Shown here piece after piece: positions 1-64,000 of a stretch of 64,000 bases of DNA. The notes under the pieces were generated by a model. The model had not been told where the DNA came from, made no database searches, and saw only the letters and a list, made by a program, of their open reading frames with translations. Every line of letters begins with the position of its first letter. Position 1 is the stretch's first letter. A program made the translations under genes and the position numbers. Origin of the DNA: Williamsia sp. CHRR-6 (GTDB lineage Bacteria; Actinomycetota; Actinomycetes; Mycobacteriales; Mycobacteriaceae); assembly GCF_018474015.1 (NCBI RefSeq), contig NZ_JAHCSG010000001.1, forward strand, positions 620,001 to 684,000. The letters are read 5' to 3'.

Positions 1-573
1 CTCGAGGTGCATCTGCTGTCCGATGCCGTGGCCGCCGTAGCCGGCGACAATCCCGAAGGACCGTCCCCGCTGCTTTTCCTGTGCACGCGTGGCGGTTTCG
101 ATCGCATACGAGACGTCGGAGAGGCGATTACCGGGGACCATGGCGGCGATTCCAGCCTCCATGGCGATCCGGGTCGCCTCGTTGAGGTCGTTGTCGTCGG
201 CGCTGAGCTCTCCCACCCCGAACGTCCAGGCGGAGTCGCCGTGCCATCCGTCGACGATCGCGCCGCAGTCGATGGACACCAGGTCACCGGGCGCCAGGAC
301 TGTCTCACGGTTGGGGATGCCGTGCACCACGACGTCGTTCACCGAACTGCAGATCGAACCCGGAAACCCGTGGTAGCCCTTGAACGACGGCACCGCACCG
401 GCGTCGCGGATCACCGTCTCGGCGATCGCGTCGAGTTCCAGGGTGCTGACACCGACGACCGCGGCCGCCCGCACCGCGACCAGCGCCTGCCCCACGATCG
501 CCCCGGCCGCAGCCATCACGTCGAGTTCATCAGCGGTGCGGAAAGGGACCGGTTTCGGTCTGCGCAAGCCCAT
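1..573 (-). CDS. map: Methionine aminopeptidase type I (3' end cut by window edge)
   Basis: Removes the initiator methionine from nascent proteins in the cytosol. The ATG at 573 opens a frame that runs off the left edge after 191 codons, so the C-terminus is missing. Visible M24 features are the [13 protein letters not shown] substrate-loop region, the metal-binding aspartates in SIDCG and DGWHGDSAW, and the GGHGIG histidine motif close to the edge. It lies 21 nt downstream of adk in the usual actinobacterial order secY-adk-map, so it is probably co-transcribed with them. The family is clear; only the C-terminal metal ligands cannot be checked. Confidence 0.93.
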
Positions 574-594
574 CGGAGTCGGTGGTCGGATCGG

Positions 595-1140
595 TCAGCT
601 GCGTAGAGCCCGAAGCACCCGCTGGTGCACCTCGCCCACATCACCGATTGCATCGATGACGGTCACCTGCTCGCCGTAGTAGTCGAGCAGCGGCGCGGTC
701 TCGGAGATGTAGACCTGCATGCGGTTGCGGATCACGGCCTCGGTGTCGTCGGCGCGGCCACGAGCCAACATGCGCTCGACGACGACGTCCTCGTCGACCA
801 CGAACGACAGCACGGCGTCGAGCGCGGTGCCGTGCTCGGCCAGGATCTCGGCGAGCGCATCGGCCTGCTCGGTCGACCGCGGGAAGCCGTCGAGGATGAA
901 GCCGCCCGTGGCGTCGGGCTCGGCGACTCGGGCCCGGACCATGTCGACGGTGATCTGCGACGGAACCAGATCGCCTGCGTCGAGGTAGCGCTTGGCCTCC
1001 AGCCCGATCGCGGTCCCCTCGGAGATGTTCGCGCGGAACAGGTCGCCGGTGGAGATGTGCGGGATGCCGATGCTCTCCGACAACATCTCGGCCTGCGTCC
1101 CCTTGCCCGCCCCCGGCGGGCCCAGGATCACCAATCTCAC
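595..1140 (-). CDS. adk: Adenylate kinase
   Basis: Interconverts ATP + AMP and two ADP in the cytosol. The protein has 181 residues with the P-loop GPPGAGKGT at residues 7-15 and the DGFPRS AMP-binding segment near residue 84. The LID is the short form without zinc cysteines, as in mycobacterial Adk. It starts with GTG at 1140, overlapping the secY stop by 4 nt (GTGA), which indicates translational coupling. Followed by map. Confidence 0.97.
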
Positions 1141-2462
1141 TTCAGGAACCCTTCGTACTTGCGCTGCATCAACTGGCTGTTGATCTGCTTGACGGTGTCA
1201 AGGCCGACACCGACCATGATCAGCACTGCGGTGCCACCGAACGGCAGGTTCTGCACGCCGCCGTTGTTACCGATCTCGAGGAACAGGTTGGGCAGCACAG
1301 CGATCACGCCGAGATAGATGGACCCGGGCAGGGTGATCCGACTCAACACGAACCCCAGATAGTCCGCTGTGGGCTGTCCAGGACGGATGCCCGGGATGAA
1401 GCCGCCGTACTTCTTCATCTCGTCTGCCCGCTCCTGCGGGTTGAAGGTGACCGCCACGTAGAAGTACGTGAAGAAGATGATCATGAAGAAGTACACGGCG
1501 ATGTAGACCGGGTTCGAGGGATCCACCAGATAGGTCTGGATGAACTGATGCCACGACGGCTGCTCGCCGCTGCTCTTGCGGGTCAGCTGCACGATCAGGT
1601 TGGGCAGGTACAGCAGCGACGACGCGAAGATCACCGGGATCACGCCGGCCTGGTTGACCTTCAGCGGAAGGTAGGTCGACGAACCCCCGTACATCTTGCG
1701 ACCGACCATGCGCTTGGCGTACTGCACCGGGATCCTGCGCTGACCCTGTTCGATGAACACCACGCCGGCCACGATCAGGAGCGCGGCCAGGATCACCAGC
1801 GTGAACACCAGCCCGCCGCGCGTGTCGAGGATCTGCTTGCCCTCGGCCGGGATGCGGGCGGCGATGCCGGAGAAAATCATCAGCGACATGCCGTTGCCGA
1901 TGCCGCGTTCGGTGATCAGCTCGCCGAACCACATGACGATGCACGCACCGGCCGTCATCACCAGCACCACGATGATGAGGCCGAAGATCGACTTGTCGCG
2001 CAGGATCTGGTCCCCGCCGTTGCAGCCCTGTAGCAGGTCACCGCGTGAGGCCAGCGCGACGATGCCGGTCGACTGCAACAACGCCAGTGCCACGGTGAGG
2101 TAGCGGGTGTACTGCGTCATCTTGGCCTGCCCCGACTGGCCCTCCTTGCGGAGCTGCTCGAACCGCGGGATGACCACGGTGAGCAGCTGCACGATGATGC
2201 TGGCGGTGATGTAGGGCATGATGCCGATCGCGAACACCGACAGCTGCAGCAGCGCGCCACCGGAGAACATGTTGATCAGGGAATAGATGCCGGCCGAGTC
2301 ACCACGGTTGACCTGGTCGATGCAGTCCTTGACCTGGCGGTAGTCGACGCCAGGAGACGGGATGGTCGCGCCGAGGCGGTACAGGATGATGATCCCGATG
2401 ACGAAGAGGATCTTCCGTCTCAGGTCCTGGGTACGCAAGGCCGAGACAAAGGCGGAACGCAC
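1137..2462 (-). CDS. secY: SecY, channel subunit of the Sec translocase
   Basis: Forms the protein-conducting channel of the plasma membrane with SecE and SecG. It has 441 residues with ten hydrophobic segments in the expected pattern. The family motif [15 protein letters not shown] lies near residues 80-95. The GTG start at 2462 has an AGGAGG ribosome-binding site a few bases upstream. It is separated from rplO by 375 bp containing a hairpin (2764-2796), so expression may be partly uncoupled from the ribosomal genes. In Mycobacterium tuberculosis unrelated genes also sit between rplO and secY. Confidence 0.97.
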
Positions 2463-2837
2463 TAACTCCTCCTGTCGAACGGGCCGAAATCTGCGACTGC
2501 GATGAGAATGGACTCACGGGAGACCCCGGGGCCGACCCATCGCATCGAGACGTTCCGCCGTTCTGTTCGGTCGTTCCCGTCCGCGTTCGCGGTGCCGGGG
2601 GGCGACGATGATCTCGGTGGCCTGGGCTCGGCGAGCGATCCGATCGGACCGATCCCCGCCCCGTGGGCCGGACAACTCTTGAACTCTAACAGCGGCCAAC
2701 ACACCGCCTGATCGCGCGTGGAACGCGCACGCGACCCTTCGGACAAATCGCCCCCACCGACTCGGCGGGCGGTGTACCTGCAGTACACCGCCCGCCGTTT
2801 CAGTGACGTCGAATCATGTCCGAGGGTCCCCGGGGAG
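2463..2837. other. rplO-secY intergenic region
   Basis: 375 bp without a credible gene. The only clear element is the hairpin at 2764-2796. The secY ribosome-binding site (AGGAGG) is next to 2462. I looked for a secY promoter on the minus strand and found no convincing -35/-10 pair; TAGAGT (minus, 2688-2683) could be a -10 but has no partner. Confidence 0.6.
2764..2796 (-). terminator. Perfect hairpin between rplO and secY
   Basis: Arms GGCGGGCGGTGTAC and GTACACCGCCCGCC (14 bp, perfect) around a 5-nt loop, 42 nt past the rplO stop. There is no U-tract, which is common for actinobacterial terminators. It probably ends or attenuates the rpsH-rplO transcript before secY. An RNA-processing site is an alternative. 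Confidence 0.65.
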
Positions 2838-3278
2838 TCACAGCACCGTGGTGCTGCCACCCGCTGCCGTGATCTTCTCGGTGGCCGACTTGGAGAACTT
2901 GTTCGCCGAGATGGACACCGCGACGGTCAGCTCTCCGTCGCCGAGCACCTTGACCAACTCGTTCTTGCGCACCGCCCCCTTGGCGACCAGCTCGGCCACG
3001 CCGATGGCACCGCCCTCGGGGAACAGCCGCGCGATGTCGTCGAGGTTGACCACCTGGTACTCGACTCGGTTGCGGTTGGTGAAGCCCTTGAGCTTGGGCA
3101 GCCGCATGTGGATGGGCATCTGCCCGCCCTCGAAGGCGGCCGGCACGTTCTTGCGCGCCTTGGTGCCCTTGGTGCCGCGACCTGCGGTCTTACCCTTGGA
3201 CCCCTCACCGCGACCGACTCGGGTCTTCTCGGTCTTCGCACCCGGGGCGGGGCGAAGGTGATGCAGTTTGATCGTCAT
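2838..3278 (-). CDS. rplO: 50S ribosomal protein L15
   Basis: Late-assembling 23S rRNA-binding protein of 146 residues. The basic glycine-rich N-terminus ([18 protein letters not shown], about residues 21-38) and the [16 protein letters not shown] segment are diagnostic. Its start overlaps the rpmD stop by 4 nt. It is the last gene before the 2764-2796 hairpin. Confidence 0.98.
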
Positions 3279-3463
3279 GACTTCTCAACCTCTTCGACGG
3301 TGACGAGGTGACGGACCACGTTGATGAGACCGCGGTTCGCCGGGGTGTCCTCGCGCACGACGCTCTGGCGGATCTTGCGCAGACCCAGGGTGCGCAGGCT
3401 GTCGCGCTGATTGCTCTTGGTGCCGATCGTGCCCTTGATCTGGGTGATCTTCAGCTCTGCCAT
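3275..3463 (-). CDS. rpmD: 50S ribosomal protein L30
   Basis: A 62-residue protein with the L30 signature: the start [19 protein letters not shown] and then [14 protein letters not shown]. It sits between rpsE (4 nt gap) and rplO (4 nt overlap), the conserved spc order. Confidence 0.98.
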
Positions 3464-3467
3464 GTCG

Positions 3468-4142
<675 letters not shown>

Positions 4143-4194
4143 CAGATGGTCCTTCCGTTCGCGCTGAGCGCGGAGATCATGTGTGAGTTGGTCA

Positions 4195-4596
4195 TCAGAA
4201 CTTCAGGCCTCCCTCGCGGGCGGCGTCGGCCAGGGCCGCGATACGACCGTGGTAGTCGTGCCCACCGCGGTCGAACACGACCGTGTCGACACCGGCGGCC
4301 TTGGCACGGGCGGCGATCAGCTCGCCGACCTTGCGGCTCTGCGCCGACTTGTCGCCACCGGCGCTGCGCACGTCGGCCTCGATCGAGGACGCCGCGGCGA
4401 GCGTCTTGCCGGCCAGGTCGTCGACGAGCTGCACGTGGATGTGGCGCGAGGAGCGCTTGACCACGAGGCGAGGACGCTGCGGGGTGCCGCTGAGCTTCTT
4501 GCGAAGCCGGAAGTGGCGTCGGGTGGTGGAGCGACGGCGACGGGTCGAGACGTCCTTGCCGATCGGCTCACGCTTGACTGTGCTGGTTTCACTCAT
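4195..4596 (-). CDS. rplR: 50S ribosomal protein L18
   Basis: 5S rRNA-binding protein of the central protuberance. The frame is open up to 4638, but that would overlap rplF by 41 nt. I place the start at the ATG at 4596 ([13 protein letters not shown]), 1 nt after the rplF stop, giving 133 residues. Family features are the basic N-terminus, [20 protein letters not shown], and the C-terminal [20 protein letters not shown]. Confidence 0.96.
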
Positions 4597-4597
4597 G

Positions 4598-5134
4598 TCA
4601 CTTACCCGTCTTTCCGACCTTGCGGCGGATCTGCTCACCCTCGTAGCGGATGCCTTTGCCCTTGTACGGGTCCGGGCGCCGCAGGCGACGGATGTTGGCC
4701 GAGATCTGACCGACCTTCTGCTTGTCGATGCCCGAGACCGAGAACTTCGTCGGGGACTCCACCGCGAAGGTGATGCCCTCGGGAGCCTCGATCGGCACCG
4801 GATGGCTGTAGCCGAGGGCGAACTCGAGGTCCTTGCCCTTCAGCGCGACGCGGTAACCGACACCGAAGATCTCCATCTTGGTGGTGTAGCCCTGGGTCAC
4901 ACCGGTGATCAGGTTGGCCACCAGGGTGCGGCTCAGCCCGTGCAGGGCACGGCTGCGGCGTTCGTCGTTGGGACGCGACACCACGACGGTGCCGTCTTCG
5001 GCTGCGATGGTGATGGGCTCGGCGACGGTCAGCGACAGCTCACCCTTGGGGCCCTTCACCGAGACGGCCTGGCCGTCGATCTTCACGTCGACTCCGGCCG
5101 GGATGGGGACCGGGTTCTTTCCAATACGCGACAT
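4598..5134 (-). CDS. rplF: 50S ribosomal protein L6
   Basis: 23S rRNA-binding protein near the sarcin-ricin loop, 178 residues. It shows [23 protein letters not shown], and the C-terminal signature [16 protein letters not shown]. Lies 14 nt downstream of rpsH and 1 nt upstream of rplR. Confidence 0.98.
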
Positions 5135-5148
5135 TGTTGTTTCGCCCC

Positions 5149-5547
5149 TTACCAGACGTAGGCGAGGACTTCGCCGCCCACGCCCTGGTTGGCTGCCTGG
5201 CGATCGGTCAGCAGGCCCGAGGACGTGGAGATGATGGCCACGCCCAGGCCGCCGAGAACCTTCGGCAGGTTGGTGGACTTTGCGTAGACCCGCAGGCCGG
5301 GCTTGGAGACGCGCCGCAGGCCGGCGATGCTCCGCTCACGGCTGGGGCCGTACTTGAGGGTGACGATGAGGTTCTTGCCGACCTCGGCGTCTTCGGTGCG
5401 GAAGTCGGTGATGTAGCCCTCGCGCTTGAGGATCTCAGCGATGTTCACCTTGATCTTCGACGACGGGAGCGTCACCTCATCGTGGAACGCCGAGTTGGCG
5501 TTGCGCAGACGAGTCAAGAAGTCTGCGATGGGATCAGTCATGGTCAT
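5149..5547 (-). CDS. rpsH: 30S ribosomal protein S8
   Basis: Primary 16S rRNA-binding protein, 132 residues. It has the N-terminal [14 protein letters not shown] and the C-terminal [20 protein letters not shown]. It is normally directly downstream of rpsN; here rpsN lies 16.7 kb away, and rpsH is the first gene of a new transcription unit with its own promoter at 5718-5746. An ATG two codons downstream (residue 3) could also be the start. Confidence 0.98.
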
Positions 5548-5667
5548 GAGTGACCGTCAACCTTTCTCGTGGCGGTTCCCATGCAGCACGCTCGTGCCGG
5601 TTCCGTTGGTGCGAACACCGCGGGCCTGTCACGCCACGTCGTGGGCCTACTACGAAGCGAGTCATGT

Positions 5668-5691
5668 CCTCACCGGCTTGTGCCGGTGAGG
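5668..5691 (-). promoter_or_regulatory. Leader hairpin upstream of rpsH
   Basis: Perfect 10-bp stem CCTCACCGGC / GCCGGTGAGG with a 4-nt loop, inside the inferred 5' leader of the rpsH transcript about 120 nt before the start codon. In other bacteria spc-type genes are controlled by S8 binding to mRNA; whether this hairpin does that is unknown. It could equally end leftward read-through from the accessory segment. Confidence 0.4.
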
Positions 5692-5717
5692 GGCCGTGCC
5701 CCGCCAGTGCGATCGGA

Positions 5718-5746
5718 GGTATCGCGACGCACTGTCGGTCTTTCAA
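5718..5746 (-). promoter_or_regulatory. Candidate promoter of rpsH-rplO
   Basis: On the minus strand, TTGAAA (5746-5741), a 17-bp spacer, then GATACC (5723-5718). This is close to the housekeeping sigma consensus. It predicts a start near 5711 and a leader of about 165 nt. It explains how this block is expressed after being separated from rpsN. Confidence 0.6.
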
Positions 5747-5898
5747 GCTGTGACGCCAGAAATGTGTGGTCCCGAACCGGACGACTGCACGCGGCAGCCC
5801 CCGACGAGGTCCGGGCAACCCTGCAAGTGTAAGGAACCGCACGGTAAGGGCCAAATCGTCGCGGCTCGGCACGGACGTCGTCCGAACATGCGGCCACC

Positions 5899-5942
5899 GT
5901 GGACGCTGTGTCCACCGCGCCCCCACAGTCCGACGATCTCAG
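5899..5942 (+). repeat. Structured repeat element, copy 1 (left end of accessory segment)
   Basis: GTGGAC, 5 nt, GTCCAC (inverted 6-bp arms, 5899-5915), then 16 nt, then GACGATCTCAG (5932-5942). The same 6-5-6-16-11 layout recurs at 21160-21208 (opposite strand) and 22117-22165 (same strand). This copy has GTGGAC arms where the others have GTGGTC, so it is the most diverged. It covers the first codons of the predicted nuclease gene. Confidence 0.55.
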
Positions 5943-7026
5943 TAACGCGCGCGGTCAGGATGTCGCATGGCACGGTGGACCGGTGTGCGAACCGGAACCA
6001 CCCGCATGGCCCACGGTGCCGGTCGGCTCGGTCCGCCGAGTCAGCGAGGCGACCGCGGCCGCCGTCCTGCGTCGCGACCCGGCGCCGGCGGACTGGCCGC
6101 TGCTCATCGGCGTCAGCGTCGATTGCGGCCCCGCGCGGCAGCTGGTCACCTCGGTCATCACCGAGCTGCATCAGGTGGCCGTGCGCGTGTTCCCCGCGTG
6201 GTTGGACACCGCTGCGACCGTGGACGGCAGCACCGATCTGGACGTGGCGGCAGTTCGCGCGCTGGCGACCCGGTTCTGTCAGGAATCCCTCGACTACGCG
6301 CCCTACCTGGGCGAACTGGCCGCCACCGCGGTCACCGGCGCGGACTGGAGGGTGGACTGCGGTCTGGACCTCACCGCCCAGATCCTCGGGGTGGCACGGG
6401 TGCTGGCGCGCGCCTACGCACGGGAGTCGATCGTGGTGATCCTCCAATCGAACGAATCGCACGCGGTGTCGATCGCGGATCAGACCGCGCTCGCTCAGGC
6501 TGCGAGCTGGCTGGCCGAACACGGGCGGATCGTGGTGTGGCTGACCCAGTCCACCGCACCCGACATCGACCGCTTCAGCTGGCTGAACAGCCTGTCGGCG
6601 CATGCTCGCGCCGATCGCCCGGACGTAGCCGACGAGCCGACGGGGTCGGCCGTGTCCATCGCGCCGCTGCGGGGGATGCCTGCACCCAACAGCCCCGCCG
6701 AGCAGGCTCTGGAGCGGGCGCTGGCGCGCACCACCTGGGCCGGCGCGCGATGCTGGAACACACTGCTCGACAATCGATCCCACCTGGACGCACCGATGCG
6801 CATCGACGTGTTGTGGCGCGACGCCCGGCTGGCGGTAGAGATCGACGGCCCCGATCACCGCGGCGTCGACAAGTACGCCGCGGATCGGCGCCGAGACAAT
6901 ATGCTGCAACGGGTCGGCTACGTGGTGCTGCGGTTCACCAACGAGCAGGTGCTCGACGATGTCGGACTCGTGGTGGCCGAGATCGAGTCGATGGTCGCCG
7001 TCCGCACATCCGGCCCGACATCCTGA
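5899..7026 (+). CDS. Protein with C-terminal PD-(D/E)XK nuclease-like (DUF559-type) domain
   Basis: 375 residues, first gene of a three-gene operon. The C-terminal third (about residues 270-365) looks like a DUF559/Vsr-type fold: RIDVLWRDARLAVEIDGPDH gives the D303...E314-x-D spacing, followed by a KYAADRRRDNMLQ helix and VVLRFTNEQVL. This suggests DNA cleavage or binding. Residues about 60-250 have alternating strand/helix pattern with a hydrophobic strand SIVVILQ and a later RIVVWLTQ, like an NTPase core, but no P-loop is visible. The GTG start at 5899 lies inside a repeat element and has no clear ribosome-binding site; a downstream GTG (5983) is possible. 59 nt separate it from the next gene. 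Function is inferred. Confidence 0.7.
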   Translation: MDAVSTAPPQSDDLSNARGQDVAWHGGPVCEPEPPAWPTVPVGSVRRVSEATAAAVLRRDPAPADWPLLIGVSVDCGPARQLVTSVITELHQVAVRVFPAWLDTAATVDGSTDLDVAAVRALATRFCQESLDYAPYLGELAATAVTGADWRVDCGLDLTAQILGVARVLARAYARESIVVILQSNESHAVSIADQTALAQAASWLAEHGRIVVWLTQSTAPDIDRFSWLNSLSAHARADRPDVADEPTGSAVSIAPLRGMPAPNSPAEQALERALARTTWAGARCWNTLLDNRSHLDAPMRIDVLWRDARLAVEIDGPDHRGVDKYAADRRRDNMLQRVGYVVLRFTNEQVLDDVGLVVAEIESMVAVRTSGPTS

Positions 7027-7085
7027 CACCGCATCACCCCGACCACCTGACACCCGATCCCCGACCGACGAGAGGACGACGCCAC

Positions 7086-7757
7086 GTGGTGCACCCGAGG
7101 CTGACCGGAAACCAGAGCGCTGTGCTGTTCGTGCTGATGTCACAGGCGCGGGAGGTGCCCAACCCCGACCTCAAGACGCTGGGCCCCGAGCTGAAGAGGA
7201 CCGACCGCGACAAGCTCGCCGGGTTGGGGCTCATCGAGGTCACCAAGGGCCCGCGCTCGTCGAACATCGTGGCCCTCACCGACGCCGGATGGTCCTGGTG
7301 TGCACACGAATTGACCCAGGGTCCCCCCGAGCGCGCCACACCCCAGATCAGAGCGCTCTACTCGGTGCTGGGCGGCTTGGGCCGACACCTGGCTCGCTCG
7401 GATGCGCGTCTGTACGAGATCTTCACCGCCGAAGCCGTCGGCGCGGCCACCGCACCGGTGGAAGCGGTCCCCGACTCGGTCGACGAACGTGGCGCCACCG
7501 CAGATGCGATCGAACTCGTCCGCGCGACCTATCGGCGCCTGGCGCCGCACGCCGGCGCCTGGGTGCCGCTGGCGCAGGTGCGCGACGTGCTGGGCGAGCT
7601 CTCTCGCGACTCGCTCGACGCCGCGCTGCGCGACCTCGAGCGGCAACGCGAGGTCGGACTCATCCCACAGGAGGACCAGGCCCGGCTCACCGCGGCCGAC
7701 CGCGCCGCCGCGGTGACGGTGGGAACCCAGACCTGCCACCTGCTCTCGATCGCCTGA
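7086..7757 (+). CDS. Winged-helix-like protein of the nuclease/HerA operon
   Basis: 223 residues. The GTG start at 7086 has AGAGGA at 7071-7076 (9 nt spacing); the frame extends further upstream but only as shadow of the preceding gene. The first 80 residues (LTGNQSAVLFVLMSQAREV, then ELKRTDRDKLAGLGLIEVTKG and NIVALTDAGWSW) have the helix-turn-helix plus wing layout of MarR/PadR-like folds. A second helical repeat follows (about 125-205, LAQVRDVLGELSRDSLDAAL). It ends 3 nt before the ATPase gene, so it is tightly coupled. Likely a DNA-binding or adaptor subunit, not necessarily a repressor. I do not recognise a named family. Confidence 0.65.
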   Translation: MVHPRLTGNQSAVLFVLMSQAREVPNPDLKTLGPELKRTDRDKLAGLGLIEVTKGPRSSNIVALTDAGWSWCAHELTQGPPERATPQIRALYSVLGGLGRHLARSDARLYEIFTAEAVGAATAPVEAVPDSVDERGATADAIELVRATYRRLAPHAGAWVPLAQVRDVLGELSRDSLDAALRDLERQREVGLIPQEDQARLTAADRAAAVTVGTQTCHLLSIA

Positions 7758-7760
7758 GGT

Positions 7761-10700
7761 GTGTCGATGACTGATCCACGCACCGCCCTGGAATCGATCC
7801 GACTCAGCTGGGCCCCGACTCCCGACGACGTCTGGGAGCCGCAGTCGGCACTGCATGTCGACGGGCTGCACGACGACGTCATGTTCGATCTCACGCGCGC
7901 GGTCGCCGACGCCGAGGCGAGCGCGGCGGGCTCGCCGCTGGGGGTGGTGGTCCAGGGACCAGCCGGGGCGGGCAAGACGCACCTGCTGGGACAGCTACGC
8001 GAACACGTACAGACCCGCGGCGGCTACTTCTTCCTCGTCAAACTCCTCGACGGGTCGGACTTCTGGCGGTCGATGGTGGTCGGGATCCTCGAAGACCTCG
8101 CCCGACCCACCCCCGCGCACCGCTCACAGCTGGTGGACCTGCTCCACACGCTGGCCGGTGCGGCCGAGCTGGCCCCGACCGAACGCGCGGAGATCACCGG
8201 GGACGCGCCACTGACGCGTCCCACGCTGGAGAAGTTCATCACCGCCGTTTATCAACGTCACCCCAAGAATCGCCGCCGGTCGCAGCATGTGCTGCGCGCG
8301 TTGGTGTTACGCAATGCGCAGTCCTTCGAGCTGCAAGACCTGGGTGACACCTTCCTGCACCTGGATCCGGGTTTCGAAGACGAGCTGGCGCAATGGGGTA
8401 TCACGCAGGTGCAGCTGGGGTACGTGGAGATCGTGCAGAACATCTCCCGGTTGCTGGCGTTGGGCGGACCGGCGGTGGTGGCGATAGATCAGATCGACAC
8501 CCTGATCGCTCTGGGCAACTCGGATCGGCCCGAGGCCCGCCACGCCATCGAAGAGCTGGCCCACGGCCTGATGGCGCTGCGGGAAACCTTCAGTCGCACA
8601 GTCTGTGTCGTGTCCTGCATCAGTGCCTCGTGGAGCTATCTGGAATCGCATGTCGCGCGATCGGTGATCGACCGTTTCCGCTTGCCTGCGCCGCTGCAGC
8701 GGCCCGACGGCCCCGATTTCGGGCCCCGCATGTTGGCCAAACGCTTTGCCCCCGGCTACGCCTCGGTTGGATTCACACCCCCGCATCCCACCTGGCCGGT
8801 GGCCGTCGGAGCCTTCACCCCCGAAGTCCGCTACACCCCTCGGGAACTGCTGATCCGGGTGGACCAGCACATCAACACCTGCCTGCGTACCGGCGTGGTG
8901 GAAGAGCTGACGACGCTGGTCGCACCGCAATCGACGGCGCCGGTACCGACCATCGACCAACCCGAATTCGCCGATCTGGAACGACGATTCGACCAACTGC
9001 GAGCTGCGGCTGATCCATCGGCGGCACTCTCCGGCGACACCGAGGACGCCGTCGTGCCCGATCTGCTGCGGACGGCCTTCACGGTCTGGCTCGACCAGCT
9101 CGGCGGCGGCGACGGCGCCTACCGCCAGGAGCCGACACCGAGCAGCAAACCACCGTTGCACGGCCGGCTACGCACGATCATCGACCCCGACACCGAACGC
9201 GAGTTCTTGTGGTCGTTTCGCGCGGTCGCGAGCACCAATGCCGTCGCCACCCAGTCCCGAATCCGTAAGGCCGCCACGGCCGCAGGCATCACGACCGGGG
9301 TCACCGATCGGCGCCTGGTCCTGTTGCGCGCCACCGAGTGGCCCACCGGGGCGAAGACCCAGGCAACGCTCGAGGAGGTGAGCGCCGCGGGTGGGGTGCT
9401 CGCCCGCTGGACCGAGGAGGACGTGCGTACGCTGATCGCGCTGTCGCACCTGCTGGCCGAGCGATCCGATCATCTGGTCGCGTGGATTGCCCATCGCCGC
9501 CCGGTCGATTCCATCGACTTCCTGTCGGTCCTGGACTCGACCGACATCGACTCCCCCGCGCCCGACTCCCCCACCCTCGATCCCCCCGGCACCGTGTCCA
9601 GCAGCGTCGAGTCCAGCAGCGTCGAGTCCAACGGCGCCGAGTCCAACAGCGCCACAGCACCACGACCACCGGCACCCTCCCCTGATCCACAGACCGCCAC
9701 CGCTGCCACGAAAGCCCCAGCGGGAGCATCGATGCCAGCCACTGGACCGGTCTCGGTGTCGACACCGGCGTCGGCTTCCGCTGCCGACGCAGCCGCAGAC
9801 GCAGAAGCAGAAGCAACGGTCACCGTCGGTCGCACAGCCGCAGGCCCGGTGACGATGGCGCTGGAGGCCTTGCGTAAACACACCGCACTGTTCGCCGGAT
9901 CGGGTTCGGGCAAGACCGTTCTCATCCGTCACCTGATCGAACAGTGCGCGCTGGCCGGGGTGTCGTCGATCGTGTTGGACGTCAACAACGATCTGGCGCG
10001 CATGGGTGAGCAGTGGCCATCCGGTTCCCGGGCGTGGACCGATCTCGAACGGGCACAGGCTGATCGATATTTCGCCGGCACCGAGGTGGTCGTCTACACA
10101 CCGGGCCGCAGCTCCGGACGGCCACTCTCGTTCCAGCCTCTTCCTGACTTCACCCAGCTCCTCGACGACCCCGACGAGTTCGCTGCCGCTGTGGATTCCG
10201 CGGTCGCATCGTTGGCTCCCCGTGTCAACGCCGACGCCTCGACCGATCGAGCCAAACGACGCAAAGCGATGCTCACCCAATCGATGCGCTACTTCGCCCG
10301 ACGGGGCGGTGGCACCGTGGCCGACTATGCGGCCCTGCTCTCGGCGCTGCCGCCGGAAGTGAGTGACCTTCGTGACCCGGGTCGGCTGGCCCTGGATCTC
10401 GCCGACGGGCTACGGGTGGCGATGGCCAACGACACCATGCTCGGCGGTGACGCCGATCCGATGGATCCGGCCGCATTGCTCACGCCGTCACCGGGATTCA
10501 CCGCGCGGGTGTCGGTGATCAACCTGGCCGGGTTGACCACCGAGGACAAGCGCGACAACTTCGTCAACCAGTTGCAGATGGCGCTGTTCGCCTGGATCAA
10601 GAAACACCCCGCCGGCGACCGTCCCCTCGGCGGCCTGTTCGTGATGGACGAGGCCCAGAACTTCGCTCCCGCAGGTCGTTTCACCGCCTGCACGCAGAGC

Positions 10701-11036
10701 ACGTTGGCGTTGGCGTCGCAGGCTCGCAAGTACGGCCTGGGGCTCATCTTCGCCACCCAGGCCCCGAAGGGGTTGAACAACAAGATCCCCGGCAACGCCT
10801 CCACCCAGTTCTTCGGCAAGTTGTCCAGCCCCACCCAGATCACCGCCGCCAAAGAGGTCGCGGCGTCCAAGGGCAGCGAGATCGGTGACGTCGGCCGTCT
10901 CACCGCCGGGCGGTTCTACGCCTCGTTGGACGGGGCCGGATTCGTCGAGGTCACCACGCCGCTGTGCCTGACGCATCATCCGGCCAGCCCACCCACCGAA
11001 GAACAGGTACTCGAGATCGCTCGCGGTCAGCGCTGA
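7761..11036 (+). CDS. Large double ATPase: N-terminal AAA-type plus C-terminal HerA/FtsK-like translocase
   Basis: 1091 residues in two halves. The N-terminal half has a Walker A GPAGAGKTH (66-74) and Walker B AVVAIDQID (about 240), resembling STAND or BREX-type AAA ATPases. A Pro/Ser/Ala-rich linker (about residues 590-695), including a 15-bp in-frame tandem repeat, joins it to the second half. There, Walker A GSGSGKT (about 713-719), Walker B LFVMDEAQNFAP (about 958) and LIFATQAPKGL are hallmarks of HerA/VirB4/FtsK-like DNA pumps. Next to a PD-(D/E)XK protein this recalls helicase-nuclease pairs such as HerA-NurA and defence systems built on HerA. It starts with GTG at 7761 (ATG at 7767 also possible), 3 nt after the preceding gene. 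Its convergent neighbour is 25 bp away. Confidence 0.85.
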   Translation: MSMTDPRTALESIRLSWAPTPDDVWEPQSALHVDGLHDDVMFDLTRAVADAEASAAGSPLGVVVQGPAGAGKTHLLGQLREHVQTRGGYFFLVKLLDGSDFWRSMVVGILEDLARPTPAHRSQLVDLLHTLAGAAELAPTERAEITGDAPLTRPTLEKFITAVYQRHPKNRRRSQHVLRALVLRNAQSFELQDLGDTFLHLDPGFEDELAQWGITQVQLGYVEIVQNISRLLALGGPAVVAIDQIDTLIALGNSDRPEARHAIEELAHGLMALRETFSRTVCVVSCISASWSYLESHVARSVIDRFRLPAPLQRPDGPDFGPRMLAKRFAPGYASVGFTPPHPTWPVAVGAFTPEVRYTPRELLIRVDQHINTCLRTGVVEELTTLVAPQSTAPVPTIDQPEFADLERRFDQLRAAADPSAALSGDTEDAVVPDLLRTAFTVWLDQLGGGDGAYRQEPTPSSKPPLHGRLRTIIDPDTEREFLWSFRAVASTNAVATQSRIRKAATAAGITTGVTDRRLVLLRATEWPTGAKTQATLEEVSAAGGVLARWTEEDVRTLIALSHLLAERSDHLVAWIAHRRPVDSIDFLSVLDSTDIDSPAPDSPTLDPPGTVSSSVESSSVESNGAESNSATAPRPPAPSPDPQTATAATKAPAGASMPATGPVSVSTPASASAADAAADAEAEATVTVGRTAAGPVTMALEALRKHTALFAGSGSGKTVLIRHLIEQCALAGVSSIVLDVNNDLARMGEQWPSGSRAWTDLERAQADRYFAGTEVVVYTPGRSSGRPLSFQPLPDFTQLLDDPDEFAAAVDSAVASLAPRVNADASTDRAKRRKAMLTQSMRYFARRGGGTVADYAALLSALPPEVSDLRDPGRLALDLADGLRVAMANDTMLGGDADPMDPAALLTPSPGFTARVSVINLAGLTTEDKRDNFVNQLQMALFAWIKKHPAGDRPLGGLFVMDEAQNFAPAGRFTACTQSTLALASQARKYGLGLIFATQAPKGLNNKIPGNASTQFFGKLSSPTQITAAKEVAASKGSEIGDVGRLTAGRFYASLDGAGFVEVTTPLCLTHHPASPPTEEQVLEIARGQR
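9596..9655 (+). repeat. 15-bp in-frame tandem repeat in the ATPase linker
   Basis: Four tandem 15-bp units starting GTCCAGCAGCGTCGA at 9596, 9611, 9626 and 9641; the first two are identical and the last two diverge. They encode a repeated Ser-Ser-Val-Glu-Ser-like pentapeptide in the flexible linker, so copy number could vary without breaking either ATPase half. Confidence 0.75.
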
Positions 11037-11061
11037 TCAGGTCGGCCACCACAACGGCGCA

Positions 11062-12018
11062 TCACGAGCCCGGCGACTCCGATGCCCTACGCCCGACCAG
11101 GAACACGTAGGCCACCAGCATCGACAGTGCGCATCCGCCGAGCACCATCCGGATGACGTTCGGCAGCCCGCTGGGGGTGACGAACGCTTCGACGGCCGCG
11201 GCTATGAAGAAGAACGGGATCAGACCCACAGCCACCAGCAGGCCGCTGCGACCGGCCTCGGTCAACGCCGCACGGCGGGTGCGGTTTCCCGGCGCCAACG
11301 CCGCCATACCCATCCGCAGCCCCGCCGCACCGGCCAGGAAGATACAGCTGAGCTCCAACATCCCGTGCGGGAGAATGTAATAGAAGAAGACGTCGAGGCG
11401 ACCAGCCTCCGACATCACCGCCCCGGACAACCCCAGTTGCATGGCGTTGGTGAACAACACCCACACCGACGGCACGATCAACACTCCGGTGAACAGGGCC
11501 AGCACCCCTACCCACGCGTTGTTGGTCCACACATGGGCACCGAAGAAGGTGGCCGGATGTTCGCTGTAGTACCGCTCGAAGTCACCTCCGGGTCCGGCGT
11601 ACTCCTCGAGCGAGCGATCACCGATGGCCGCCGACCGGGCCCCCGGACTGGTCTCGACCCAAATCGCCATGGACGCGGCGACCAACAAAAACGCCAGCGC
11701 CACCCCACCCCACCAGCGGCGCGCCGAGTACATGGCGGCCGGGACATCCCGAATCGCGAAGTCGCGCAACGTGTCCCAGACGCCGGCGCGCACCCGGGTG
11801 ATCCGCAGCCGCGCCGAGAAGACGAGTGAGGCCAGCATGGCCACCGTCGCGTCGTCGAGATGGGCCTCCTGGGCACGCGCGAGTTGGGCTGAGACGACGC
11901 GATAGAGCGCGACCAACTCGTCGACCTGCGACCCGGTCAGCCGCCGCTGGGCGGTCAGCGCCCGCAGCCTCGACCACTGCGCGCCGTGGGCGACGATGAA
12001 CAAATCCACGTCGAGCAT
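11062..12018 (-). CDS. SpoIIM-family (DUF95) membrane protein
   Basis: 318 residues with a basic helical N-terminal region followed by about five membrane segments in the stage II sporulation protein M superfamily pattern. Typical parts are ARRWWGGVALAFLL, NNAWVGVLALFTG, and FFYYILPHGMLELSCIFLAG. Non-sporulating actinobacteria carry it next to RDD, DUF58 and MoxR genes (Rv3694c in M. tuberculosis), as here. It diverges from the RDD gene with only 19 bp between the starts. Its function in such bacteria is unknown; membrane-complex assembly with MoxR is inferred. Confidence 0.85.
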   Translation of the reverse strand: MLDVDLFIVAHGAQWSRLRALTAQRRLTGSQVDELVALYRVVSAQLARAQEAHLDDATVAMLASLVFSARLRITRVRAGVWDTLRDFAIRDVPAAMYSARRWWGGVALAFLLVAASMAIWVETSPGARSAAIGDRSLEEYAGPGGDFERYYSEHPATFFGAHVWTNNAWVGVLALFTGVLIVPSVWVLFTNAMQLGLSGAVMSEAGRLDVFFYYILPHGMLELSCIFLAGAAGLRMGMAALAPGNRTRRAALTEAGRSGLLVAVGLIPFFFIAAAVEAFVTPSGLPNVIRMVLGGCALSMLVAYVFLVGRRASESPGS

Positions 12019-12025
12019 CCGTTGC

Positions 12026-12031
12026 TACCCT
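12026..12031 (+). promoter_or_regulatory. Candidate -10 for a leaderless RDD transcript
   Basis: TACCCT fits the actinobacterial TANNNT -10 pattern and ends 6 nt before the GTG at 12038, so transcription would start at the start codon itself. No good -35 is seen. The SpoIIM gene starts 8 nt to the left, so the divergent promoters must overlap the genes. Confidence 0.4.
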
Positions 12032-12037
12032 TCTCCT

Positions 12038-12799
12038 GTGCATGTGACCGGCGATTTCACCACGGGTGAGGCTGTCGATGTCCGCATACCCATCGCGCGG
12101 GTCGGCACCCGCGCGATCGCACAGTTCGTCGACGGCTTCCTGCAGATGGTCGGCTTCCTCGGGGCGCTTGCTGTTCTCGTCGCGTTGTCACTCGACCCGG
12201 CGCTGGAGGCCGCGCTCGCCATCGTCGTGTTCGTGGCGGTGTTCGTCGGGTACCCGTTGGTGTTCGAGACGGTGACGCGCGGGCGCACGGTCGGCAAGTT
12301 CGCACTGGGCCTGCAGGTGGTACGCGACGACGGGGGTCCGATCGGGTTGCGCGAGGCCGCGATTCGTGCGCTGTGCGCGGTGGTGGTGGACATCTGGATC
12401 TTCGGGGCCTTCGGCGTCGTCGCCACCATCACATCGCTGAGCTCCGACCGGGGTCGCCGCATCGGCGACGCACTGGCCGGAACCACCGTCGTCGCGCTCG
12501 ATCGCTCGATCGGCGTTGCGCCTCGCCGGTTCCCGCCGCATCCCATCCTGCATCCCTGGGCGATGTCGCTGGCGCTCGATGTTCTCGACGCGCAGCTGTG
12601 CAGCGATCTGCGCACATATCTGCTGCGGCTACCCGACCTCAGTCCGCCTGCACAGTACGAACTCGGCACCGCCCTGACCCATGCGCTACAGCGGTCGTTG
12701 CGGGTCCCGATGCCGACCGGATACCCACCCGCGGAGGTGGTCGGCGCGATCCTGGCGGCCCGAGCAGAACAGGCGATCATCGACTCGCACCGAGTCTGA
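12038..12799 (+). CDS. RDD-family membrane protein
   Basis: 253 residues from the GTG at 12038; the frame is open further left but that part overlaps the SpoIIM start. The RDD domain covers about residues 15-150: VGTRAIAQFVDGF, two to three membrane segments, the TVGKFALGLQVVRDDG loop, and a final GRRIGDALAGTTVV. The cytoplasmic C-terminal half is helical. In M. tuberculosis the homologous position is Rv3695. Its 3' end overlaps the convergent DUF58 gene by 23 bp. Confidence 0.85.
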   Translation: MHVTGDFTTGEAVDVRIPIARVGTRAIAQFVDGFLQMVGFLGALAVLVALSLDPALEAALAIVVFVAVFVGYPLVFETVTRGRTVGKFALGLQVVRDDGGPIGLREAAIRALCAVVVDIWIFGAFGVVATITSLSSDRGRRIGDALAGTTVVALDRSIGVAPRRFPPHPILHPWAMSLALDVLDAQLCSDLRTYLLRLPDLSPPAQYELGTALTHALQRSLRVPMPTGYPPAEVVGAILAARAEQAIIDSHRV

Positions 12800-14075
12800 C
12801 TCGCTGCAACGCCGCCACCAACTCCAGCGGAAGTCGTTGCGGCGCAGCAGAGACGACGGTGACGCCGCTGCGTTGCAGCGTCTTGCGCACCAATTCCAGA
12901 TCGCGGCCTCCGGCGGCGAGCACCGCTCGTCGTCGAAGGTCGCTCGGCGTCGGCGTCGGATCGGTGGCCGCCACCACAATCACTTGATGGCGACGCGCCA
13001 ACGTACGCGCTGCGCCCGACAGTGAGACACCCTCCGTCGCAACGCGGTCGGGGCCGGCCGAACCGGGATCGAGACTGGTGAACCAGATGACGATGGCCCG
13101 TCGGGCGGGGCGGGCGAACACCTCGCGCACCACAGCACCAGGGTCAGAGGTGATCAGGTGCGGACGCAACGGTGCCACGGCCGCCCCCACCGAGGACAGG
13201 GCACGCGCACCGCGGATCCCGCGCACCGATACGCGGATCTCGCGGTCGATGCCGAGCACGTCGACGGTGTCACCGGCTGCAGTCGCCAAGCCGCCCACCA
13301 CCATCGCGGCCTCGGCGGCGATGTCGAGTTGGGTCTTGTCCCCGATCCGCACCGCCGACCGCCGCCCGGTGTCGATGATCAGCAGCACGTGCCGGTCGTG
13401 CTCGGGCCGCCAGATCCGCGTCATCACGTCGTGGCTGCGCGCGGTGGCCCGCCAGTCGATGGACCGCACGTCGTCACCGGGCACGTAGGCACGAACGGAG
13501 TCGAAATCGGTTCCGGTACCACGGATCGTCGTCGGGTTGGCACCCTCGAGCCATCGCAATGACGAGACCTTGGTGTGGACGAGTTCACCGTCGCGCACGC
13601 TCTCGTTGACCCGGATGACGGTGAGCAGATCGACGCGCCGCTGCACTCCGGCCAGTCGCCACGGCCCGGTGGTGCGCACGATCACCGGGCCAGCGTGACG
13701 GTCACCGGCTCGGGTGGGACGCAGCTGGGTGGCGACGGCGACGGTGTCGCCGGGCGGGATGACGAACGCGTGCTCGGCCTCACTCGCGTTCACACTCGGT
13801 GGCCAATTGTCGAACACCGTGCCCTGGGCCACCGCGGCGCCGGAGTTGTGCAGTTGCACAATCGATGTCGTGGACTCACCGACGGTCACCGCAGCGGCGG
13901 CGGCACGAGTGACCGTCAGCGACGCCCGCGCCGCCACCACGTCGATCGCGGCCAGGGCCACCACCGAGGTCACCCCGATCAACAGGGCCACTGCCATCGG
14001 CAGGATCAGCGCGAGGACGACGGCGACGGCGGCGGCGGCCACCGCGACCCACACCAGGCGCAAGGTGACGAACAT
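12777..14075 (-). CDS. DUF58 protein with two N-terminal membrane helices
   Basis: 432 residues: two N-terminal membrane segments, a beta-rich region, and then the DUF58 core with the hallmark FDSVRAYVPGDDVRSIDWRA at about 192-211. A von Willebrand A-like fold follows (LLIIDTGRRS at about 233). DUF58 proteins are coded next to MoxR ATPases and are thought to be client or adaptor proteins of them. Here moxR lies 16 nt upstream in the same operon. Confidence 0.88.
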   Translation of the reverse strand: MFVTLRLVWVAVAAAAVAVVLALILPMAVALLIGVTSVVALAAIDVVAARASLTVTRAAAAAVTVGESTTSIVQLHNSGAAVAQGTVFDNWPPSVNASEAEHAFVIPPGDTVAVATQLRPTRAGDRHAGPVIVRTTGPWRLAGVQRRVDLLTVIRVNESVRDGELVHTKVSSLRWLEGANPTTIRGTGTDFDSVRAYVPGDDVRSIDWRATARSHDVMTRIWRPEHDRHVLLIIDTGRRSAVRIGDKTQLDIAAEAAMVVGGLATAAGDTVDVLGIDREIRVSVRGIRGARALSSVGAAVAPLRPHLITSDPGAVVREVFARPARRAIVIWFTSLDPGSAGPDRVATEGVSLSGAARTLARRHQVIVVAATDPTPTPSDLRRRAVLAAGGRDLELVRKTLQRSGVTVVSAAPQRLPLELVAALQRVRLGASR

Positions 14076-14091
14076 CGGATGTGCCCGCCGC

Positions 14092-15108
14092 CTACACCGG
14101 AGCCGGGACCGTGCGCAGGATGCCGGTCAGAACGACATCGCTGAGGAGTCCGTCCACTTCGGCCTCGGGCCGCAGGATGAGTCGGTGCCGCAGAGCCGGA
14201 ATCGCCACGGCCTGCACGTCGTCGGGCGTGACAAAGGACCGACCCAGCAGCCAGGCGTGGGCACGCGCAGCGAACATCAGCATGGTCGCGCCACGCGTGG
14301 ACGCACCGAACAGCACTGGTGGCGCCATGCGCGTCGCCCGACACAGATCCACCACGTAGGCAAGGACTTCGGGGGCGTAGGTGGTGCTCGCCACCGATTC
14401 GCGGGCTGCGGTCAGCTCGGTCGGGCCAGCCACCACGCGAACTCCGGCAGCGTGCAGATCGCGAGGGTTGAACCCGGCCGCGTGGCGCCGCAGGATGGTG
14501 AACTCCTCATCCCGGTTGGGCAAAGCCATGTCGATCTTGAACAGGAAACGGTCGAGTTGCGCCTCGGGCAGGGAGTAGGTTCCCTCCTGCTCGACCGGGT
14601 TCTGGGTGGCGATCACCATGAACGGCTCGGGTAGTGGGCGCGGGGTGCCGTCCACCGACACCTGCCGCTCCTCCATCGCCTCGAGCAAGGCGGCCTGCGT
14701 CTTGGCCGGAGTGCGGTTGATCTCGTCAGCCAACAGCAGGTTGGTGAACACCGGGCCCTCGCGGAACAGGAAGTCGGTCTTGCTGGGGTCATAGATCTGC
14801 GAGCCGGTCACGTCGCCAGGCATCAGGTCGGGAGTGAACTGCAGCCGGGCATGATCGACGGCCAGCGCGTCAGCCACCGCGCGCACCAGCAACGTCTTGG
14901 CCACGCCCGGAACACCTTCGAGCAACACATGTCCCCGACACAGCAGCGCGATCAGCACCAGCGTGACTGCTCGTTCGTTCCCGATGACCGCCTTGGCCAC
15001 CTCACCGCGCACCGCCTCGAGCGCCGCCCGCGGATCGGCGTCGGACCGCGATGACCATCCCGGTGGCGCCTTCTCGATGTTCACCTCGGACGGGCGTGAC
15101 TCTGTCAT
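14092..15108 (-). CDS. MoxR-family AAA+ ATPase
   Basis: 338 residues. Walker A is LEGVPGVAKTLL (about 59-70), Walker B is LLADEINR (about 125), followed by LLEAMEERQV and the sensor region VIATQNPVEQEGTY. MoxR proteins act as chaperone-like ATPases that assemble or activate partner complexes. It is translationally coupled to the upstream DUF4129 gene (4 nt overlap) and precedes the DUF58 gene. The arrangement matches Rv3691-Rv3693 (moxR2 locus). Confidence 0.93.
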   Translation of the reverse strand: MTESRPSEVNIEKAPPGWSSRSDADPRAALEAVRGEVAKAVIGNERAVTLVLIALLCRGHVLLEGVPGVAKTLLVRAVADALAVDHARLQFTPDLMPGDVTGSQIYDPSKTDFLFREGPVFTNLLLADEINRTPAKTQAALLEAMEERQVSVDGTPRPLPEPFMVIATQNPVEQEGTYSLPEAQLDRFLFKIDMALPNRDEEFTILRRHAAGFNPRDLHAAGVRVVAGPTELTAARESVASTTYAPEVLAYVVDLCRATRMAPPVLFGASTRGATMLMFAARAHAWLLGRSFVTPDDVQAVAIPALRHRLILRPEAEVDGLLSDVVLTGILRTVPAPV

Positions 15109-16157
15109 CGGTTACGGACCCTTTCTTCGATCCAATCCAAGCGGGCTGCCACATCGGACAATTCGTCGTCGGTGTCGGGGACACTCGACAACGCCCACCG
15201 CACCCCCTCGACGTCGGTGGCCGCTGCGGTTGCGATCACCTCCACGAGATCGCCTGGTGGTGCGGTGGCGTCGATGCCCAGAACGGGGGCGATACGCCGA
15301 ATGGTGGCACCGCGCAGCACATCTGCGAGGTGGCCGCGATCGCCTGAGCGTCGGTAGAGCTCCGCGTGTCCTGCGGTCAGCTCGTCGGCGGGGACGACGA
15401 CCGGAAGGTCCTCGGGTACCGGCACCAGCCCGCGGCGGGCGACCGCGAACACCGAGATCGCCACCGCCAGTGCGAGCACACCGCTGCCCGCCCACACCGG
15501 ATCAGCGACCTCGTCGAGCAGGCTCCGGCGCTGCGGGGAGGGCGCCCCGGACTCGCGATCACCTGAACGGTCGCCGCTATAGGTGCCGCCGGAGTCGGGG
15601 TAGTCGCTCGACACCGACTGTGTCGGCGGCGACGGGGGGCTGCAGGAGGCGGCACCGGCAATCACGGCCCCGACGATGGCGACGAGCATCAGCGCAATCC
15701 ACAATCGATGCGAGACAAGCCAATCGGGCATTCTCCGGGAGGTCCGCTCGGCACGATAGTCGGCGGGCTCGTCCAGCGGCGGTGGGGCCACCATGGAGAA
15801 CCGGTCGGCGCGATCCATCGTCGCCAGGTCGGCCTCGGTGGCTGGGCGCGCCCCGTACACCACCTCGTCGAAGGTCTGCGCGGCGGCGGCGAGGGCATCC
15901 CGCTCGTCCGGGAGACTCTGCGCAGCAACCGATCCGGTACAGACGGCGGTTCGGGTCCGATCAACCGGAAGGATGCGCGACTGTTCTAGTCCGCGGTTCA
16001 ACGCCCGGAAACGTTCTCGCACCGCGGTGGGGAAATCCCGCTGCGCGGCCGCCGAATCCGCAGCAGTGCGATGCACCTGCGCCGGTCGAGCCGGCGCCGG
16101 AGGCGGCGGGGCCTGTGCGGTTTGGCGCTGATCCTGCGGCGCCCCCGGTTCAGTCAC
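15105..16157 (-). CDS. DUF4129/DUF4350-like membrane protein
   Basis: 350 residues. A Pro/Ala-rich N-terminus leads into a DUF4129-like segment (about 45-110: VRERFRALNRGLEQSRILPV, RTRTA and FDEVVYGARPA). Two membrane helices follow, at about 152-172 and 216-235, separated by a Ser/Gly-rich loop. The C-terminal cytoplasmic helical region resembles the end of DUF4350 proteins such as Rv3691. Such proteins accompany moxR/DUF58 operons; the biochemical role is unknown. It overlaps both neighbours by 4 nt. Confidence 0.75.
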   Translation of the reverse strand: MTEPGAPQDQRQTAQAPPPPAPARPAQVHRTAADSAAAQRDFPTAVRERFRALNRGLEQSRILPVDRTRTAVCTGSVAAQSLPDERDALAAAAQTFDEVVYGARPATEADLATMDRADRFSMVAPPPLDEPADYRAERTSRRMPDWLVSHRLWIALMLVAIVGAVIAGAASCSPPSPPTQSVSSDYPDSGGTYSGDRSGDRESGAPSPQRRSLLDEVADPVWAGSGVLALAVAISVFAVARRGLVPVPEDLPVVVPADELTAGHAELYRRSGDRGHLADVLRGATIRRIAPVLGIDATAPPGDLVEVIATAAATDVEGVRWALSSVPDTDDELSDVAARLDWIEERVRNR

Positions 16158-16957
16158 TGCGCAGCCCGCATGATGAGGTCCAATCCCTCACGGCGACATC
16201 GGATGTCGAAGTAGGCCGTCACCCGCACGCACGCCATCACGGCGGTGCAGAACTGCAGCAACACCGCAATCAGCACGCTGAGGGTGACGATACCCACCCA
16301 GTCGGGATAAAAGCTTGCCGCAACCAGGGGTGGTCCCACACAGCCGGCCAGCACCAGGAAGGCCAGCACCGCCCACTGGGTCAGCAGCAGCCCGACACAC
16401 CGCATACGCAGGTTGCCCACCAACGCCGCCGATCGTCGACTCGCGGCGCGAGCCCCGGACCCTTCCAGCAGCAGGACCGGTTGCGCCAGAATCTGATTGG
16501 CGCCTACGAAAGCGGCTCCCGCGGGTGCGACCACGGAACCGACACACGTGATGGCCAACGCCAGCAAGGCCAACAGTTGCGCAGCCATGATGAGCAGACG
16601 GACACCGGCGAGCTGCACCACGTTGCTGCGCAACAGCATCCATGGCTGCGACCACGTGATCGGGCGCCCGGTCACCGCAGCGGCGGCGGTAAGGGTGAGC
16701 ACCCCGGCGGTGAGCATCCGGAACGGGATGGACACCAGGACTGCCACCACAACCACCCACACCACACTGTCCCACCGGTCGCCGCCGGAGTCGATCCACG
16801 AGCTCGCCCACACCGTGGTGGCTGCCGCCGCGGCCATGATGAGCAGCATCGACCATCCACCCGAGCGCACCAACGCATACGGCGCATCGAGTAGTTCGCG
16901 GAACTGTAGTGGGCGGATGTCGCGCAGATCCTCCCGCGCACCACTCGCCATGGTCAT
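16154..16957 (-). CDS. Multispan membrane protein of the moxR operon
   Basis: 267 residues from the ATG at 16957, chosen because AGAGAG precedes it; the open frame reaches 17122, but that would run into the WYL gene. About six membrane segments are visible. The end YFDIRCRREGLDLIMRAAQ is typical of the actinobacterial membrane proteins at the head of moxR/DUF4129 operons (position of Rv3690). First gene of a four-gene operon with overlapping junctions. Function unknown. Confidence 0.75.
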   Translation of the reverse strand: MTMASGAREDLRDIRPLQFRELLDAPYALVRSGGWSMLLIMAAAAATTVWASSWIDSGGDRWDSVVWVVVVAVLVSIPFRMLTAGVLTLTAAAAVTGRPITWSQPWMLLRSNVVQLAGVRLLIMAAQLLALLALAITCVGSVVAPAGAAFVGANQILAQPVLLLEGSGARAASRRSAALVGNLRMRCVGLLLTQWAVLAFLVLAGCVGPPLVAASFYPDWVGIVTLSVLIAVLLQFCTAVMACVRVTAYFDIRCRREGLDLIMRAAQ

Positions 16958-17069
16958 CGCACTCTCTCTACTCGCCCGCTCGTGCCACCGGAAAACCTCA
17001 CGGCGACAGGTCTGTACGAGCGTACTAGCTTCACTCGCCTCAGTGGTGGAGTCACCCGCGAGGCGGCGA

Positions 17070-18137
17070 TCACCCCGATCGTGACGCCCCCGCCAACCGA
17101 GTTGCCAGAGTCGCGCAGGCACTGCGCAACTCCGCGGGTTCCACCTCGCTGAGATCTGCGTCGAAGGTGGCGAGCAGACCCGCGACTCCCGCCCAGGACC
17201 AGGCGCCCAGGATCAGACGTGAGCTCACGTTCGTGACCCATTCCACCACCGAACCGCCCGGGGCGAATTCGGCCACGACGGCGGCCGGAAGCTGCATCAG
17301 CACCGACCCCTGACACGGCCATTTCGCGGGCGTGTCCCCACGATCGTGGGAACGCATCACGTAGCGTGCGACATCGCGGTCCGGCAGCGGCCGGCGGACG
17401 AACGGCGTACCGGTGGGCGTCGACGGACGAATGCGATCGACGCGCAACACCACCCAACCCGGCGTTCGACCTCTGGGCGGATTCGGTTCGTAGGCAACGA
17501 GGTACCAGCGACCCGCCCACACGAGAAGGTGGTGCGGTTCGACGTGGCGCGGGGGTTCGAAGTTCGCCTCCGACGGGTGCGGTCGGCCTCCGTCTGCATC
17601 GAGATGTTCGAAACGCAGAACGTGGCCGTTGCGGATGGCACGCCCAACCTCCGTCAGCGTCGCCGCCGCGATGGGAGGGGCCGGGAACTCCCAGTAGTTG
17701 CGCACCGTAATCAGGTGCATTGCGTCCACCTCCAGCCGGAGACGGGCAGGCATGGTGGTACGCAGCGCAGCGAGCGCGCCTGCGGCGGCATCATCGATTC
17801 CGGCGATGGTGGTCGGTGCGGTCTGCAGCGCCACCGCGATTGCCACGGCCTGGCCATCGTCGAGCAGCAGCGGAGGCAGTTCACGTCCGGCCCCGGATCG
17901 ACTGGCCGCCGCTGCGCGCAGCGCATACCCACCTCCACGTCCGGAGACGGCAACGACCGGGTATCCGATGTCGCGCAGCGACTCGATGTCTCGTCGCAGC
18001 GTTCGCGCGCTGATCCCCAGTCGGTCGGCGAGGTCGGCACCCGACCATTCGGGGCGCGCCGTCAGCAGTGACAGGACGCGAAGCAGTCGAGCAGAGGTGG
18101 CGGCCATGAACAGATTGTCGACCACATTCGCGGCCAT
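17070..18137 (-). CDS. WYL-domain transcriptional regulator
   Basis: 355 residues. Residues about 12-70 form an HTH (LLRVLSLLTARPEWSGADLA, then ISARTLRRDIESLRDIGYPV). A middle ligand-sensing WYL domain follows at about 140-240, with HHLLVWAGRWYLVAYEP, and then a WCX-like C-terminal part. The ATG at 18137 is preferred because GAGGA lies 7 nt upstream. It is divergent from an exporter gene whose start is 33 bp away, so it probably controls that exporter and itself. The inducer is unknown. Confidence 0.88.
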   Translation of the reverse strand: MAANVVDNLFMAATSARLLRVLSLLTARPEWSGADLADRLGISARTLRRDIESLRDIGYPVVAVSGRGGGYALRAAAASRSGAGRELPPLLLDDGQAVAIAVALQTAPTTIAGIDDAAAGALAALRTTMPARLRLEVDAMHLITVRNYWEFPAPPIAAATLTEVGRAIRNGHVLRFEHLDADGGRPHPSEANFEPPRHVEPHHLLVWAGRWYLVAYEPNPPRGRTPGWVVLRVDRIRPSTPTGTPFVRRPLPDRDVARYVMRSHDRGDTPAKWPCQGSVLMQLPAAVVAEFAPGGSVVEWVTNVSSRLILGAWSWAGVAGLLATFDADLSEVEPAELRSACATLATRLAGASRSG

Positions 18138-18170
18138 TCGGTGTCCTCAACTGCTGTGAGTCTTGCGCCC

Positions 18171-19583
18171 ATGACCACAAACAAAGCTCTACCCACCACC
18201 CGATCGAGTGACCCCATGACCGGCGGGCCGGCTCGCCTTGCCCTGCTGGTTGTCTTGTTCGCCTCCTTCATGGACCTACTCGACGCGACCATCGTGACGG
18301 TCGCGGCGCCATCGATCACACGTGACCTCGGGGCGAGCCCCGCGCAAGCGCAGTGGTGCGTCGCCGCCTACGTTCTCGCACTCGGCAGCGGGTTGATCGT
18401 GGGCGGCGCCCTCGGCGACAACCACGGCCGACGGCGTGTCTTCCTCACGGCGCTGCTGGCATTCGGCCTCACCTCGGCGGCGTGTGCGCTCGCCGTCACG
18501 CCTGAGATGTTGATCGGATCCCGGGTGCTACAGGGCCTGGCGGCCGGGATGATGGTGCCGCAGGTGTTCGGCATCATCCGAGGTTCGTTCGCGCCCAAGG
18601 ACATGGCCATGGCTTTCGGCGCCTACGGCGGCGTCCAGGGACTCGCCGCAGTCGCGGGACCGTTGCTCGGCGGGTTCGTCGTCGACGCTGATCTCGCGGG
18701 AACCGGATGGCGGGCCATCTTCTGGATCAACGTGCCCATCGCGGGCCTTGCGCTCGTCCTCGGCGCGCGCGCACTCCCTTCGGACGCCCCGCATCGGGTG
18801 GACGCGAACAGAGCTCAGTTCGACTGGTGTGGAGCGGTTCTCGCCGGAACCGGGGTGACCTTGGTCCTGCTGCCGCTCATCCAGGGCCGCGACTGGGGAT
18901 GGCCGTGGTGGGGATGGCTGATCGCAGGTGCAGGCCTGGTCGTGCTCGACCGGTTCCGGGCCCGCCAGGTCGCCGTCGCGGCACACGGTGGCCACCCGCT
19001 GGTGCAACCGAGCCTGATGCGGGTCGCCACCTTCGTTACCGGTCTCGCCGCATCGACGGTGTTTTTCGCCGCGATCGGCGGCTTCTTCCTCACCCTGTCG
19101 TTTCACCTGCAGATCGTCACCGGGCGCAGCGCCTGGGAGACCGGCCTCGTCATGCTTCCCTACGCGCTCGGGTCAATTGTCACCTCGGGTGTGGGCGTCG
19201 CGCTCGCGAACCGATTCGGCCGGGTCCTACTGGTCGCGGGGTCCCTGACCCTCGCCATCTCGCAACTGATCCTGTGGGCGGTGGTGCGCACCGACGACCC
19301 GGGGTTCTGGGCGCTGGGTCTGCCGATGTTCGTCGGTGGACTCGGCGTGGGTCTCGCCGCGCCGATCCTGGTGTCGGTGGTGCTCTCCGGGGTGCCCGGC
19401 CAGTTCGCCGGGTCGGGTGGTGGGGTTCTCTCGACCGCCAATCAGATCGGTGGGGCGATCGGTGTCGCTGCACTGGGCACTCTGTACTTCGCCCATGGGC
19501 TGGCACCGGTCCTGCTCGTGGGGGCAGCCTCGTACGGCGTCGCCGCGGCGCTGATGGCGGCGTTGCCGAAGACCGCTGCCTGA
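18171..19583 (+). CDS. MFS drug-efflux transporter, DHA2 (14-TM) type
   Basis: 470 residues from the ATG at 18171; a GTG at 18141 would add ten residues but leaves only 3 bp to the divergent regulator. Motif C of the DHA2 group is visible early (FMDLLDATIVTVAAPSI), with GGALGDNHGRRRVF as motif A and later WRAIFWINVPIAGLAL. This places it in the EmrB/QacA-type proton-driven exporters. Substrate unknown. The divergent WYL regulator is the likely control. An intrinsic terminator follows at 19592-19636. Confidence 0.9.
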   Translation: MTTNKALPTTRSSDPMTGGPARLALLVVLFASFMDLLDATIVTVAAPSITRDLGASPAQAQWCVAAYVLALGSGLIVGGALGDNHGRRRVFLTALLAFGLTSAACALAVTPEMLIGSRVLQGLAAGMMVPQVFGIIRGSFAPKDMAMAFGAYGGVQGLAAVAGPLLGGFVVDADLAGTGWRAIFWINVPIAGLALVLGARALPSDAPHRVDANRAQFDWCGAVLAGTGVTLVLLPLIQGRDWGWPWWGWLIAGAGLVVLDRFRARQVAVAAHGGHPLVQPSLMRVATFVTGLAASTVFFAAIGGFFLTLSFHLQIVTGRSAWETGLVMLPYALGSIVTSGVGVALANRFGRVLLVAGSLTLAISQLILWAVVRTDDPGFWALGLPMFVGGLGVGLAAPILVSVVLSGVPGQFAGSGGGVLSTANQIGGAIGVAALGTLYFAHGLAPVLLVGAASYGVAAALMAALPKTAA

Positions 19584-19591
19584 CTCCACTG

Positions 19592-19636
19592 TCACCCAGC
19601 CTCATCGGGGTCACGTGCTCCGATCAGGCTGGGTGA
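19592..19636 (+). terminator. Terminator of the DHA2 exporter gene
   Basis: Arms TCACCCAGCCTCATCGG and CCGATCAGGCTGGGTGA (17 bp, one mismatch) around an 11-nt loop, 8 nt past the stop codon, followed by TT. It separates this gene from the next exporter. Confidence 0.8.
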
Positions 19637-19739
19637 TTGCTACGCGGACCGGCCTCGTCGATGTCGTGCCGGACCGTTGACAGTTCGCTAGCGTAGCCAA
19701 GAATCACTCGTTGAGATTCGCGAACAGGACCAGCCTTCG

Positions 19740-21062
19740 TTGAGCACCGACACCACTCCTGACTCACCGTCAGACCCCAAGAACTCGGTCTCGGTGGACA
19801 GATCGGCCGCCATCTCTCCCTGGCGCAACGGCTCTTATCGCGCCTGGTTTGTCATCGACACCACCTCGGCGCTGGCCGCCTCGCTACGCGGTCTGGCGTT
19901 CACGTTGCTGGCCGTCGCGGTCACCGGTTCGACCACCATCGCCGGTCTGTGCGGCTCGCTGACGATCGGATCCGGTGCCATCGCCGCACTCTTCGGCGGG
20001 ATAGTCGCCGACCGTTTCGATCGGCGCCGGGTGTGGACCCTGGGCCTGGCCACCGGCCCGATCATCTACGGCACACTGGCGATCCTCGTTGCCGGCGGCG
20101 CGATCTCGACACCGTTGATCCTGGCTTTCGCCGTGCTGGCAGGTGTCCACGACGGCCTGTTCGGGTTCGTGTCCGAGGTGGTGCTGCGGACCATCGTCGC
20201 GCCAAGCCAGTTGGCTGTGGCCACCGCGACAAATCAGGGCCGCGATTCCGCCATCTCGCTGGCCGGCCCGCCCCTGTCGGGAACTCTGTTCGCACTCGGC
20301 CACGCCATCCCGTTCGCCGGGCAGGCGATTCTCGATTCGATTGCGGCACTGATGGTTCGGTTCGTCCGCCACGACCTGCGCCACACGCCCGACCGTACAG
20401 TCACCGAGGGGACCATCTGGTCGAACATCACTCACGGGTTCCGATGGATCTGGGGTCAGCGGATCATCCGCGCCATCATCTTCCCGGCGTTGTTGCTCAA
20501 CCTGTTCGTCAATGCACTCATCACCAACCGCATCCTGCAACTCAACGCCGAGCACACCAACCCCACCGTGATCGGTCTGATCGGGGCAGGTGCGGCTGCG
20601 GGAACTCTGATCGGTGCTGCGTTGGCGCCCGCGCTGGTGTCACGGCACGGCGACGGCCGCCTGGTGTGCATCGGGTTGGCCTGGACGGCAGTTTTTTTCC
20701 TCGGCTTCTCGCTGGTGACCACACCCATTCCGTCTGTCGTCACCATTGTGGTGGCCATGATCACCAACCCGACCGTCAACGGAATCATCCAGGGCTACGC
20801 CTACCATCTGATGCCAGCCGGCGAGTTGGGCCGCATCGGCGCGGCGCTGAGCGTCGGCTCCATGTCGCTGACGACGGTTGCACCGGCTCTCGCCGGACTC
20901 GCCGCAGGCAGTGGCCTACCACTGTCGGGCGCGCCGATCTTCGGGATCGGGCTCGCGGCCACCGCGGTGTTCGTCATCATCCACCCAGCCATGCGCTCGG
21001 TACCACCCGCCTCGACATGGAACTCACCCATTACAAATGAATCTCCTGACACCACAGGCTGA
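19740..21062 (+). CDS. MFS transporter, 12-TM (MFS_3/enterobactin-exporter-like)
   Basis: 440 residues, twelve predicted membrane segments. Early motif A-like sequence GGIVADRFDRRRVWTLG and the TNQGRDSAISLAGPPLSG segment resemble EntS/MFS_3 exporters. Starts at TTG 19740 with AGGA about 10 nt upstream. It stands alone between a terminator on its left and a convergent gene on its right. Substrate not predictable. Confidence 0.85.
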   Translation: MSTDTTPDSPSDPKNSVSVDRSAAISPWRNGSYRAWFVIDTTSALAASLRGLAFTLLAVAVTGSTTIAGLCGSLTIGSGAIAALFGGIVADRFDRRRVWTLGLATGPIIYGTLAILVAGGAISTPLILAFAVLAGVHDGLFGFVSEVVLRTIVAPSQLAVATATNQGRDSAISLAGPPLSGTLFALGHAIPFAGQAILDSIAALMVRFVRHDLRHTPDRTVTEGTIWSNITHGFRWIWGQRIIRAIIFPALLLNLFVNALITNRILQLNAEHTNPTVIGLIGAGAAAGTLIGAALAPALVSRHGDGRLVCIGLAWTAVFFLGFSLVTTPIPSVVTIVVAMITNPTVNGIIQGYAYHLMPAGELGRIGAALSVGSMSLTTVAPALAGLAAGSGLPLSGAPIFGIGLAATAVFVIIHPAMRSVPPASTWNSPITNESPDTTG

Positions 21063-21159
21063 TTCGCCATCCCGGTATCCACCGGCCACCACGTGCCTGT
21101 GGACCACACCGGATCTGTGGACAACTGCCTCGATCAATGACCTGTGGTCGTCTCGAATT

Positions 21160-21208
21160 CTGCTGAGATCGTCCGCGTGGCGGGCTGCCGTGGTCACCAT
21201 GACCACGG
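21160..21208 (-). repeat. Structured repeat element, copy 2 (inverted)
   Basis: Read on the minus strand: GTGGTC-5 nt-GACCAC, a 16-nt spacer, then GACGATCTCAGCAG. The outer 18 bp (21160-21177) are a perfect inverted copy of 22148-22165. Together the two 49-bp copies flank the AbiEi-DUF559 gene as inverted repeats. Confidence 0.8.
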
Positions 21209-21212
21209 CAGC
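21184..21212. terminator. Bidirectional hairpin between convergent genes
   Basis: Perfect 13-bp arms GCTGCCGTGGTCA / TGACCACGGCAGC with a 3-nt loop, between the ends of the MFS gene (21062) and the AbiEi-DUF559 gene (21234). It overlaps repeat copy 2, so the terminator may be part of that element. Confidence 0.7.
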
Positions 21213-21233
21213 CTTCTCAGCAGACGATCTCGG

Positions 21234-22055
21234 TTACCGAAGCCGGTGCCGCCTCGCGACGGTGACAGCCCGGATCGCCTCAAGGGTCTCGTCCCAGCCG
21301 AACACCACATCGTCGTAGGTCAATCGGATCTTCAACCACCCGTGGACCAGCGCGGCGCGGTCTCGTCGCCGATCGTTGCGGTAGTTCGCGAGGCTGGTGT
21401 GGTGGGCCACGCTGTCACACTCGATGAGCAACGCGCCCACGCGCAGGTCAACCCGCCCGACACCCTCGATCTGCGGTTGCACGATCACCGCAAAACCCAC
21501 GGCACGCAGGCGAACCCGGGCCAGCGACTCGGTTCCCGACTCGGAGCGGGCATCGCAGCGGGCCAGCAGGTCGCGACCACGGGGGCCGAGTTCGGCCACG
21601 ATGTCACCACCGTGGGCCAGGCCCTGGTTCAGTGCCGAATCGCACGCAGCGATCCAGTCCTCGGGGCGCATACATCGCACCGCGCATCCAAGCGCCACCG
21701 CCACCGAGTCGATCGCGCCGGTGGTCGGTCGCGGCGGTCCGACTGCCTGACAACTCCGCTGCCCGTCCCGCAGCGCTTTGCTCCGCCGCACGTGCAGGTC
21801 GGAATACCCGGGTGACACCCACACGCCGTGGTGAGCCAGCGCCGACACGCAACTCAACACACCACCAGCGGTCACCGCCGCGACGACACGGGGGTCGGCC
21901 CCCACACGCGCATACCAACCGGGCCGTAACCGGATGAGATCGCCGGCGGCCACGGCTCGCCGGATCTGATTGTCGGTCGATCCCCCACGATGCAGCTGCG
22001 CGGTGGTGAACACACCGGTCGAGAACACGGCGTCGGCGGGGTGTAGGAGGCTCAT
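21234..22055 (-). CDS. AbiEi-antitoxin-like / DUF559 endonuclease-fold protein
   Basis: 273 residues. The N-terminus (about 1-60: [20 protein letters not shown], then [13 protein letters not shown]) resembles the AbiEi-type winged helix. The C-terminus (about 200-265) has the DUF559/Vsr-like PD-(D/E)XK signature: [16 protein letters not shown], then a [12 protein letters not shown] helix and LTYDDVVF. This two-part architecture is common and uncharacterised in actinobacteria; no cognate toxin gene is adjacent. It is flanked by inverted copies of a 49-bp element. No ribosome-binding site is obvious before the ATG at 22055. Confidence 0.8.
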
Positions 22056-22116
22056 ACCGATCAGACGTCGACAGGTGCCCAGCCGGATCCACCGACATCG
22101 TCCGAATCTGGCGCCA

Positions 22117-22165
22117 GCGTGGTCACCACGACCACGTCGACCGCCTGCGCGGACGATCTCAGCAG
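22117..22165 (+). repeat. Structured repeat element, copy 3 (right end of accessory segment)
   Basis: GTGGTC-5 nt-GACCAC (22119-22135), a 16-nt spacer, then GACGATCTCAGCAG from 22152. It has the same orientation as copy 1 at 5899-5942, so the two bracket the 16-kb segment as direct repeats. It is inverted relative to copy 2. It lies 12 bp from the rpsN terminator. Confidence 0.8.
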
Positions 22166-22176
22166 CAAGGCCGACG

Positions 22177-22212
22177 ACAAAGGCCCGAGTCCAGCAGGAC
22201 TCGGGCCTTTGT
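22177..22212 (-). terminator. Terminator of rplN-rplX-rplE-rpsN
   Basis: Perfect 16-bp arms (ACAAAGGCCCGAGTCC and its complement) around a 4-nt loop, 20 nt past the rpsN stop, with TTTGT at the end of the descending arm. It stops the ribosomal transcript before the accessory segment. Confidence 0.88.
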
Positions 22213-22232
22213 GGAGTGATCAGCGGGTCAGG

Positions 22233-22418
22233 TCACCAGCTGGACTTCTGCACACCGGGCAGCTCGCCGGCGTGGGCCATCTCGCGCAAGCAGATCCGGC
22301 ACAGGCCGAACTTGCGGAACACCGCGTGCGGACGCCCGCACCGGTTGCACCGGGTGTAGGCGCGCACGGCGAACTTGGGCTTCTTGTTGGCCTTGTTGAC
22401 CAGAGCCTTCTTTGCCAT
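22233..22418 (-). CDS. rpsZ: 30S ribosomal protein S14, zinc-binding type
   Basis: 61 residues with the zinc ribbon C24-x2-C27 ... C40-x2-C43 ([17 protein letters not shown]) and the typical end [11 protein letters not shown]. This is the zinc-containing form (rpsZ/rpsN1). It is 1 nt after the rplE stop and is the last gene of its block; rpsH, the usual next gene, is 16.7 kb away. Confidence 0.97.
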
Positions 22419-22419
22419 C

Positions 22420-23001
22420 TCAGTTGTCCTTCACGCTGTTGTCTTTGAACGGGAACCCGAGGTGACGCAGCAGCGCACGGCCCTCGTCGTCGTTGGTCGC
22501 CGTGGTGACCACGGTGATGTCCATACCGCGCGGCCGATCGATGTTGTCGATGTTGATCTCGTGGAACATCGACTGCTCGTTGAGGCCGAAGGTGTAGTTG
22601 CCGTGGCCGTCGAACTGACGGTCCGACAGGCCGCGGAAGTCGCGGATACGCGGCAGCGCGATCGACACCAGACGGTCGAGGAACTCCCACATCCGGTCGC
22701 CGCGCAGGGTGACCCGAGCACCGATCGGCATGCCCTCACGGAGCTTGAACTGCGCGATCGACTTGCGGGCCTTACGGATCTCGGGCTTCTGGCCGGTGAT
22801 CAGCGCGAGGTCGGCGACCGCACCGTTGATCAGCTTGGCGTCACGAGCAGCGTCACCGACGCCCATGTTCACCACGACCTTCACGACACCGGGGATCTGC
22901 ATCACGTTGTCGAACTTGAACTGCTCGTTGAGCGCAGGCTTGATCTCCTCGCGGTAGCGAGTCTTCAGGCGTGGCTGGACCTTGTTCTCAGTGCTGGTCA
23001 T
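22420..23001 (-). CDS. rplE: 50S ribosomal protein L5
   Basis: 5S rRNA-binding protein, 193 residues. Diagnostic segments are [53 protein letters not shown] and the C-terminal [20 protein letters not shown]. 1 nt gaps to rplX and rpsZ. Confidence 0.98.
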
Positions 23002-23002
23002 G

Positions 23003-23320
23003 TCAGATGTCCTTCCCGTTCTTGCGGGAAATGCGCACGCGCTTGCCGGTCTCTTCGTCCGTGCGGTACCCGACGCGGGTCGGGTTGCCGTCGGAGTCGA
23101 CGACCATCACGTTGGAGACGTGGATGGGGGCCTCGGTGACGACGATGCCGCCGGCCGAGACGCCGCGCTCGCTCTGCGCTGCGGAGGTGTGCTTCTTGAT
23201 GCGGTTGACGCCCTCGACGAGGACGCGGTTGCGCGCGGGGTAGGACTCGATGACCTTGCCCTTGGCGCCCTTGTCCTTACCCGAGATGACGATCACGGTG
23301 TCGCCCTTGTGGACCTTCAT
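23003..23320 (-). CDS. rplX: 50S ribosomal protein L24
   Basis: Assembly initiator of the large subunit, 105 residues. The KOW motif is near the start ([20 protein letters not shown]), followed by [11 protein letters not shown] and the C-terminal [20 protein letters not shown]. 1 nt from rplN. Confidence 0.98.
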
Positions 23321-23321
23321 G

Positions 23322-23690
23322 TCAGAGCACCTCCGGGGCGAGTGAGACGATCTTCATGAAACGCTTGTCGCGCAGCTCGCGCCCGACGGGGCCGAAGATG
23401 CGGGTACCGCGCGGATCGCTCTCGTTCTTGAGAATGACCGCAGCGTTCTCGTCGAAACGGATGTAGGAACCATCCGGGCGACGCCGCTCTTTGGTGGTGC
23501 GCACGATGACGGCCTTGACCACCTCGCCGCGCTTGATGTTGCCGCCGGGGATGGCGTCTTTGACGGTGGCGACGATGACGTCACCGATGCCGGCGTACCG
23601 GCGTGACGAGCCTCCGAGCACGCGGATGCACAAGATTTCCTTGGCTCCGGTGTTGTCGGCGACCCGCAGGCGTGACTCCTGCTGGATCAT
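23322..23690 (-). CDS. rplN: 50S ribosomal protein L14
   Basis: 122 residues, the family length. It has [34 protein letters not shown] and the end [19 protein letters not shown]. First gene of its block, 261 bp from the divergent ABC-transporter gene; its promoter is at 23847-23876. Confidence 0.98.
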
Positions 23691-23846
23691 TCGTAGATCT
23701 CCTCAGACCTGGATGGTGTGTACGCCGGATTCCGACCCGACGCACGCGGTCTGCTGCCGCCGTTGCGCGCCTGACCACGGCCGATGAGGGCCGTAGAGGG
23801 TTCGCGCTCGGGTGCGCGACACAACTGTGCCGCAGGCAACCGCACA

Positions 23847-23876
23847 AGAGTAGGCGAAACCGCAGGTCAGAATCAA
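23847..23876 (-). promoter_or_regulatory. Candidate promoter of rplN-rpsZ
   Basis: On the minus strand, TTGATT (23876-23871), an 18-bp spacer, then TACTCT (23852-23847). It predicts a leader of about 150 nt. It lets this four-gene block be expressed independently of the S10 block 11.5 kb upstream. Confidence 0.6.
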
Positions 23877-23951
23877 ATTGGTCACCGCCACAAGCTCGCT
23901 GTGTACTTTTGACCGGGACGGATCACCGCGACGTCGGACAGAGGAAGGCCC

Positions 23952-24806
23952 GTGCATCCAGCGCTCGAGACCCGTGAGCTCACGAAAGTCTACGGCGAGA
24001 AGACCGCCGTCTACGAGGGGATCCGCGCAGTCTCGGATGTGAGCCTGAGCATCCCGCGCGGCGCGTTGTACGGGCTGGTCGGTGCGAACGGCGCGGGCAA
24101 GACCACCTTCCTGTCGATGGCGACCGGCCTGTTGCGGCCGACCACAGGTACCTCACTGATAGACGGCGTGGATGTGTGGGCCGACCCGATCGCCGCCCGC
24201 GGCCGGATCGGGTTGCTTCCCGATGGGCCCACCATGTCAGAGGCGCTACCCGGACTCGTCGGGCTGCGCTACGTCGGGGTCCTACAGGGCCTCTCTCCGG
24301 ATGTCGCCGACCGCCGCGCCCGCCAACTCCTCGCCGTTCTCGACATCGCCGACGCCGCCGAGAAGCCGGTCAGCAACTACTCCGCAGGCATGAGGAAGAA
24401 GATCGGATTGGCTGCCGCCCTCATCCACTCGCCTGCGCTGCTGGTGCTCGACGAGCCATTTGAGGCCGTCGACCCGGTCTCGGCGGTGACCATCCGAAAT
24501 CTGTTGCAGCAGTTCACCTCAACTGGCGGCACCGTCGTGCTGTCGAGTCACTCGATGGGCCTCATCGAGCAGTTGTGCACCCACGTCGCCATCCTGAACC
24601 GTGGGGCGCTCTACGCAGCGGGTCCCACCGAGGAGGTGCGCGCGGGCGGCAGCCTGGAATCGGTGTTGATCGACTCGGTCGGCCCTCGCGTCGGCCTCGA
24701 CACCCCGCACCTGGACTGGTTGGCCGACCGTGCCGCCGCCGATCCCCCGGTGCGCAGCGATTCGCCCGATCCGCGCCAGGTCGATTCGACCGACCACGCG
24801 CCATGA
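23952..24806 (+). CDS. ABC transporter ATP-binding protein
   Basis: 284 residues. Walker A GANGAGKTT (about 44-52), signature NYSAGMRKK (about 146), Walker B LLVLDEP, and the H-loop histidine in VVLSSHSMG. This is the subgroup of drug, lipid or polysaccharide exporters (CcmA/NatA-like). The GTG start at 23952 has AGAGGAAGG upstream. The stop overlaps the permease start (ATGA), so the two form a transporter pair. Substrate unknown. Confidence 0.93.
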   Translation: MHPALETRELTKVYGEKTAVYEGIRAVSDVSLSIPRGALYGLVGANGAGKTTFLSMATGLLRPTTGTSLIDGVDVWADPIAARGRIGLLPDGPTMSEALPGLVGLRYVGVLQGLSPDVADRRARQLLAVLDIADAAEKPVSNYSAGMRKKIGLAAALIHSPALLVLDEPFEAVDPVSAVTIRNLLQQFTSTGGTVVLSSHSMGLIEQLCTHVAILNRGALYAAGPTEEVRAGGSLESVLIDSVGPRVGLDTPHLDWLADRAAADPPVRSDSPDPRQVDSTDHAP

Positions 24807-26365
24807 CCGCCACAGCAACTGCTCCCGACACCGTCGCGACCCTGGTCGAGTTGGATCGCGAGCTGTACCGCAACGCGAACCGGTCGGTGGCGGTCCGCGC
24901 GGTGGTCTACGCGTTCCTGGGATTGTTTGTGCTCGGCATGATCGGACTGGTGATCATCGCCGAGGCTGGATCGGCCCGCGTCACCACTGCATGTCTGCTG
25001 TCGGCGGTGCTGCTCGGATTCAGCGCGCTGTCGCCGCTGATCGCCGGCCGGGCCACCGGCCTGCAGCCCGAACACGTTCGCACACTGCCGGTCTCAGCCG
25101 ATCAGTACCGGGCCGCCATCACCCGTCGCGCACTCCGACAACTGTGGGCGGCACTGGTGCCCGCCATGCTCATCGCACTCGCTGTCGCCACCAGCGGTGA
25201 CTCCCCGGCAGCGATCGCGCTCGCCGTCGTCGGCGGAATCGGCAGTGCCATCCTGCTCGACCTTGCGCCACGGGTCACCGGCCTGCGCTTCGCGGGACTG
25301 ATACGCACGCAGCTCGGGAAGGTGATCGGGGTGGTCAGCGGCGTCGTCGGCATCGTGACGGTCTACGTCGTGTACGTCTTGACCGCCAACCAGTCCATCG
25401 ACACCGACAACCGCGCTCTGCAGGCGGTGGTGCGAGTGCTACCCAGCGGGTGGCCTGCGGTCGCCGCGGAGGGCGCCTCGCGCGGCCGATGGTGGCCGGC
25501 CGTCCTCGCGCTCGCCGGTCTCGTCGCAGTCATCCTGCTGATGCGCCGCGACTGGTCCCGGCAGATCGACCTCGCCGTTTACAACAACGCGCTGGCCGCA
25601 CCGAGCACCGGCTCGCGCGCGGACCGCTCCGAAGCCAGACGTTCTTCACCGGTGGCACTGATCATTCGCACCGAGGCGCGCATGCTGGTCGGTGACTCGC
25701 AGCGGCTGGGGCTGCTCATCACCCCGGTCGCATTCATCGCGATCGGCATCGTTCTCGTGTTCACCGGCTTCGACAGCTACGGGATGCGATACGGCGCTCC
25801 GCTCGTCGTGTTCCTGATGACCTCGACCATGGCCAACAGCTACGGACTCGACCGGTGGGGGTTCGCCACCTTGCTCACGTCCCGGCGAGCGGCCCCCCTG
25901 ATCATCCGTGCGCGGATGATCCTGTTCGCGTCGGCGGCGTTGCTGGTGGGCTTGGCCGGAACGGTGATCGCGCGCATCGTGCGTGACACCGACCCGGACA
26001 CGTGGCCGGTCACCGTGGCCGTACTCGTCGGTGGCGTCGTGTCCGGTGCCGCAGCCACCGCGGTCCTCCCGGCGCTGGCGCCCTACCGGGTGCCCACCGG
26101 GTCGGGGATGGGATCGATCAACTCGCGCGGCTCGATGTCAGGACGGTCGCTGGGAATGTTGTTCGGCTACCTGGCGGGCTTCGCACTCGTCTGCTCCCCC
26201 GGCATCATCATCGGGCTGGCCGTGTCGGGTCCGTTCGCGTGGGCTGCGGTGATCGTCGAGGTCGCGATCGGGATCCCGATCGTGTGGGTGGCCTATCGGT
26301 GGGGTGTGCGTCTGGTCCACGAGCACGGACCCGAGATCCTTGCGACGGTGACCGCGACCGCGTGA
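24803..26365 (+). CDS. ABC exporter membrane protein
   Basis: 520 residues from the ATG at 24803, overlapping the ATPase stop by 4 nt; the frame is open further upstream but only as shadow. About twelve hydrophobic segments in two halves with a cytoplasmic loop at about 250-290. No substrate-binding protein is coded nearby, which supports an exporter. It resembles uncharacterised actinobacterial ABC permeases; the substrate cannot be told. Confidence 0.85.
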   Translation: MTATATAPDTVATLVELDRELYRNANRSVAVRAVVYAFLGLFVLGMIGLVIIAEAGSARVTTACLLSAVLLGFSALSPLIAGRATGLQPEHVRTLPVSADQYRAAITRRALRQLWAALVPAMLIALAVATSGDSPAAIALAVVGGIGSAILLDLAPRVTGLRFAGLIRTQLGKVIGVVSGVVGIVTVYVVYVLTANQSIDTDNRALQAVVRVLPSGWPAVAAEGASRGRWWPAVLALAGLVAVILLMRRDWSRQIDLAVYNNALAAPSTGSRADRSEARRSSPVALIIRTEARMLVGDSQRLGLLITPVAFIAIGIVLVFTGFDSYGMRYGAPLVVFLMTSTMANSYGLDRWGFATLLTSRRAAPLIIRARMILFASAALLVGLAGTVIARIVRDTDPDTWPVTVAVLVGGVVSGAAATAVLPALAPYRVPTGSGMGSINSRGSMSGRSLGMLFGYLAGFALVCSPGIIIGLAVSGPFAWAAVIVEVAIGIPIVWVAYRWGVRLVHEHGPEILATVTATA

Positions 26366-26507
26366 TCGGCGGCCGTCACCGACCCGGCGTGGTTGACGGC
26401 CGGATCGCTCATTGACATGCTTCGTGGTGGCGGATTCGCAATTCGGGATCTTCCATACGACGGGGGACGCGACTGCCACCTCGCCACGGAGGAATCGAGG
26501 GTCCGCG

Positions 26508-27527
26508 ATGCGCTCAACCATCACCGCACTGACCGGCGCTGTTGCGCTGCTGGCCGCGACGGCAATGACGACCGCAGGCATCGCAGCCGCAGCTCCGACT
26601 GCTCCGAGCGCGCCCCCGACCATCGGCAACGGTCCCGCTTCGACCACGTTCCTGCCCGCGTTCGCCTTCAGCCTCACTCAACCCGACGCCGCGCCGGCGG
26701 GGACCAACGACTTCTCCTGTCGCCCGACCGCTGCCCACCCGCGTCCGGTCGTGTTGGTCCACGGCACCTGGGTCAATCAGTACAACAGCTTCGCCCGCTT
26801 GGCCCCCGCCTTGAAACGGCAGGGTTACTGCGTGTTCGCCGTCGTCCACGGCAAGGAGACTCGGTCGTTGATCGGCAAGATCCCGGCCATTCGCGGTACC
26901 GACGACATCGACGTCTCGGGTGAACAGGTCGCCCGGTTCGTCGACACTGTCCTGCTGTCCACCGGCACCACGCAGGTCGACATGATCGGTTACTCACTCG
27001 GCGGACCGGTGATCCGCGACTACTTGAGATTCCACGGCGGCGTGGACACAGTGGCACCGGCAAAGAACAAGGTGCGCAACGTGATCACCATCGGCGCCAC
27101 CAATCACGGCACCACCCTCTCCGGGATTGCAACGTTGGGCAAGCAGATCAATGCACTGGGCATCGATGTCCTCGGGTTCGCACCTGCGATCATCGGAACC
27201 TCGCCGATCCAGCAGGTGGTGGGTTCACCGTTCATGACCCGGCTCAACACCGACGGCGACACCGAGGCAGGCGTCCAATACACCGTCATCGGGTCGAAGT
27301 ACGACGAGATCACCACGCCGTCCGAGCTCACCTACCTCACCGCCGGCAAGGGTGCGGTGACCAATGTCCGCCTGCAACAGGGATGTTCGGCCGACCTGTC
27401 CGATCATCTGGCCTTGCCGTACTCGCCACGCACACTCAGCATCGTCAGCAGCACGCTCGCCAACGGCGGTGTCCCGAACGCGAAAGACTTCACCTGCTCA
27501 CCGGTGCTGCCGATTTTCGGCGGATAG
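26508..27527 (+). CDS. Secreted lipase/esterase (Lipase_2/EstA-type alpha/beta hydrolase)
   Basis: 339 residues from the ATG at 26508, preceded by CGAGGG. Residues 1-29 are a signal peptide (RSTITALTGAVALLAATAMT, Ala-rich end). Mature features: NDFSCRPTAAHPRPVVLVHG with the oxyanion strand, the nucleophile elbow GYSLGG (Ser in VDMIGYSLGGPV), and NHGTT. Conserved Cys residues near both ends suggest disulfides. It is a paralogue of the lipase at 46722-47717. Likely hydrolyses acylglycerols or other esters outside the cell. Confidence 0.9.
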   Translation: MRSTITALTGAVALLAATAMTTAGIAAAAPTAPSAPPTIGNGPASTTFLPAFAFSLTQPDAAPAGTNDFSCRPTAAHPRPVVLVHGTWVNQYNSFARLAPALKRQGYCVFAVVHGKETRSLIGKIPAIRGTDDIDVSGEQVARFVDTVLLSTGTTQVDMIGYSLGGPVIRDYLRFHGGVDTVAPAKNKVRNVITIGATNHGTTLSGIATLGKQINALGIDVLGFAPAIIGTSPIQQVVGSPFMTRLNTDGDTEAGVQYTVIGSKYDEITTPSELTYLTAGKGAVTNVRLQQGCSADLSDHLALPYSPRTLSIVSSTLANGGVPNAKDFTCSPVLPIFGG

Positions 27528-27611
27528 CTCGGCGCGTCTGCGTGCCTCATGCCACACTCCCACCGACGCCACGTTTTTCCGGCGTCGCCGACCTCAGTCG
27601 AAAGGCACCTC

Positions 27612-27896
27612 GTGTCACGCTCGTCCATGATTCACCGGTCCACCATCGCGCTCGGCGCACTGATCCTGGCGATGTCGGGAACGCTCCTGGGCACCGCGAC
27701 TGCCGACGCTGCCAAGGCGCGAAACTGCGCCGCACTGAACAAGACCTATCCACATGGGGTCGGGCAGCCGGGCGCGCGCGACAAGGTGGCCGCAGGCAAA
27801 CGACCGGTCACCACCTTTCGCGTCAACCGCGCGGCCTATCTGGAGAACCGAGGCCTCGACCGCGACCGTGACGGCATCGCCTGCGAGAAGAAGTGA
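27612..27896 (+). CDS. Small secreted excalibur calcium-binding protein
   Basis: 94 residues from the GTG at 27612, chosen for AAAGG just upstream; an ATG at 27627 is possible. A signal peptide (STIALGALILAMSGTLLGTA) is followed by one excalibur domain ending DRDRDGIACEKK, whose DxDxDGxxCE loop is the calcium-binding signature. The conserved Cys near NCAAL pairs with the one in ACE. Such proteins are exported; the role is unknown. Confidence 0.88.
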   Translation: MSRSSMIHRSTIALGALILAMSGTLLGTATADAAKARNCAALNKTYPHGVGQPGARDKVAAGKRPVTTFRVNRAAYLENRGLDRDRDGIACEKK

Positions 27897-28022
27897 GGCC
27901 TGCGACCAAGGTCTGAACTGTTCGACCGGTAGCGGTATCGAGCCCTGTCGGATCAGACTTTCTGCAACACTGGGTTGTGTGATCAGCGACATCGTGGCAC
28001 CGACACCTCACCGAGTTCGGAG

Positions 28023-29414
28023 ATGACCGAGCTGGCCCAGGGCGAGAACCGGCCGTTGCCCGCGCCCAGCGCCGCGGTCACCGTCACCTGTCGCGCGGCG
28101 GTCGACGTCTCGGCGTTGCTCCTCGCCGCACACGGCAAGGTACGCACCGACCGCGACCTCATCTTCTTCAACAACCCGGTGGGCCCCGGAGTGTCCTACC
28201 TACACGGGGCAGGTGGGCCCGACCGCGTCACCATCGACGTGACGGCACTGCCTCCCGACGTCACCAGCGTGGTGGTGACCGCCAGCCTCGACGGATCTGG
28301 TCCGTCGACCTTCGGCGCGGTGGGCGGCGCACTGGCCACGGTCGCGGCCGGAAATGAATCGCTCACCTTCGAGATGACCGGCCTGACCACCGAGACCGCA
28401 CTGGTCTGTGTCGAGGTCTATCGCCGCAACGACGCCTGGAAGGTCCGCGCGGTCGGGCAGGGTTACGCCAGCGGATTGGCAGGCATCGCAACCGATTACG
28501 GCATCGATGTCGACGACGAGCCGGCGCCGGCACCCCCGCCCCCGATTCAGGCCCCACCCACCCAGGTTCGGCCAACCTCCGCACCGCCGATGCCCCCACC
28601 TGCGGCTTATACGCCGCCGACTACGCCTCCGCCGGCCACACCTGTTGTCCCCCAATACAATCCGGGAGCCCATGCCATGCAAAGCGAACTGTTCGCCCCT
28701 GCCTTCGCCGAGACGACAGGCGCAGGCATCCAAAAGCAGGGCTCGAAGATGGCCAAGGTCGCGCTCAACGGCGAGATCATGGCGCGGTCGGGTTCGATGG
28801 TCGCCTACCAGGGCAACATGCGGTTCGAGGCCCTCGGTTCGGGCGGCATCGGCAACATGATCCGTCAGAAACTCAGCGGCGAAGGTGTACCGCTGATGAA
28901 GGTGAGCGGCCAGGGTGATCTCTTCCTGGCCAACGCCGCCTCAGATGTCCACCTGATCGACCTCGACGGCAGCGACGGTCTGACCATCAACGGCGCCAAC
29001 GTGCTGGCGTTCGAGACCGGGCTGAGCTACAAGATCGAGATGGTCCGTGGCGCAGGCGCGTTGAGCAGCGCCGGTTTGTTCAACTGTGTGTTCACCGGGC
29101 GGGGTCGCATCGCCATCACCACCGAGGGCACCCCGGTGGTGCTCACCGTCGACCAGCCGACCTACGCCGACCCCCAGGCGGCGGTGGCGTGGTCATCGAG
29201 CCTACGAACCGGTGTGCAACAGAATGATTCGTTCAACCTGGGCACCCTGATGGGTCGAAGCACCGGCGAACGCTTCACCCTGTCGTTCTCCGGCCAGGGG
29301 TTCGTCATCGTGCAGCCCTCCGAGCAACCGCCGGGCGGGTTCATCGGCGGCACCGGCGGTGGACAACAGTCCGGCGTCGGCGGGGCGTTGGGCGGGCTGC
29401 TCGGCGGGCGCTGA
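28023..29414 (+). CDS. TerD-AIM24 fusion protein
   Basis: 463 residues from the ATG at 28023 (MTELAQGENRPLP is the usual TerD-type start). Residues about 1-165 are TerD-like: VDVSALLLAAHGKVRTDRDL, IFFNNP, then VTIDVTALPPDV. The aspartate-rich calcium loop of classical TerD is poorly conserved here. Residues about 170-225 are a Pro/Thr-rich linker. Residues about 230-463 match the AIM24/TRAP-like beta domain (LNGEIMARSGSMVAYQGNM, LSGEGVPLMKVSGQGDLFLA) with a Gly-rich tail. No signal peptide. Fusions of this kind occur in actinobacteria; the link to tellurite or stress resistance is only by family. Confidence 0.85.
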   Translation: MTELAQGENRPLPAPSAAVTVTCRAAVDVSALLLAAHGKVRTDRDLIFFNNPVGPGVSYLHGAGGPDRVTIDVTALPPDVTSVVVTASLDGSGPSTFGAVGGALATVAAGNESLTFEMTGLTTETALVCVEVYRRNDAWKVRAVGQGYASGLAGIATDYGIDVDDEPAPAPPPPIQAPPTQVRPTSAPPMPPPAAYTPPTTPPPATPVVPQYNPGAHAMQSELFAPAFAETTGAGIQKQGSKMAKVALNGEIMARSGSMVAYQGNMRFEALGSGGIGNMIRQKLSGEGVPLMKVSGQGDLFLANAASDVHLIDLDGSDGLTINGANVLAFETGLSYKIEMVRGAGALSSAGLFNCVFTGRGRIAITTEGTPVVLTVDQPTYADPQAAVAWSSSLRTGVQQNDSFNLGTLMGRSTGERFTLSFSGQGFVIVQPSEQPPGGFIGGTGGGQQSGVGGALGGLLGGR

Positions 29415-29904
29415 CGCCTCGCCGCCCGCCCCACCCGACGGGCCCAGGCACCACTGAGCACCCACACCCGTCGACGGCGGCCGCCGGCGGTCAGACCACG
29501 GGCACCCAGCAGCCCAGGAACCAGAAACCCCACCCCTGGTGAGCTGCGTCGTAGACCGGCGTCACCGTGTGCCGTGGAAGTCGAACGGTCTGCGATCCGG
29601 CCGATCGACCGAGGCCGGGAACGACGTCGGCTTCTGCGTCGCTCTGGGCTGAAGGTGTGGTTACGGCTTCTGGGTCGAAGAGCTGCCGTGCCTGACAGCG
29701 CCACCGTGGGCGCCGGCGGCGGTGTCCGCCGCGATCCACACCGGACCGGGTGCATCGCGACTGACCGCCACGCTAGAGACGCTGGTTGCGAGAACACTGT
29801 GCGCCGCACTGGGAAAATCCTGTGCACCAACGATTCCCGGCATCTGGCACCGCCCACGACATAAGAGCGGGACCAGGTGGGAGCCGCGCGGATAGAATCG
29901 AGGG
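29415..29904. other. Intergenic region upstream of cinA
   Basis: 490 bp. A short minus-strand frame (29491-29739) ends in aromatic residues (GWGFWFLGCWVPVV), but it lacks a ribosome-binding site and convincing composition, so I do not call it. The only regulatory signal seen is the -10 before cinA. Confidence 0.5.
29893..29898 (+). promoter_or_regulatory. Candidate -10 of a leaderless cinA transcript
   Basis: TAGAAT ends 6 nt before the GTG at 29905, which would put transcription start at the start codon. GAGGG also lies between them and could act as a weak ribosome-binding site if transcription starts earlier. Confidence 0.45.
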
Positions 29905-31203
29905 GTGAACATCGCAGAGCAGTCGGTGGGGACACCGATGACCGTGCGCGCAGGGATCGTGGTGACGGGAACCGAGGTGTTGTCCGGCCGCGTCGCCGAC
30001 AAGAACGGCCCATATCTCGCCGAGGCACTGCTCGGCCTCGGCGTCGAGTTGGCCCACATCACCATCTGCGGCGATCGCCCCGCCGATCTGCTGGCTCAGA
30101 TGAGGTTCCTCGCCGACGACGGTGTCGACCTCATCATCACCACCGGTGGCCTCGGGCCCACCGCCGACGATCTCACCGTGCAGATGGTCGCCGAGTTCAC
30201 CGGCCGCCCGCTGCTCCTCGACGCCGAACTCGAGGTCCACATCACCGCCATCGTCGATCGGTGGCTGGCCGCGCGCGGTCAGACCTCCACACCGGACTCC
30301 GTACGTGCGGCCACCCGCAAACAGGCCATGGTCCCTCAAGGTGCGCGCTGGGTGCCCCCAACCGGCACCGCACCGGGTGTGGTGGTGCCGGGCACGCCCG
30401 CGGTCGTGGTGCTCCCGGGGCCACCGCGAGAACTGCAGGCAATGTGGCCGGCCGCGATAACCACACCCGAACTCTCGCAATTGCTCTCCGGTGCAAACGA
30501 TTTTGAGCAGGCCACCATTCGTGCCTTCGGACTTGCCGAGTCGGAACTGGCCGAGAGTCTGCGCATCGCCGAGCAGACCATCCCCGGCTACGCCGACCTG
30601 GAGGTGACCACGTGCCTGCGACGTTCGGAGGTGGAGATGGTCACCCGGTTCACCCCCACCACCGCCGACACCTATGCCGCCGTGCTGGAGTTGTTGCTCG
30701 CACGCCATGCCGCGCAGATCTTCTCCACCGACGGCACCACCATCGATCAGCAGATCGCCGATCTGCTGCAGGGCCGCACCATCGCCACCGCCGAATCATG
30801 CACGGGTGGGATGATCGCCGCCCGGCTCACCGATCTCGCCGGTTCGTCGGCGTATGTGCTCGGCGGAGTGGTCTCGTATGCCGATGAGGCCAAGACCGAG
30901 GTGCTCGGCGTCGATGCGACATTGATCGCCGAACACGGGGCGGTCAGTGAACCGGTGGCCGCCGCGATGGCGCGCGGGGCCCTGGCCCGCCTGGGTGCCG
31001 ACACCGCGGTGTCCACGAGCGGTATCGCCGGACCAGGCGGTGGGAGCGCCGAGAAACCGGTCGGCACGGTCTGCTTTGGAATCGCGCTGGCGGGGCGTCC
31101 GGTGGTCACCCACACTCTGCGCCTGCCTGGGGACCGCGCAGATGTGCGTGAGCGGGCCACCAGCATCGCACTGCACCTACTGCGCCGCGAACTGCAGAGG
31201 TAG
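29905..31203 (+). CDS. cinA: CinA-family competence/damage-inducible protein
   Basis: 432 residues. The N-terminal MoCF-biosynthesis-like domain covers about 12-180 ([36 protein letters not shown]). The C-terminal CinA amidohydrolase domain covers about 270-430 ([39 protein letters not shown]). Known members have ADP-ribose pyrophosphatase and/or NMN deamidase activity in pyridine-nucleotide recycling. Full length. It stands alone between the TerD fusion and the small secreted genes. Confidence 0.95.
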
Positions 31204-31550
31204 TAGAGGTCGCGCCGGTCGCTGCGCAGTTCTGTGCTGGATCGGCGCCCGCGCACGCTCTGGTACTCACGCACGGCCCGGCACGCCGAAACGTGTCGTG
31301 TCGTGTCGTGTCGTGGCAAGAGGTGTTCGATCCGGACATCCACTGTCGACGCGGTCGAGGCCGGTTCCAGGTGAACCAGGTCACAGAATCATCGCGGCGA
31401 GATGAACGGCAGGCGTTCGCTGCGTCGGTCGGGCGGCGAAGTCGTCGAATGTCGGATTTGTACCTAATTGAGCTTGTGTGAGTGCTTCCGGAGTGCGAGA
31501 GTCTCTCGTGAAGGCAATCGCCTCTCATCCCGTAAAGCAAAGGCTCCCAA
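31204..31550. other. Intergenic region with pentanucleotide repeat
   Basis: 347 bp between cinA and the first small secreted gene. It contains (CGTGT)4 at 31292-31315. From about 31380 it is similar to the sequence upstream of the second small secreted gene. No further gene is supported. Confidence 0.5.
31292..31315. repeat. Pentanucleotide tandem repeat (CGTGT)n
   Basis: Four perfect CGTGT units plus a partial fifth, about 235 bp upstream of the first small secreted gene. Not in a recognised gene. Confidence 0.85.
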
Positions 31551-31922
31551 ATGTTTTCACGATCCATCGCAGCAGCTTCCACCCTCGCCATCGCAGCCGT
31601 CATCGGTGGAACGGTGTCCGCGCAAGCCGGAACCGCCTCTGCTGCAGAGGGTTTCACCCTTCTCTGCTTTCAGAAGCAAGGAAACAACGTCGAGCGCTAC
31701 ACCTACACCGGACAGCTTGACCGTCTCGCCGGCGGCGCACTCCAGGTCAACGGAGCCGATCTCCGTTCGGACATCTGGGATGGGAACTCGAACTACGGCC
31801 CGTCGACCTTCCGCGGTCATGTCGCCAGTCTCCACATCGCCCAGGGCGACGCCAACGCGTCGTGCTACTACCTGAACCAGGCACTGCGGGTCAGCGACTA
31901 CCGCTACGGCTACTGGGTCTGA
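31551..31922 (+). CDS. Small secreted protein of unknown family, copy A
   Basis: 123 residues. Signal peptide 1-32 with an AxA-type end (QAGTASAA). The mature part of about 91 residues has LLCFQKQGNNVERYTYTGQ, LRSDIWDG, YGP-TFRG, and HIAQGDANASC, ending VSDYRYGYWV. The only two cysteines are far apart and could form one disulfide. It is rich in aromatic residues like a beta-sheet exoprotein. About 87 of 123 residues equal copy B by my count. I recognise no family. It has its own terminator. Confidence 0.8.
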   Translation: MFSRSIAAASTLAIAAVIGGTVSAQAGTASAAEGFTLLCFQKQGNNVERYTYTGQLDRLAGGALQVNGADLRSDIWDGNSNYGPSTFRGHVASLHIAQGDANASCYYLNQALRVSDYRYGYWV

Positions 31923-32925
31923 TCGTTCACCATCTGATGAATAGGGCTCGGCGCGAGGATGATTGATCCCGCTCGCGCCGAGCGGGGCGCATCACCGATT
32001 GGCTGCGCCCCATCGCGCGGCCTGTGGACCAGGCGCGAACGACAGGTCGATCGCTTGCCAATTCATTTCGTGCGCAACGGATCGGATCAGGCTGTGCGCT
32101 TCGATGACAAGCGGATCGGTACCGGTCATGTGGGCCACCGAGACGAAAGCGCCTGCGCCCGAACATGATGCAGCATACGGCGGGAGTGCCGACCGCCGTC
32201 CAGCAGTAAGCCTCGGCCGAAATCAATCACGACAGCTCGGGCCCTCGAGCCACGCACGCCCGGCCCACATGGGTGATTAGATGCTCGATTCCAAATCGCT
32301 AATTCGACTACAGGACAGTAGTATTCACCCGCAACTCAACTAGATCGGCTTGGCCGCAGACTGTTCCGAAATACGTGGTGTACCCAGCCAGGCGCAGACA
32401 CTCTCGGCCCCCCACCTCCTGCGAAGTGCACCTAGCGGGAGGGCGATGTCGACACCGCGCTGGAGCCTCCTTCACCCCGCGCACCCCGAGACCGCCCAAC
32501 TGGGTGCGGTTGTTCGCGTCGTCCTGCATCGACGACGTCTCATCAGGCGCGCCGTCGGCATCACGGTGCGCCTGTCCGACGGCATGCTGTAGAGCAGGGT
32601 GTGGCCAGTTCTGTCGCCTCCGAGCTGTGCCGGATGTGTCGCGTCCTCGAGTCGTGGCTCGACGTCGAGCTGCGAAGCGCAGCCTCGCAGGTCGCGGAGC
32701 AGGTGTCGGATTCCGACATTCTGCGCCACACGGCCCAGGCCTCGGGGCCGCAGATCACGGAACCGACGGGGCTAGGTGAACAACAGGTATCAGCTGCGTC
32801 GGTCGGGTCGCGATGCCTCGCAAAAGCCTCTTTGTGCCCAAATCGGGGTTGTGCCACTGCTTACCGAGTGCGACAGTTGCCCCGGAGGCAGACGCCTTCC
32901 AGAACCGTAAAGTAAAGGGCCTTTT
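31923..32925. other. Intergenic region between the two small secreted genes
   Basis: About 1 kb without a gene I can support. It begins with the copy A terminator (31946-31983) and ends with the leader of copy B, similar to that of copy A from about 32755. Short frames in between look random and lack ribosome-binding sites. Confidence 0.55.
31946..31983 (+). terminator. Terminator of small secreted gene A
   Basis: Arms GCTCGGCGCGAG / CTCGCGCCGAGC (12 bp, perfect) with a 14-nt loop, 23 nt past the stop. The same arms follow copy B. Confidence 0.75.
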
Positions 32926-33297
32926 ATGTTTTCACGATCCATCTCAGCAGTGACTACGCTTGCCGTCGCGGCCGCCATCGGTGCAGCGGTGACCGCGCAA
33001 GCAGGAACCGCAAGCGCTGCACCGAGTTTCCGACTTCTCTGCTTCCAGAAGCAAGGCAACAACGTCGAGCGCTACACCTATACGGGACAGCGCGAGCATC
33101 TGCCCACCGGTGCCTACGTGCTCAGCAACGTGGAACTGCGATCGGACATCTGGGACGGGTACTCGAAGTACGGACCGGCAACCTTCCGTGGCCGGGTGGA
33201 CAACATCCACATCGCACAGGGCGACGCCAACGCAAGCTGCCACTTCCTGAACCGGGCGCTGGGGGTCAGTGACTACCGCTTCGGGTACTTTGTCTGA
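32926..33297 (+). CDS. Small secreted protein of unknown family, copy B
   Basis: 123 residues, aligns without gaps to copy A. Signal peptide 1-32 (ISAVTTLAVAAAIGAAVTAQ then AGTASAA). The core LLCFQKQGNNVERYTYTGQ is identical to copy A, as are LRSDIWDG and HIAQGDANASC. Variation is concentrated at about residues 56-70. AAAGGG lies 8-10 nt before the ATG. Conservation of both cysteines and the aromatic end suggests both copies are functional. Confidence 0.8.
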   Translation: MFSRSISAVTTLAVAAAIGAAVTAQAGTASAAPSFRLLCFQKQGNNVERYTYTGQREHLPTGAYVLSNVELRSDIWDGYSKYGPATFRGRVDNIHIAQGDANASCHFLNRALGVSDYRFGYFV

Positions 33298-33319
33298 TCG
33301 TCCACACCTGATGGACAGG

Positions 33320-33355
33320 GCTCGGCGCGAGACGCAGCGAAGGCTCGCGCCGAGC
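33320..33355 (+). terminator. Terminator of small secreted gene B
   Basis: The same 12-bp arms as after copy A (GCTCGGCGCGAG / CTCGCGCCGAGC) with a 12-nt loop, 22 nt past the stop. Confidence 0.75.
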
Positions 33356-33394
33356 GGAGCGCATCACCATGCTTCTGCGTCACATCGCGCCGGC

Positions 33395-34233
33395 TCATAG
33401 ACCGGCCGCGATGTGATGGTAGACAGCGTTCCACTTCAATTCCCGGGCAAACGATTTCGTCGTGGTGTCCCCGTCGATGTCGAGCAGCTCGGTGCGGGTC
33501 ATGGTGGCGAAGTGATCGAGCGTGCGGGCGTCGACCGCGGTGCTGAGCACCGTGTGATGCGGCCCGCCGGCCATCAGCCAGGCCTCGGTCGAGGTCGACC
33601 ACGACGGCTCGGGCTCCCATACCGCACACGCCACCGGCAACTCGGGGATCGGCGCGTTCGGGCCGACCACCCGGATCCGGTTGGCCACCAACCGGTTCGG
33701 ATCATCGGCGCCGACTGCCGCCCGTACCCAGGAACCCACGGCGGTCGCGGTCCGCGGATCGTCGAGGCGACCGGCCACCGTGGCCGTGGCACCGACAGCC
33801 GGGTCTGGATGTAGCCGAACTCGCGATCACCGTGCGCGGCCTGGTTGAGGTTCATGACGTCCATGTCGATGCTGTCCCAGGGGATCTGCGCTCCCACCTG
33901 GGTGTGCAGGTGCAGCAACGGCTTTCGCAGCAGGTTCAGACCACGGATCCACATCTTGGCCGACGAGAAGGTGTGCATCCACGCCACCACGCCCACGCAC
34001 TGGGTGGTGGTGTCGGCCTAGGACAGCACGATGGAGATGGCGTCGGCGACGGTGACCACCGGCATCCACCGCACCCGCACCGGCACTTCGGATGCAGCAT
34101 CGAGTTTGCCGACCAGACAACGTGATTGATCGGCCACCTGATCGAGGATCTCGGGACCGTAAAGTCCCTGGCTTGCAGTGATGAATCAGATCTCCCTCTC
34201 GGCGAACGCCGTCGGGGCCACACTGCCGGCCAT
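33395..34233 (-). pseudogene. araA: Decayed L-arabinose isomerase gene
   Basis: Minus-strand remnants are clearly AraA: start MAGSVAPTAFAEREI, then [20 protein letters not shown], then [19 protein letters not shown] and [20 protein letters not shown]. The C-terminal [28 protein letters not shown] and [10 protein letters not shown] are also present. Lesions: TGA at 34188-34186 where a Trp codon is expected; TAG at 34020-34018; a frameshift near 33800; and an in-frame loss of roughly 250 central residues between SWVRAAVG and NRIRVVG. An intact enzyme is about 500 residues. GGAAGG precedes the old ATG at 34233. Confidence 0.88.
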
Positions 34234-34235
34234 GT

Positions 34236-34360
34236 CAGCCTTCCTGTCCGCCAGCGGCGACCCGCTGACCGTAGACGCTCTGATAGCGGTCATTCAGCGC
34301 CGTGAAGTCGGCGGGATCGTGAGTGCCGACGTAGCGCAGCACAGGGCACGCGTCCGGCGA
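34236..34360 (-). pseudogene. Remnant of an upstream arabinose gene (probably araD C-terminus)
   Basis: The minus frame ending just before the araA start reads FTALNDRYQSVYGQ near its end. This resembles the RYQNVYGQ end of actinobacterial L-ribulose-5-phosphate 4-epimerases, and araD commonly precedes araA. Nothing recognisable remains further upstream. The C-terminus of ribulokinase is an alternative. Confidence 0.35.
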
Positions 34361-34564
34361 AAAACCGATACAGGTCTCAGATTCTGTCGGTCATGACGGA
34401 ACCGATGCCAACAGCACCGATTGTTAGCATCAACATCGCGGCCGCCGATGCCATCGGCAGGAACTCGACCGATCACATGGGCTGATCGTCGTCGAAAAAC
34501 GCCCCCGCCGCGTCGCCCGCACACACGTACGATCCATCTGGTCGCCCTGTGGTAGAAGGATCCC

Positions 34565-35155
34565 ATGAGCACACCGACAGGGCCGGGATCGAACGATCCG
34601 AACATCTCCCTCAGCAAGCCCGGCCCGCCGATCCCCGGGTCACCACCCGCCTACCCTCCACCGGCGCAGGATCCGTACGTCGAGAACCGGTACGGGTCCA
34701 ACCCGTACGACCAGACAACGTACGGCCAGCAACCCTTCGGCGCACCCTCCGCCAGCCAACCCGATTACGGTCAACCCGGCTACGCCCAACCCGCTTACGG
34801 CGCACCCCAATACGGGCAGCCTGTCTATGGACAGGCGCAGCCCTTCGGTACGCCCGGATACGGACCGGCAGCATTCGGGCCACCCCCGAACAACACTCTC
34901 GCATTGGTGTCGCTGGTCCTGGGCATCCTGTCGTTCCCGATGATGCTGGCCTGCTACCTGGGGTTGCCGCTGGCGATCGGGGCGATCGTGTGCGGGTTCA
35001 TCGGCCGCAGCCAGATCAACGCTGAACCCAACCGCTACCGCGGATCCGGAATGGCGCTGGCCGGAATCATCTGCGGCGCAGTGTGTCTCATCCTGGTCGC
35101 GCTGCTGATCGGACTCATCATCGCGTTCGGTCTGAGCTCACCCACCTACTCCTGA
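34565..35155 (+). CDS. DUF4190-type membrane protein with Pro/Tyr/Gln-rich N-terminus
   Basis: 196 residues. Residues 1-110 are low complexity with recurring YGQP/YGAP units (DYGQPGYAQPAYGAPQYGQP). Two membrane helices follow at about 113-142 and 163-190, with the GFIGRSQI loop and SGMALAGIICGAV typical of DUF4190. The disordered half should face the cytosol or cell wall. Such proteins are abundant in Mycobacteriales and uncharacterised. Convergent with rpsQ and sharing the terminator at 35171-35208. Confidence 0.82.
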   Translation: MSTPTGPGSNDPNISLSKPGPPIPGSPPAYPPPAQDPYVENRYGSNPYDQTTYGQQPFGAPSASQPDYGQPGYAQPAYGAPQYGQPVYGQAQPFGTPGYGPAAFGPPPNNTLALVSLVLGILSFPMMLACYLGLPLAIGAIVCGFIGRSQINAEPNRYRGSGMALAGIICGAVCLILVALLIGLIIAFGLSSPTYS

Positions 35156-35170
35156 CCTGGCCCAACGCCA

Positions 35171-35208
35171 CAACGACCCGCCACCGAGGAATCGGTGGCG
35201 GGTCGTTG
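35171..35208. terminator. Strong bidirectional terminator: end of S10 block and DUF4190 gene
   Basis: Perfect 17-bp arms CAACGACCCGCCACCGA / TCGGTGGCGGGTCGTTG with a 4-nt loop. It is 15 nt past the DUF4190 stop on the plus strand and 18 nt past the rpsQ stop on the minus strand. It ends the S10 transcript before the second accessory segment. Confidence 0.9.
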
Positions 35209-35226
35209 TCGTTGTCGGCGAAAGGC

Positions 35227-35541
35227 TTACTTGGCCTTCTCGAGCACCTCGACCAGACGCCAGCGCTTGGTGGCGCTCAGCGGGCGGGTCTCCATGAGTC
35301 GCACGCGGTCGCCGATGCCGGCGATCTCCTGCTCGTCATGCGCCTTCACCTTGGACGTGGTGCGGATGATCTTGCCGTACAGCGGGTGCTTCACGCGGTC
35401 CTCGAGCTCGACCACGATCGTCTTCTGCATCTTGTCGCTGACCACGTAGCCGACACGCACCTTGCGGCTGCCACGCGGCTTCTCGGTCGGCGGGGTCTTG
35501 GCCGGACCCTTCTTGGTGTCGGTCACCTTGTCTCCACTCAT
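35227..35541 (-). CDS. rpsQ: 30S ribosomal protein S17
   Basis: 104 residues. The S17 core [20 protein letters not shown] begins near residue 28, after a basic N-terminal tail ([20 protein letters not shown]) longer than in E. coli. The end [13 protein letters not shown] is typical. Last gene of the S10 block; overlaps rpmC by 4 nt. Confidence 0.98.
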
Positions 35542-35771
35542 GCGTTGTCACCGTCCGGTCCAGCAGCCAGACCCAGCTCGCGCTCCCGCAGCACCGTGTA
35601 GACACGTGCGATCTCGCGCCGGACCAGCCGCAGGCGGCGGTTGTTGTCGAGCTGTCCGGTCGCCATCTGGAAACGCAGGTTGAACAGCTCTTCCTTCGAC
35701 TCCTTCAGACGCTCGAGGAGGGCTTCGTCGGTGAGCTCACGCAGCTCGGCTGCGGCGATTCCGATAGCCAT
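35538..35771 (-). CDS. rpmC: 50S ribosomal protein L29
   Basis: 77 residues: [20 protein letters not shown], then [15 protein letters not shown] and [15 protein letters not shown]. The ATG overlaps the rplP stop by one base (TGATG). Confidence 0.98.
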
Positions 35772-36187
35772 CAGAACTTCTCCTCTCGTGTCACGATGCG
35801 AGTCTTGATGGGCAGCTTGTGCTGTGCGCGGCGCAGGGCCTCGCGAGCGGTGTGCTCATCGGGGTAGCTCATCTCGAACAGCACGCGACCCGGCTTGACC
35901 GGCGCCACCCACCACTCCGGCGAACCCTTACCCGAACCCATGCGGGTCTCGGCAGGCTTCTTGGTCAGCGGACGGTCGGGGAAGATGTTGATCCACACCT
36001 TGCCGCCACGCTTGATGTGCCGGTTGATGGCGATACGCGCGGACTCGATCTGACGGTTGGTGATGTAGGCACTCTCCAGAGCCTGGATGCCGTAATCACC
36101 GAACGTCACCTTGGTGCCGCCACTGGCCTGCCCCTTGAGGCTGGGGTGGTGCTGCTTGCGGTGCTTGACCCGGCGAGGGATCAGCAT
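35771..36187 (-). CDS. rplP: 50S ribosomal protein L16
   Basis: 138 residues, standard length. [58 protein letters not shown]. It helps position tRNA at the A-site side of the peptidyl-transferase region. 3 nt from rpsC. Confidence 0.98.
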
Positions 36188-36190
36188 GGG

Positions 36191-37478
<1,288 letters not shown>

Positions 37479-37482
<4 letters not shown>

Positions 37483-37760
37483 CGCCTCTTCGCCTTCCGG
37501 TCGTCCTTGATGTGGCCCTTGAACGTGCGCGTCGGCGCGAACTCGCCGAGCTTGTGTCCCACCATCGACTCCGAGACGAACACCGGCACGTGCTTGCGCC
37601 CGTCGTGGACGGCGAAGGTGTGGCCGATGAAGTCGGGGATGATGGTCGAACGGCGCGACCAGGTCTTGATGACCTGCTTGGTGCCCTTCTCGTTCTGCAC
37701 GTCCACCTTTTTCAGGAGGTGGTCGTCGACGAACGGGCCCTTCTTGAGACTGCGTGGCAT
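37479..37760 (-). CDS. rpsS: 30S ribosomal protein S19
   Basis: 93 residues, standard length: [56 protein letters not shown]. 19 nt after rplB. Confidence 0.98.
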
Positions 37761-37779
37761 CTGCTAACTCCCTCCTGGG

Positions 37780-38616
37780 CTATCGCTTGTTCTTGCCGGT
37801 GCGGCGGCGGCGGACGATCAGCTTGTCGCTGGCCTTGTTCTTGCGGGTGCGGCCCTCGGGCTTACCCCACGGGCTGACCGGGTGGCGACCACCGGAGGTC
37901 TTGCCCTCACCACCACCGTGCGGGTGGTCGACCGGGTTCATCACGACACCACGGACGGTGGGCCGCTTGCCCTTCCAGCGCATACGGCCGGCCTTGCCCC
38001 AGTTGATGTTGCTCTGTTCAGCGTTGCCCACCTCGCCGACGGTGGCGCGGCAGCGCACGTCGACACGACGGATCTCGCCTGAGGGCATACGCAGGGTGGC
38101 GTAGGCGCCTTCCTTGCCCAACAACTGGATCGAGGCGCCAGCGCTGCGCGCCATCTTGGCCCCACCACCGGGACGCAACTCCACCGCGTGCACCTGGGTA
38201 CCGGTGGGGATGTTGCGCAACGGCAGGTTGTTGCCCGGCTTGATGTCGGCGTTGGCGCCCGACTCCACGACATCGCCCTGACCGAGGCCCTTGGGCGCGA
38301 TGATGTAGCGCTTCTCGCCGTCGAGGTAGTGCAGCAGCGCGATGCGTGCGGTGCGGTTGGGGTCGTACTCGATGTGAGCGACCTTGGCGTTGACGCCGTC
38401 CTTGTCGTGACGACGGAAATCGATCAACCGGTAGGCGCGCTTGTGGCCGCCGCCCTTGTGACGGGTGGTGATGCGACCGTGGGCGTTGCGTCCACCGCGG
38501 CCGTGCAGCGGGCGCACCAGCGACTTCTCCGGGTGGTCACGGGTGACCTCGGCGAAGTCGGCGCCACTGGAGCCACGGCGGCCCGGTGTCGTCGGCTTGT
38601 ACTTACGAATGGCCAT
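37780..38616 (-). CDS. rplB: 50S ribosomal protein L2
   Basis: 278 residues. RNA-binding domain with [20 protein letters not shown] and the C-terminal loop [20 protein letters not shown] containing the conserved histidine near the peptidyl-transferase centre. 46 nt after rplW. Confidence 0.98.
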
Positions 38617-38662
38617 GAGTCTTCTTGTCCTCTACTTCCTCGAAGGGAGTTCCGGTGCGGCG

Positions 38663-38968
38663 TCAGCCGACCGGTCCTCCGAAGATCTCGATGGGCTTGC
38701 TGTCAGCGGTCAGCGTCACGATCGCGCGCTTGGTGTCCTTGCGCTTGCCGTAACCGAACTTGGTCCGCTTGCGCTTGCCCTGTCGGTTGGCGGTGTTCAC
38801 GCTGACGACCTTGACGTCGAAGATCTTCTCGATCGCGATCTTGATCTGCGTCTTGTTCGAGTCCGGGTGGACGATGAACGTGTAGACGTTGTCCTCGATC
38901 AGTCCGTAGGACTTCTCCGAGATCACCGGCGCGAGGATGATGTCGCGCGGATCTGCCTGGATGGTCAT
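38663..38968 (-). CDS. rplW: 50S ribosomal protein L23
   Basis: 101 residues. [40 protein letters not shown] and [20 protein letters not shown]. Located at the tunnel exit, where it docks trigger factor and SRP. 2 nt after rplD. Confidence 0.98.
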
Positions 38969-38970
38969 GC

Positions 38971-39660
38971 TCAGGCCTCCTTCTCGGCTGAGTCCGACGC
39001 GCCCGTGGCCCGCGCGATGAACGCGGTGAGGGCCTCGAGGCTGAACACCAGTTCGTCGGAGTCCAGCACGTCGTAGGTGTTGAGCTGATCAGGCGTGATC
39101 GGCAGGACGTGGGGCAGGTTGGCCACGCTCTTCCATGCGGTGACGTCCTCGCGGGGGATCACCACGAGGAACTTGCGGCGATCGGAGATCGACTCCAGGA
39201 AGGTGCGTGCCGACTTGGTCGACGGGGTCTGCCCGGCCACCAGCTCGTCGATCACGTGGATGCGTGCGTTGCGCGCCCGATCCGACAGGGCCCCACGCAG
39301 GGCGGCGGCCTTCATCTTCTTGGGGGTGCGCTGGCTGTAGTCACGCGGCTTGGGACCGTGCACCACGCCACCACCGGTGAACTGCGGAGCGCGGGTAGAA
39401 CCCTGACGGGCGCGACCGGTTCCCTTCTGGCGGTACGGCTTTGCGCCACCACCGGACACCTCGGCGCGGGTCTTGGCCGAGTGGGTGCCCTGACGGGCGG
39501 CGGCCTGCTGCGCGATGACGACCTGGTGCATGAGGGCGATGTTGGCCGGGGCGTCGAAGATCTCGGCGGGGAGATCAACGGTGCCTGCGGTCGTGCCCGC
39601 AGCGGTCTTGACGTCGAGCGTCAGGTTGGTGACGGCGTCCTTCGTGGTCTTGACACTCAT
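38971..39660 (-). CDS. rplD: 50S ribosomal protein L4
   Basis: 229 residues. The extended-loop region with [20 protein letters not shown] and [20 protein letters not shown] is diagnostic. In E. coli L4 represses the S10 operon through its leader; whether it does so here is unknown. 4 nt overlap with rplC. Confidence 0.98.
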
Positions 39661-40313
39661 GCGGTCACACCGCCTTTCACAGCGTCGCGGATGATGACGA
39701 CGCCGCCCTTGCGACCCGGGATGGCTCCCTTGATCAGCAGCAGGCCGTTGTCGGCATCCACCTTGTGCACGGTCAGGTTCTGGGTGGTGACGCGCTCGTT
39801 GCCCATCCGGCCGGCCATGCGCATCCCCTTGAACACGCGACCCGGGGTGGCGCAGCCACCGATCGAGCCGGGTGCGCGGTGCACGCGGTGCGCACCGTGG
39901 CTGGCGCCGAGACCGGCGAAGCCGTGGCGCTTCATGACGCCGGCGAAGCCTTTGCCCTTGGAGATGCCGGTGACGTCGACGGTCGCGCCGTCGGCGAAGA
40001 TCTCGGCGGTCAGCTCCTGGCCCACGGTGTAGTCGGAGGCGTCGAGCAGGCGGATCTCGGCGATGTGACGGCGGGGGGTGACCCCAGCCTTCTCGAACTG
40101 CCCGGCGACCGGCTTGGTCACCTTGCGGGGATCGATGGCGCCGTAGGCGAGCTGCACGGCGGTGTAGCCGTCGGTCTCGGGGGTTCGGATCTGGGTGACC
40201 ACGTTGGGTCCGGCCTTGACGACGGTCACCGGGACGACCCGGTTGTTCTCGTCGAAGACCTGGGTCATCCCGAGCTTGGTGCCCAGGATTCCCTTCACGT
40301 TCTTCTGAGTCAT
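39657..40313 (-). CDS. rplC: 50S ribosomal protein L3
   Basis: 218 residues. [20 protein letters not shown] at the start, then [18 protein letters not shown] and [19 protein letters not shown]. 34 nt after rpsJ. Confidence 0.98.
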
Positions 40314-40347
40314 GTCTGCTGTGTCCCTATTCGCGCTGAAGGCTCGT

Positions 40348-40653
40348 CTACTGGATGTTGACGTCGACGCTGGCCGGCAGATCGATGCGCATCAGGGCGT
40401 CAACGGTCTTCGGCGTCGGGTCGAGGATGTCGATGAGCCGCTTGTGCGTACGCATCTCGAAGTGCTCGCGCGAGTCCTTGTACTTGTGCGGTGAACGAAT
40501 CACGCAGTACACGTTCTTCTCGGTGGGCAGCGGCACCGGGCCGACCACGCGCGCCCCGGTCCGGGTCACGGTCTCCACGATCTTGCGCGCCGAAGCGTCG
40601 ATCGCCTCATGGTCATAGGCCTTGAGCCTGATGCGGATCTTTTGTCCCGCCAC
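40348..40653 (-). CDS. rpsJ: 30S ribosomal protein S10
   Basis: 101 residues: [60 protein letters not shown]. It also acts with NusB/NusE in antitermination. The GTG start at 40653 is preceded by GGAAGAGGA. First gene of the S10 block. Confidence 0.98.
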
Positions 40654-41140
40654 GCTGTGTCCTCTTCCGTCGGTATCAAGTTCGTCAGACGTCCCGCGGT
40701 GCGGGGCACAGATGGACCACCGCGCATGGCTGCATGCGCGTGCCTCACCCGAGGCCGTGATCGACGCTGTTCATCTGACGTTGTTCATGTGGCCCGCCCC
40801 CTCGCGGGGAATCGAACCGGTCGTGCGGTATCGGAGCTGGTGGCTCCGGCACCCGAGGTCGGGCGTGTCGGGCGCCGAGGACAAACCTGTGCGCTGCCGA
40901 AACTCTCGACTCTGGCGGTCCCCATCACCCTCGCGGGCGAGTAGGACGGTCGTGCGGGTGATCGTGTGGCCGGGGCTCGGGACAGTTCGGTGACCGCTTG
41001 TCCCGCCGGTTCGATCTCGCCTCGATCAGCCGTCGGTGGGCGCATGAGCACACTACGACGCCTCTCTGGGCAACCCGAACAGTATGCAACAGATCTGCGG
41101 TCGCGCCAAATTGCTGGTCACCGTACTAGCGTGGTCCCCC
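40654..41140. other. Intergenic region upstream of rpsJ
   Basis: 487 bp between the divergent rpsJ and DUF4442 genes. It should contain the S10 promoter and leader; the best candidate promoter is at 41081-41109. A sequence resembling a tRNA T-arm (minus, near 40815) does not fold into a tRNA. Confidence 0.5.
41081..41109 (-). promoter_or_regulatory. Candidate promoter of the S10 block
   Basis: On the minus strand, TTGGCG (41109-41104), a 17-bp spacer, then CATACT (41086-41081) preceded by TG (extended -10). It would give a leader of about 420 nt before rpsJ, long enough for leader control, so a second nearer promoter cannot be excluded. Confidence 0.4.
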
Positions 41141-41647
41141 ATGACCAGGTCAGCAGACATCGACCGGGGCTCGGTGAGCGTCGGATCCACCTATGCGTTT
41201 CGGCGCCGCCTCCCGCAGAACGCGCTGGGCGCGGCCATCTTCTCCCTCGGCATGGTGGCCAAGGTGCCCTACTTCGGGACCATCCTCCCCTACGTCCGCC
41301 GGATGGAGCCCGGTCACTGCGAGGTGGTGGCACCGAACTGGTTCGGGGTGCACAACCATCTGGGCACCTTTCACGCGATCGCCGCGTGCAACCTGGCCGA
41401 GACGGCAATGGGGATGCTGATGGAGGCCACCGTGCCGGCCGATCTGCGTTGGATTCCCAAAGCCATGTCCTCGCACTACCTGGCCAAGGCGGCCACCCGG
41501 CTGACCGCGGTGGCCCACCTCGACGAGGTGATCACCGCCGCTACGGTGGGCGAGGGTGCCGAGATCGTCGTGCCCATCACCATCACCGACACCCGCGGCA
41601 TCGAGGTGGTGCACTGCGACATCATCTGCTGGGTCACCCCGAAGTAG
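41141..41647 (+). CDS. DUF4442 hotdog-fold thioesterase-like protein
   Basis: 168 residues from the ATG at 41141; the frame is open a further 19 codons upstream without support. It has hotdog features: a long central helix PNWFGVHNHLGTFHAIAACN, then AETAMGMLMEATVPADLRWI and VVPITITDTRGIEVVHCDII. DUF4442 proteins resemble acyl-CoA thioesterases; substrate unknown. Convergent with the SUKH-like gene. Confidence 0.8.
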   Translation: MTRSADIDRGSVSVGSTYAFRRRLPQNALGAAIFSLGMVAKVPYFGTILPYVRRMEPGHCEVVAPNWFGVHNHLGTFHAIAACNLAETAMGMLMEATVPADLRWIPKAMSSHYLAKAATRLTAVAHLDEVITAATVGEGAEIVVPITITDTRGIEVVHCDIICWVTPK

Positions 41648-41669
41648 ATCGGCCTGGCGGGACCGACGG

Positions 41670-42185
41670 CTAGATCAGTCCTTCCTCGAGCTCGAAGAGC
41701 ACGTTGTCCCAGTAACTCTCCTCGCCTTGGCCGGTCGAGTCGATGGCCAGCAGGTCGGCGCGCAGCTTCGCGACCACCGGCTCGCGGTCGATCTCGGACG
41801 CCGTGGCGCCCTCGGCCAAGGACTCCTGGACTCCGGCGTACGCGGCGAGCGACGCGACGAACGCAGGCAGGCTGGCGTTGATCCGCGCATTGTCGTCGGG
41901 TGCGGGGCCGTAGCCGATGAACTCCCCGGTCTCGAGGATCACGCCCAGGCGCAGCTCTTCGGCCCACTTCTCCTCTCCCACGTCGAGCACTGCGACCTCG
42001 TCTCGACCATCCCATGAGATGGTGACCGGTCGCGGCGTGACGAAGGTGATGCCCAGCAGCTGCCCGTCCAGCTTTGGCAGACCTGGATCGCTCAGCCAGG
42101 CACCGAGGTCGGTGGGCAGTGCGAGGCCGGCGAGCGCGGCCGCATCGATCGGCACGCGGCCGTCTTCGTACAGATCGAAAAACAC
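41670..42185 (-). CDS. SUKH-4-like immunity protein
   Basis: 171 residues from a GTG at 42185 (GGGGAG 8 nt upstream); ATGs at 42218 and 42209 would lengthen it. The pattern FFDLYEDGRVPI, GAWLSDPGLPKLDGQLLGIT, AVLDVGEEKWAEEL, GVILETGEFIGYGP resembles SUKH-4 proteins. These neutralise polymorphic or contact-dependent toxins, or occur as lone genes in actinobacteria. No toxin gene is adjacent. Acidic, cytosolic. Divergent from the GntR gene. Confidence 0.65.
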   Translation of the reverse strand: MFFDLYEDGRVPIDAAALAGLALPTDLGAWLSDPGLPKLDGQLLGITFVTPRPVTISWDGRDEVAVLDVGEEKWAEELRLGVILETGEFIGYGPAPDDNARINASLPAFVASLAAYAGVQESLAEGATASEIDREPVVAKLRADLLAIDSTGQGEESYWDNVLFELEEGLI

Positions 42186-42304
42186 GGTGCACACTCCCCT
42201 TGTTCGCATGGTGGTCATTGATCGAGGCGAGGTTATCGCCGAGCCCTGCAGTTCGCGGCATGAGCTGTCATCATCAGGTGTCGGCTGGTGGGAAGGACTG
42301 CGCC

Positions 42305-43015
42305 ATGGTGTCGTCACGACGCAGTGATCGCCTGATGGCCGCACTGACCGAGATCACCAGCGGCACCCCGCCGACCGTGGTCGACGGACTGCGCCAGGTG
42401 ATCCTCGACGGTGGGGCACCTCCGGGGTCACCGCTACCGGTGGCCACCATCGCCGACAAGTTCAAGGTGAGCCCCATCCCGGTGCGCGAGGCCTTGAAAA
42501 GGCTTGTGGGCGAAGGACTTGTCGGCCACCAGACCAACGGTGGCTATTTCGTGGCCCAGCTGACCGCCGACGAGTTGCGTGAGATCTACTTCGTACGTGG
42601 CGTTCTCGAGCAGGCCGCTCTGGCCCGAGCCGCCGAGACCGCCGGGCCGGCCGACATCGAAGCCGCGCGCGCCGCCCACGAATCCCTGCTGCGCGCTTCG
42701 GAGTTCAGCGATGCCCGCGCATATCACCAACAGTCCCGGGTGTTCCATCGAGCTCTCATCGCCCCGTGCGGTATGCAGCGGTTGCTGCACATGGTCGAAT
42801 CCACCTGGAACGTGACCGAGCCCTTTCAGCTGATGCGGGTGGCCACCCCGGAGATGGTGGCGCAGTTGCACATCGACCATGAGCAACTACTGACGGCGAT
42901 GACCGGGCGGGACGCGCAGACCTTGATCGCGGTGGCCAAGTCCCACCATGCCCACCTCGAGTCGATCATCGTCGACTCGGTGACCAAACTGGGGGTGGCC
43001 CACCCCGAGACGTGA
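42305..43015 (+). CDS. GntR-family regulator (FadR/FCD subgroup)
   Basis: 236 residues from the ATG at 42305, with GGAAGGA upstream. The winged helix is at about 20-85 (TVVDGLRQVILDGGAPPGSP, then VSPIPVREALKRLVGEGLV). The C-terminal FCD ligand domain is all-helical (LREIYFVRGVLEQAALARAA) with the metal-site histidines at YHQQSRVFHRAL and KSHHAHLESI. It probably controls the NCS1 permease and racemase just downstream in the same direction (153 bp gap); the ligand may be a hydantoin or ureide. Confidence 0.88.
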   Translation: MVSSRRSDRLMAALTEITSGTPPTVVDGLRQVILDGGAPPGSPLPVATIADKFKVSPIPVREALKRLVGEGLVGHQTNGGYFVAQLTADELREIYFVRGVLEQAALARAAETAGPADIEAARAAHESLLRASEFSDARAYHQQSRVFHRALIAPCGMQRLLHMVESTWNVTEPFQLMRVATPEMVAQLHIDHEQLLTAMTGRDAQTLIAVAKSHHAHLESIIVDSVTKLGVAHPET

Positions 43016-43167
43016 GCGGTCAGGACCCAGCGGCGAGCTGGCGGGAAAATATATGTTCACCGAAACGCGCGAGTAATAACCCGCTCCTAATCTCCTGTTC
43101 ACCCCCACACGTCGGACATCACGGACACCGCACGTGCACCGGAACCGACCACCTCACAGGAGAACCC
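43016..43167 (+). promoter_or_regulatory. AT-rich control region before the NCS1 permease
   Basis: The stretch at about 43045-43095 is strikingly AT-rich for this genome (AAAATATATGTTCAC, GAGTAATAACC, CTAATCT) and lies between the GntR gene and the permease. It probably holds the promoter and the regulator's operator. I cannot fix the -35/-10 boxes. The permease ribosome-binding site AGGAG lies next to 43168. Confidence 0.45.
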
Positions 43168-44751
43168 ATGACCGACATGTTGAAATCGGGTGCGGCGCCC
43201 AGCGACATCGCGGAGCCCACCCGAGCCAGCGCGGCGGGCGAGAGTGTCATCAAGCTCAGCTACGACCAACGGCTGACCAACGAGGACCTTGCCCCGCTCA
43301 AAAAGCAGACCTGGACCTGGTACAACATCTTCGCGTTCTGGATGTCCGACATCCACAGCGTGGGCGGCTACGTTTTCGCCGGGAGCCTGTTCGCCCTGGG
43401 CATCACGGCCTGGCAGGTGTTGATCGCCCTGCTTGTCGGCATCGTGTTCGTCAACGTCCTGTGCAATCTGGTGGCCCGGCCCTCCCAACAGGCCGGTGTG
43501 CCCTACCCGGTGACCACCCGGATCGCTTTCGGTGTGCGCGGGGCAAACCTGCCCGCGATCCTGCGCGGCCTGATCGCTGTGGCCTGGTACGGCATCCAAA
43601 CCTATTTGGCCTCAGTCGCTTTCGGACTGCTGGCCATCAAGTTCTTCCCCTCGCTGGCAAAGTACGACAGCGTCGGCGACTACGGTTTCCTCGGCCTGTC
43701 GGCGCTGGGTTGGGCCGGGTTCATCCTGATGTGGATCCTGCAGGCCATCGTCTTCTGGAACGGCATGGAGACCATCCGCAAGTTCATCGACTTCTGCGGT
43801 CCCGCGGTGTACGTGGTCATGATCGCGCTGGCCGGCTACCTGATCTTCAAAGCAGGTTGGAGCAACGTCAGCCTCAACCTGTCCTCCGGTCCCGACAAGT
43901 CCGGGTGGGCAGCGGTCTCGGCATCAATCGGTGCGGTCGCGCTGGTGGTCTCCTACTTCTCTGGTCCGATGCTCAACTTCGGTGACTTCTCCCGGTACGG
44001 CAAGTCCTACGAGGAGGTCAAGAAGGGCAACTTCCTGGGCCTGCCGGTGAACTTCCTGTTCTTCTCGCTGCTGGTGGTGTGCACGGTCTCAGCCGGGGCC
44101 ACCGTCATCGGGCGCGACGAAAACGGCAACATCATCACCGACCCGGTGCACATCGTCGACAAGATCGACAACACCACCGCTGCGGTGCTCGGCGTGCTCA
44201 CCTTCGCCATTGCCACCATCGGCATCAACATCGTGGCCAACTTCGTCTCGCCCGCATTCGACTTCTCCAACGTGGCGCCCACCAAGATCTCCTGGCGCAT
44301 GGGCGGCATGATCGCCGCCATCGGTTCGGTGCTGATCACCCCGTGGAACCTGTTCAACAACCCCTCGGCGATCCACTACACACTCGACACCCTCGGCGCG
44401 GTCATCGGTCCACTGTTCGGGGTGCTGATCGCCGACTTCTACCTGGTGAAGCGCAAGGAGATCGTCGTCGACGACCTGTTCAGCATGTCCCCGACCTCGC
44501 GGTACTGGTTCCGCAGCGGGGTGAACCCGGTCGCCGTGGTGGCCACCGTGGTGGCCGGTGCGGTCGGGGTGGCCGTCGTGGTGGGCGGCACCACCTACAT
44601 GAGCAGCTACACCTGGTTCATCGGCGCCGGACTCGGGTTCGTCCTCTACTGGCTGGGTATGCGTTACGTGCCGCAGTCGCTGATCCACGACAACCCGCCC
44701 GCCCCGGCAAACCTCGGACGCAGCACAGCCGACGAATCCGCCACGCGGTGA
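43168..44751 (+). CDS. NCS1-family nucleobase/hydantoin/allantoin permease
   Basis: 527 residues from the ATG at 43168. Twelve membrane segments; NCS1 signatures are LKKQTWTWYNIFAFWMSD near residue 48, then PYPVTTRIAFGVRGAN and NPSAIHYTLDTLGAVIGPLF. NCS1 carriers import uracil, cytosine, allantoin, thiamine or hydantoins with Na+ or H+. The adjacent racemase suggests a hydantoin or allantoin. Preceded by a GntR regulator, followed after 16 nt by the racemase. Confidence 0.9.
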   Translation: MTDMLKSGAAPSDIAEPTRASAAGESVIKLSYDQRLTNEDLAPLKKQTWTWYNIFAFWMSDIHSVGGYVFAGSLFALGITAWQVLIALLVGIVFVNVLCNLVARPSQQAGVPYPVTTRIAFGVRGANLPAILRGLIAVAWYGIQTYLASVAFGLLAIKFFPSLAKYDSVGDYGFLGLSALGWAGFILMWILQAIVFWNGMETIRKFIDFCGPAVYVVMIALAGYLIFKAGWSNVSLNLSSGPDKSGWAAVSASIGAVALVVSYFSGPMLNFGDFSRYGKSYEEVKKGNFLGLPVNFLFFSLLVVCTVSAGATVIGRDENGNIITDPVHIVDKIDNTTAAVLGVLTFAIATIGINIVANFVSPAFDFSNVAPTKISWRMGGMIAAIGSVLITPWNLFNNPSAIHYTLDTLGAVIGPLFGVLIADFYLVKRKEIVVDDLFSMSPTSRYWFRSGVNPVAVVATVVAGAVGVAVVVGGTTYMSSYTWFIGAGLGFVLYWLGMRYVPQSLIHDNPPAPANLGRSTADESATR

Positions 44752-44767
44752 GGACACCACTGTCCTG

Positions 44768-45517
44768 ATGCGGATCTGTCTGATCAATCCGAACACCACC
44801 TCCGCCATGACCGACGTCATGGCGGAGGTGGCGCGTGCGGCGGCGATGCCCGACACCGACCTGGTGGCGCTCACCTCGACCATGGGTCCAGCATCCATCG
44901 AGAGCCACTACGACGAGGCCTTGTCGGTCCCCGGGGTGCTGGCTGCCATCGTCGCCGACCGCGCGTGTGACCATCCCAGCGACGGCTACCTGATCGCCTG
45001 TTTCGGTGACCCTGGGCTCGACGCCGCCCGGGAAGTGGCCCAAGCGCCGGTGCTGGGCATCGCCCAGGCGTCCATGCATCTCGCCGCACTGATCGGGGGC
45101 CGGTTCTCGGTGGTGACCACCCTGACCCGAACCATCGGCCGCGCCGACGAACTGACCCACCGTTACGGCGTCGCCGGACTGTGCGCAGGTCTGCACGCCT
45201 GCGAGATCCCCGTCTTGGAACTGGAGACCAACCCGCACACCGAACAGATTCTCACCGAGGCCTGTCGGCAGGCGCTGCACCAGGACCGGTCCGAGTCGAT
45301 CGTGTTGGGCTGCGGCGGGATGGCCGATCTGGCGCACCGCATCTCCGAGGCGATCGGGGCCCCGGTCATCGACGGGGTGGCCGCGGGGGTTCGCCTGCTG
45401 CAGGCTCTGATCCCGATCGGCGGTAGTCCCGGCAAGGCCGGGATCGAGTTCGCCCCGCCGCCGGCCAAGCCCTACACCGGACTGCTGTCGGGGTTCGGCG
45501 AACCGACCGCCCGCTGA
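44768..45517 (+). CDS. Hydantoin/allantoin racemase-type Asp/Glu racemase family protein
   Basis: 249 residues. LINPNTTSAMTDVMAEVARA at the start is the hydantoin-racemase signature. The two catalytic cysteines are in LIACFGDPGLDAAREV (about residue 79) and IVLGCGGMADL (about 180). It converts D- and L-5-substituted hydantoins, or (R)/(S)-allantoin. Directly behind the NCS1 permease. No hydantoinase or carbamoylase gene is in the window. Confidence 0.85.
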   Translation: MRICLINPNTTSAMTDVMAEVARAAAMPDTDLVALTSTMGPASIESHYDEALSVPGVLAAIVADRACDHPSDGYLIACFGDPGLDAAREVAQAPVLGIAQASMHLAALIGGRFSVVTTLTRTIGRADELTHRYGVAGLCAGLHACEIPVLELETNPHTEQILTEACRQALHQDRSESIVLGCGGMADLAHRISEAIGAPVIDGVAAGVRLLQALIPIGGSPGKAGIEFAPPPAKPYTGLLSGFGEPTAR

Positions 45518-45614
45518 GCGCCTGGTCGCTACCTGCGCAGGTGACAGCTGTGTGACGATCCGTCCCAGCACTCACCGCCGCCCGTTTCTCAGGCGAACGA
45601 AATGATACGTTCGG

Positions 45615-46565
45615 GTGGTTGGTCCGCATATGCGGAAACGCCTGTCGGGGGCACACGGGGTGATCGGTATGCCGGCTCTGGGAGAGTCGCATTTCGTCCA
45701 GGTCGACGACGGCCGACGGTTGCACTTCTGCGTGGCCGGATCAGGTCCGGTGACAGTGTTCTTCGAGGCCGGTATCGGCCGGTCCCGTAACACCTGGGCT
45801 GCGGTGGCTCCCCTGGTCGCACGGTTCGCACGCATCGTCACCTACGACCGGGCCGGGCACGGGCTCAGCGACGTCGACCTCTGCGATCGCGGTCTGGACC
45901 GACTCATCTCCGACCATCTCGCCGTCCGAAACGCCGCTGTCGACGGCCCCTGCGTGGTGGTCGGCCACAGCTACGGCGGCCCCATCACCCGTGGCGGCGC
46001 GGTACGCGACCCCGACGACGTCGCCGGTGTGGTCCTGGTCGACGAGGTCTCCGAGCTGTGCGACGAACTCGTGGGACTCGACGGTGGCCTCACCGACGCG
46101 GTCTACCAGTCACGTCTGCTGCTGGCGAGACTACGACTGCTACCCCGCATCGCCCCGCGACTGCACAACCGACTGCTCCGCGACACCGGTGACGAGGCGC
46201 TCGATCAGCAGACCGCGCAGGTGCTGGCCGAGGCGATCACCGAGGTGCGTGCCGAAGATGGCGGGGTGACCGCAGCCAAGACATTGGTGGTCGAGTGGGA
46301 GCAGTACGGCGAGAGCATCCGCGACTTCGCCGAGACCGGCCCCTGGATCCCGGAGGCACCGCTGGTGGAGATTTCGTCGAACCGGGTGCCAGAGGACAAG
46401 CTGGCCGACGACTACATCGCGCAGTCCCACATCGAGACCGCCGAACGCGCCGAACGGGGCAAGCACGTGTTCGCCTCCACCTCCAGCCACTACATCCAGC
46501 TCACCGAACCGTCGCTGGTGGTCGACGAGATCCGGCTGCTGGTGGAGTCAGCGTTGGTCGCCTGA
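45615..46565 (+). CDS. Alpha/beta-hydrolase fold protein
   Basis: 316 residues in the longest frame (GTG at 45615); starts at GTG 45660 or ATG 45669 fit the domain better. Strand-turn motifs: VTVFFEAGIGRSRNTWAAVA, then ARIVTYDRAGHGLSDV, and the nucleophile elbow VVGHSYGGP. The catalytic histidine is probably in STSSHYIQL. Cytosolic, no signal peptide. Substrate unknown; esterase or epoxide-hydrolase-like enzymes are possible. Confidence 0.82.
   Translation: MVGPHMRKRLSGAHGVIGMPALGESHFVQVDDGRRLHFCVAGSGPVTVFFEAGIGRSRNTWAAVAPLVARFARIVTYDRAGHGLSDVDLCDRGLDRLISDHLAVRNAAVDGPCVVVGHSYGGPITRGGAVRDPDDVAGVVLVDEVSELCDELVGLDGGLTDAVYQSRLLLARLRLLPRIAPRLHNRLLRDTGDEALDQQTAQVLAEAITEVRAEDGGVTAAKTLVVEWEQYGESIRDFAETGPWIPEAPLVEISSNRVPEDKLADDYIAQSHIETAERAERGKHVFASTSSHYIQLTEPSLVVDEIRLLVESALVA
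45623..45636. promoter_or_regulatory. 14-bp perfect palindrome at the start of the hydrolase gene
   Basis: TCCGCATATGCGGA lies just after a TANNNT-type sequence (TACGTT, 45606-45611) and overlaps the longest start of the hydrolase gene. It is suitable as an operator for a dimeric regulator, if translation starts downstream. Confidence 0.35.
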
Positions 46566-46721
46566 CCGCGCCTTCCCCGTGCGAAGCCGATCGCTTCAGA
46601 TCACGGATCGGCCTCTGTTGGATCTCGAATGCCATGGATCGTATTCGTGGCTGGATCGTGCGGCCCGCAGCCCGATAGCGTTCGCCAACGGGTGGGGAAC
46701 CCACGCACTGGAGGCCACGTC

Positions 46722-47717
46722 ATGCGGTTGCACCGCACTGTGTCTGCCCGCTCGACGTCTGCCCGCTCGACGTCTGCCCGCTCGACGTCTGCCCGCTCGA
46801 CGTTTGCCCGCTCGCTGATCGCGCTGGGCGCGGCCATCGGAGTGAGTGTGGGCGGGATGGGTGTGGGCGGAGTGGGGATGGCCTCAGCGCAACCGGCCCC
46901 GGCCTCGCCGCCCGGGTCCAACGACTTCTCCTGTCGGCCGAGCGCCGCTCATCCGCGCCCGGTGGTGTTGGTGCACGGCACCTGGTCTGACCGCGCGGGT
47001 ACCTGGAAGACCCTCTCCCCCGCCCTGGCCGACGCCGGCTACTGCGTGTTCGCGGTCTCCTACGGGCAGCACCAGCCCGGCAGCACCGACAACCTGCTGA
47101 ACATGTTCGGCGGCAACAGCATCGAACGATCCGCTCACGATCTGGCCGCATTCGTCGACCGGGTACGTATGCGCACCGGCGCCCGGCAGGTCGACATCGT
47201 CGGCCACTCGCAGGGCGCGGTGGTCACCCGGCAGTACCTGCGATTCGCCGGCGGCACCGACGCGAAGGCGCCGTGGCGCAACATCGTTCACACCGTGGTG
47301 AGCCTGGCCGGCACCAACCATGGCACCACCTTCAACCGCAATCAGGCCATCGGGGCGATCGGACAGATGCTGGGCATCCCGGTCATCACCCTGGCCGCCA
47401 CCGCGGTCGGTCCCTCCTACGTGGAGCAGATGGTCGGCTCGCCGGTGTTGATGCGACTCAACGCCGGTGGCGACACCCGACCCGGGGTGCGCTACGTGGT
47501 TGTCGGCACCCGTGACGACAACGTGGTCACCCCTGCGGCCACCACGTTCCTGCGGGCCGGTCCGGGGGCCACCGTGGACAACGTGTGGGTGCAGACCGGA
47601 TGCCCCAGCGCCCGCGTCAACCACATGGAGGTCACCACCGACCCCCGCGCGGTGGGCCTGGTGTTGCGCGGGCTCGATCCTGCCAACGCCACCGCCATCC
47701 CCCTGCCCTGCCGGTGA
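46722..47717 (+). CDS. Secreted lipase/esterase (Lipase_2/EstA-type) with repeat-bearing signal peptide
   Basis: 331 residues from the ATG at 46722 (GGAGG 8 nt upstream). The signal peptide is unusually long because the Arg-rich n-region contains the pentapeptide SARST repeated by a 15-bp tandem array. The hydrophobic core SLIALGAAIGVSVGGMGVGG follows, with an ASAQPAPA end. Mature features: NDFSCRPSAAHPRPVVLVHG, nucleophile elbow GHSQGA, GTNHGTTF, and a terminal Cys. Paralogue of 26508-27527. Confidence 0.9.
   Translation: MRLHRTVSARSTSARSTSARSTSARSTFARSLIALGAAIGVSVGGMGVGGVGMASAQPAPASPPGSNDFSCRPSAAHPRPVVLVHGTWSDRAGTWKTLSPALADAGYCVFAVSYGQHQPGSTDNLLNMFGGNSIERSAHDLAAFVDRVRMRTGARQVDIVGHSQGAVVTRQYLRFAGGTDAKAPWRNIVHTVVSLAGTNHGTTFNRNQAIGAIGQMLGIPVITLAATAVGPSYVEQMVGSPVLMRLNAGGDTRPGVRYVVVGTRDDNVVTPAATTFLRAGPGATVDNVWVQTGCPSARVNHMEVTTDPRAVGLVLRGLDPANATAIPLPCR
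46742..46816 (+). repeat. 15-bp tandem repeat in the lipase signal peptide
   Basis: Units GTCTGCCCGCTCGAC at 46742, 46757, 46772 and 46787 are identical; the fifth (46802-46816) is degenerate. They code in frame for Ser-Ala-Arg-Ser-Thr, adding one arginine per unit to the positively charged n-region. Confidence 0.95.
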
Positions 47718-47734
47718 GCTCGGCCGACGCCCGA

Positions 47735-47795
47735 ATCGAACCTGCCCCTGATCGAACCTGTCCCTGATCGAAGAGGGCCCTGGATCGAACGGGCC
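47735..47795. repeat. ATCGAA-headed 16-bp direct repeats
   Basis: ATCGAACCTGCCCCTG (47735-47750) and ATCGAACCTGTCCCTG (47751-47766) are tandem with one mismatch. Two degenerate units starting ATCGAA follow at 47767 and 47784. They lie between the convergent lipase and NRPS ends. Confidence 0.7.
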
Positions 47796-47796
47796 C

Positions 47797-47811
47797 CCCA
47801 TCAGAGATGGG
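47797..47811. terminator. Small hairpin between convergent lipase and NRPS genes
   Basis: CCCATC / GATGGG with a 3-nt loop, 8 nt past the NRPS stop (minus strand). Weak but well placed as a bidirectional terminator. Confidence 0.45.
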
Positions 47812-47818
47812 CTCAGGC

Positions 47819-50800
47819 TCAGGCGTTCCCGATCGCCTCGAGCCAGCGCAGCCAGCGAGCCAACAGGTCGTCGATCTCGTCGTCGTCGAACGCATCCGGC
47901 AGGTAGGAGGCGAAGACCGCGATCGTCGGCCCGTCCGGTCCGGGCATCATCGCCGACTGCAGGTCGATCTCGGCCTGCGGGGGCATCGGGTTCACCAGGT
48001 CGATCAGGCGATCGTCGGACACCGGTGCCTGCGTCGCCTGTGAGGTGTCGGGCAACCACGGGGAGTCGGCGGGCAGCTCGGCCACCTCAGTGGCCCCCAC
48101 CGACCCGATGTAGTTGAACACCACCTGCGGCTCGGGGCGACCCGACAGCGCCGCACGCCCCTCGTCGTCGAGGTAGCGCAGCATCCCGTATCCGATCCCG
48201 TTGTCGGCGTTGATCGCTCGCGCCGCGACCGCACGAGCCACCAGCTCATCGATGTGACCGACATCAGCGGCGGCGTCGTCCTCGAGAGCAACGCCGGACA
48301 GGTCCACCCGGATGGGGAACATGGTCGTAAACCAGCCGACGGTGCGTGACAGGTCGACGCCGGGCACCACGTGCTCCTCGCGCCCGTGGCCTTCGACGGT
48401 CAGCAGCACCGAGTCGTGCACGACTCCGCGATCCGCGCGCCACCCGGCAAGCGCCGCAGCCAATCCCGCGGTCAACACATCGCCGACGGTGACTCCGGCG
48501 GCGGTGCCGCTGCCGTGCGATGCCGCCGCACGACGGGTCAAAGCCTCGACCAGCGGTGCCGGCACCCGCACCAGGTGTCGACGATGGGCGTCGGCTCGGT
48601 CGGTACTCAGGTCGAGACGGCGCCGCCCGAGGTCGGGATCGGGGTGCGAGGTGATCGCCGCCCAGTGCGGGATCTCGGTGCGCCGCTGTGCGGCTGCCTG
48701 CACCAGACCGTCCATCCAGTCGATCCAGGAGGTGCTCGCCGGGGTCAGCTCGGGCGTGGAGCCGCCGTCCACCGCGACACCGGCGGCCACGATGTCGGCG
48801 ACCAGCACGCGCCAGCCCACGGCGTCGACCACGAGGTGATGCGGCACCAGCAGCAGTCGGTCGGCCACCTCGCCGCCGCAACGCAGCCACACCAGGCGCA
48901 GCAACCCGCCACCGTCGAGGTCGAGCTGCGCGGCCGCGGCGTCCAGCGCTGCGCGCGTTGCGTCGTCGAACCCGGCCGTCCCCGGACGCTGATCGGCGGC
49001 CAGTTCCACCTCGTCGGTCACGGCGTCGACGTCCAGGGACGTCTCGTCGATCACGAGTTCCTGTGTGCCCGTGTCCAGTCGGGCCCGCAGCACGTCGTGG
49101 CAGTCGGTGACCGCCCCGATGACGGTGACGATCTGCTCGCGGGTCACGTTGTGCGGCAACGTGATCAACAGCGGCATCGCGAATCGAGAGTAGTCGCCAC
49201 CCCGCTGAACCATCTTCGCTGCGATCGGCGACAACGCCGCTCGGCCGGTGCGCCGACCCGGGCTGCGGTCCCCCACCTCGGTGGCCACCGCCGCCAATGC
49301 GGCCACCGTGCGTTCGACGATCACGTCGCGGGCGGTGATCATCACGCCCGCCTCGCGGGCCCGGTTCACCAGCACCATCGAGGCGATGCTGTCACCGCCC
49401 AGGGAGTGGAACGAGTCGTGGCGGCCCACCTGCTCCGCCCCGGTCAGATCGGCGAACAGCCCGGCCAGCAGCCGCTCGGTGTCGGTCTGCGGGGCTTGGT
49501 AGCCCACGGCGACAGCGCCGGCCGGTTCCGGCAACGCGCCCCGGTCCACCTTGCCACTGGCGTTGAGCGGCAACGCATCCAACACCTCGATGCTCTCCGG
49601 CACCATGTACTCCGGCAGCCGGTTGCGCACCGCAGCCAACACCTGCGCCGGGTCGCCGGCCCCGTTGCGCCACTCGACGAACGCCACCAAGCGTCCGGTC
49701 GGGGTGCGCTCGTCGATCACTGCCGCCGCGTTGCGCACCTCGGGTGCGTCGGTGAGAGCAGCCTCCACCTCGCCGAGTTCGATCCGCAGCCCGCGCAGCT
49801 TCACCTGGAAGTCGGCGCGGCCCACATAGTCCAGGCCGCCGTCGCGCCACCGCACCAGGTCGCCGGTGCGGTACATGCGACCACCGCCCATCGGGTCGGC
49901 GACGAAACGTTCAGCTGTCAGGGTGGGTGCGCCCACGTATCCGCGCGCCAGTTGTGTTCCGGCCAAGTACAACTCGCCCACCACGCCGGGGGGCACCGGG
50001 CGCAGCGCCGTATCGAGGACCCGGATCGCGGTGTTCCACACCGGCACCCCGATCGGGGTGGGCACCGGGGTGTCGGAGGTGACGGTGACCGCGGTCGAGT
50101 CGATGGTCACCTCGGTGGGACCGTAGAGGTTGACCACCTGCGCCGAGGTCACCTCACCGACCCGCAGGGCCAGCTCACGCGGCAGCGCCTCACCACCGCT
50201 GAACACTGTTCGCAGATCGGGATGCGTTGCGGTGCGCTCACTCGCGGCGGCGAGCTCGTCGACGAAGTAGGCCAGCACCGACGGCACGAACTGCGCCACC
50301 GTCACCCCGTGCTCGAGCGTGAGACGCGCCAGCTCGGCCGGGTCGCGGTGGCCCTGAGCCGACGCCAGCACCAGCTCAGCACCCACCGACCCCGGCAGCA
50401 GCAGCTCCCACACCGAGGCGTCGAAGGTGAACGCGGTCTTCTGCAACACCACGTCGGTGGCGTCGATGTCGTAGGTATCGGCCAGCCACCGCAGCTGGTT
50501 GGTCAACGCGCGGTGACTGATCGCCACACCCTTGGGTTCCCCGGTCGAGCCGGAGGTGAACAACACGTAGGCGAGGTGATCGGGGGTCAGTCGGCCACGA
50601 CGATCGGCATCGGTGATCGGTGCGGCGTCCTCGCCGCCGGTGGTCAGTTCGGCGTCGACGATCAGGGTGGGCAGCGACACGTCCTCCTGCGGAGCGTGGG
50701 CCACCAGCACCGCCACCGGCGCGGCCACCGCCAGCACCCGCTCTCGACGAGCGGTCGGCGCGGCCGGATCCAGCGGCACGTAGGCGGCACCGGCGCGCAC

Positions 50801-53800
50801 CACGGCGTGGATGGCGACAAGCTGCCACGGTGAGCGTTCCATGGCCACGGCCACCAGGTCGTCGGGACCCACCCCGGTGTCGATCAGGCGGCGCGCCAAC
50901 CGGTTTGCGTATGTATCGAGCTCGGCGAAGGTGAACGTCGATGTCTGCGAACCGCTTTCGAAGCGCAGCGCCACCGCGTCGGGGGTGGCGGCGGCCTGCA
51001 TGGCGAGCATGGCGGCCACATCTGGTTCGCTGACGACGGCCGGATGTCCGGTGGCCAGATGCGCGATCTCGGCGTGTTCCTCGGCCAGCACCAGATCCAC
51101 GTCGGCGATGCGGCGACGACCGTCGACCATCGCCCGCAACACCGTCGCCACCCGATCGGCGATCCGACGTGCCTCGTCGGCGGGCACCACCGACGGCTGG
51201 TGCTTGACGGCCAGTTCGAGGCCGTGATCGACGATGGCGACCAGACTCAGCGCGTAGTGCGAAGCGTCGGCACCCTGGGCCCCCAGCACGCGCATCCCGT
51301 CGATGTCCTCGGCGCGAGCTGCGGCCTCGGTGTCGATCGGATACGACTCGAAGATGGTCAGGGTGTCGAACACCGCGCCGGCACCCACTGCGCGCTGCAC
51401 CTCGGTGAGGGTGACGTGGTGGTGGTCCAGCAGGTCGGCCTGCTCGTTCTGCACCCGACGAAGCAGGTCGTCGGTGGTCTCCGACAGATCGGTGCGTACG
51501 CGCACCGCGATGGTGTTGATGAACAGACCCACCATCTCCTCGACGCCCTCGAGGTCGCCGGGACGGCCCGACACGGTGGCACCGAAGACGACGTCGTCGC
51601 GGCCCAGGATCGCCCCGACCACCAGGCCCCACGCCACCTGCACGACAGTGTTGAGGGTGACGTCCAGGCGCGCGGTCACCGTCTCGAGCGCGGCCCGCAG
51701 CTCGGTGTCGATCGGCACGGCCACCTCCTCGGGGGTGGCCGAGAGAACGGCGTCGACCGCAGCCGGGACGACGACGGTGGGCTCGGTCAGCCCATCCAAC
51801 GCCGCCATCCACGCGGTCCGCGAGGCCGTCGCGTCGCGGCGCGCCAACAAGCGCAGATATTCGTCGAAACCGCGGGGCGCCGGCAGACCGGTCAGCGAAC
51901 CGGAGGTGGCGTAGAGCACCAGCAGATCGCGCATCACCAGCGGCAACGACCACCCGTCGAGCAGGATGTGATGGTTTGACACGGCCAGCTGCGCGCGATC
52001 ATCGGCGGTGCGCACCAACAGGAACCGCATCAGCGGCGGACGCGTCATGTCGTAGGGAGCGGTGCGGTGCTGCTCCAGCAGGGCGGCCAGCTCGGCGCGC
52101 GCCGACTCCTCGTCGCGACCCCGCAGGTCCACCTCAGACCAGTCCGGGCGGGCACCGTCGACGACCACCTGCACCGGCCGCCCGGTCTCGTCGGGCACCA
52201 CGGCCACACCGAGGTTGCGGTGCCGCCGGATGAGGGCATCGGCGGCGGCGTGCCAGCGCGCCGGGTCGATGACGCCACCGACCTCCAGCGCCACCTGTGC
52301 GGTGTAGGCGTCGAGTCCACCCGCACCACCGTCGCCATCACCGGCCACCATGGCGTGGAAGTACATGCCCGACTGCAGCGGTGCCAGCGGCCACACGTCC
52401 AGCACGCCGGGGTAGGTTGCCTCCCATCGCGCGAGATCGGCCGCGGTCACCGAGACCAGCTCGACGTCGGACGGGGTGAGGCCACCGGCGTCATCGCTGC
52501 GAGCGTGGGTGACCAAGGCGGACAACGCATCCTGCCAATCGGCGGCGATCGCGGCGACCGCCTGCTCATCCAACACTCCGTCGACGTAGGCGAACACCGC
52601 GTGCAGACTCTCGCCCGGGGCGGTGTCCGCGTCGGACTCAGCCCCCAGCGCCGCGCGAACGTCGACGTCCAGGGTCAGCGCGGCAGCTGCGCCGATGTCG
52701 AGGGTGAGGGTGGCGTCGACGTCGTCGCCGGAGGGCACCCAGCCGTGTCGACGCAGTTGCCGATCCAACTCGCCCCCACCGAAGCGGCCGAGATAGTTGA
52801 ACGCGACCTGAGCGGGCGCGGCGTCGGCCAGCGCGGCGCCAGCGGTCTCGTCGAGGTACCGCAGCAGCCCCCAACCCAGACCGTTGTCGGGGTGCGCTCG
52901 CAGGGATTCCTTGACGCCCTTGAGGATTCGACCCGCCGCGCCGCCACCGGAGAACGCGTCGTCGACATCGTGGGCGGTGGGCACAGGCAGCCGCACCGGG
53001 TGCACGGAGGTGAACCAGCCGACGGTGCGCGAGAGATCCGAGCCGGCGATGGCGTCGGTCTCGCGGCCCATCGCCTCGAGATCGACGATCAGGTGATCGG
53101 CGGTGGCACCGGAGCGATCAGCCTGCCGGATGCGGTGGCGGGCCACCGCGAGCGCCAGCGCGGCGAGCAGCACGTCGTCGACTCCGGCGCGGAACGTCTC
53201 GGCCACCTCACCCAGCACAGCTGCGGTCACCTGCGGCGAGACATCCACCTGCACCCGACGCATCGAGCCGATGGTGTCGCGCGTGGGATCGACGCGACGG
53301 GCACCCAGCACCGGCTCATCGCCGGCCACGGTGGCCAGCCAGGTCTCCAGCTCGGCCTGACGGCCTGCGGTGGCTGCCTCGTCGGCCAACGCGTGCAGCC
53401 ACCGCCGCATCGACGTACCCACCGGGGCCAGCTGCACCGGATCACCTGCGGCGACGGCGGCACCGGCGGTGGCCAGGTCGGTCACCAGGATGCGTAGCGA
53501 GACCGCGTCGACCACCAGGTGGTTCGCCACCACGAGCAGGCGGCCGTTGTCGTTCGCATCGGCCGGCTGCAACCAGACGAACTCCACCATGCGCCCGGCC
53601 GCCGGGTCCAGGGCGTCGGCGGCACGCAGCATCTCCGCACCCACCACCGATGCCACCGACTCCTCGGCGGCCAGTCGACGCACCGTGACGATCTGCGAGA
53701 CATCCAGTGCTGCAGGCACTCGCAAGATCTGCTCGTCGACCAGCAGCGCCGCCCGCAGCATGTCGTGTCGCTGCACGACGGCACCGATCACGGTCATCAG

Positions 53801-56800
53801 GTCGGCCTCGGTGATCCCGACCGGAGTGGTGAGCACCATCGGCATCAGGAAGTTGTGCAGCGATCCGCCCCGACCGAGCATCCAGGCGATGACCGGGGAG
53901 ATCGGCATGTCGCCCACCCCGCCACCGTCGAGCTCGGCCAGCACCACCTCGGTGCCTGCGTTCACCTCACGGGCGACAGCGGCCAGCGCGGCCACCGTGC
54001 GGTGCTCGAAGATGTCGCGGGTGGCGATCGACAGACCTGCGGCTTTGGCGCGGGCCACCAACTGGATGGCCACGATGCTGTCCCCGCCGAGGGCGAAGAA
54101 AGAGTCGTCGGCGCCCACCTGCTCCGCCCCGAGCACATCGGCGAACACCGCAGCCAGACGCCGTTCGGTCTCGGTGCGGGGTTCGGTGAACTCGCCGGTC
54201 GCGCCGAGCAGGGATTCGTCCACCGGGGGCAGCGCTCGGGCGTCGAGCTTGCCCGATCCGGTCAACGGCACCTCGTCGAGCACCATCAGCGCGGCAGGCA
54301 CCATGTGCTCGGGCAGTCGGCGAGACACCGAGTCCAACACCGCGGCGGGGTCCAACACCGCGGGGTCCGACACGGCGGGGTCCAGGTCGGGTCCCGGCGC
54401 GACGGTGACGTAGGTGACCAGCAGCGTGTTCCCGGCCGCGCCGCGCACGCCCACGGTGTGGGCGAACGACACCGACGGGTGGTCGGCCACGGCGGCGTCG
54501 ATCTCGCCGAGTTCCACCCGCAGGCCACGGATCTTGATCTGACCGTCGCCACGGCCGACGTACTCGAACTCGCCGGATGCATTGCGGCGCACCAGGTCAC
54601 CGGTGCGGTACATGCGGGAACCGGATGTGGTGAACGGGTCGGCGACAAACGCCGAGGCGGTCAGGTCCGGCCGGTGGTGGTAGCCCAGTGCCACCGCCGG
54701 TCCGGTCAGGTACAGCTCGCCCACCACACCGTCGGCCACCGGGGTGAGCCACTGATCGAGCACCAGCGCCCCGACTCCGTCCAGGGCGGTGCCCATGGTG
54801 ACGGAGACACCGGTGCGCAGGCGACCCCCGCTGGCCACGATGGTGGCCTCGGTGGGTCCGTAGAGGTTGTACAACGCGACCCGATCGGCCCAGCGCGCCA
54901 CCAGATCCGGCGAGCAGGCCTCACCGCCCACGTAGAGCGAACGTAGCTGCGGCAGACCATCGGGCTCGATCGTGGCGAGCATCGTCGGCGTCATGAACCC
55001 GGCACTGACATCGTGGTCACGCAGGATGGTGGCCAGTTCGTCGCCGCCCACCACACCCGGCGGCACGATCACCGCGGTGGCCCCCTGTCCCAGCGACATC
55101 ACGAACTCCATCACCGAGGCGTCGAACGACGGCGACGACAGCATCAGTAGGCGATCGGTGGCGGAGATGCTCAGGCGTGCACCCAGTGCCGCCCGCAGTC
55201 CGGCCAGGCCGCGATGGCCCACCGCCACACCCTTGGGCGTACCGGTGGAACCGGAGGTGTAGATCATGTACGCCACCGCATCCACGGGCACCGTCGAACC
55301 CGGGAACACCGTTGTGGCCCAGTCAAAGTGGCCGTCGATGGCATCGAGGTCCACGCTCATCCACCGCAGCGCACCGGGCAGCGTGTCGGCCACCGCGGCA
55401 ACGGTGAGCCCCCGCTGCGCGCCGGAGTCGACGATCATGAGCTCCACGCGATCGGCCGGGTAGTTCGGGTCGACCGGCACGAACGTGGCCCCCGTCAGGG
55501 TCACCGCGATGGTTGCGACCACCGATTCGACCGAACGCGGGATGGCAACGGCCACCACCGATCCCGGCATCAGCCCGTCGGCGATGAGAGCGCCCGCCAG
55601 CCCCGCTGCGCGCGCGAACAACTCCGCGTAGGTCCAGCGCAGGTGACCGGCGATCAGAGCCGTCTCGTCGGCGCGGTCGCGGGCGGGACCCAGCAGCACC
55701 TCGGCATAGGTAAGCGGCGAGACCGGTTGCGGGGCAGCATCAATCGCCGCACGCGCCGCCGCAGCCGGATCGCCGACGATGGTCCGCATGGGGGTGTCGG
55801 CCCCGTCGGCCACCGCAGCCAACAGCGTGCGCAACCGCCGTTCGATCGCGTCGATCACAGTGTCGCCGTACACGGTTCGCGAGAACTTGAGGTCCACGAC
55901 CAGCTCGTCACGCAGCGCCACCGACATGGCCAGCATGTAATGGGTGGAGTCGACACCGTCGGCGCCGGTCACCCGCATACCGGCCAGATCCAGTTCGGAG
56001 GTCGCCTCGGTCGAGGAGACCGGATAGGACTCGTAGACGGTGATGGTGTCGAACAGTCCCTCCACCCCGGCGGCACGCTGGATCTCGGCCAACCCCACCT
56101 GGTGATGGTCGAGCAACGCCGACTGCTCGGTCTGCACACGATCGATCAGATCGGGCAGCGTCTCCTCGGGCCGCAGGGCCACCCGCACCGGGATGGTGTT
56201 GATGAACAGACCCACCATCGACTCCACGCCGGCGACCTGTGGGGGTCGGCCCGACACCGTCGAGCCGAACACCACGTCATGGGTTCCGGTCAGCTCGGCG
56301 ACGACCACCGCCCAGATGACCTGCAGCGCAGTGTTGACGGTGAAACCGCGGGTGCGGGTGAGCTCGAGGAGGCGGTCGGTGACGCCCCGGTCGACCACGA
56401 TGGACCGGGCGTCGAACTCGTGCTCGCCAAGTGCGGCCGCCGCCGGCGCCACCAGCGTGGGTTCGGTGACGCCGTCGAGCGCACGCGCCCACGCCTGCCG
56501 GGACTTCTCGCTGTCCTGGCGCGCCAACCACTGCAGGTGGTCCCGGTAGGGCCGCACACCCGCCAGATGGGTGGCGTCGCCGTCGGTGACGTACAGGGTC
56601 AACAGATCTCGGATGAGCAGCGGGGTCGACCACCCATCGAGCAGGATGTGGTGGTTGGACAAGGCGAAGCGGTAATCGTGCTCGGCGAGCCGGATCAACC
56701 GGAACCGGATCAGTGGTGGCGCGGCCATCGTGAACGGGCGCCCCACCTCGTCGGCCAGGATCTCGCGGAGCCGCTCGGCGCGGGTGGCCTCGTCGAGGTC

Positions 56801-59800
56801 GCGAAGGTCGTCGTAGCCCATCGCCAGGGTCGCCGCGGCCGGGATCACCTGCATACGCCGACCGGTCACCTCGTCGAAGACGAATGCGGCCCGCAGGTTG
56901 TCGTACCGCGCCAACAGGGCTTGGCCGCTGCGCCGAATCCGTTCCGGATCAACGGTTCCCGCCAGCGACAGCACCACCTGCGCGGTGTAGAGATCGCGAC
57001 TCTCCCCCGCCAGCGTGGCGTGGAACAGGAACCCGTCCTGCAGCGGCGAGAGCGGCCACACGTCGGTCAGCGGCCCGAACCGGTCCTCGAGGCGCTCGAT
57101 CCCCGCCTGGTCGATGGTGACCAGCGGCAGATCCGACGGGGTCAACCCGCCGATCTCGACGGTGGCCACATGCGCAGCCATCGCCTCGATCGCCTCGGTC
57201 CACAGTTGCGCGACCCTGGCCACCGTGTCCTCGTCGAAGAGCGTGCCGGGGTAGCTGAAGGTGGCCTCGAGTCGATCACCGATCGCGATGCCGGTGAGGT
57301 CGAGCGCCGAGATGGGCATGTCGTCGTCCAGGGCACCCCACACCGCGGCCACCGAGTCGTCGGGGGCGAATCCCAGTGCGGCCACGTCGGTGTCGGCGTC
57401 GGCGCGCGCCGAGCGGCCGAGGTAGTTCACGGTGACCTGCGGCTGTGTCGGCGCGTCGAACTCCACTCCGGCGAGGTACCGGAGGATGCCGAACCCGATC
57501 CCCCGGTCGGGGACCGTCGCCAGGATCTGCTTGACCGTCTTGAGGATCGACGCGTTGGCCGCGCCGCCGGCCAGGGCGTCGTCGAGGTCGATGTCGGCCA
57601 GATCGATGGCCACCGGGTAGATCGAGGTGAACCAGCCCACGGTGCGTGACAGGTCGGCGCCGGGCACCACCTGCTCTTCCCGTCCGTGACCTTCGACGTC
57701 GACGATCAACGGTGCGACCGCACCGTCGCGTTCACGGCGCAGCCGGGCCACGGCCACGGCCAACGCCGCGATCATCACCACGTCGGTGCCGGTGCGGTAG
57801 CCCGCCGGGATCGTCGACAGCGCAGCCGCGCTCAGCGACTCCGACAACACGACCTCGTGGCGGCGCATCGTCGACGCGGTGTCACGGGTGGGGTCGAGAG
57901 CCCGATCTCCCAGCGGCGCATGGCCGTTCGCCAGCACCGTGCGCCAGTACTGCACCTCGTCGGTGGCCGCGCGTGCGGCGGCCGACTCGCTGATCGCGTG
58001 CGACCAGCGCCGCATGGAGGTGGGAACCGGAGCCAGGCTCGGCTGCGCGCCCGAACTTCGGGTCCACCAGGCGGTGGCCAGATCAGGCAGCAGGATCCGC
58101 CACGACACACCATCGACCACCAGGTGATGCGCCACCAGCAGCAGCCGTCGGCCCCAGGGGGCGACGAACAGCACCGCAGTGAACACGGTTCCGGCGTAGG
58201 GATCGAGTTCGCCTGCGGCGGTGTCGAGTTCGGCGGCCACCAACGCGGCGAACTCGTCACTGCCCGCCGCGGTGTGGTGCTCGACCACCCGAACGACCGT
58301 AGCCGGATCGACGCTGCCCACCGGGGCGACGACGACGGTTGCCGTGCCGTCGGCGGCCACCGCGAGCCGCGCCCGCAACATGTCGTGGTGATCGATGAGG
58401 TCGCCGATCGCAGCAATCATCGACGGCCCGTCGGAGCCGTCGGGAGCGGTGATCAGGTTGGCCTGCGAGTACCGCTGATGGGCACCCGGCCGCTGCCGCA
58501 TCCAGGCGGTGATCGGGGTGATCGGGAACTCTCCCACGCCACCGCCGTCGAACTCGGCAAGCCTGGTCTCCTCGGCTGCGTCGGTGCGGGCCACCTGCGC
58601 CAGTCCGGCCACCGTCTTGCGGTCGAAGACGTCCTTCGGGGTGATCACCACCCCCTGTTCGCGAGCCCGGGTGACCAGCTGGATCGAGACGATGCTGTCG
58701 CCGCCGAGGGCGAAGAACGAATCGTCGAGGCCCACCTCGTCGAGTCCGAGGACCTCGCAGAAGACCTGCGCCAGTGCGGTTTCCACCGGTGAGCTCGGTG
58801 CCCGCAAGCCCGCGCTCGATGCGGCGGCGGACAGATCCGGGGCGGGCAGCGACCGCCGGTCCAGTTTGCCGTTGGGGGTCAGCGGCAGCGCGTCGAGCAC
58901 CACGACGGCGGTCGGCACCATGTAGCCGGTGAGGAACTGCGCCGCGAAGTCGAGCAGGTGCGCCGGTTGCAGGTCCTCGACACCGGCTTGGGCCACGACG
59001 TAACCCACCAGCACCTCGCCGCCCGGACCGTCGTCGCGGACGTGGGCGATGGCGTCGGCGACACCGTCGGCCCGGCGCAGGACCGCGCCGATCTCGCCGA
59101 GCTCGATGCGGAAACCACGCAGCTGCACCTGCGAGTCGCTGCGGCCGGCGTACTCGAGTTCCCCGTCTCGGTTCCACCGAGCCACGTCGCCGGTGCGGTA
59201 CATCCGTGCACCCGGCACGCCGTAGGGATCAGCCACGAAACGGGTGCTCGACAGATCGGCGCGGGCAAGGTATCCGCGGGCCAGTTGTGCACCGGTCACG
59301 TAGATCTCACCGGGCACCCCCACCGGCACCGGGCGCAACCGACTGTCCAGGACGTAGGTTGACAGGCCGGGCAGCGCCCGGCCCACCACACTCGACGAGG
59401 TGGCGGCCACGGTGTGCGCGTCGAGCGCCTTGAAGCTGACGTGCACCGTGGTCTCGGTGATGCCGTACATGTTCACCAGCCGTGGCGCGCACGGCTCCTG
59501 CAGCGCGTAGAAGCGGGTCAGCTGCGAGAAGTCCAACGCCTCGCCACCGAAGACGATGTGGCGCAGGCTCAGCTCGGATGCGTCACCACGATCACGAACG
59601 GCCTTGCGGGCCTGGGTGAACTGGTAGAACGCCGACGGCGTCTGGTTGAGCACGGTGACACCTTCGGCGGCCACCAACTCGACGAACGCGATCGGGTTGC
59701 GCGAGGTGTCGTAGTCGACCACGACCAGACGACCGCCGTGCAGCAGCGGGCCCCACAGCTCCCACACCGAGAAGTCGAAGGCGTAGGAGTGGAACATCGT

Positions 59801-62800
59801 CCACACCTCGGCCCCTGCGTCCCCGCCGGTCGCGTCGGTCGCATCGGTGGGCGTGACCCAGCCGAACAGCGGGTCGGCGTTGTCGAACAGCGCCAGCACC
59901 TCACGGTGGGTGATGGCCACGCCCTTGGGTCGACCGGTCGACCCCGAGGTGTAGATGACATAGGCCAGGTTCGAATCCCGCAGCGGCGCACGACGATCGG
60001 CGTCGGTGACCTCATCGCCGACCGGCGGCGCGGACGGATCGAGGAACACCGTCGGCACCGCGCGGACCGCGGCAGGCAGTTCGACGGCCTGAGCGTGGGT
60101 GGTCAGCAACGCCACCGGGCGTGCGTCGGTGACCGTGTACTCGAGGCGCTCGGCCGGGTAGGTGACGTCGATGGGCAGGTACCCGGCACCGGCGACCAGG
60201 ACCGCCAGCAGCGCCACCACCAGGTCGTCCTCGCGCGCCATGGCGACGGCCACCAGGTCATCGGGGCCAACTCCGGTCGAGATCAGTTGCCGCGCAACGC
60301 CATCGACCCGGGCCTGCAGCTGCGCGTAGGTGATGGTCGCGCCTCGGCGACCGAGAGCCTGGGCGTCGGGCCACGACCGGCAGGCCGCGTAGAACCGGTC
60401 GACGAGGGTGTCACCGCTGATCGGGGCACCCGGCGTGTTCCAGGCCGCCAAGACCAGGTTCCGCTCGGCGTCGTCGAGGATGCTGATGTCGCCGACCACC
60501 CGATCGGCCTGCGCGGCGCGGGTGAGCTGATCGAGCACCGACAGCAGCGCGGCGCCGATCCGGGTGACCGAGGCGGCGTCGAACAGATCTGTCGCGTACG
60601 TGATGGCGCCGGTCAGTCCACCGACCGACGAGCCGGCTGCGATGTCCCTGTCGGGACCCAGCGTGAACTGCAGGTCGAACTTGGCCACCTCGACCTGCTC
60701 AGGCAACGGTGTCACCGTCACCCCGGGCAGCTCAACGGCAGCCTGTTCGGTGTTCTGCAACACCACCATCCACTGGAACAGCGGCGCGAACGCCGTGGAC
60801 CGCACCGGCGCCAACTCGTCGATCACCCGCTCGAACGGCAACTCGGTGTGCGACAGCGCGGCGGCATCGGCGGCCCGCACCCGGTCGAGCAACGCAGACA
60901 CCGACTCCGCGGGGTCCAGCTCGGTGCGCAGCGCGACGGTGCCGACGAACATGCCCACGAGATCGTCGAGATCGGGATGGCCACGACCGGCCACCGGGGT
61001 GCCCACGGTCACGTCGTCGCTGCCCGACAACGTCGACAACAGAACGGCGACCGCGGCGTGCAGCACCATGAACGGGGTCATGCCGTGCGCGGTGGCCACC
61101 GCCACGATCCGCTCGTGGAGTTCGCTGTCGACCGCCAGCGGCACGGTGGCGCCACGCAGCGACGCCTGCGCCGGGCGCGGGCGATCGAAGGCGACGTCGA
61201 GTACCTCGGGTGCGCCGGCCAATGTCGTGCGCCAGAAGTCCATCTCACGTGCGGCCACCGACTCGGGATCGTCGAGGTCTCCGAGCACGTCTCGCTGCCA
61301 GCGGGCGAAGTCGGTGTAGGCCACCGGAAGTGGCGTCCACTGCGGGCGGCCACCCGCGGCGCGCGCCAGGTAGGCGGTCATCAGGTCCCGAGCGGCGACC
61401 GCGGCCGAGGCGCCGTCGATGGCGATGTGGTGCACCACCATCACCAGCACGACGTCGGTGTCGGCAGTGGTGGTGCTCGAGCTGTCGGGGTGCGCGATCG
61501 ACAGTGCCGTCACCCGCACGGGAACCGTTGCGGTCACGTCGAATCCGGCCGTCACCAGAGCGCGGACCCGATCAGGCACCTCCTCGATGCCGACCGTCTC
61601 GCGCGCCAGCACCACCCCACTGTCGGCCACCGACCGCACCACCTGCATCGGGGTGCCATCGATCGACGGATACACCGTGCGCAGGATGGCCTGACGCTCG
61701 AGCAGGTCGGCCATCGCCGCCTCGAGCGCGTCGAGATCGAGGGTCCCGGTCAACCGCAACGCCACCGGCACGTTGTAGGCACCCGAGACGGTGTCGTACT
61801 GGTTGATGAACCACATCCGGGTCTGCGCGGACGACAGCGGTTGCGGACCGTCGTGTGGACGGGCGGACAGCTGCGGTGCCGCCGGACCCGACGTGGGCGC
61901 GTCGAGACCGCCGAGACCGTCGACCACCCGCGCCAACTGCTCCACGGTCGGGTTGTCGAACACGTCTCGTAGCGGGATACGGTTGCGCGACAACGCGGTT
62001 CCCAGTCGACCCGCCACCTTGGTGGCCGACAGCGAGTTGCCACCGAGGTCGAAGAAGCTGTCGTCGACGCCCACCCGCTCGGTGCCCAGCACCTCGGCGA
62101 AGATTCGCGCCACCAACTGCTGAGCTGCGGTCTGCGGGGCCCGGTAAGCGCGTTCGAGCGCTGCGAACTCCGGTTCGGGCAGGGCGCGGCGATCCAGTTT
62201 GCCGATGGGGGTCAGCGGGATCGAGTCGAGCACCACCACCGCCGCGGGCACCATGTGCGCAGGCAGCCGGGCGGCCACGAACTCCAGCAGCGCGGCCACG
62301 TCCAGGCCGGTCGCGTCGCGTTGCGCCTCGTCGGGCAGGGTGACGTAGGCGGCCAGCGCGGTATGACCGGTCGGGTCGGGCACCCCGACGGTGACCGCAT
62401 AGTTGACGAGTCCGGAGTCGACCAGCGCACGGTCGATCTCGCCGAGCTCCACCCGGAAGCCGCGCACCTTCACCTGAAAGTCACTGCGCCCCAGATATTC
62501 CAGCGAGTTGGGCGCCACACTGCGATCCAGGCTGACCCGAACCAGGTCACCGGTCCGGTACATCCGGGACCCGGGTGCACCGAACGGGTCGGCGACGAAA
62601 CGTTCAGCGGACAGATCGGGGCGGTTGTGGTATCCGCGCGCCAGACCCGGCCCCGACAGGTACAGGTCACCGGGCACCCCGCGCGGCACCAGACGCAACC
62701 GGGAGTCCAACACGCGCAACGTCACTGCGCGCAACGGCGAACCGATGGTGATGCGGTCGCCGGCGTTGATCCGCTCGGTGATGGTGTCGATCACGGTCGC

Positions 62801-63997
62801 CTCGGTGGGGCCGTAGGCGTTGCTGAGCCGTCCGCTCCACCGCTGGGCCAACTCCGGTGGGCACACGTCGCCACCGACGATCACCGTGGTGACGCAGTCG
62901 AGGCCCTCGGGGTCCACGGTGAGCAACGCCGTCGGGGTCATCACCACCGTCGACACCTGCTCGGCGCGGATCAGCTCCGCCAGCTCGTCGCCACCGAAGA
63001 CGTCATGGGGCGCGACCACCACCGTTGCCCCGGCTCCGAATCCGGCCAACAGCTCACCGACAGAGGCGTCGAAACTCGGCGACGCGACATGCAGCACCCG
63101 GGCCTGAGGACAGATGCCGTAGTGCTCGTCGACGTCGGCGGCGAGGTTGGCCAAGCCGGCGTGGGTGACCACCACCGCCTTGGGCGTGCCGGTCGAGCCC
63201 GAGGTGTAGATGTAGTAGGCCGCATCGGCGATCCGCAGGGGCCGAAGGCGATCGGCGTCGGTGACCGGGGTGCCGGGATGGTCGTCGGCGTGATCGATCA
63301 GCTCGTCGATGTCGATCCAGTCGATGTCGTCAGGCAGCGCGACGCGATCGGCTGCGGTGGTCAAACCGACCACCGGAGCGGCGTCGGTGAGCATCGCGGT
63401 CACCCGGTCGGCCGGGTAGTCGGGGTTGATCGGCACGTACGCCGCACCGGTCTTGGCCACCACCCAGATGGCCACCACCGACTCCAGTGATCGGCGCATC
63501 CCCAGGGCCACAACCGAATCCGGGCCTACCCCGAGTTCGATGAGCTCGCGGGCCGCCTGCGAGGTCAGGGTGTCGAGCTGGTGGTAGGTCAGACTCTGTC
63601 CCCCACCGACCACCGCCTCGCCGGCCGGGTTGGCCGCCACGCCTGCGGTGAGCAGGTCGGGCAGCAGGGTGGGCGGCTCGTCGCCGGCACCGGTGAGGCT
63701 CAGCAGGTCGTCGCGTTCGGCGTCACTGATGATCTCCACTGCCGCCACCGGGGCGTCGACGTCGATGACGAACGACTCCAGCACGCGCAGATAGCGATCG
63801 GCGAACTCGGCCACGGTCGCCTCGTCGTATAGGTCGGTGGCGTAGGTGAGGGTGGCCGGGGCCGGCTCGTCGTCGGCGACGTTGTCGCTGATCGACAGCT
63901 GCAGATCGAACTTGGCCACCTCGATGGCCGCCTCGACCGGGGTGACCCGCAGATCCGGGAACTGCACCTCCGGAGATGCGTTGTTGTCGAACGACAA
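47819..63997 (-). CDS. Non-ribosomal peptide synthetase, four modules, 5' part outside the window
   Basis: At least 5392 residues; the frame is open through the right edge, so the true start is outside. Domain order from the edge: end of a C domain, A1, T1; C, A2, T2, E; C, A3, T3, E; C, A4, T4, E. All four A domains keep the TSGSTG-x-PK core and the A10 lysine (GKLD/GKVD). T domains read LGGNSL (T1) and LGGDSI (T2-T4), the latter typical before epimerization domains. C domains after E domains have the D-L type start (VWPLSPLQDGFLFHA). It assembles a peptide with three D-residues. It ends in E, with no thioesterase or reductase, so another subunit must complete the product. No MbtH-like gene is in the window. 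Confidence 0.96.
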   Translation of the reverse strand: MSFDNNASPEVQFPDLRVTPVEAAIEVAKFDLQLSISDNVADDEPAPATLTYATDLYDEATVAEFADRYLRVLESFVIDVDAPVAAVEIISDAERDDLLSLTGAGDEPPTLLPDLLTAGVAANPAGEAVVGGGQSLTYHQLDTLTSQAARELIELGVGPDSVVALGMRRSLESVVAIWVVAKTGAAYVPINPDYPADRVTAMLTDAAPVVGLTTAADRVALPDDIDWIDIDELIDHADDHPGTPVTDADRLRPLRIADAAYYIYTSGSTGTPKAVVVTHAGLANLAADVDEHYGICPQARVLHVASPSFDASVGELLAGFGAGATVVVAPHDVFGGDELAELIRAEQVSTVVMTPTALLTVDPEGLDCVTTVIVGGDVCPPELAQRWSGRLSNAYGPTEATVIDTITERINAGDRITIGSPLRAVTLRVLDSRLRLVPRGVPGDLYLSGPGLARGYHNRPDLSAERFVADPFGAPGSRMYRTGDLVRVSLDRSVAPNSLEYLGRSDFQVKVRGFRVELGEIDRALVDSGLVNYAVTVGVPDPTGHTALAAYVTLPDEAQRDATGLDVAALLEFVAARLPAHMVPAAVVVLDSIPLTPIGKLDRRALPEPEFAALERAYRAPQTAAQQLVARIFAEVLGTERVGVDDSFFDLGGNSLSATKVAGRLGTALSRNRIPLRDVFDNPTVEQLARVVDGLGGLDAPTSGPAAPQLSARPHDGPQPLSSAQTRMWFINQYDTVSGAYNVPVALRLTGTLDLDALEAAMADLLERQAILRTVYPSIDGTPMQVVRSVADSGVVLARETVGIEEVPDRVRALVTAGFDVTATVPVRVTALSIAHPDSSSTTTADTDVVLVMVVHHIAIDGASAAVAARDLMTAYLARAAGGRPQWTPLPVAYTDFARWQRDVLGDLDDPESVAAREMDFWRTTLAGAPEVLDVAFDRPRPAQASLRGATVPLAVDSELHERIVAVATAHGMTPFMVLHAAVAVLLSTLSGSDDVTVGTPVAGRGHPDLDDLVGMFVGTVALRTELDPAESVSALLDRVRAADAAALSHTELPFERVIDELAPVRSTAFAPLFQWMVVLQNTEQAAVELPGVTVTPLPEQVEVAKFDLQFTLGPDRDIAAGSSVGGLTGAITYATDLFDAASVTRIGAALLSVLDQLTRAAQADRVVGDISILDDAERNLVLAAWNTPGAPISGDTLVDRFYAACRSWPDAQALGRRGATITYAQLQARVDGVARQLISTGVGPDDLVAVAMAREDDLVVALLAVLVAGAGYLPIDVTYPAERLEYTVTDARPVALLTTHAQAVELPAAVRAVPTVFLDPSAPPVGDEVTDADRRAPLRDSNLAYVIYTSGSTGRPKGVAITHREVLALFDNADPLFGWVTPTDATDATGGDAGAEVWTMFHSYAFDFSVWELWGPLLHGGRLVVVDYDTSRNPIAFVELVAAEGVTVLNQTPSAFYQFTQARKAVRDRGDASELSLRHIVFGGEALDFSQLTRFYALQEPCAPRLVNMYGITETTVHVSFKALDAHTVAATSSSVVGRALPGLSTYVLDSRLRPVPVGVPGEIYVTGAQLARGYLARADLSSTRFVADPYGVPGARMYRTGDVARWNRDGELEYAGRSDSQVQLRGFRIELGEIGAVLRRADGVADAIAHVRDDGPGGEVLVGYVVAQAGVEDLQPAHLLDFAAQFLTGYMVPTAVVVLDALPLTPNGKLDRRSLPAPDLSAAASSAGLRAPSSPVETALAQVFCEVLGLDEVGLDDSFFALGGDSIVSIQLVTRAREQGVVITPKDVFDRKTVAGLAQVARTDAAEETRLAEFDGGGVGEFPITPITAWMRQRPGAHQRYSQANLITAPDGSDGPSMIAAIGDLIDHHDMLRARLAVAADGTATVVVAPVGSVDPATVVRVVEHHTAAGSDEFAALVAAELDTAAGELDPYAGTVFTAVLFVAPWGRRLLLVAHHLVVDGVSWRILLPDLATAWWTRSSGAQPSLAPVPTSMRRWSHAISESAAARAATDEVQYWRTVLANGHAPLGDRALDPTRDTASTMRRHEVVLSESLSAAALSTIPAGYRTGTDVVMIAALAVAVARLRRERDGAVAPLIVDVEGHGREEQVVPGADLSRTVGWFTSIYPVAIDLADIDLDDALAGGAANASILKTVKQILATVPDRGIGFGILRYLAGVEFDAPTQPQVTVNYLGRSARADADTDVAALGFAPDDSVAAVWGALDDDMPISALDLTGIAIGDRLEATFSYPGTLFDEDTVARVAQLWTEAIEAMAAHVATVEIGGLTPSDLPLVTIDQAGIERLEDRFGPLTDVWPLSPLQDGFLFHATLAGESRDLYTAQVVLSLAGTVDPERIRRSGQALLARYDNLRAAFVFDEVTGRRMQVIPAAATLAMGYDDLRDLDEATRAERLREILADEVGRPFTMAAPPLIRFRLIRLAEHDYRFALSNHHILLDGWSTPLLIRDLLTLYVTDGDATHLAGVRPYRDHLQWLARQDSEKSRQAWARALDGVTEPTLVAPAAAALGEHEFDARSIVVDRGVTDRLLELTRTRGFTVNTALQVIWAVVVAELTGTHDVVFGSTVSGRPPQVAGVESMVGLFINTIPVRVALRPEETLPDLIDRVQTEQSALLDHHQVGLAEIQRAAGVEGLFDTITVYESYPVSSTEATSELDLAGMRVTGADGVDSTHYMLAMSVALRDELVVDLKFSRTVYGDTVIDAIERRLRTLLAAVADGADTPMRTIVGDPAAAARAAIDAAPQPVSPLTYAEVLLGPARDRADETALIAGHLRWTYAELFARAAGLAGALIADGLMPGSVVAVAIPRSVESVVATIAVTLTGATFVPVDPNYPADRVELMIVDSGAQRGLTVAAVADTLPGALRWMSVDLDAIDGHFDWATTVFPGSTVPVDAVAYMIYTSGSTGTPKGVAVGHRGLAGLRAALGARLSISATDRLLMLSSPSFDASVMEFVMSLGQGATAVIVPPGVVGGDELATILRDHDVSAGFMTPTMLATIEPDGLPQLRSLYVGGEACSPDLVARWADRVALYNLYGPTEATIVASGGRLRTGVSVTMGTALDGVGALVLDQWLTPVADGVVGELYLTGPAVALGYHHRPDLTASAFVADPFTTSGSRMYRTGDLVRRNASGEFEYVGRGDGQIKIRGLRVELGEIDAAVADHPSVSFAHTVGVRGAAGNTLLVTYVTVAPGPDLDPAVSDPAVLDPAAVLDSVSRRLPEHMVPAALMVLDEVPLTGSGKLDARALPPVDESLLGATGEFTEPRTETERRLAAVFADVLGAEQVGADDSFFALGGDSIVAIQLVARAKAAGLSIATRDIFEHRTVAALAAVAREVNAGTEVVLAELDGGGVGDMPISPVIAWMLGRGGSLHNFLMPMVLTTPVGITEADLMTVIGAVVQRHDMLRAALLVDEQILRVPAALDVSQIVTVRRLAAEESVASVVGAEMLRAADALDPAAGRMVEFVWLQPADANDNGRLLVVANHLVVDAVSLRILVTDLATAGAAVAAGDPVQLAPVGTSMRRWLHALADEAATAGRQAELETWLATVAGDEPVLGARRVDPTRDTIGSMRRVQVDVSPQVTAAVLGEVAETFRAGVDDVLLAALALAVARHRIRQADRSGATADHLIVDLEAMGRETDAIAGSDLSRTVGWFTSVHPVRLPVPTAHDVDDAFSGGGAAGRILKGVKESLRAHPDNGLGWGLLRYLDETAGAALADAAPAQVAFNYLGRFGGGELDRQLRRHGWVPSGDDVDATLTLDIGAAAALTLDVDVRAALGAESDADTAPGESLHAVFAYVDGVLDEQAVAAIAADWQDALSALVTHARSDDAGGLTPSDVELVSVTAADLARWEATYPGVLDVWPLAPLQSGMYFHAMVAGDGDGGAGGLDAYTAQVALEVGGVIDPARWHAAADALIRRHRNLGVAVVPDETGRPVQVVVDGARPDWSEVDLRGRDEESARAELAALLEQHRTAPYDMTRPPLMRFLLVRTADDRAQLAVSNHHILLDGWSLPLVMRDLLVLYATSGSLTGLPAPRGFDEYLRLLARRDATASRTAWMAALDGLTEPTVVVPAAVDAVLSATPEEVAVPIDTELRAALETVTARLDVTLNTVVQVAWGLVVGAILGRDDVVFGATVSGRPGDLEGVEEMVGLFINTIAVRVRTDLSETTDDLLRRVQNEQADLLDHHHVTLTEVQRAVGAGAVFDTLTIFESYPIDTEAAARAEDIDGMRVLGAQGADASHYALSLVAIVDHGLELAVKHQPSVVPADEARRIADRVATVLRAMVDGRRRIADVDLVLAEEHAEIAHLATGHPAVVSEPDVAAMLAMQAAATPDAVALRFESGSQTSTFTFAELDTYANRLARRLIDTGVGPDDLVAVAMERSPWQLVAIHAVVRAGAAYVPLDPAAPTARRERVLAVAAPVAVLVAHAPQEDVSLPTLIVDAELTTGGEDAAPITDADRRGRLTPDHLAYVLFTSGSTGEPKGVAISHRALTNQLRWLADTYDIDATDVVLQKTAFTFDASVWELLLPGSVGAELVLASAQGHRDPAELARLTLEHGVTVAQFVPSVLAYFVDELAAASERTATHPDLRTVFSGGEALPRELALRVGEVTSAQVVNLYGPTEVTIDSTAVTVTSDTPVPTPIGVPVWNTAIRVLDTALRPVPPGVVGELYLAGTQLARGYVGAPTLTAERFVADPMGGGRMYRTGDLVRWRDGGLDYVGRADFQVKLRGLRIELGEVEAALTDAPEVRNAAAVIDERTPTGRLVAFVEWRNGAGDPAQVLAAVRNRLPEYMVPESIEVLDALPLNASGKVDRGALPEPAGAVAVGYQAPQTDTERLLAGLFADLTGAEQVGRHDSFHSLGGDSIASMVLVNRAREAGVMITARDVIVERTVAALAAVATEVGDRSPGRRTGRAALSPIAAKMVQRGGDYSRFAMPLLITLPHNVTREQIVTVIGAVTDCHDVLRARLDTGTQELVIDETSLDVDAVTDEVELAADQRPGTAGFDDATRAALDAAAAQLDLDGGGLLRLVWLRCGGEVADRLLLVPHHLVVDAVGWRVLVADIVAAGVAVDGGSTPELTPASTSWIDWMDGLVQAAAQRRTEIPHWAAITSHPDPDLGRRRLDLSTDRADAHRRHLVRVPAPLVEALTRRAAASHGSGTAAGVTVGDVLTAGLAAALAGWRADRGVVHDSVLLTVEGHGREEHVVPGVDLSRTVGWFTTMFPIRVDLSGVALEDDAAADVGHIDELVARAVAARAINADNGIGYGMLRYLDDEGRAALSGRPEPQVVFNYIGSVGATEVAELPADSPWLPDTSQATQAPVSDDRLIDLVNPMPPQAEIDLQSAMMPGPDGPTIAVFASYLPDAFDDDEIDDLLARWLRWLEAIGNA
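47825..52420 (-). other. NRPS module 4 (C - A4 - T4 - terminal E)
   Basis: D-L type C at about 51120-52420 (SNHHILLDGW), A4 at about 49510-51030, T4 at about 49270-49480, E at about 47825-49250. The A4 pocket reads D-A-W-Q-F-G-L-I-D-K; a glutamine-type residue is a weak guess. The terminal E has HHLVVDA and an intact EGHGRE. The protein ends about 60 residues after the last recognisable E motif, with no obvious extra docking domain. Confidence 0.72.
52500..57090 (-). other. NRPS module 3 (C - A3 - T3 - E with altered motifs)
   Basis: D-L type C at about 55780-57090, A3 at about 54220-55740, T3 at about 53960-54180, E at about 52500-53920. The A3 pocket reads about D-A-M-F-Y-G-L-I-V-K, with no confident match. 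The E domain reads NHLVVDA where HHxxxDG is expected and EAMGRE where EGHGRE is expected. The second His and the Glu, both thought catalytic, remain. Confidence 0.7.
57160..61850 (-). other. NRPS module 2 (C - A2 Thr-like - T2 - E)
   Basis: C at about 60470-61850, A2 at about 58840-60440, T2 at about 58580-58800, E at about 57160-58545. The A2 pocket reads D-F-W-N-V-G-M-V-H-K, one change from the published threonine code DFWNIGMVHK, so threonine is predicted. The E domain has intact HHLVVDG, EGHGRE and RTVGWFT, so the residue should become D-allo-threonine. Confidence 0.8.
61930..63997 (-). other. NRPS module 1 (C end - A1 - T1)
   Basis: C-domain end at about 63690-63997 (VAKFDLQLSISDN), A1 at about 62180-63660, T1 at about 61930-62150 (LGGNSL, serine codon near 62034). 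The pocket residues read by eye, against PheA positions, are D-A-G-V-I-G-A-V-I-K. I cannot match them to a known amino acid. The following C domain is of the L-L type (HHIAIDG), so residue 1 is an L-amino acid. Confidence 0.75.
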
Positions 63998-64000
63998 CGC

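Follow-up and report, generated by a model that had tools for sequence, protein, structure and literature searches.

Three genes in a ribosomal gap of Williamsia sp. CHRR-6 encode a DUF559 nuclease, a probable winged-helix protein and a HerA-type double ATPase, and are a candidate anti-invader module with exchangeable partners

Three genes, referred to here as p1, p2 and p3, are located within the ribosomal gene cluster of Williamsia sp. CHRR-6. The window analysed, a stretch of 64,000 nucleotides, contains the following features at this site.

5149-5547, minus strand: rpsH, left border of the gap holding p1-p3
5899-7026, plus strand: p1, DUF559 PD-(D/E)XK nuclease
7086-7757, plus strand: p2, probable winged-helix protein
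7761-11036, plus strand: p3, HerA/FtsK-type pump joined to an N-terminal AAA+ ATPase
22233-22418, minus strand: rpsN, right border of the gap

All three genes lie on the plus strand, antisense to the ribosomal genes, and are separated by 59 nt (p1/p2) and 3 nt (p2/p3). Coordinates, strand and spacing reproduced the preliminary description of three co-directional, closely packed genes, and the start of p1 is perhaps later, near 5983 or 6016. The content of the rpsH-rpsN gap is variable: it measures 16.7 kb here and about 1.8-2.9 kb in four relatives. SpoIIM, MoxR and other genes occupy the remainder of the gap (11062-22055). Next to rpsN in the same gap (21234-22055, minus strand) lies a gene for a 273-aa protein that combines an AbiEi_4 antitoxin domain with a weak match to REase MTES_1575. 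This gene, 10 kb from p1-p3, was the sole defence-like neighbour in the window among the few scanned. Elsewhere in the window, the rplN-rpsQ gap contains a TerD-AIM24 fusion (28023-29414, plus strand), which also adjoins the trio in three related loci (L029, L010 and L028; L numbers denote loci from other records). An open frame of more than 5000 aa (47819-63997, minus strand) runs beyond the window end, and the 1999 aa of it that were tested consist of nonribosomal peptide synthetase modules.

Two domains were distinguished in p1.

About residues 33-235: N-terminal alpha/beta domain in which a Walker A motif was not seen
Residues 302-365: C-terminal DUF559 PD-(D/E)XK nuclease domain

We read the N-terminal domain as a degenerate NTPase. 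The fold and the catalytic D...ExD motif of DUF559 PD-(D/E)XK nucleases were both found in p1. A PD-(D/E)XK-like C-terminus had been proposed for p1 before, and the predicted model indeed displays this fold. From fold and motifs, p1 would be expected to cleave DNA. The Pfam scan of p1 listed DUF559 and no NurA family, and the PADLOC scan returned a weak DpdF match alone (E 0.0075).

The 1091 residues of p3 are arranged as follows.

About residues 1-380: AAA+ ATPase
Residues 398-598 (8952-9554, plus strand): middle domain, candidate inactive restriction-endonuclease fold
Residues 597-683: disordered linker
About residues 685-1091: HerA/FtsK-type pump

The AAA+ part matched Pfam AAA_16 and AAA_22 above cut-off, and an ORC-CDC6-like model gave no better than E 0.21, seen in one homologue. 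Both ATPase motifs are intact. The second motif lies within a HerA/FtsK-type fold in the model, in agreement with the earlier claim of two Walker pairs, the second of HerA/FtsK type. Structure matches of the pump have the HerA fold and include HerA-NurA complexes; a family's absence from the VIA match lists of p3 and p1 carries no weight. Judged by folds and motifs, p3 would form a ring and translocate DNA in a complex with its partners. The middle domain shows the element order alpha-bbb-alpha-b in the predicted model, which is suggestive of an inactive restriction endonuclease, but profile tests were not significant and the assignment was not adopted: hhalign to AIPR and to p1 gave E 0.11 and 0.18 with probabilities below 1%, the best E of the PDB profile search was 0.27, and Pfam was not significant.

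p2 is a probable winged-helix protein. The Pfam scan of p2 gave no match. The winged-helix nature that the preliminary description had ascribed to it is reflected in matches of this kind, all of them weak: RosR at E 0.0035, amid calmodulin rows dismissed as spurious, and a winged-helix family at E 0.0011 in one homologue, below the family cut-off.

Searching genome contigs with p3 as query yielded 39 loci, from Williamsia, Gordonia, Rhodococcus/Rhodococcoides, Actinoplanes, Herbidospora and a single Xanthobacter. A further three p3 records came from the plasmid collection: Nonomuraea (11.85 Mb), Tsukamurella and a 1.57-Mb Methylobacterium plasmid. The Tsukamurella record carries the ribosomal cluster and annotates the trio as DUF559 protein, hypothetical protein and DUF87 protein. 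In 38 of the 39 loci p2 adjoins p3, a count that includes two p2 genes seen as ORF only and missed by tblastn (L039 and L041) and one truncated where its contig stops; in the remaining locus p3 begins at the contig edge. With script-chosen starts, the overlap between p2 and p3 is 4 nt in 32 of 40 rows and 1 nt in six of 40. p1 is present in 31 of the 39 loci, absent from six and undeterminable in two. The conserved unit is the p2-p3 pair, and p1 is exchangeable or missing. The trio had been put forward as the unit, and its genes are indeed adjacent and not scattered, but conservation at this level extends to the pair and not to p1.

Adjacency of p2 and p3 was also found in 14 of 14 order-level stretches around p2 matches. 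Four of five class-level loci (L115-L119) hold p1; L116 lacks it, and the p2 and p3 called there are separated by 1.2 kb. A further 14 stretches, which repeat some genomes (L085/L033, L088/L008, L089/L034), hold p2 and p3 in 13 cases (one ends inside p2) and p1 in 11, and ten of them lie among ribosomal genes. The distribution of p1-p3 is patchy within genus, family and order. Full-length p3 was found in four of eight genomes of the genus, with weak partial matches only in two others. When p2 served as query, it was detected in 16 of 81 family genomes (7 of 31 genera) and in 18 of 101 order genomes (8 of 46 genera), and the p2 profile detected it in 8 of 118 class genomes. No relatives of p3 were found in phage records or viral contigs.

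Four relatives within the genus have the arrangement rpsH-DUF4262-rpsN without p1, p2 and p3, two hold the trio in the rpsH-rpsN gap, and in one it lies beyond rplN, where the stretch ends before rpsQ. Given these empty sites and the patchy distribution, p1-p3 are unlikely to be vertical housekeeping genes. Ribosomal protein genes are present in the fetched stretch of 25 of the 39 loci, all antisense to the trio, and in none of the other 14. As far as the flanks are visible in those 25 loci, the trio sits either in the rplN-rpsQ gap or in the rpsH-rpsN gap, there towards rpsN. In the p3 tree, the five rpsH-rpsN rows form one clade (100/100) and 21 rplN-rpsQ rows group together (90/63). Because the Tsukamurella row and the first p3 copy of L035 fall outside this group despite occupying the same gap, insertion into the rplN-rpsQ gap probably happened repeatedly. 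L035 (610-9579) contains two tandem p2-p3 copies behind a single p1 in the rplN-rpsQ gap; in the p3 tree the first falls beside R. phenolicus and R. yananensis (93/75) and is perhaps a second arrival. L009 and L035 are Rhodococcus sp. IEGM records labelled Cyanobacteriota by the tree tool, an error that probably arose in labelling or assembly. If p1-p3 are an acquired module, gaps of the S10-spc ribosomal cluster would be acquisition sites in the order.

Where p1 is missing, other genes accompany the pair. Three of the six p1-less loci carry an AIPR-type gene directly after p3 (18 nt, 19 nt or overlapping), assigned by Pfam in L020 and L024 and by similarity in L042, and the L024 gene matched PADLOC AbiU (E 9e-114). 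By our motif reading the AIPR N-terminus is a candidate PD-(D/E)XK domain (D56, D60, Q95xK97); it is termed a HEPN domain in the consulted part of PMC3506569. The 14 order-level stretches fall into several types. p1 is present in four (L096, L100, L101 and L103; DUF559 confirmed in L096 and L103). Four have TIR and ParA-like proteins tightly upstream (L093, L094, L098 and L105), called by Pfam on L093 and L105 and by similar N-termini in L094 and L098, with CATASP above cut-off in L093 alone. Another four show divergent Trypco1 and large NTPase-WD40 (STAND-type) genes 175-375 nt from p2-p3 (L095, L097, L099 and L102), called by Pfam on L095 and L102 and by similar N-termini in L097 and L099; the trypsin domain is significant in L095, not in L102. 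The remaining two (L104 and L106) are without a recognised partner, as are several p2-p3 copies. The same trypsin-STAND-WD40 pair, with a trypsin domain, occurs in L017, one of the 39 loci of the p3 scan, and this trypsin protein matched PADLOC RT-Protease_XI (E 8.5e-7). In L093, L094 and L098 a gene of 1115-1156 aa follows p3 (overlap or 53 nt) as a possible further component; the L093 and L098 genes were run against Pfam and gave no match. A SEFIR gene is close by in L093.

Partner types were mapped on a quick p3 tree of 35 chosen rows (DUF559 19, trypsin 5, none 5, TIR+ParA 4, AbiU 2). The AbiU, TIR+ParA and trypsin types each form one clade; the label 'none' takes 3 changes and DUF559 takes 4. 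All partner labels together take 6 changes compared to a shuffled mean of 15.2, and 0 of 200 shuffles were as low. As DUF559 is the commonest and widest partner type, it is probably the older partner.

Our preferred interpretation, to which we assign a probability of roughly 0.6, is that p1-p3 are a horizontally moved anti-invader module, in which an ATP-driven DNA-sensing platform is combined with exchangeable effectors. What the analysis shows is the order of the genes, predicted folds, invariance of active-site residues and the exchange of partners; oligomerisation, translocation, trigger and target are inferred. The defence role suggested in the preliminary description gains from the partner swaps (AbiU, TIR, trypsin-STAND), the patchy distribution and one Wadjet neighbour, all of them indirect indications. 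This neighbour, an 869-aa ORF about 4 kb from the p2-p3 copy in L090, matches positions 253-1116 of the 1117 of the Wadjet JetC model; a helicase-like gene (PDC-S68 and RecD-type models) is also near this copy. Upstream of the Xanthobacter copy lies a CHAT-domain gene. Of nine neighbours of relatives scanned with PADLOC, hand-picked and without matched control, five matched no model, and most of the other neighbours inspected are metabolic or unrelated. Also counting against the anti-invader interpretation are the divergent orientation of the trypsin pair relative to p2-p3, the several copies that lack a recognised partner, and the failure to find p3 relatives in phage records and viral contigs.

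As an anti-invader module, p3 would form its ring and load on incoming double-stranded DNA via the AAA+ domain and the p2 winged helices, and the HerA part would pump the loaded DNA. Loading or stalling on foreign DNA would license the partner. Here the partner would be p1, whose NTPase-like half may dock on p3 and whose DUF559 half would cut DNA, either the captured DNA alone or the chromosome too, resulting in abortive death. The TIR, trypsin-STAND and AbiU partners occurring elsewhere suggest that the core is a sensor or trigger, more than a feeding pump. TIR, trypsin-STAND-WD40 and AbiU are typical death-type effectors, and their presence beside the same core favours a special form of the anti-invader reading in which p1 is a suicide DNase and protection comes about by abortive infection, not clearance. 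Its odds overlap with those of the general reading, and we regard it as possible at somewhat less than even odds. Against it, the part of PMC10853773 consulted attributes restriction of invading DNA to DndFGH, whose HerA domain is alike in fold. If the anti-invader reading is right, the loci represent a mainly actinobacterial HerA-based defence family in which one ATPase core serves at least four partner types (nuclease, AbiU, TIR+ParA-like, protease-STAND). Effector triggering in HerA/FtsK capture systems could then be tested via partner swaps on one core, to see which signal the partners have in common.

What such a core might recognise is touched by the C-terminal domain of p2, which recurs in other proteins.

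7488-7757, plus strand: p2 C-terminal domain (about residues 136-223), by eye the most conserved part of p2
L120:9371-9655, L122:8001-8216, and L125, L127, L131: recurrences in phage minor head, portal/head, tape-measure and plasmid proteins

Carriers of the domain outside p2 include virion and plasmid proteins, and not all carriers are known to enter cells with DNA. A p2 profile search located the C-terminal part of p2 in an L120 protein of 848 aa (E 7.7e-32). Over its residues 5-379 this protein matches minor capsid proteins of the MuF-like kind from Streptomyces phages, and its neighbours, judged from their N-termini, resemble genes for capsid, portal and terminase. With an HMM restricted to the p2 C-terminus, the scores were 107 bits for the L120 protein, 75 bits for an uncharacterised 2097-aa protein of L121 and 75 bits for the Gordonia phage Mollymur tape measure protein; 900 shuffles reached 11.4 bits at most. 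A single-sequence search of 50,697 phage records detected the domain in Mollymur alone (two records). Plasmid records gave nine matches, the p2 of Nonomuraea among them, with annotations reading helicase, HTH protein or hypothetical. All nine are classed as non-mobilizable by PLSDB, and a TraM-recognition gene is near one of the helicase genes. In viral contigs the domain was confirmed in 9 of 60 pattern matches, and these ORFs (one partial) match head-and-packaging families (four) or an ADP-ribosyltransferase toxin family (one) or have no match (four).

If the anti-invader reading is right, the shared domain offers a candidate for the recognition target of the core or for a phage counter-weapon. 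Its carriers, among them plasmid helicases as well as head and tape-measure proteins of phages, may travel or act with incoming DNA, and p2-p3 could be a plug-and-play DNA-entry guard into which any of four unrelated effector types is pluggable. The system would then recognise the mark, on DNA or nucleoprotein, that the virion and plasmid carriers also recognise, or the phage copies would be decoys blocking p2 on p3. We consider this elaboration tentative and rather doubtful.

Across a clade, most Rhodococcus/Rhodococcoides loci have the operon at one and the same ribosomal-gap site, a pattern also compatible with a stable chromosomal role. p1-p3 could be a DNA-repair machine like HerA-NurA, with p3 feeding broken chromosomal ends to the p1 nuclease for resection; the stable position in most Rhodococcus loci, the HerA fold with its matches to HerA-NurA complexes and the nuclease partner in most loci agree with this. 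The patchy distribution in genus, family and order, the absence of the nuclease or its exchange for TIR, AbiU and protease partners, and the assignment of p1 to DUF559, with NurA families not among its listed matches, make repair unlikely. Slightly less probable still, though judged only provisionally, is the transfer or maintenance apparatus of a mobile element, left as a remnant in the ribosomal gap, as the swaps to AbiU and TIR are defence-like.

For an anti-invader module, several known systems offer comparison. HerA-DUF4297, HerA-Sir2 and HerA-NurA likewise combine a HerA pump of the same fold with an effector; p3, in contrast, fuses HerA to a second AAA+ ATPase and pairs with p2. Two DndH PADLOC profiles match p3 over about 85 positions near their C-terminus (E 0.033 and 0.081), and at the level of these profiles p3 lacks the DndH architecture ahead of the HerA domain. 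The HerA half of p3 matches mad8 (PADLOC, E 2.2e-20) of MADS, a system whose other genes include a methyltransferase, whereas the other mad models have no match to p1-p3; weak mad8 matches also occur in two other ATPases among scanned neighbours. BREX-related capture (BRC) systems, according to the part of PMC12839542 consulted, share HerA, an ORC/Cdc6-type ATPase, winged helices and an effector, but also have PglZ, DUF6079 and DUF4007, none of which is among the families listed for p1-p3 (for p3, the best 25 of 29). As far as tested, DndFGH, MADS and BRC have the pump in common with p3.

No paper on the p1-p2-p3 operon was found in the literature searched, the scope of which excluded preprints and most subscription papers. 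The preliminary description had not recognised the combination of parts, yet systems of like composition are already described: according to the part of PMC10853773 consulted, HerA/FtsK capture systems consist of an ORC/CDC6 ATPase, HerA, an inactive REase, an active REase and a wHTH component, on one or several polypeptides, with interception of invading DNA as their proposed role. Word counts of the main text gave no mention of DUF559, AIPR or actinobacteria. Like these systems, p1-p3 have an AAA+ ATPase, a HerA/FtsK pump, an active-looking PD-(D/E)XK domain, probable winged helices and mobile neighbourhoods. Four defining features of the class have candidate counterparts here. For the Orc/CDC6-family ATPase the candidate is the AAA+ part of p3 with its AAA_16 and AAA_22 matches; the inactive REase, located between AAA+ and C-terminal wHTH in the capture systems, is suggested in p3 by the order of elements; the active REase, of one of two named families there, may correspond to the DUF559 domain of p1; and the wHTH component may correspond to p2 with its weak matches. 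p1-p3 thus probably work like HerA/FtsK capture systems as described in the consulted part of PMC10853773, and fit their plan as a probable variant rather than as a proven member.
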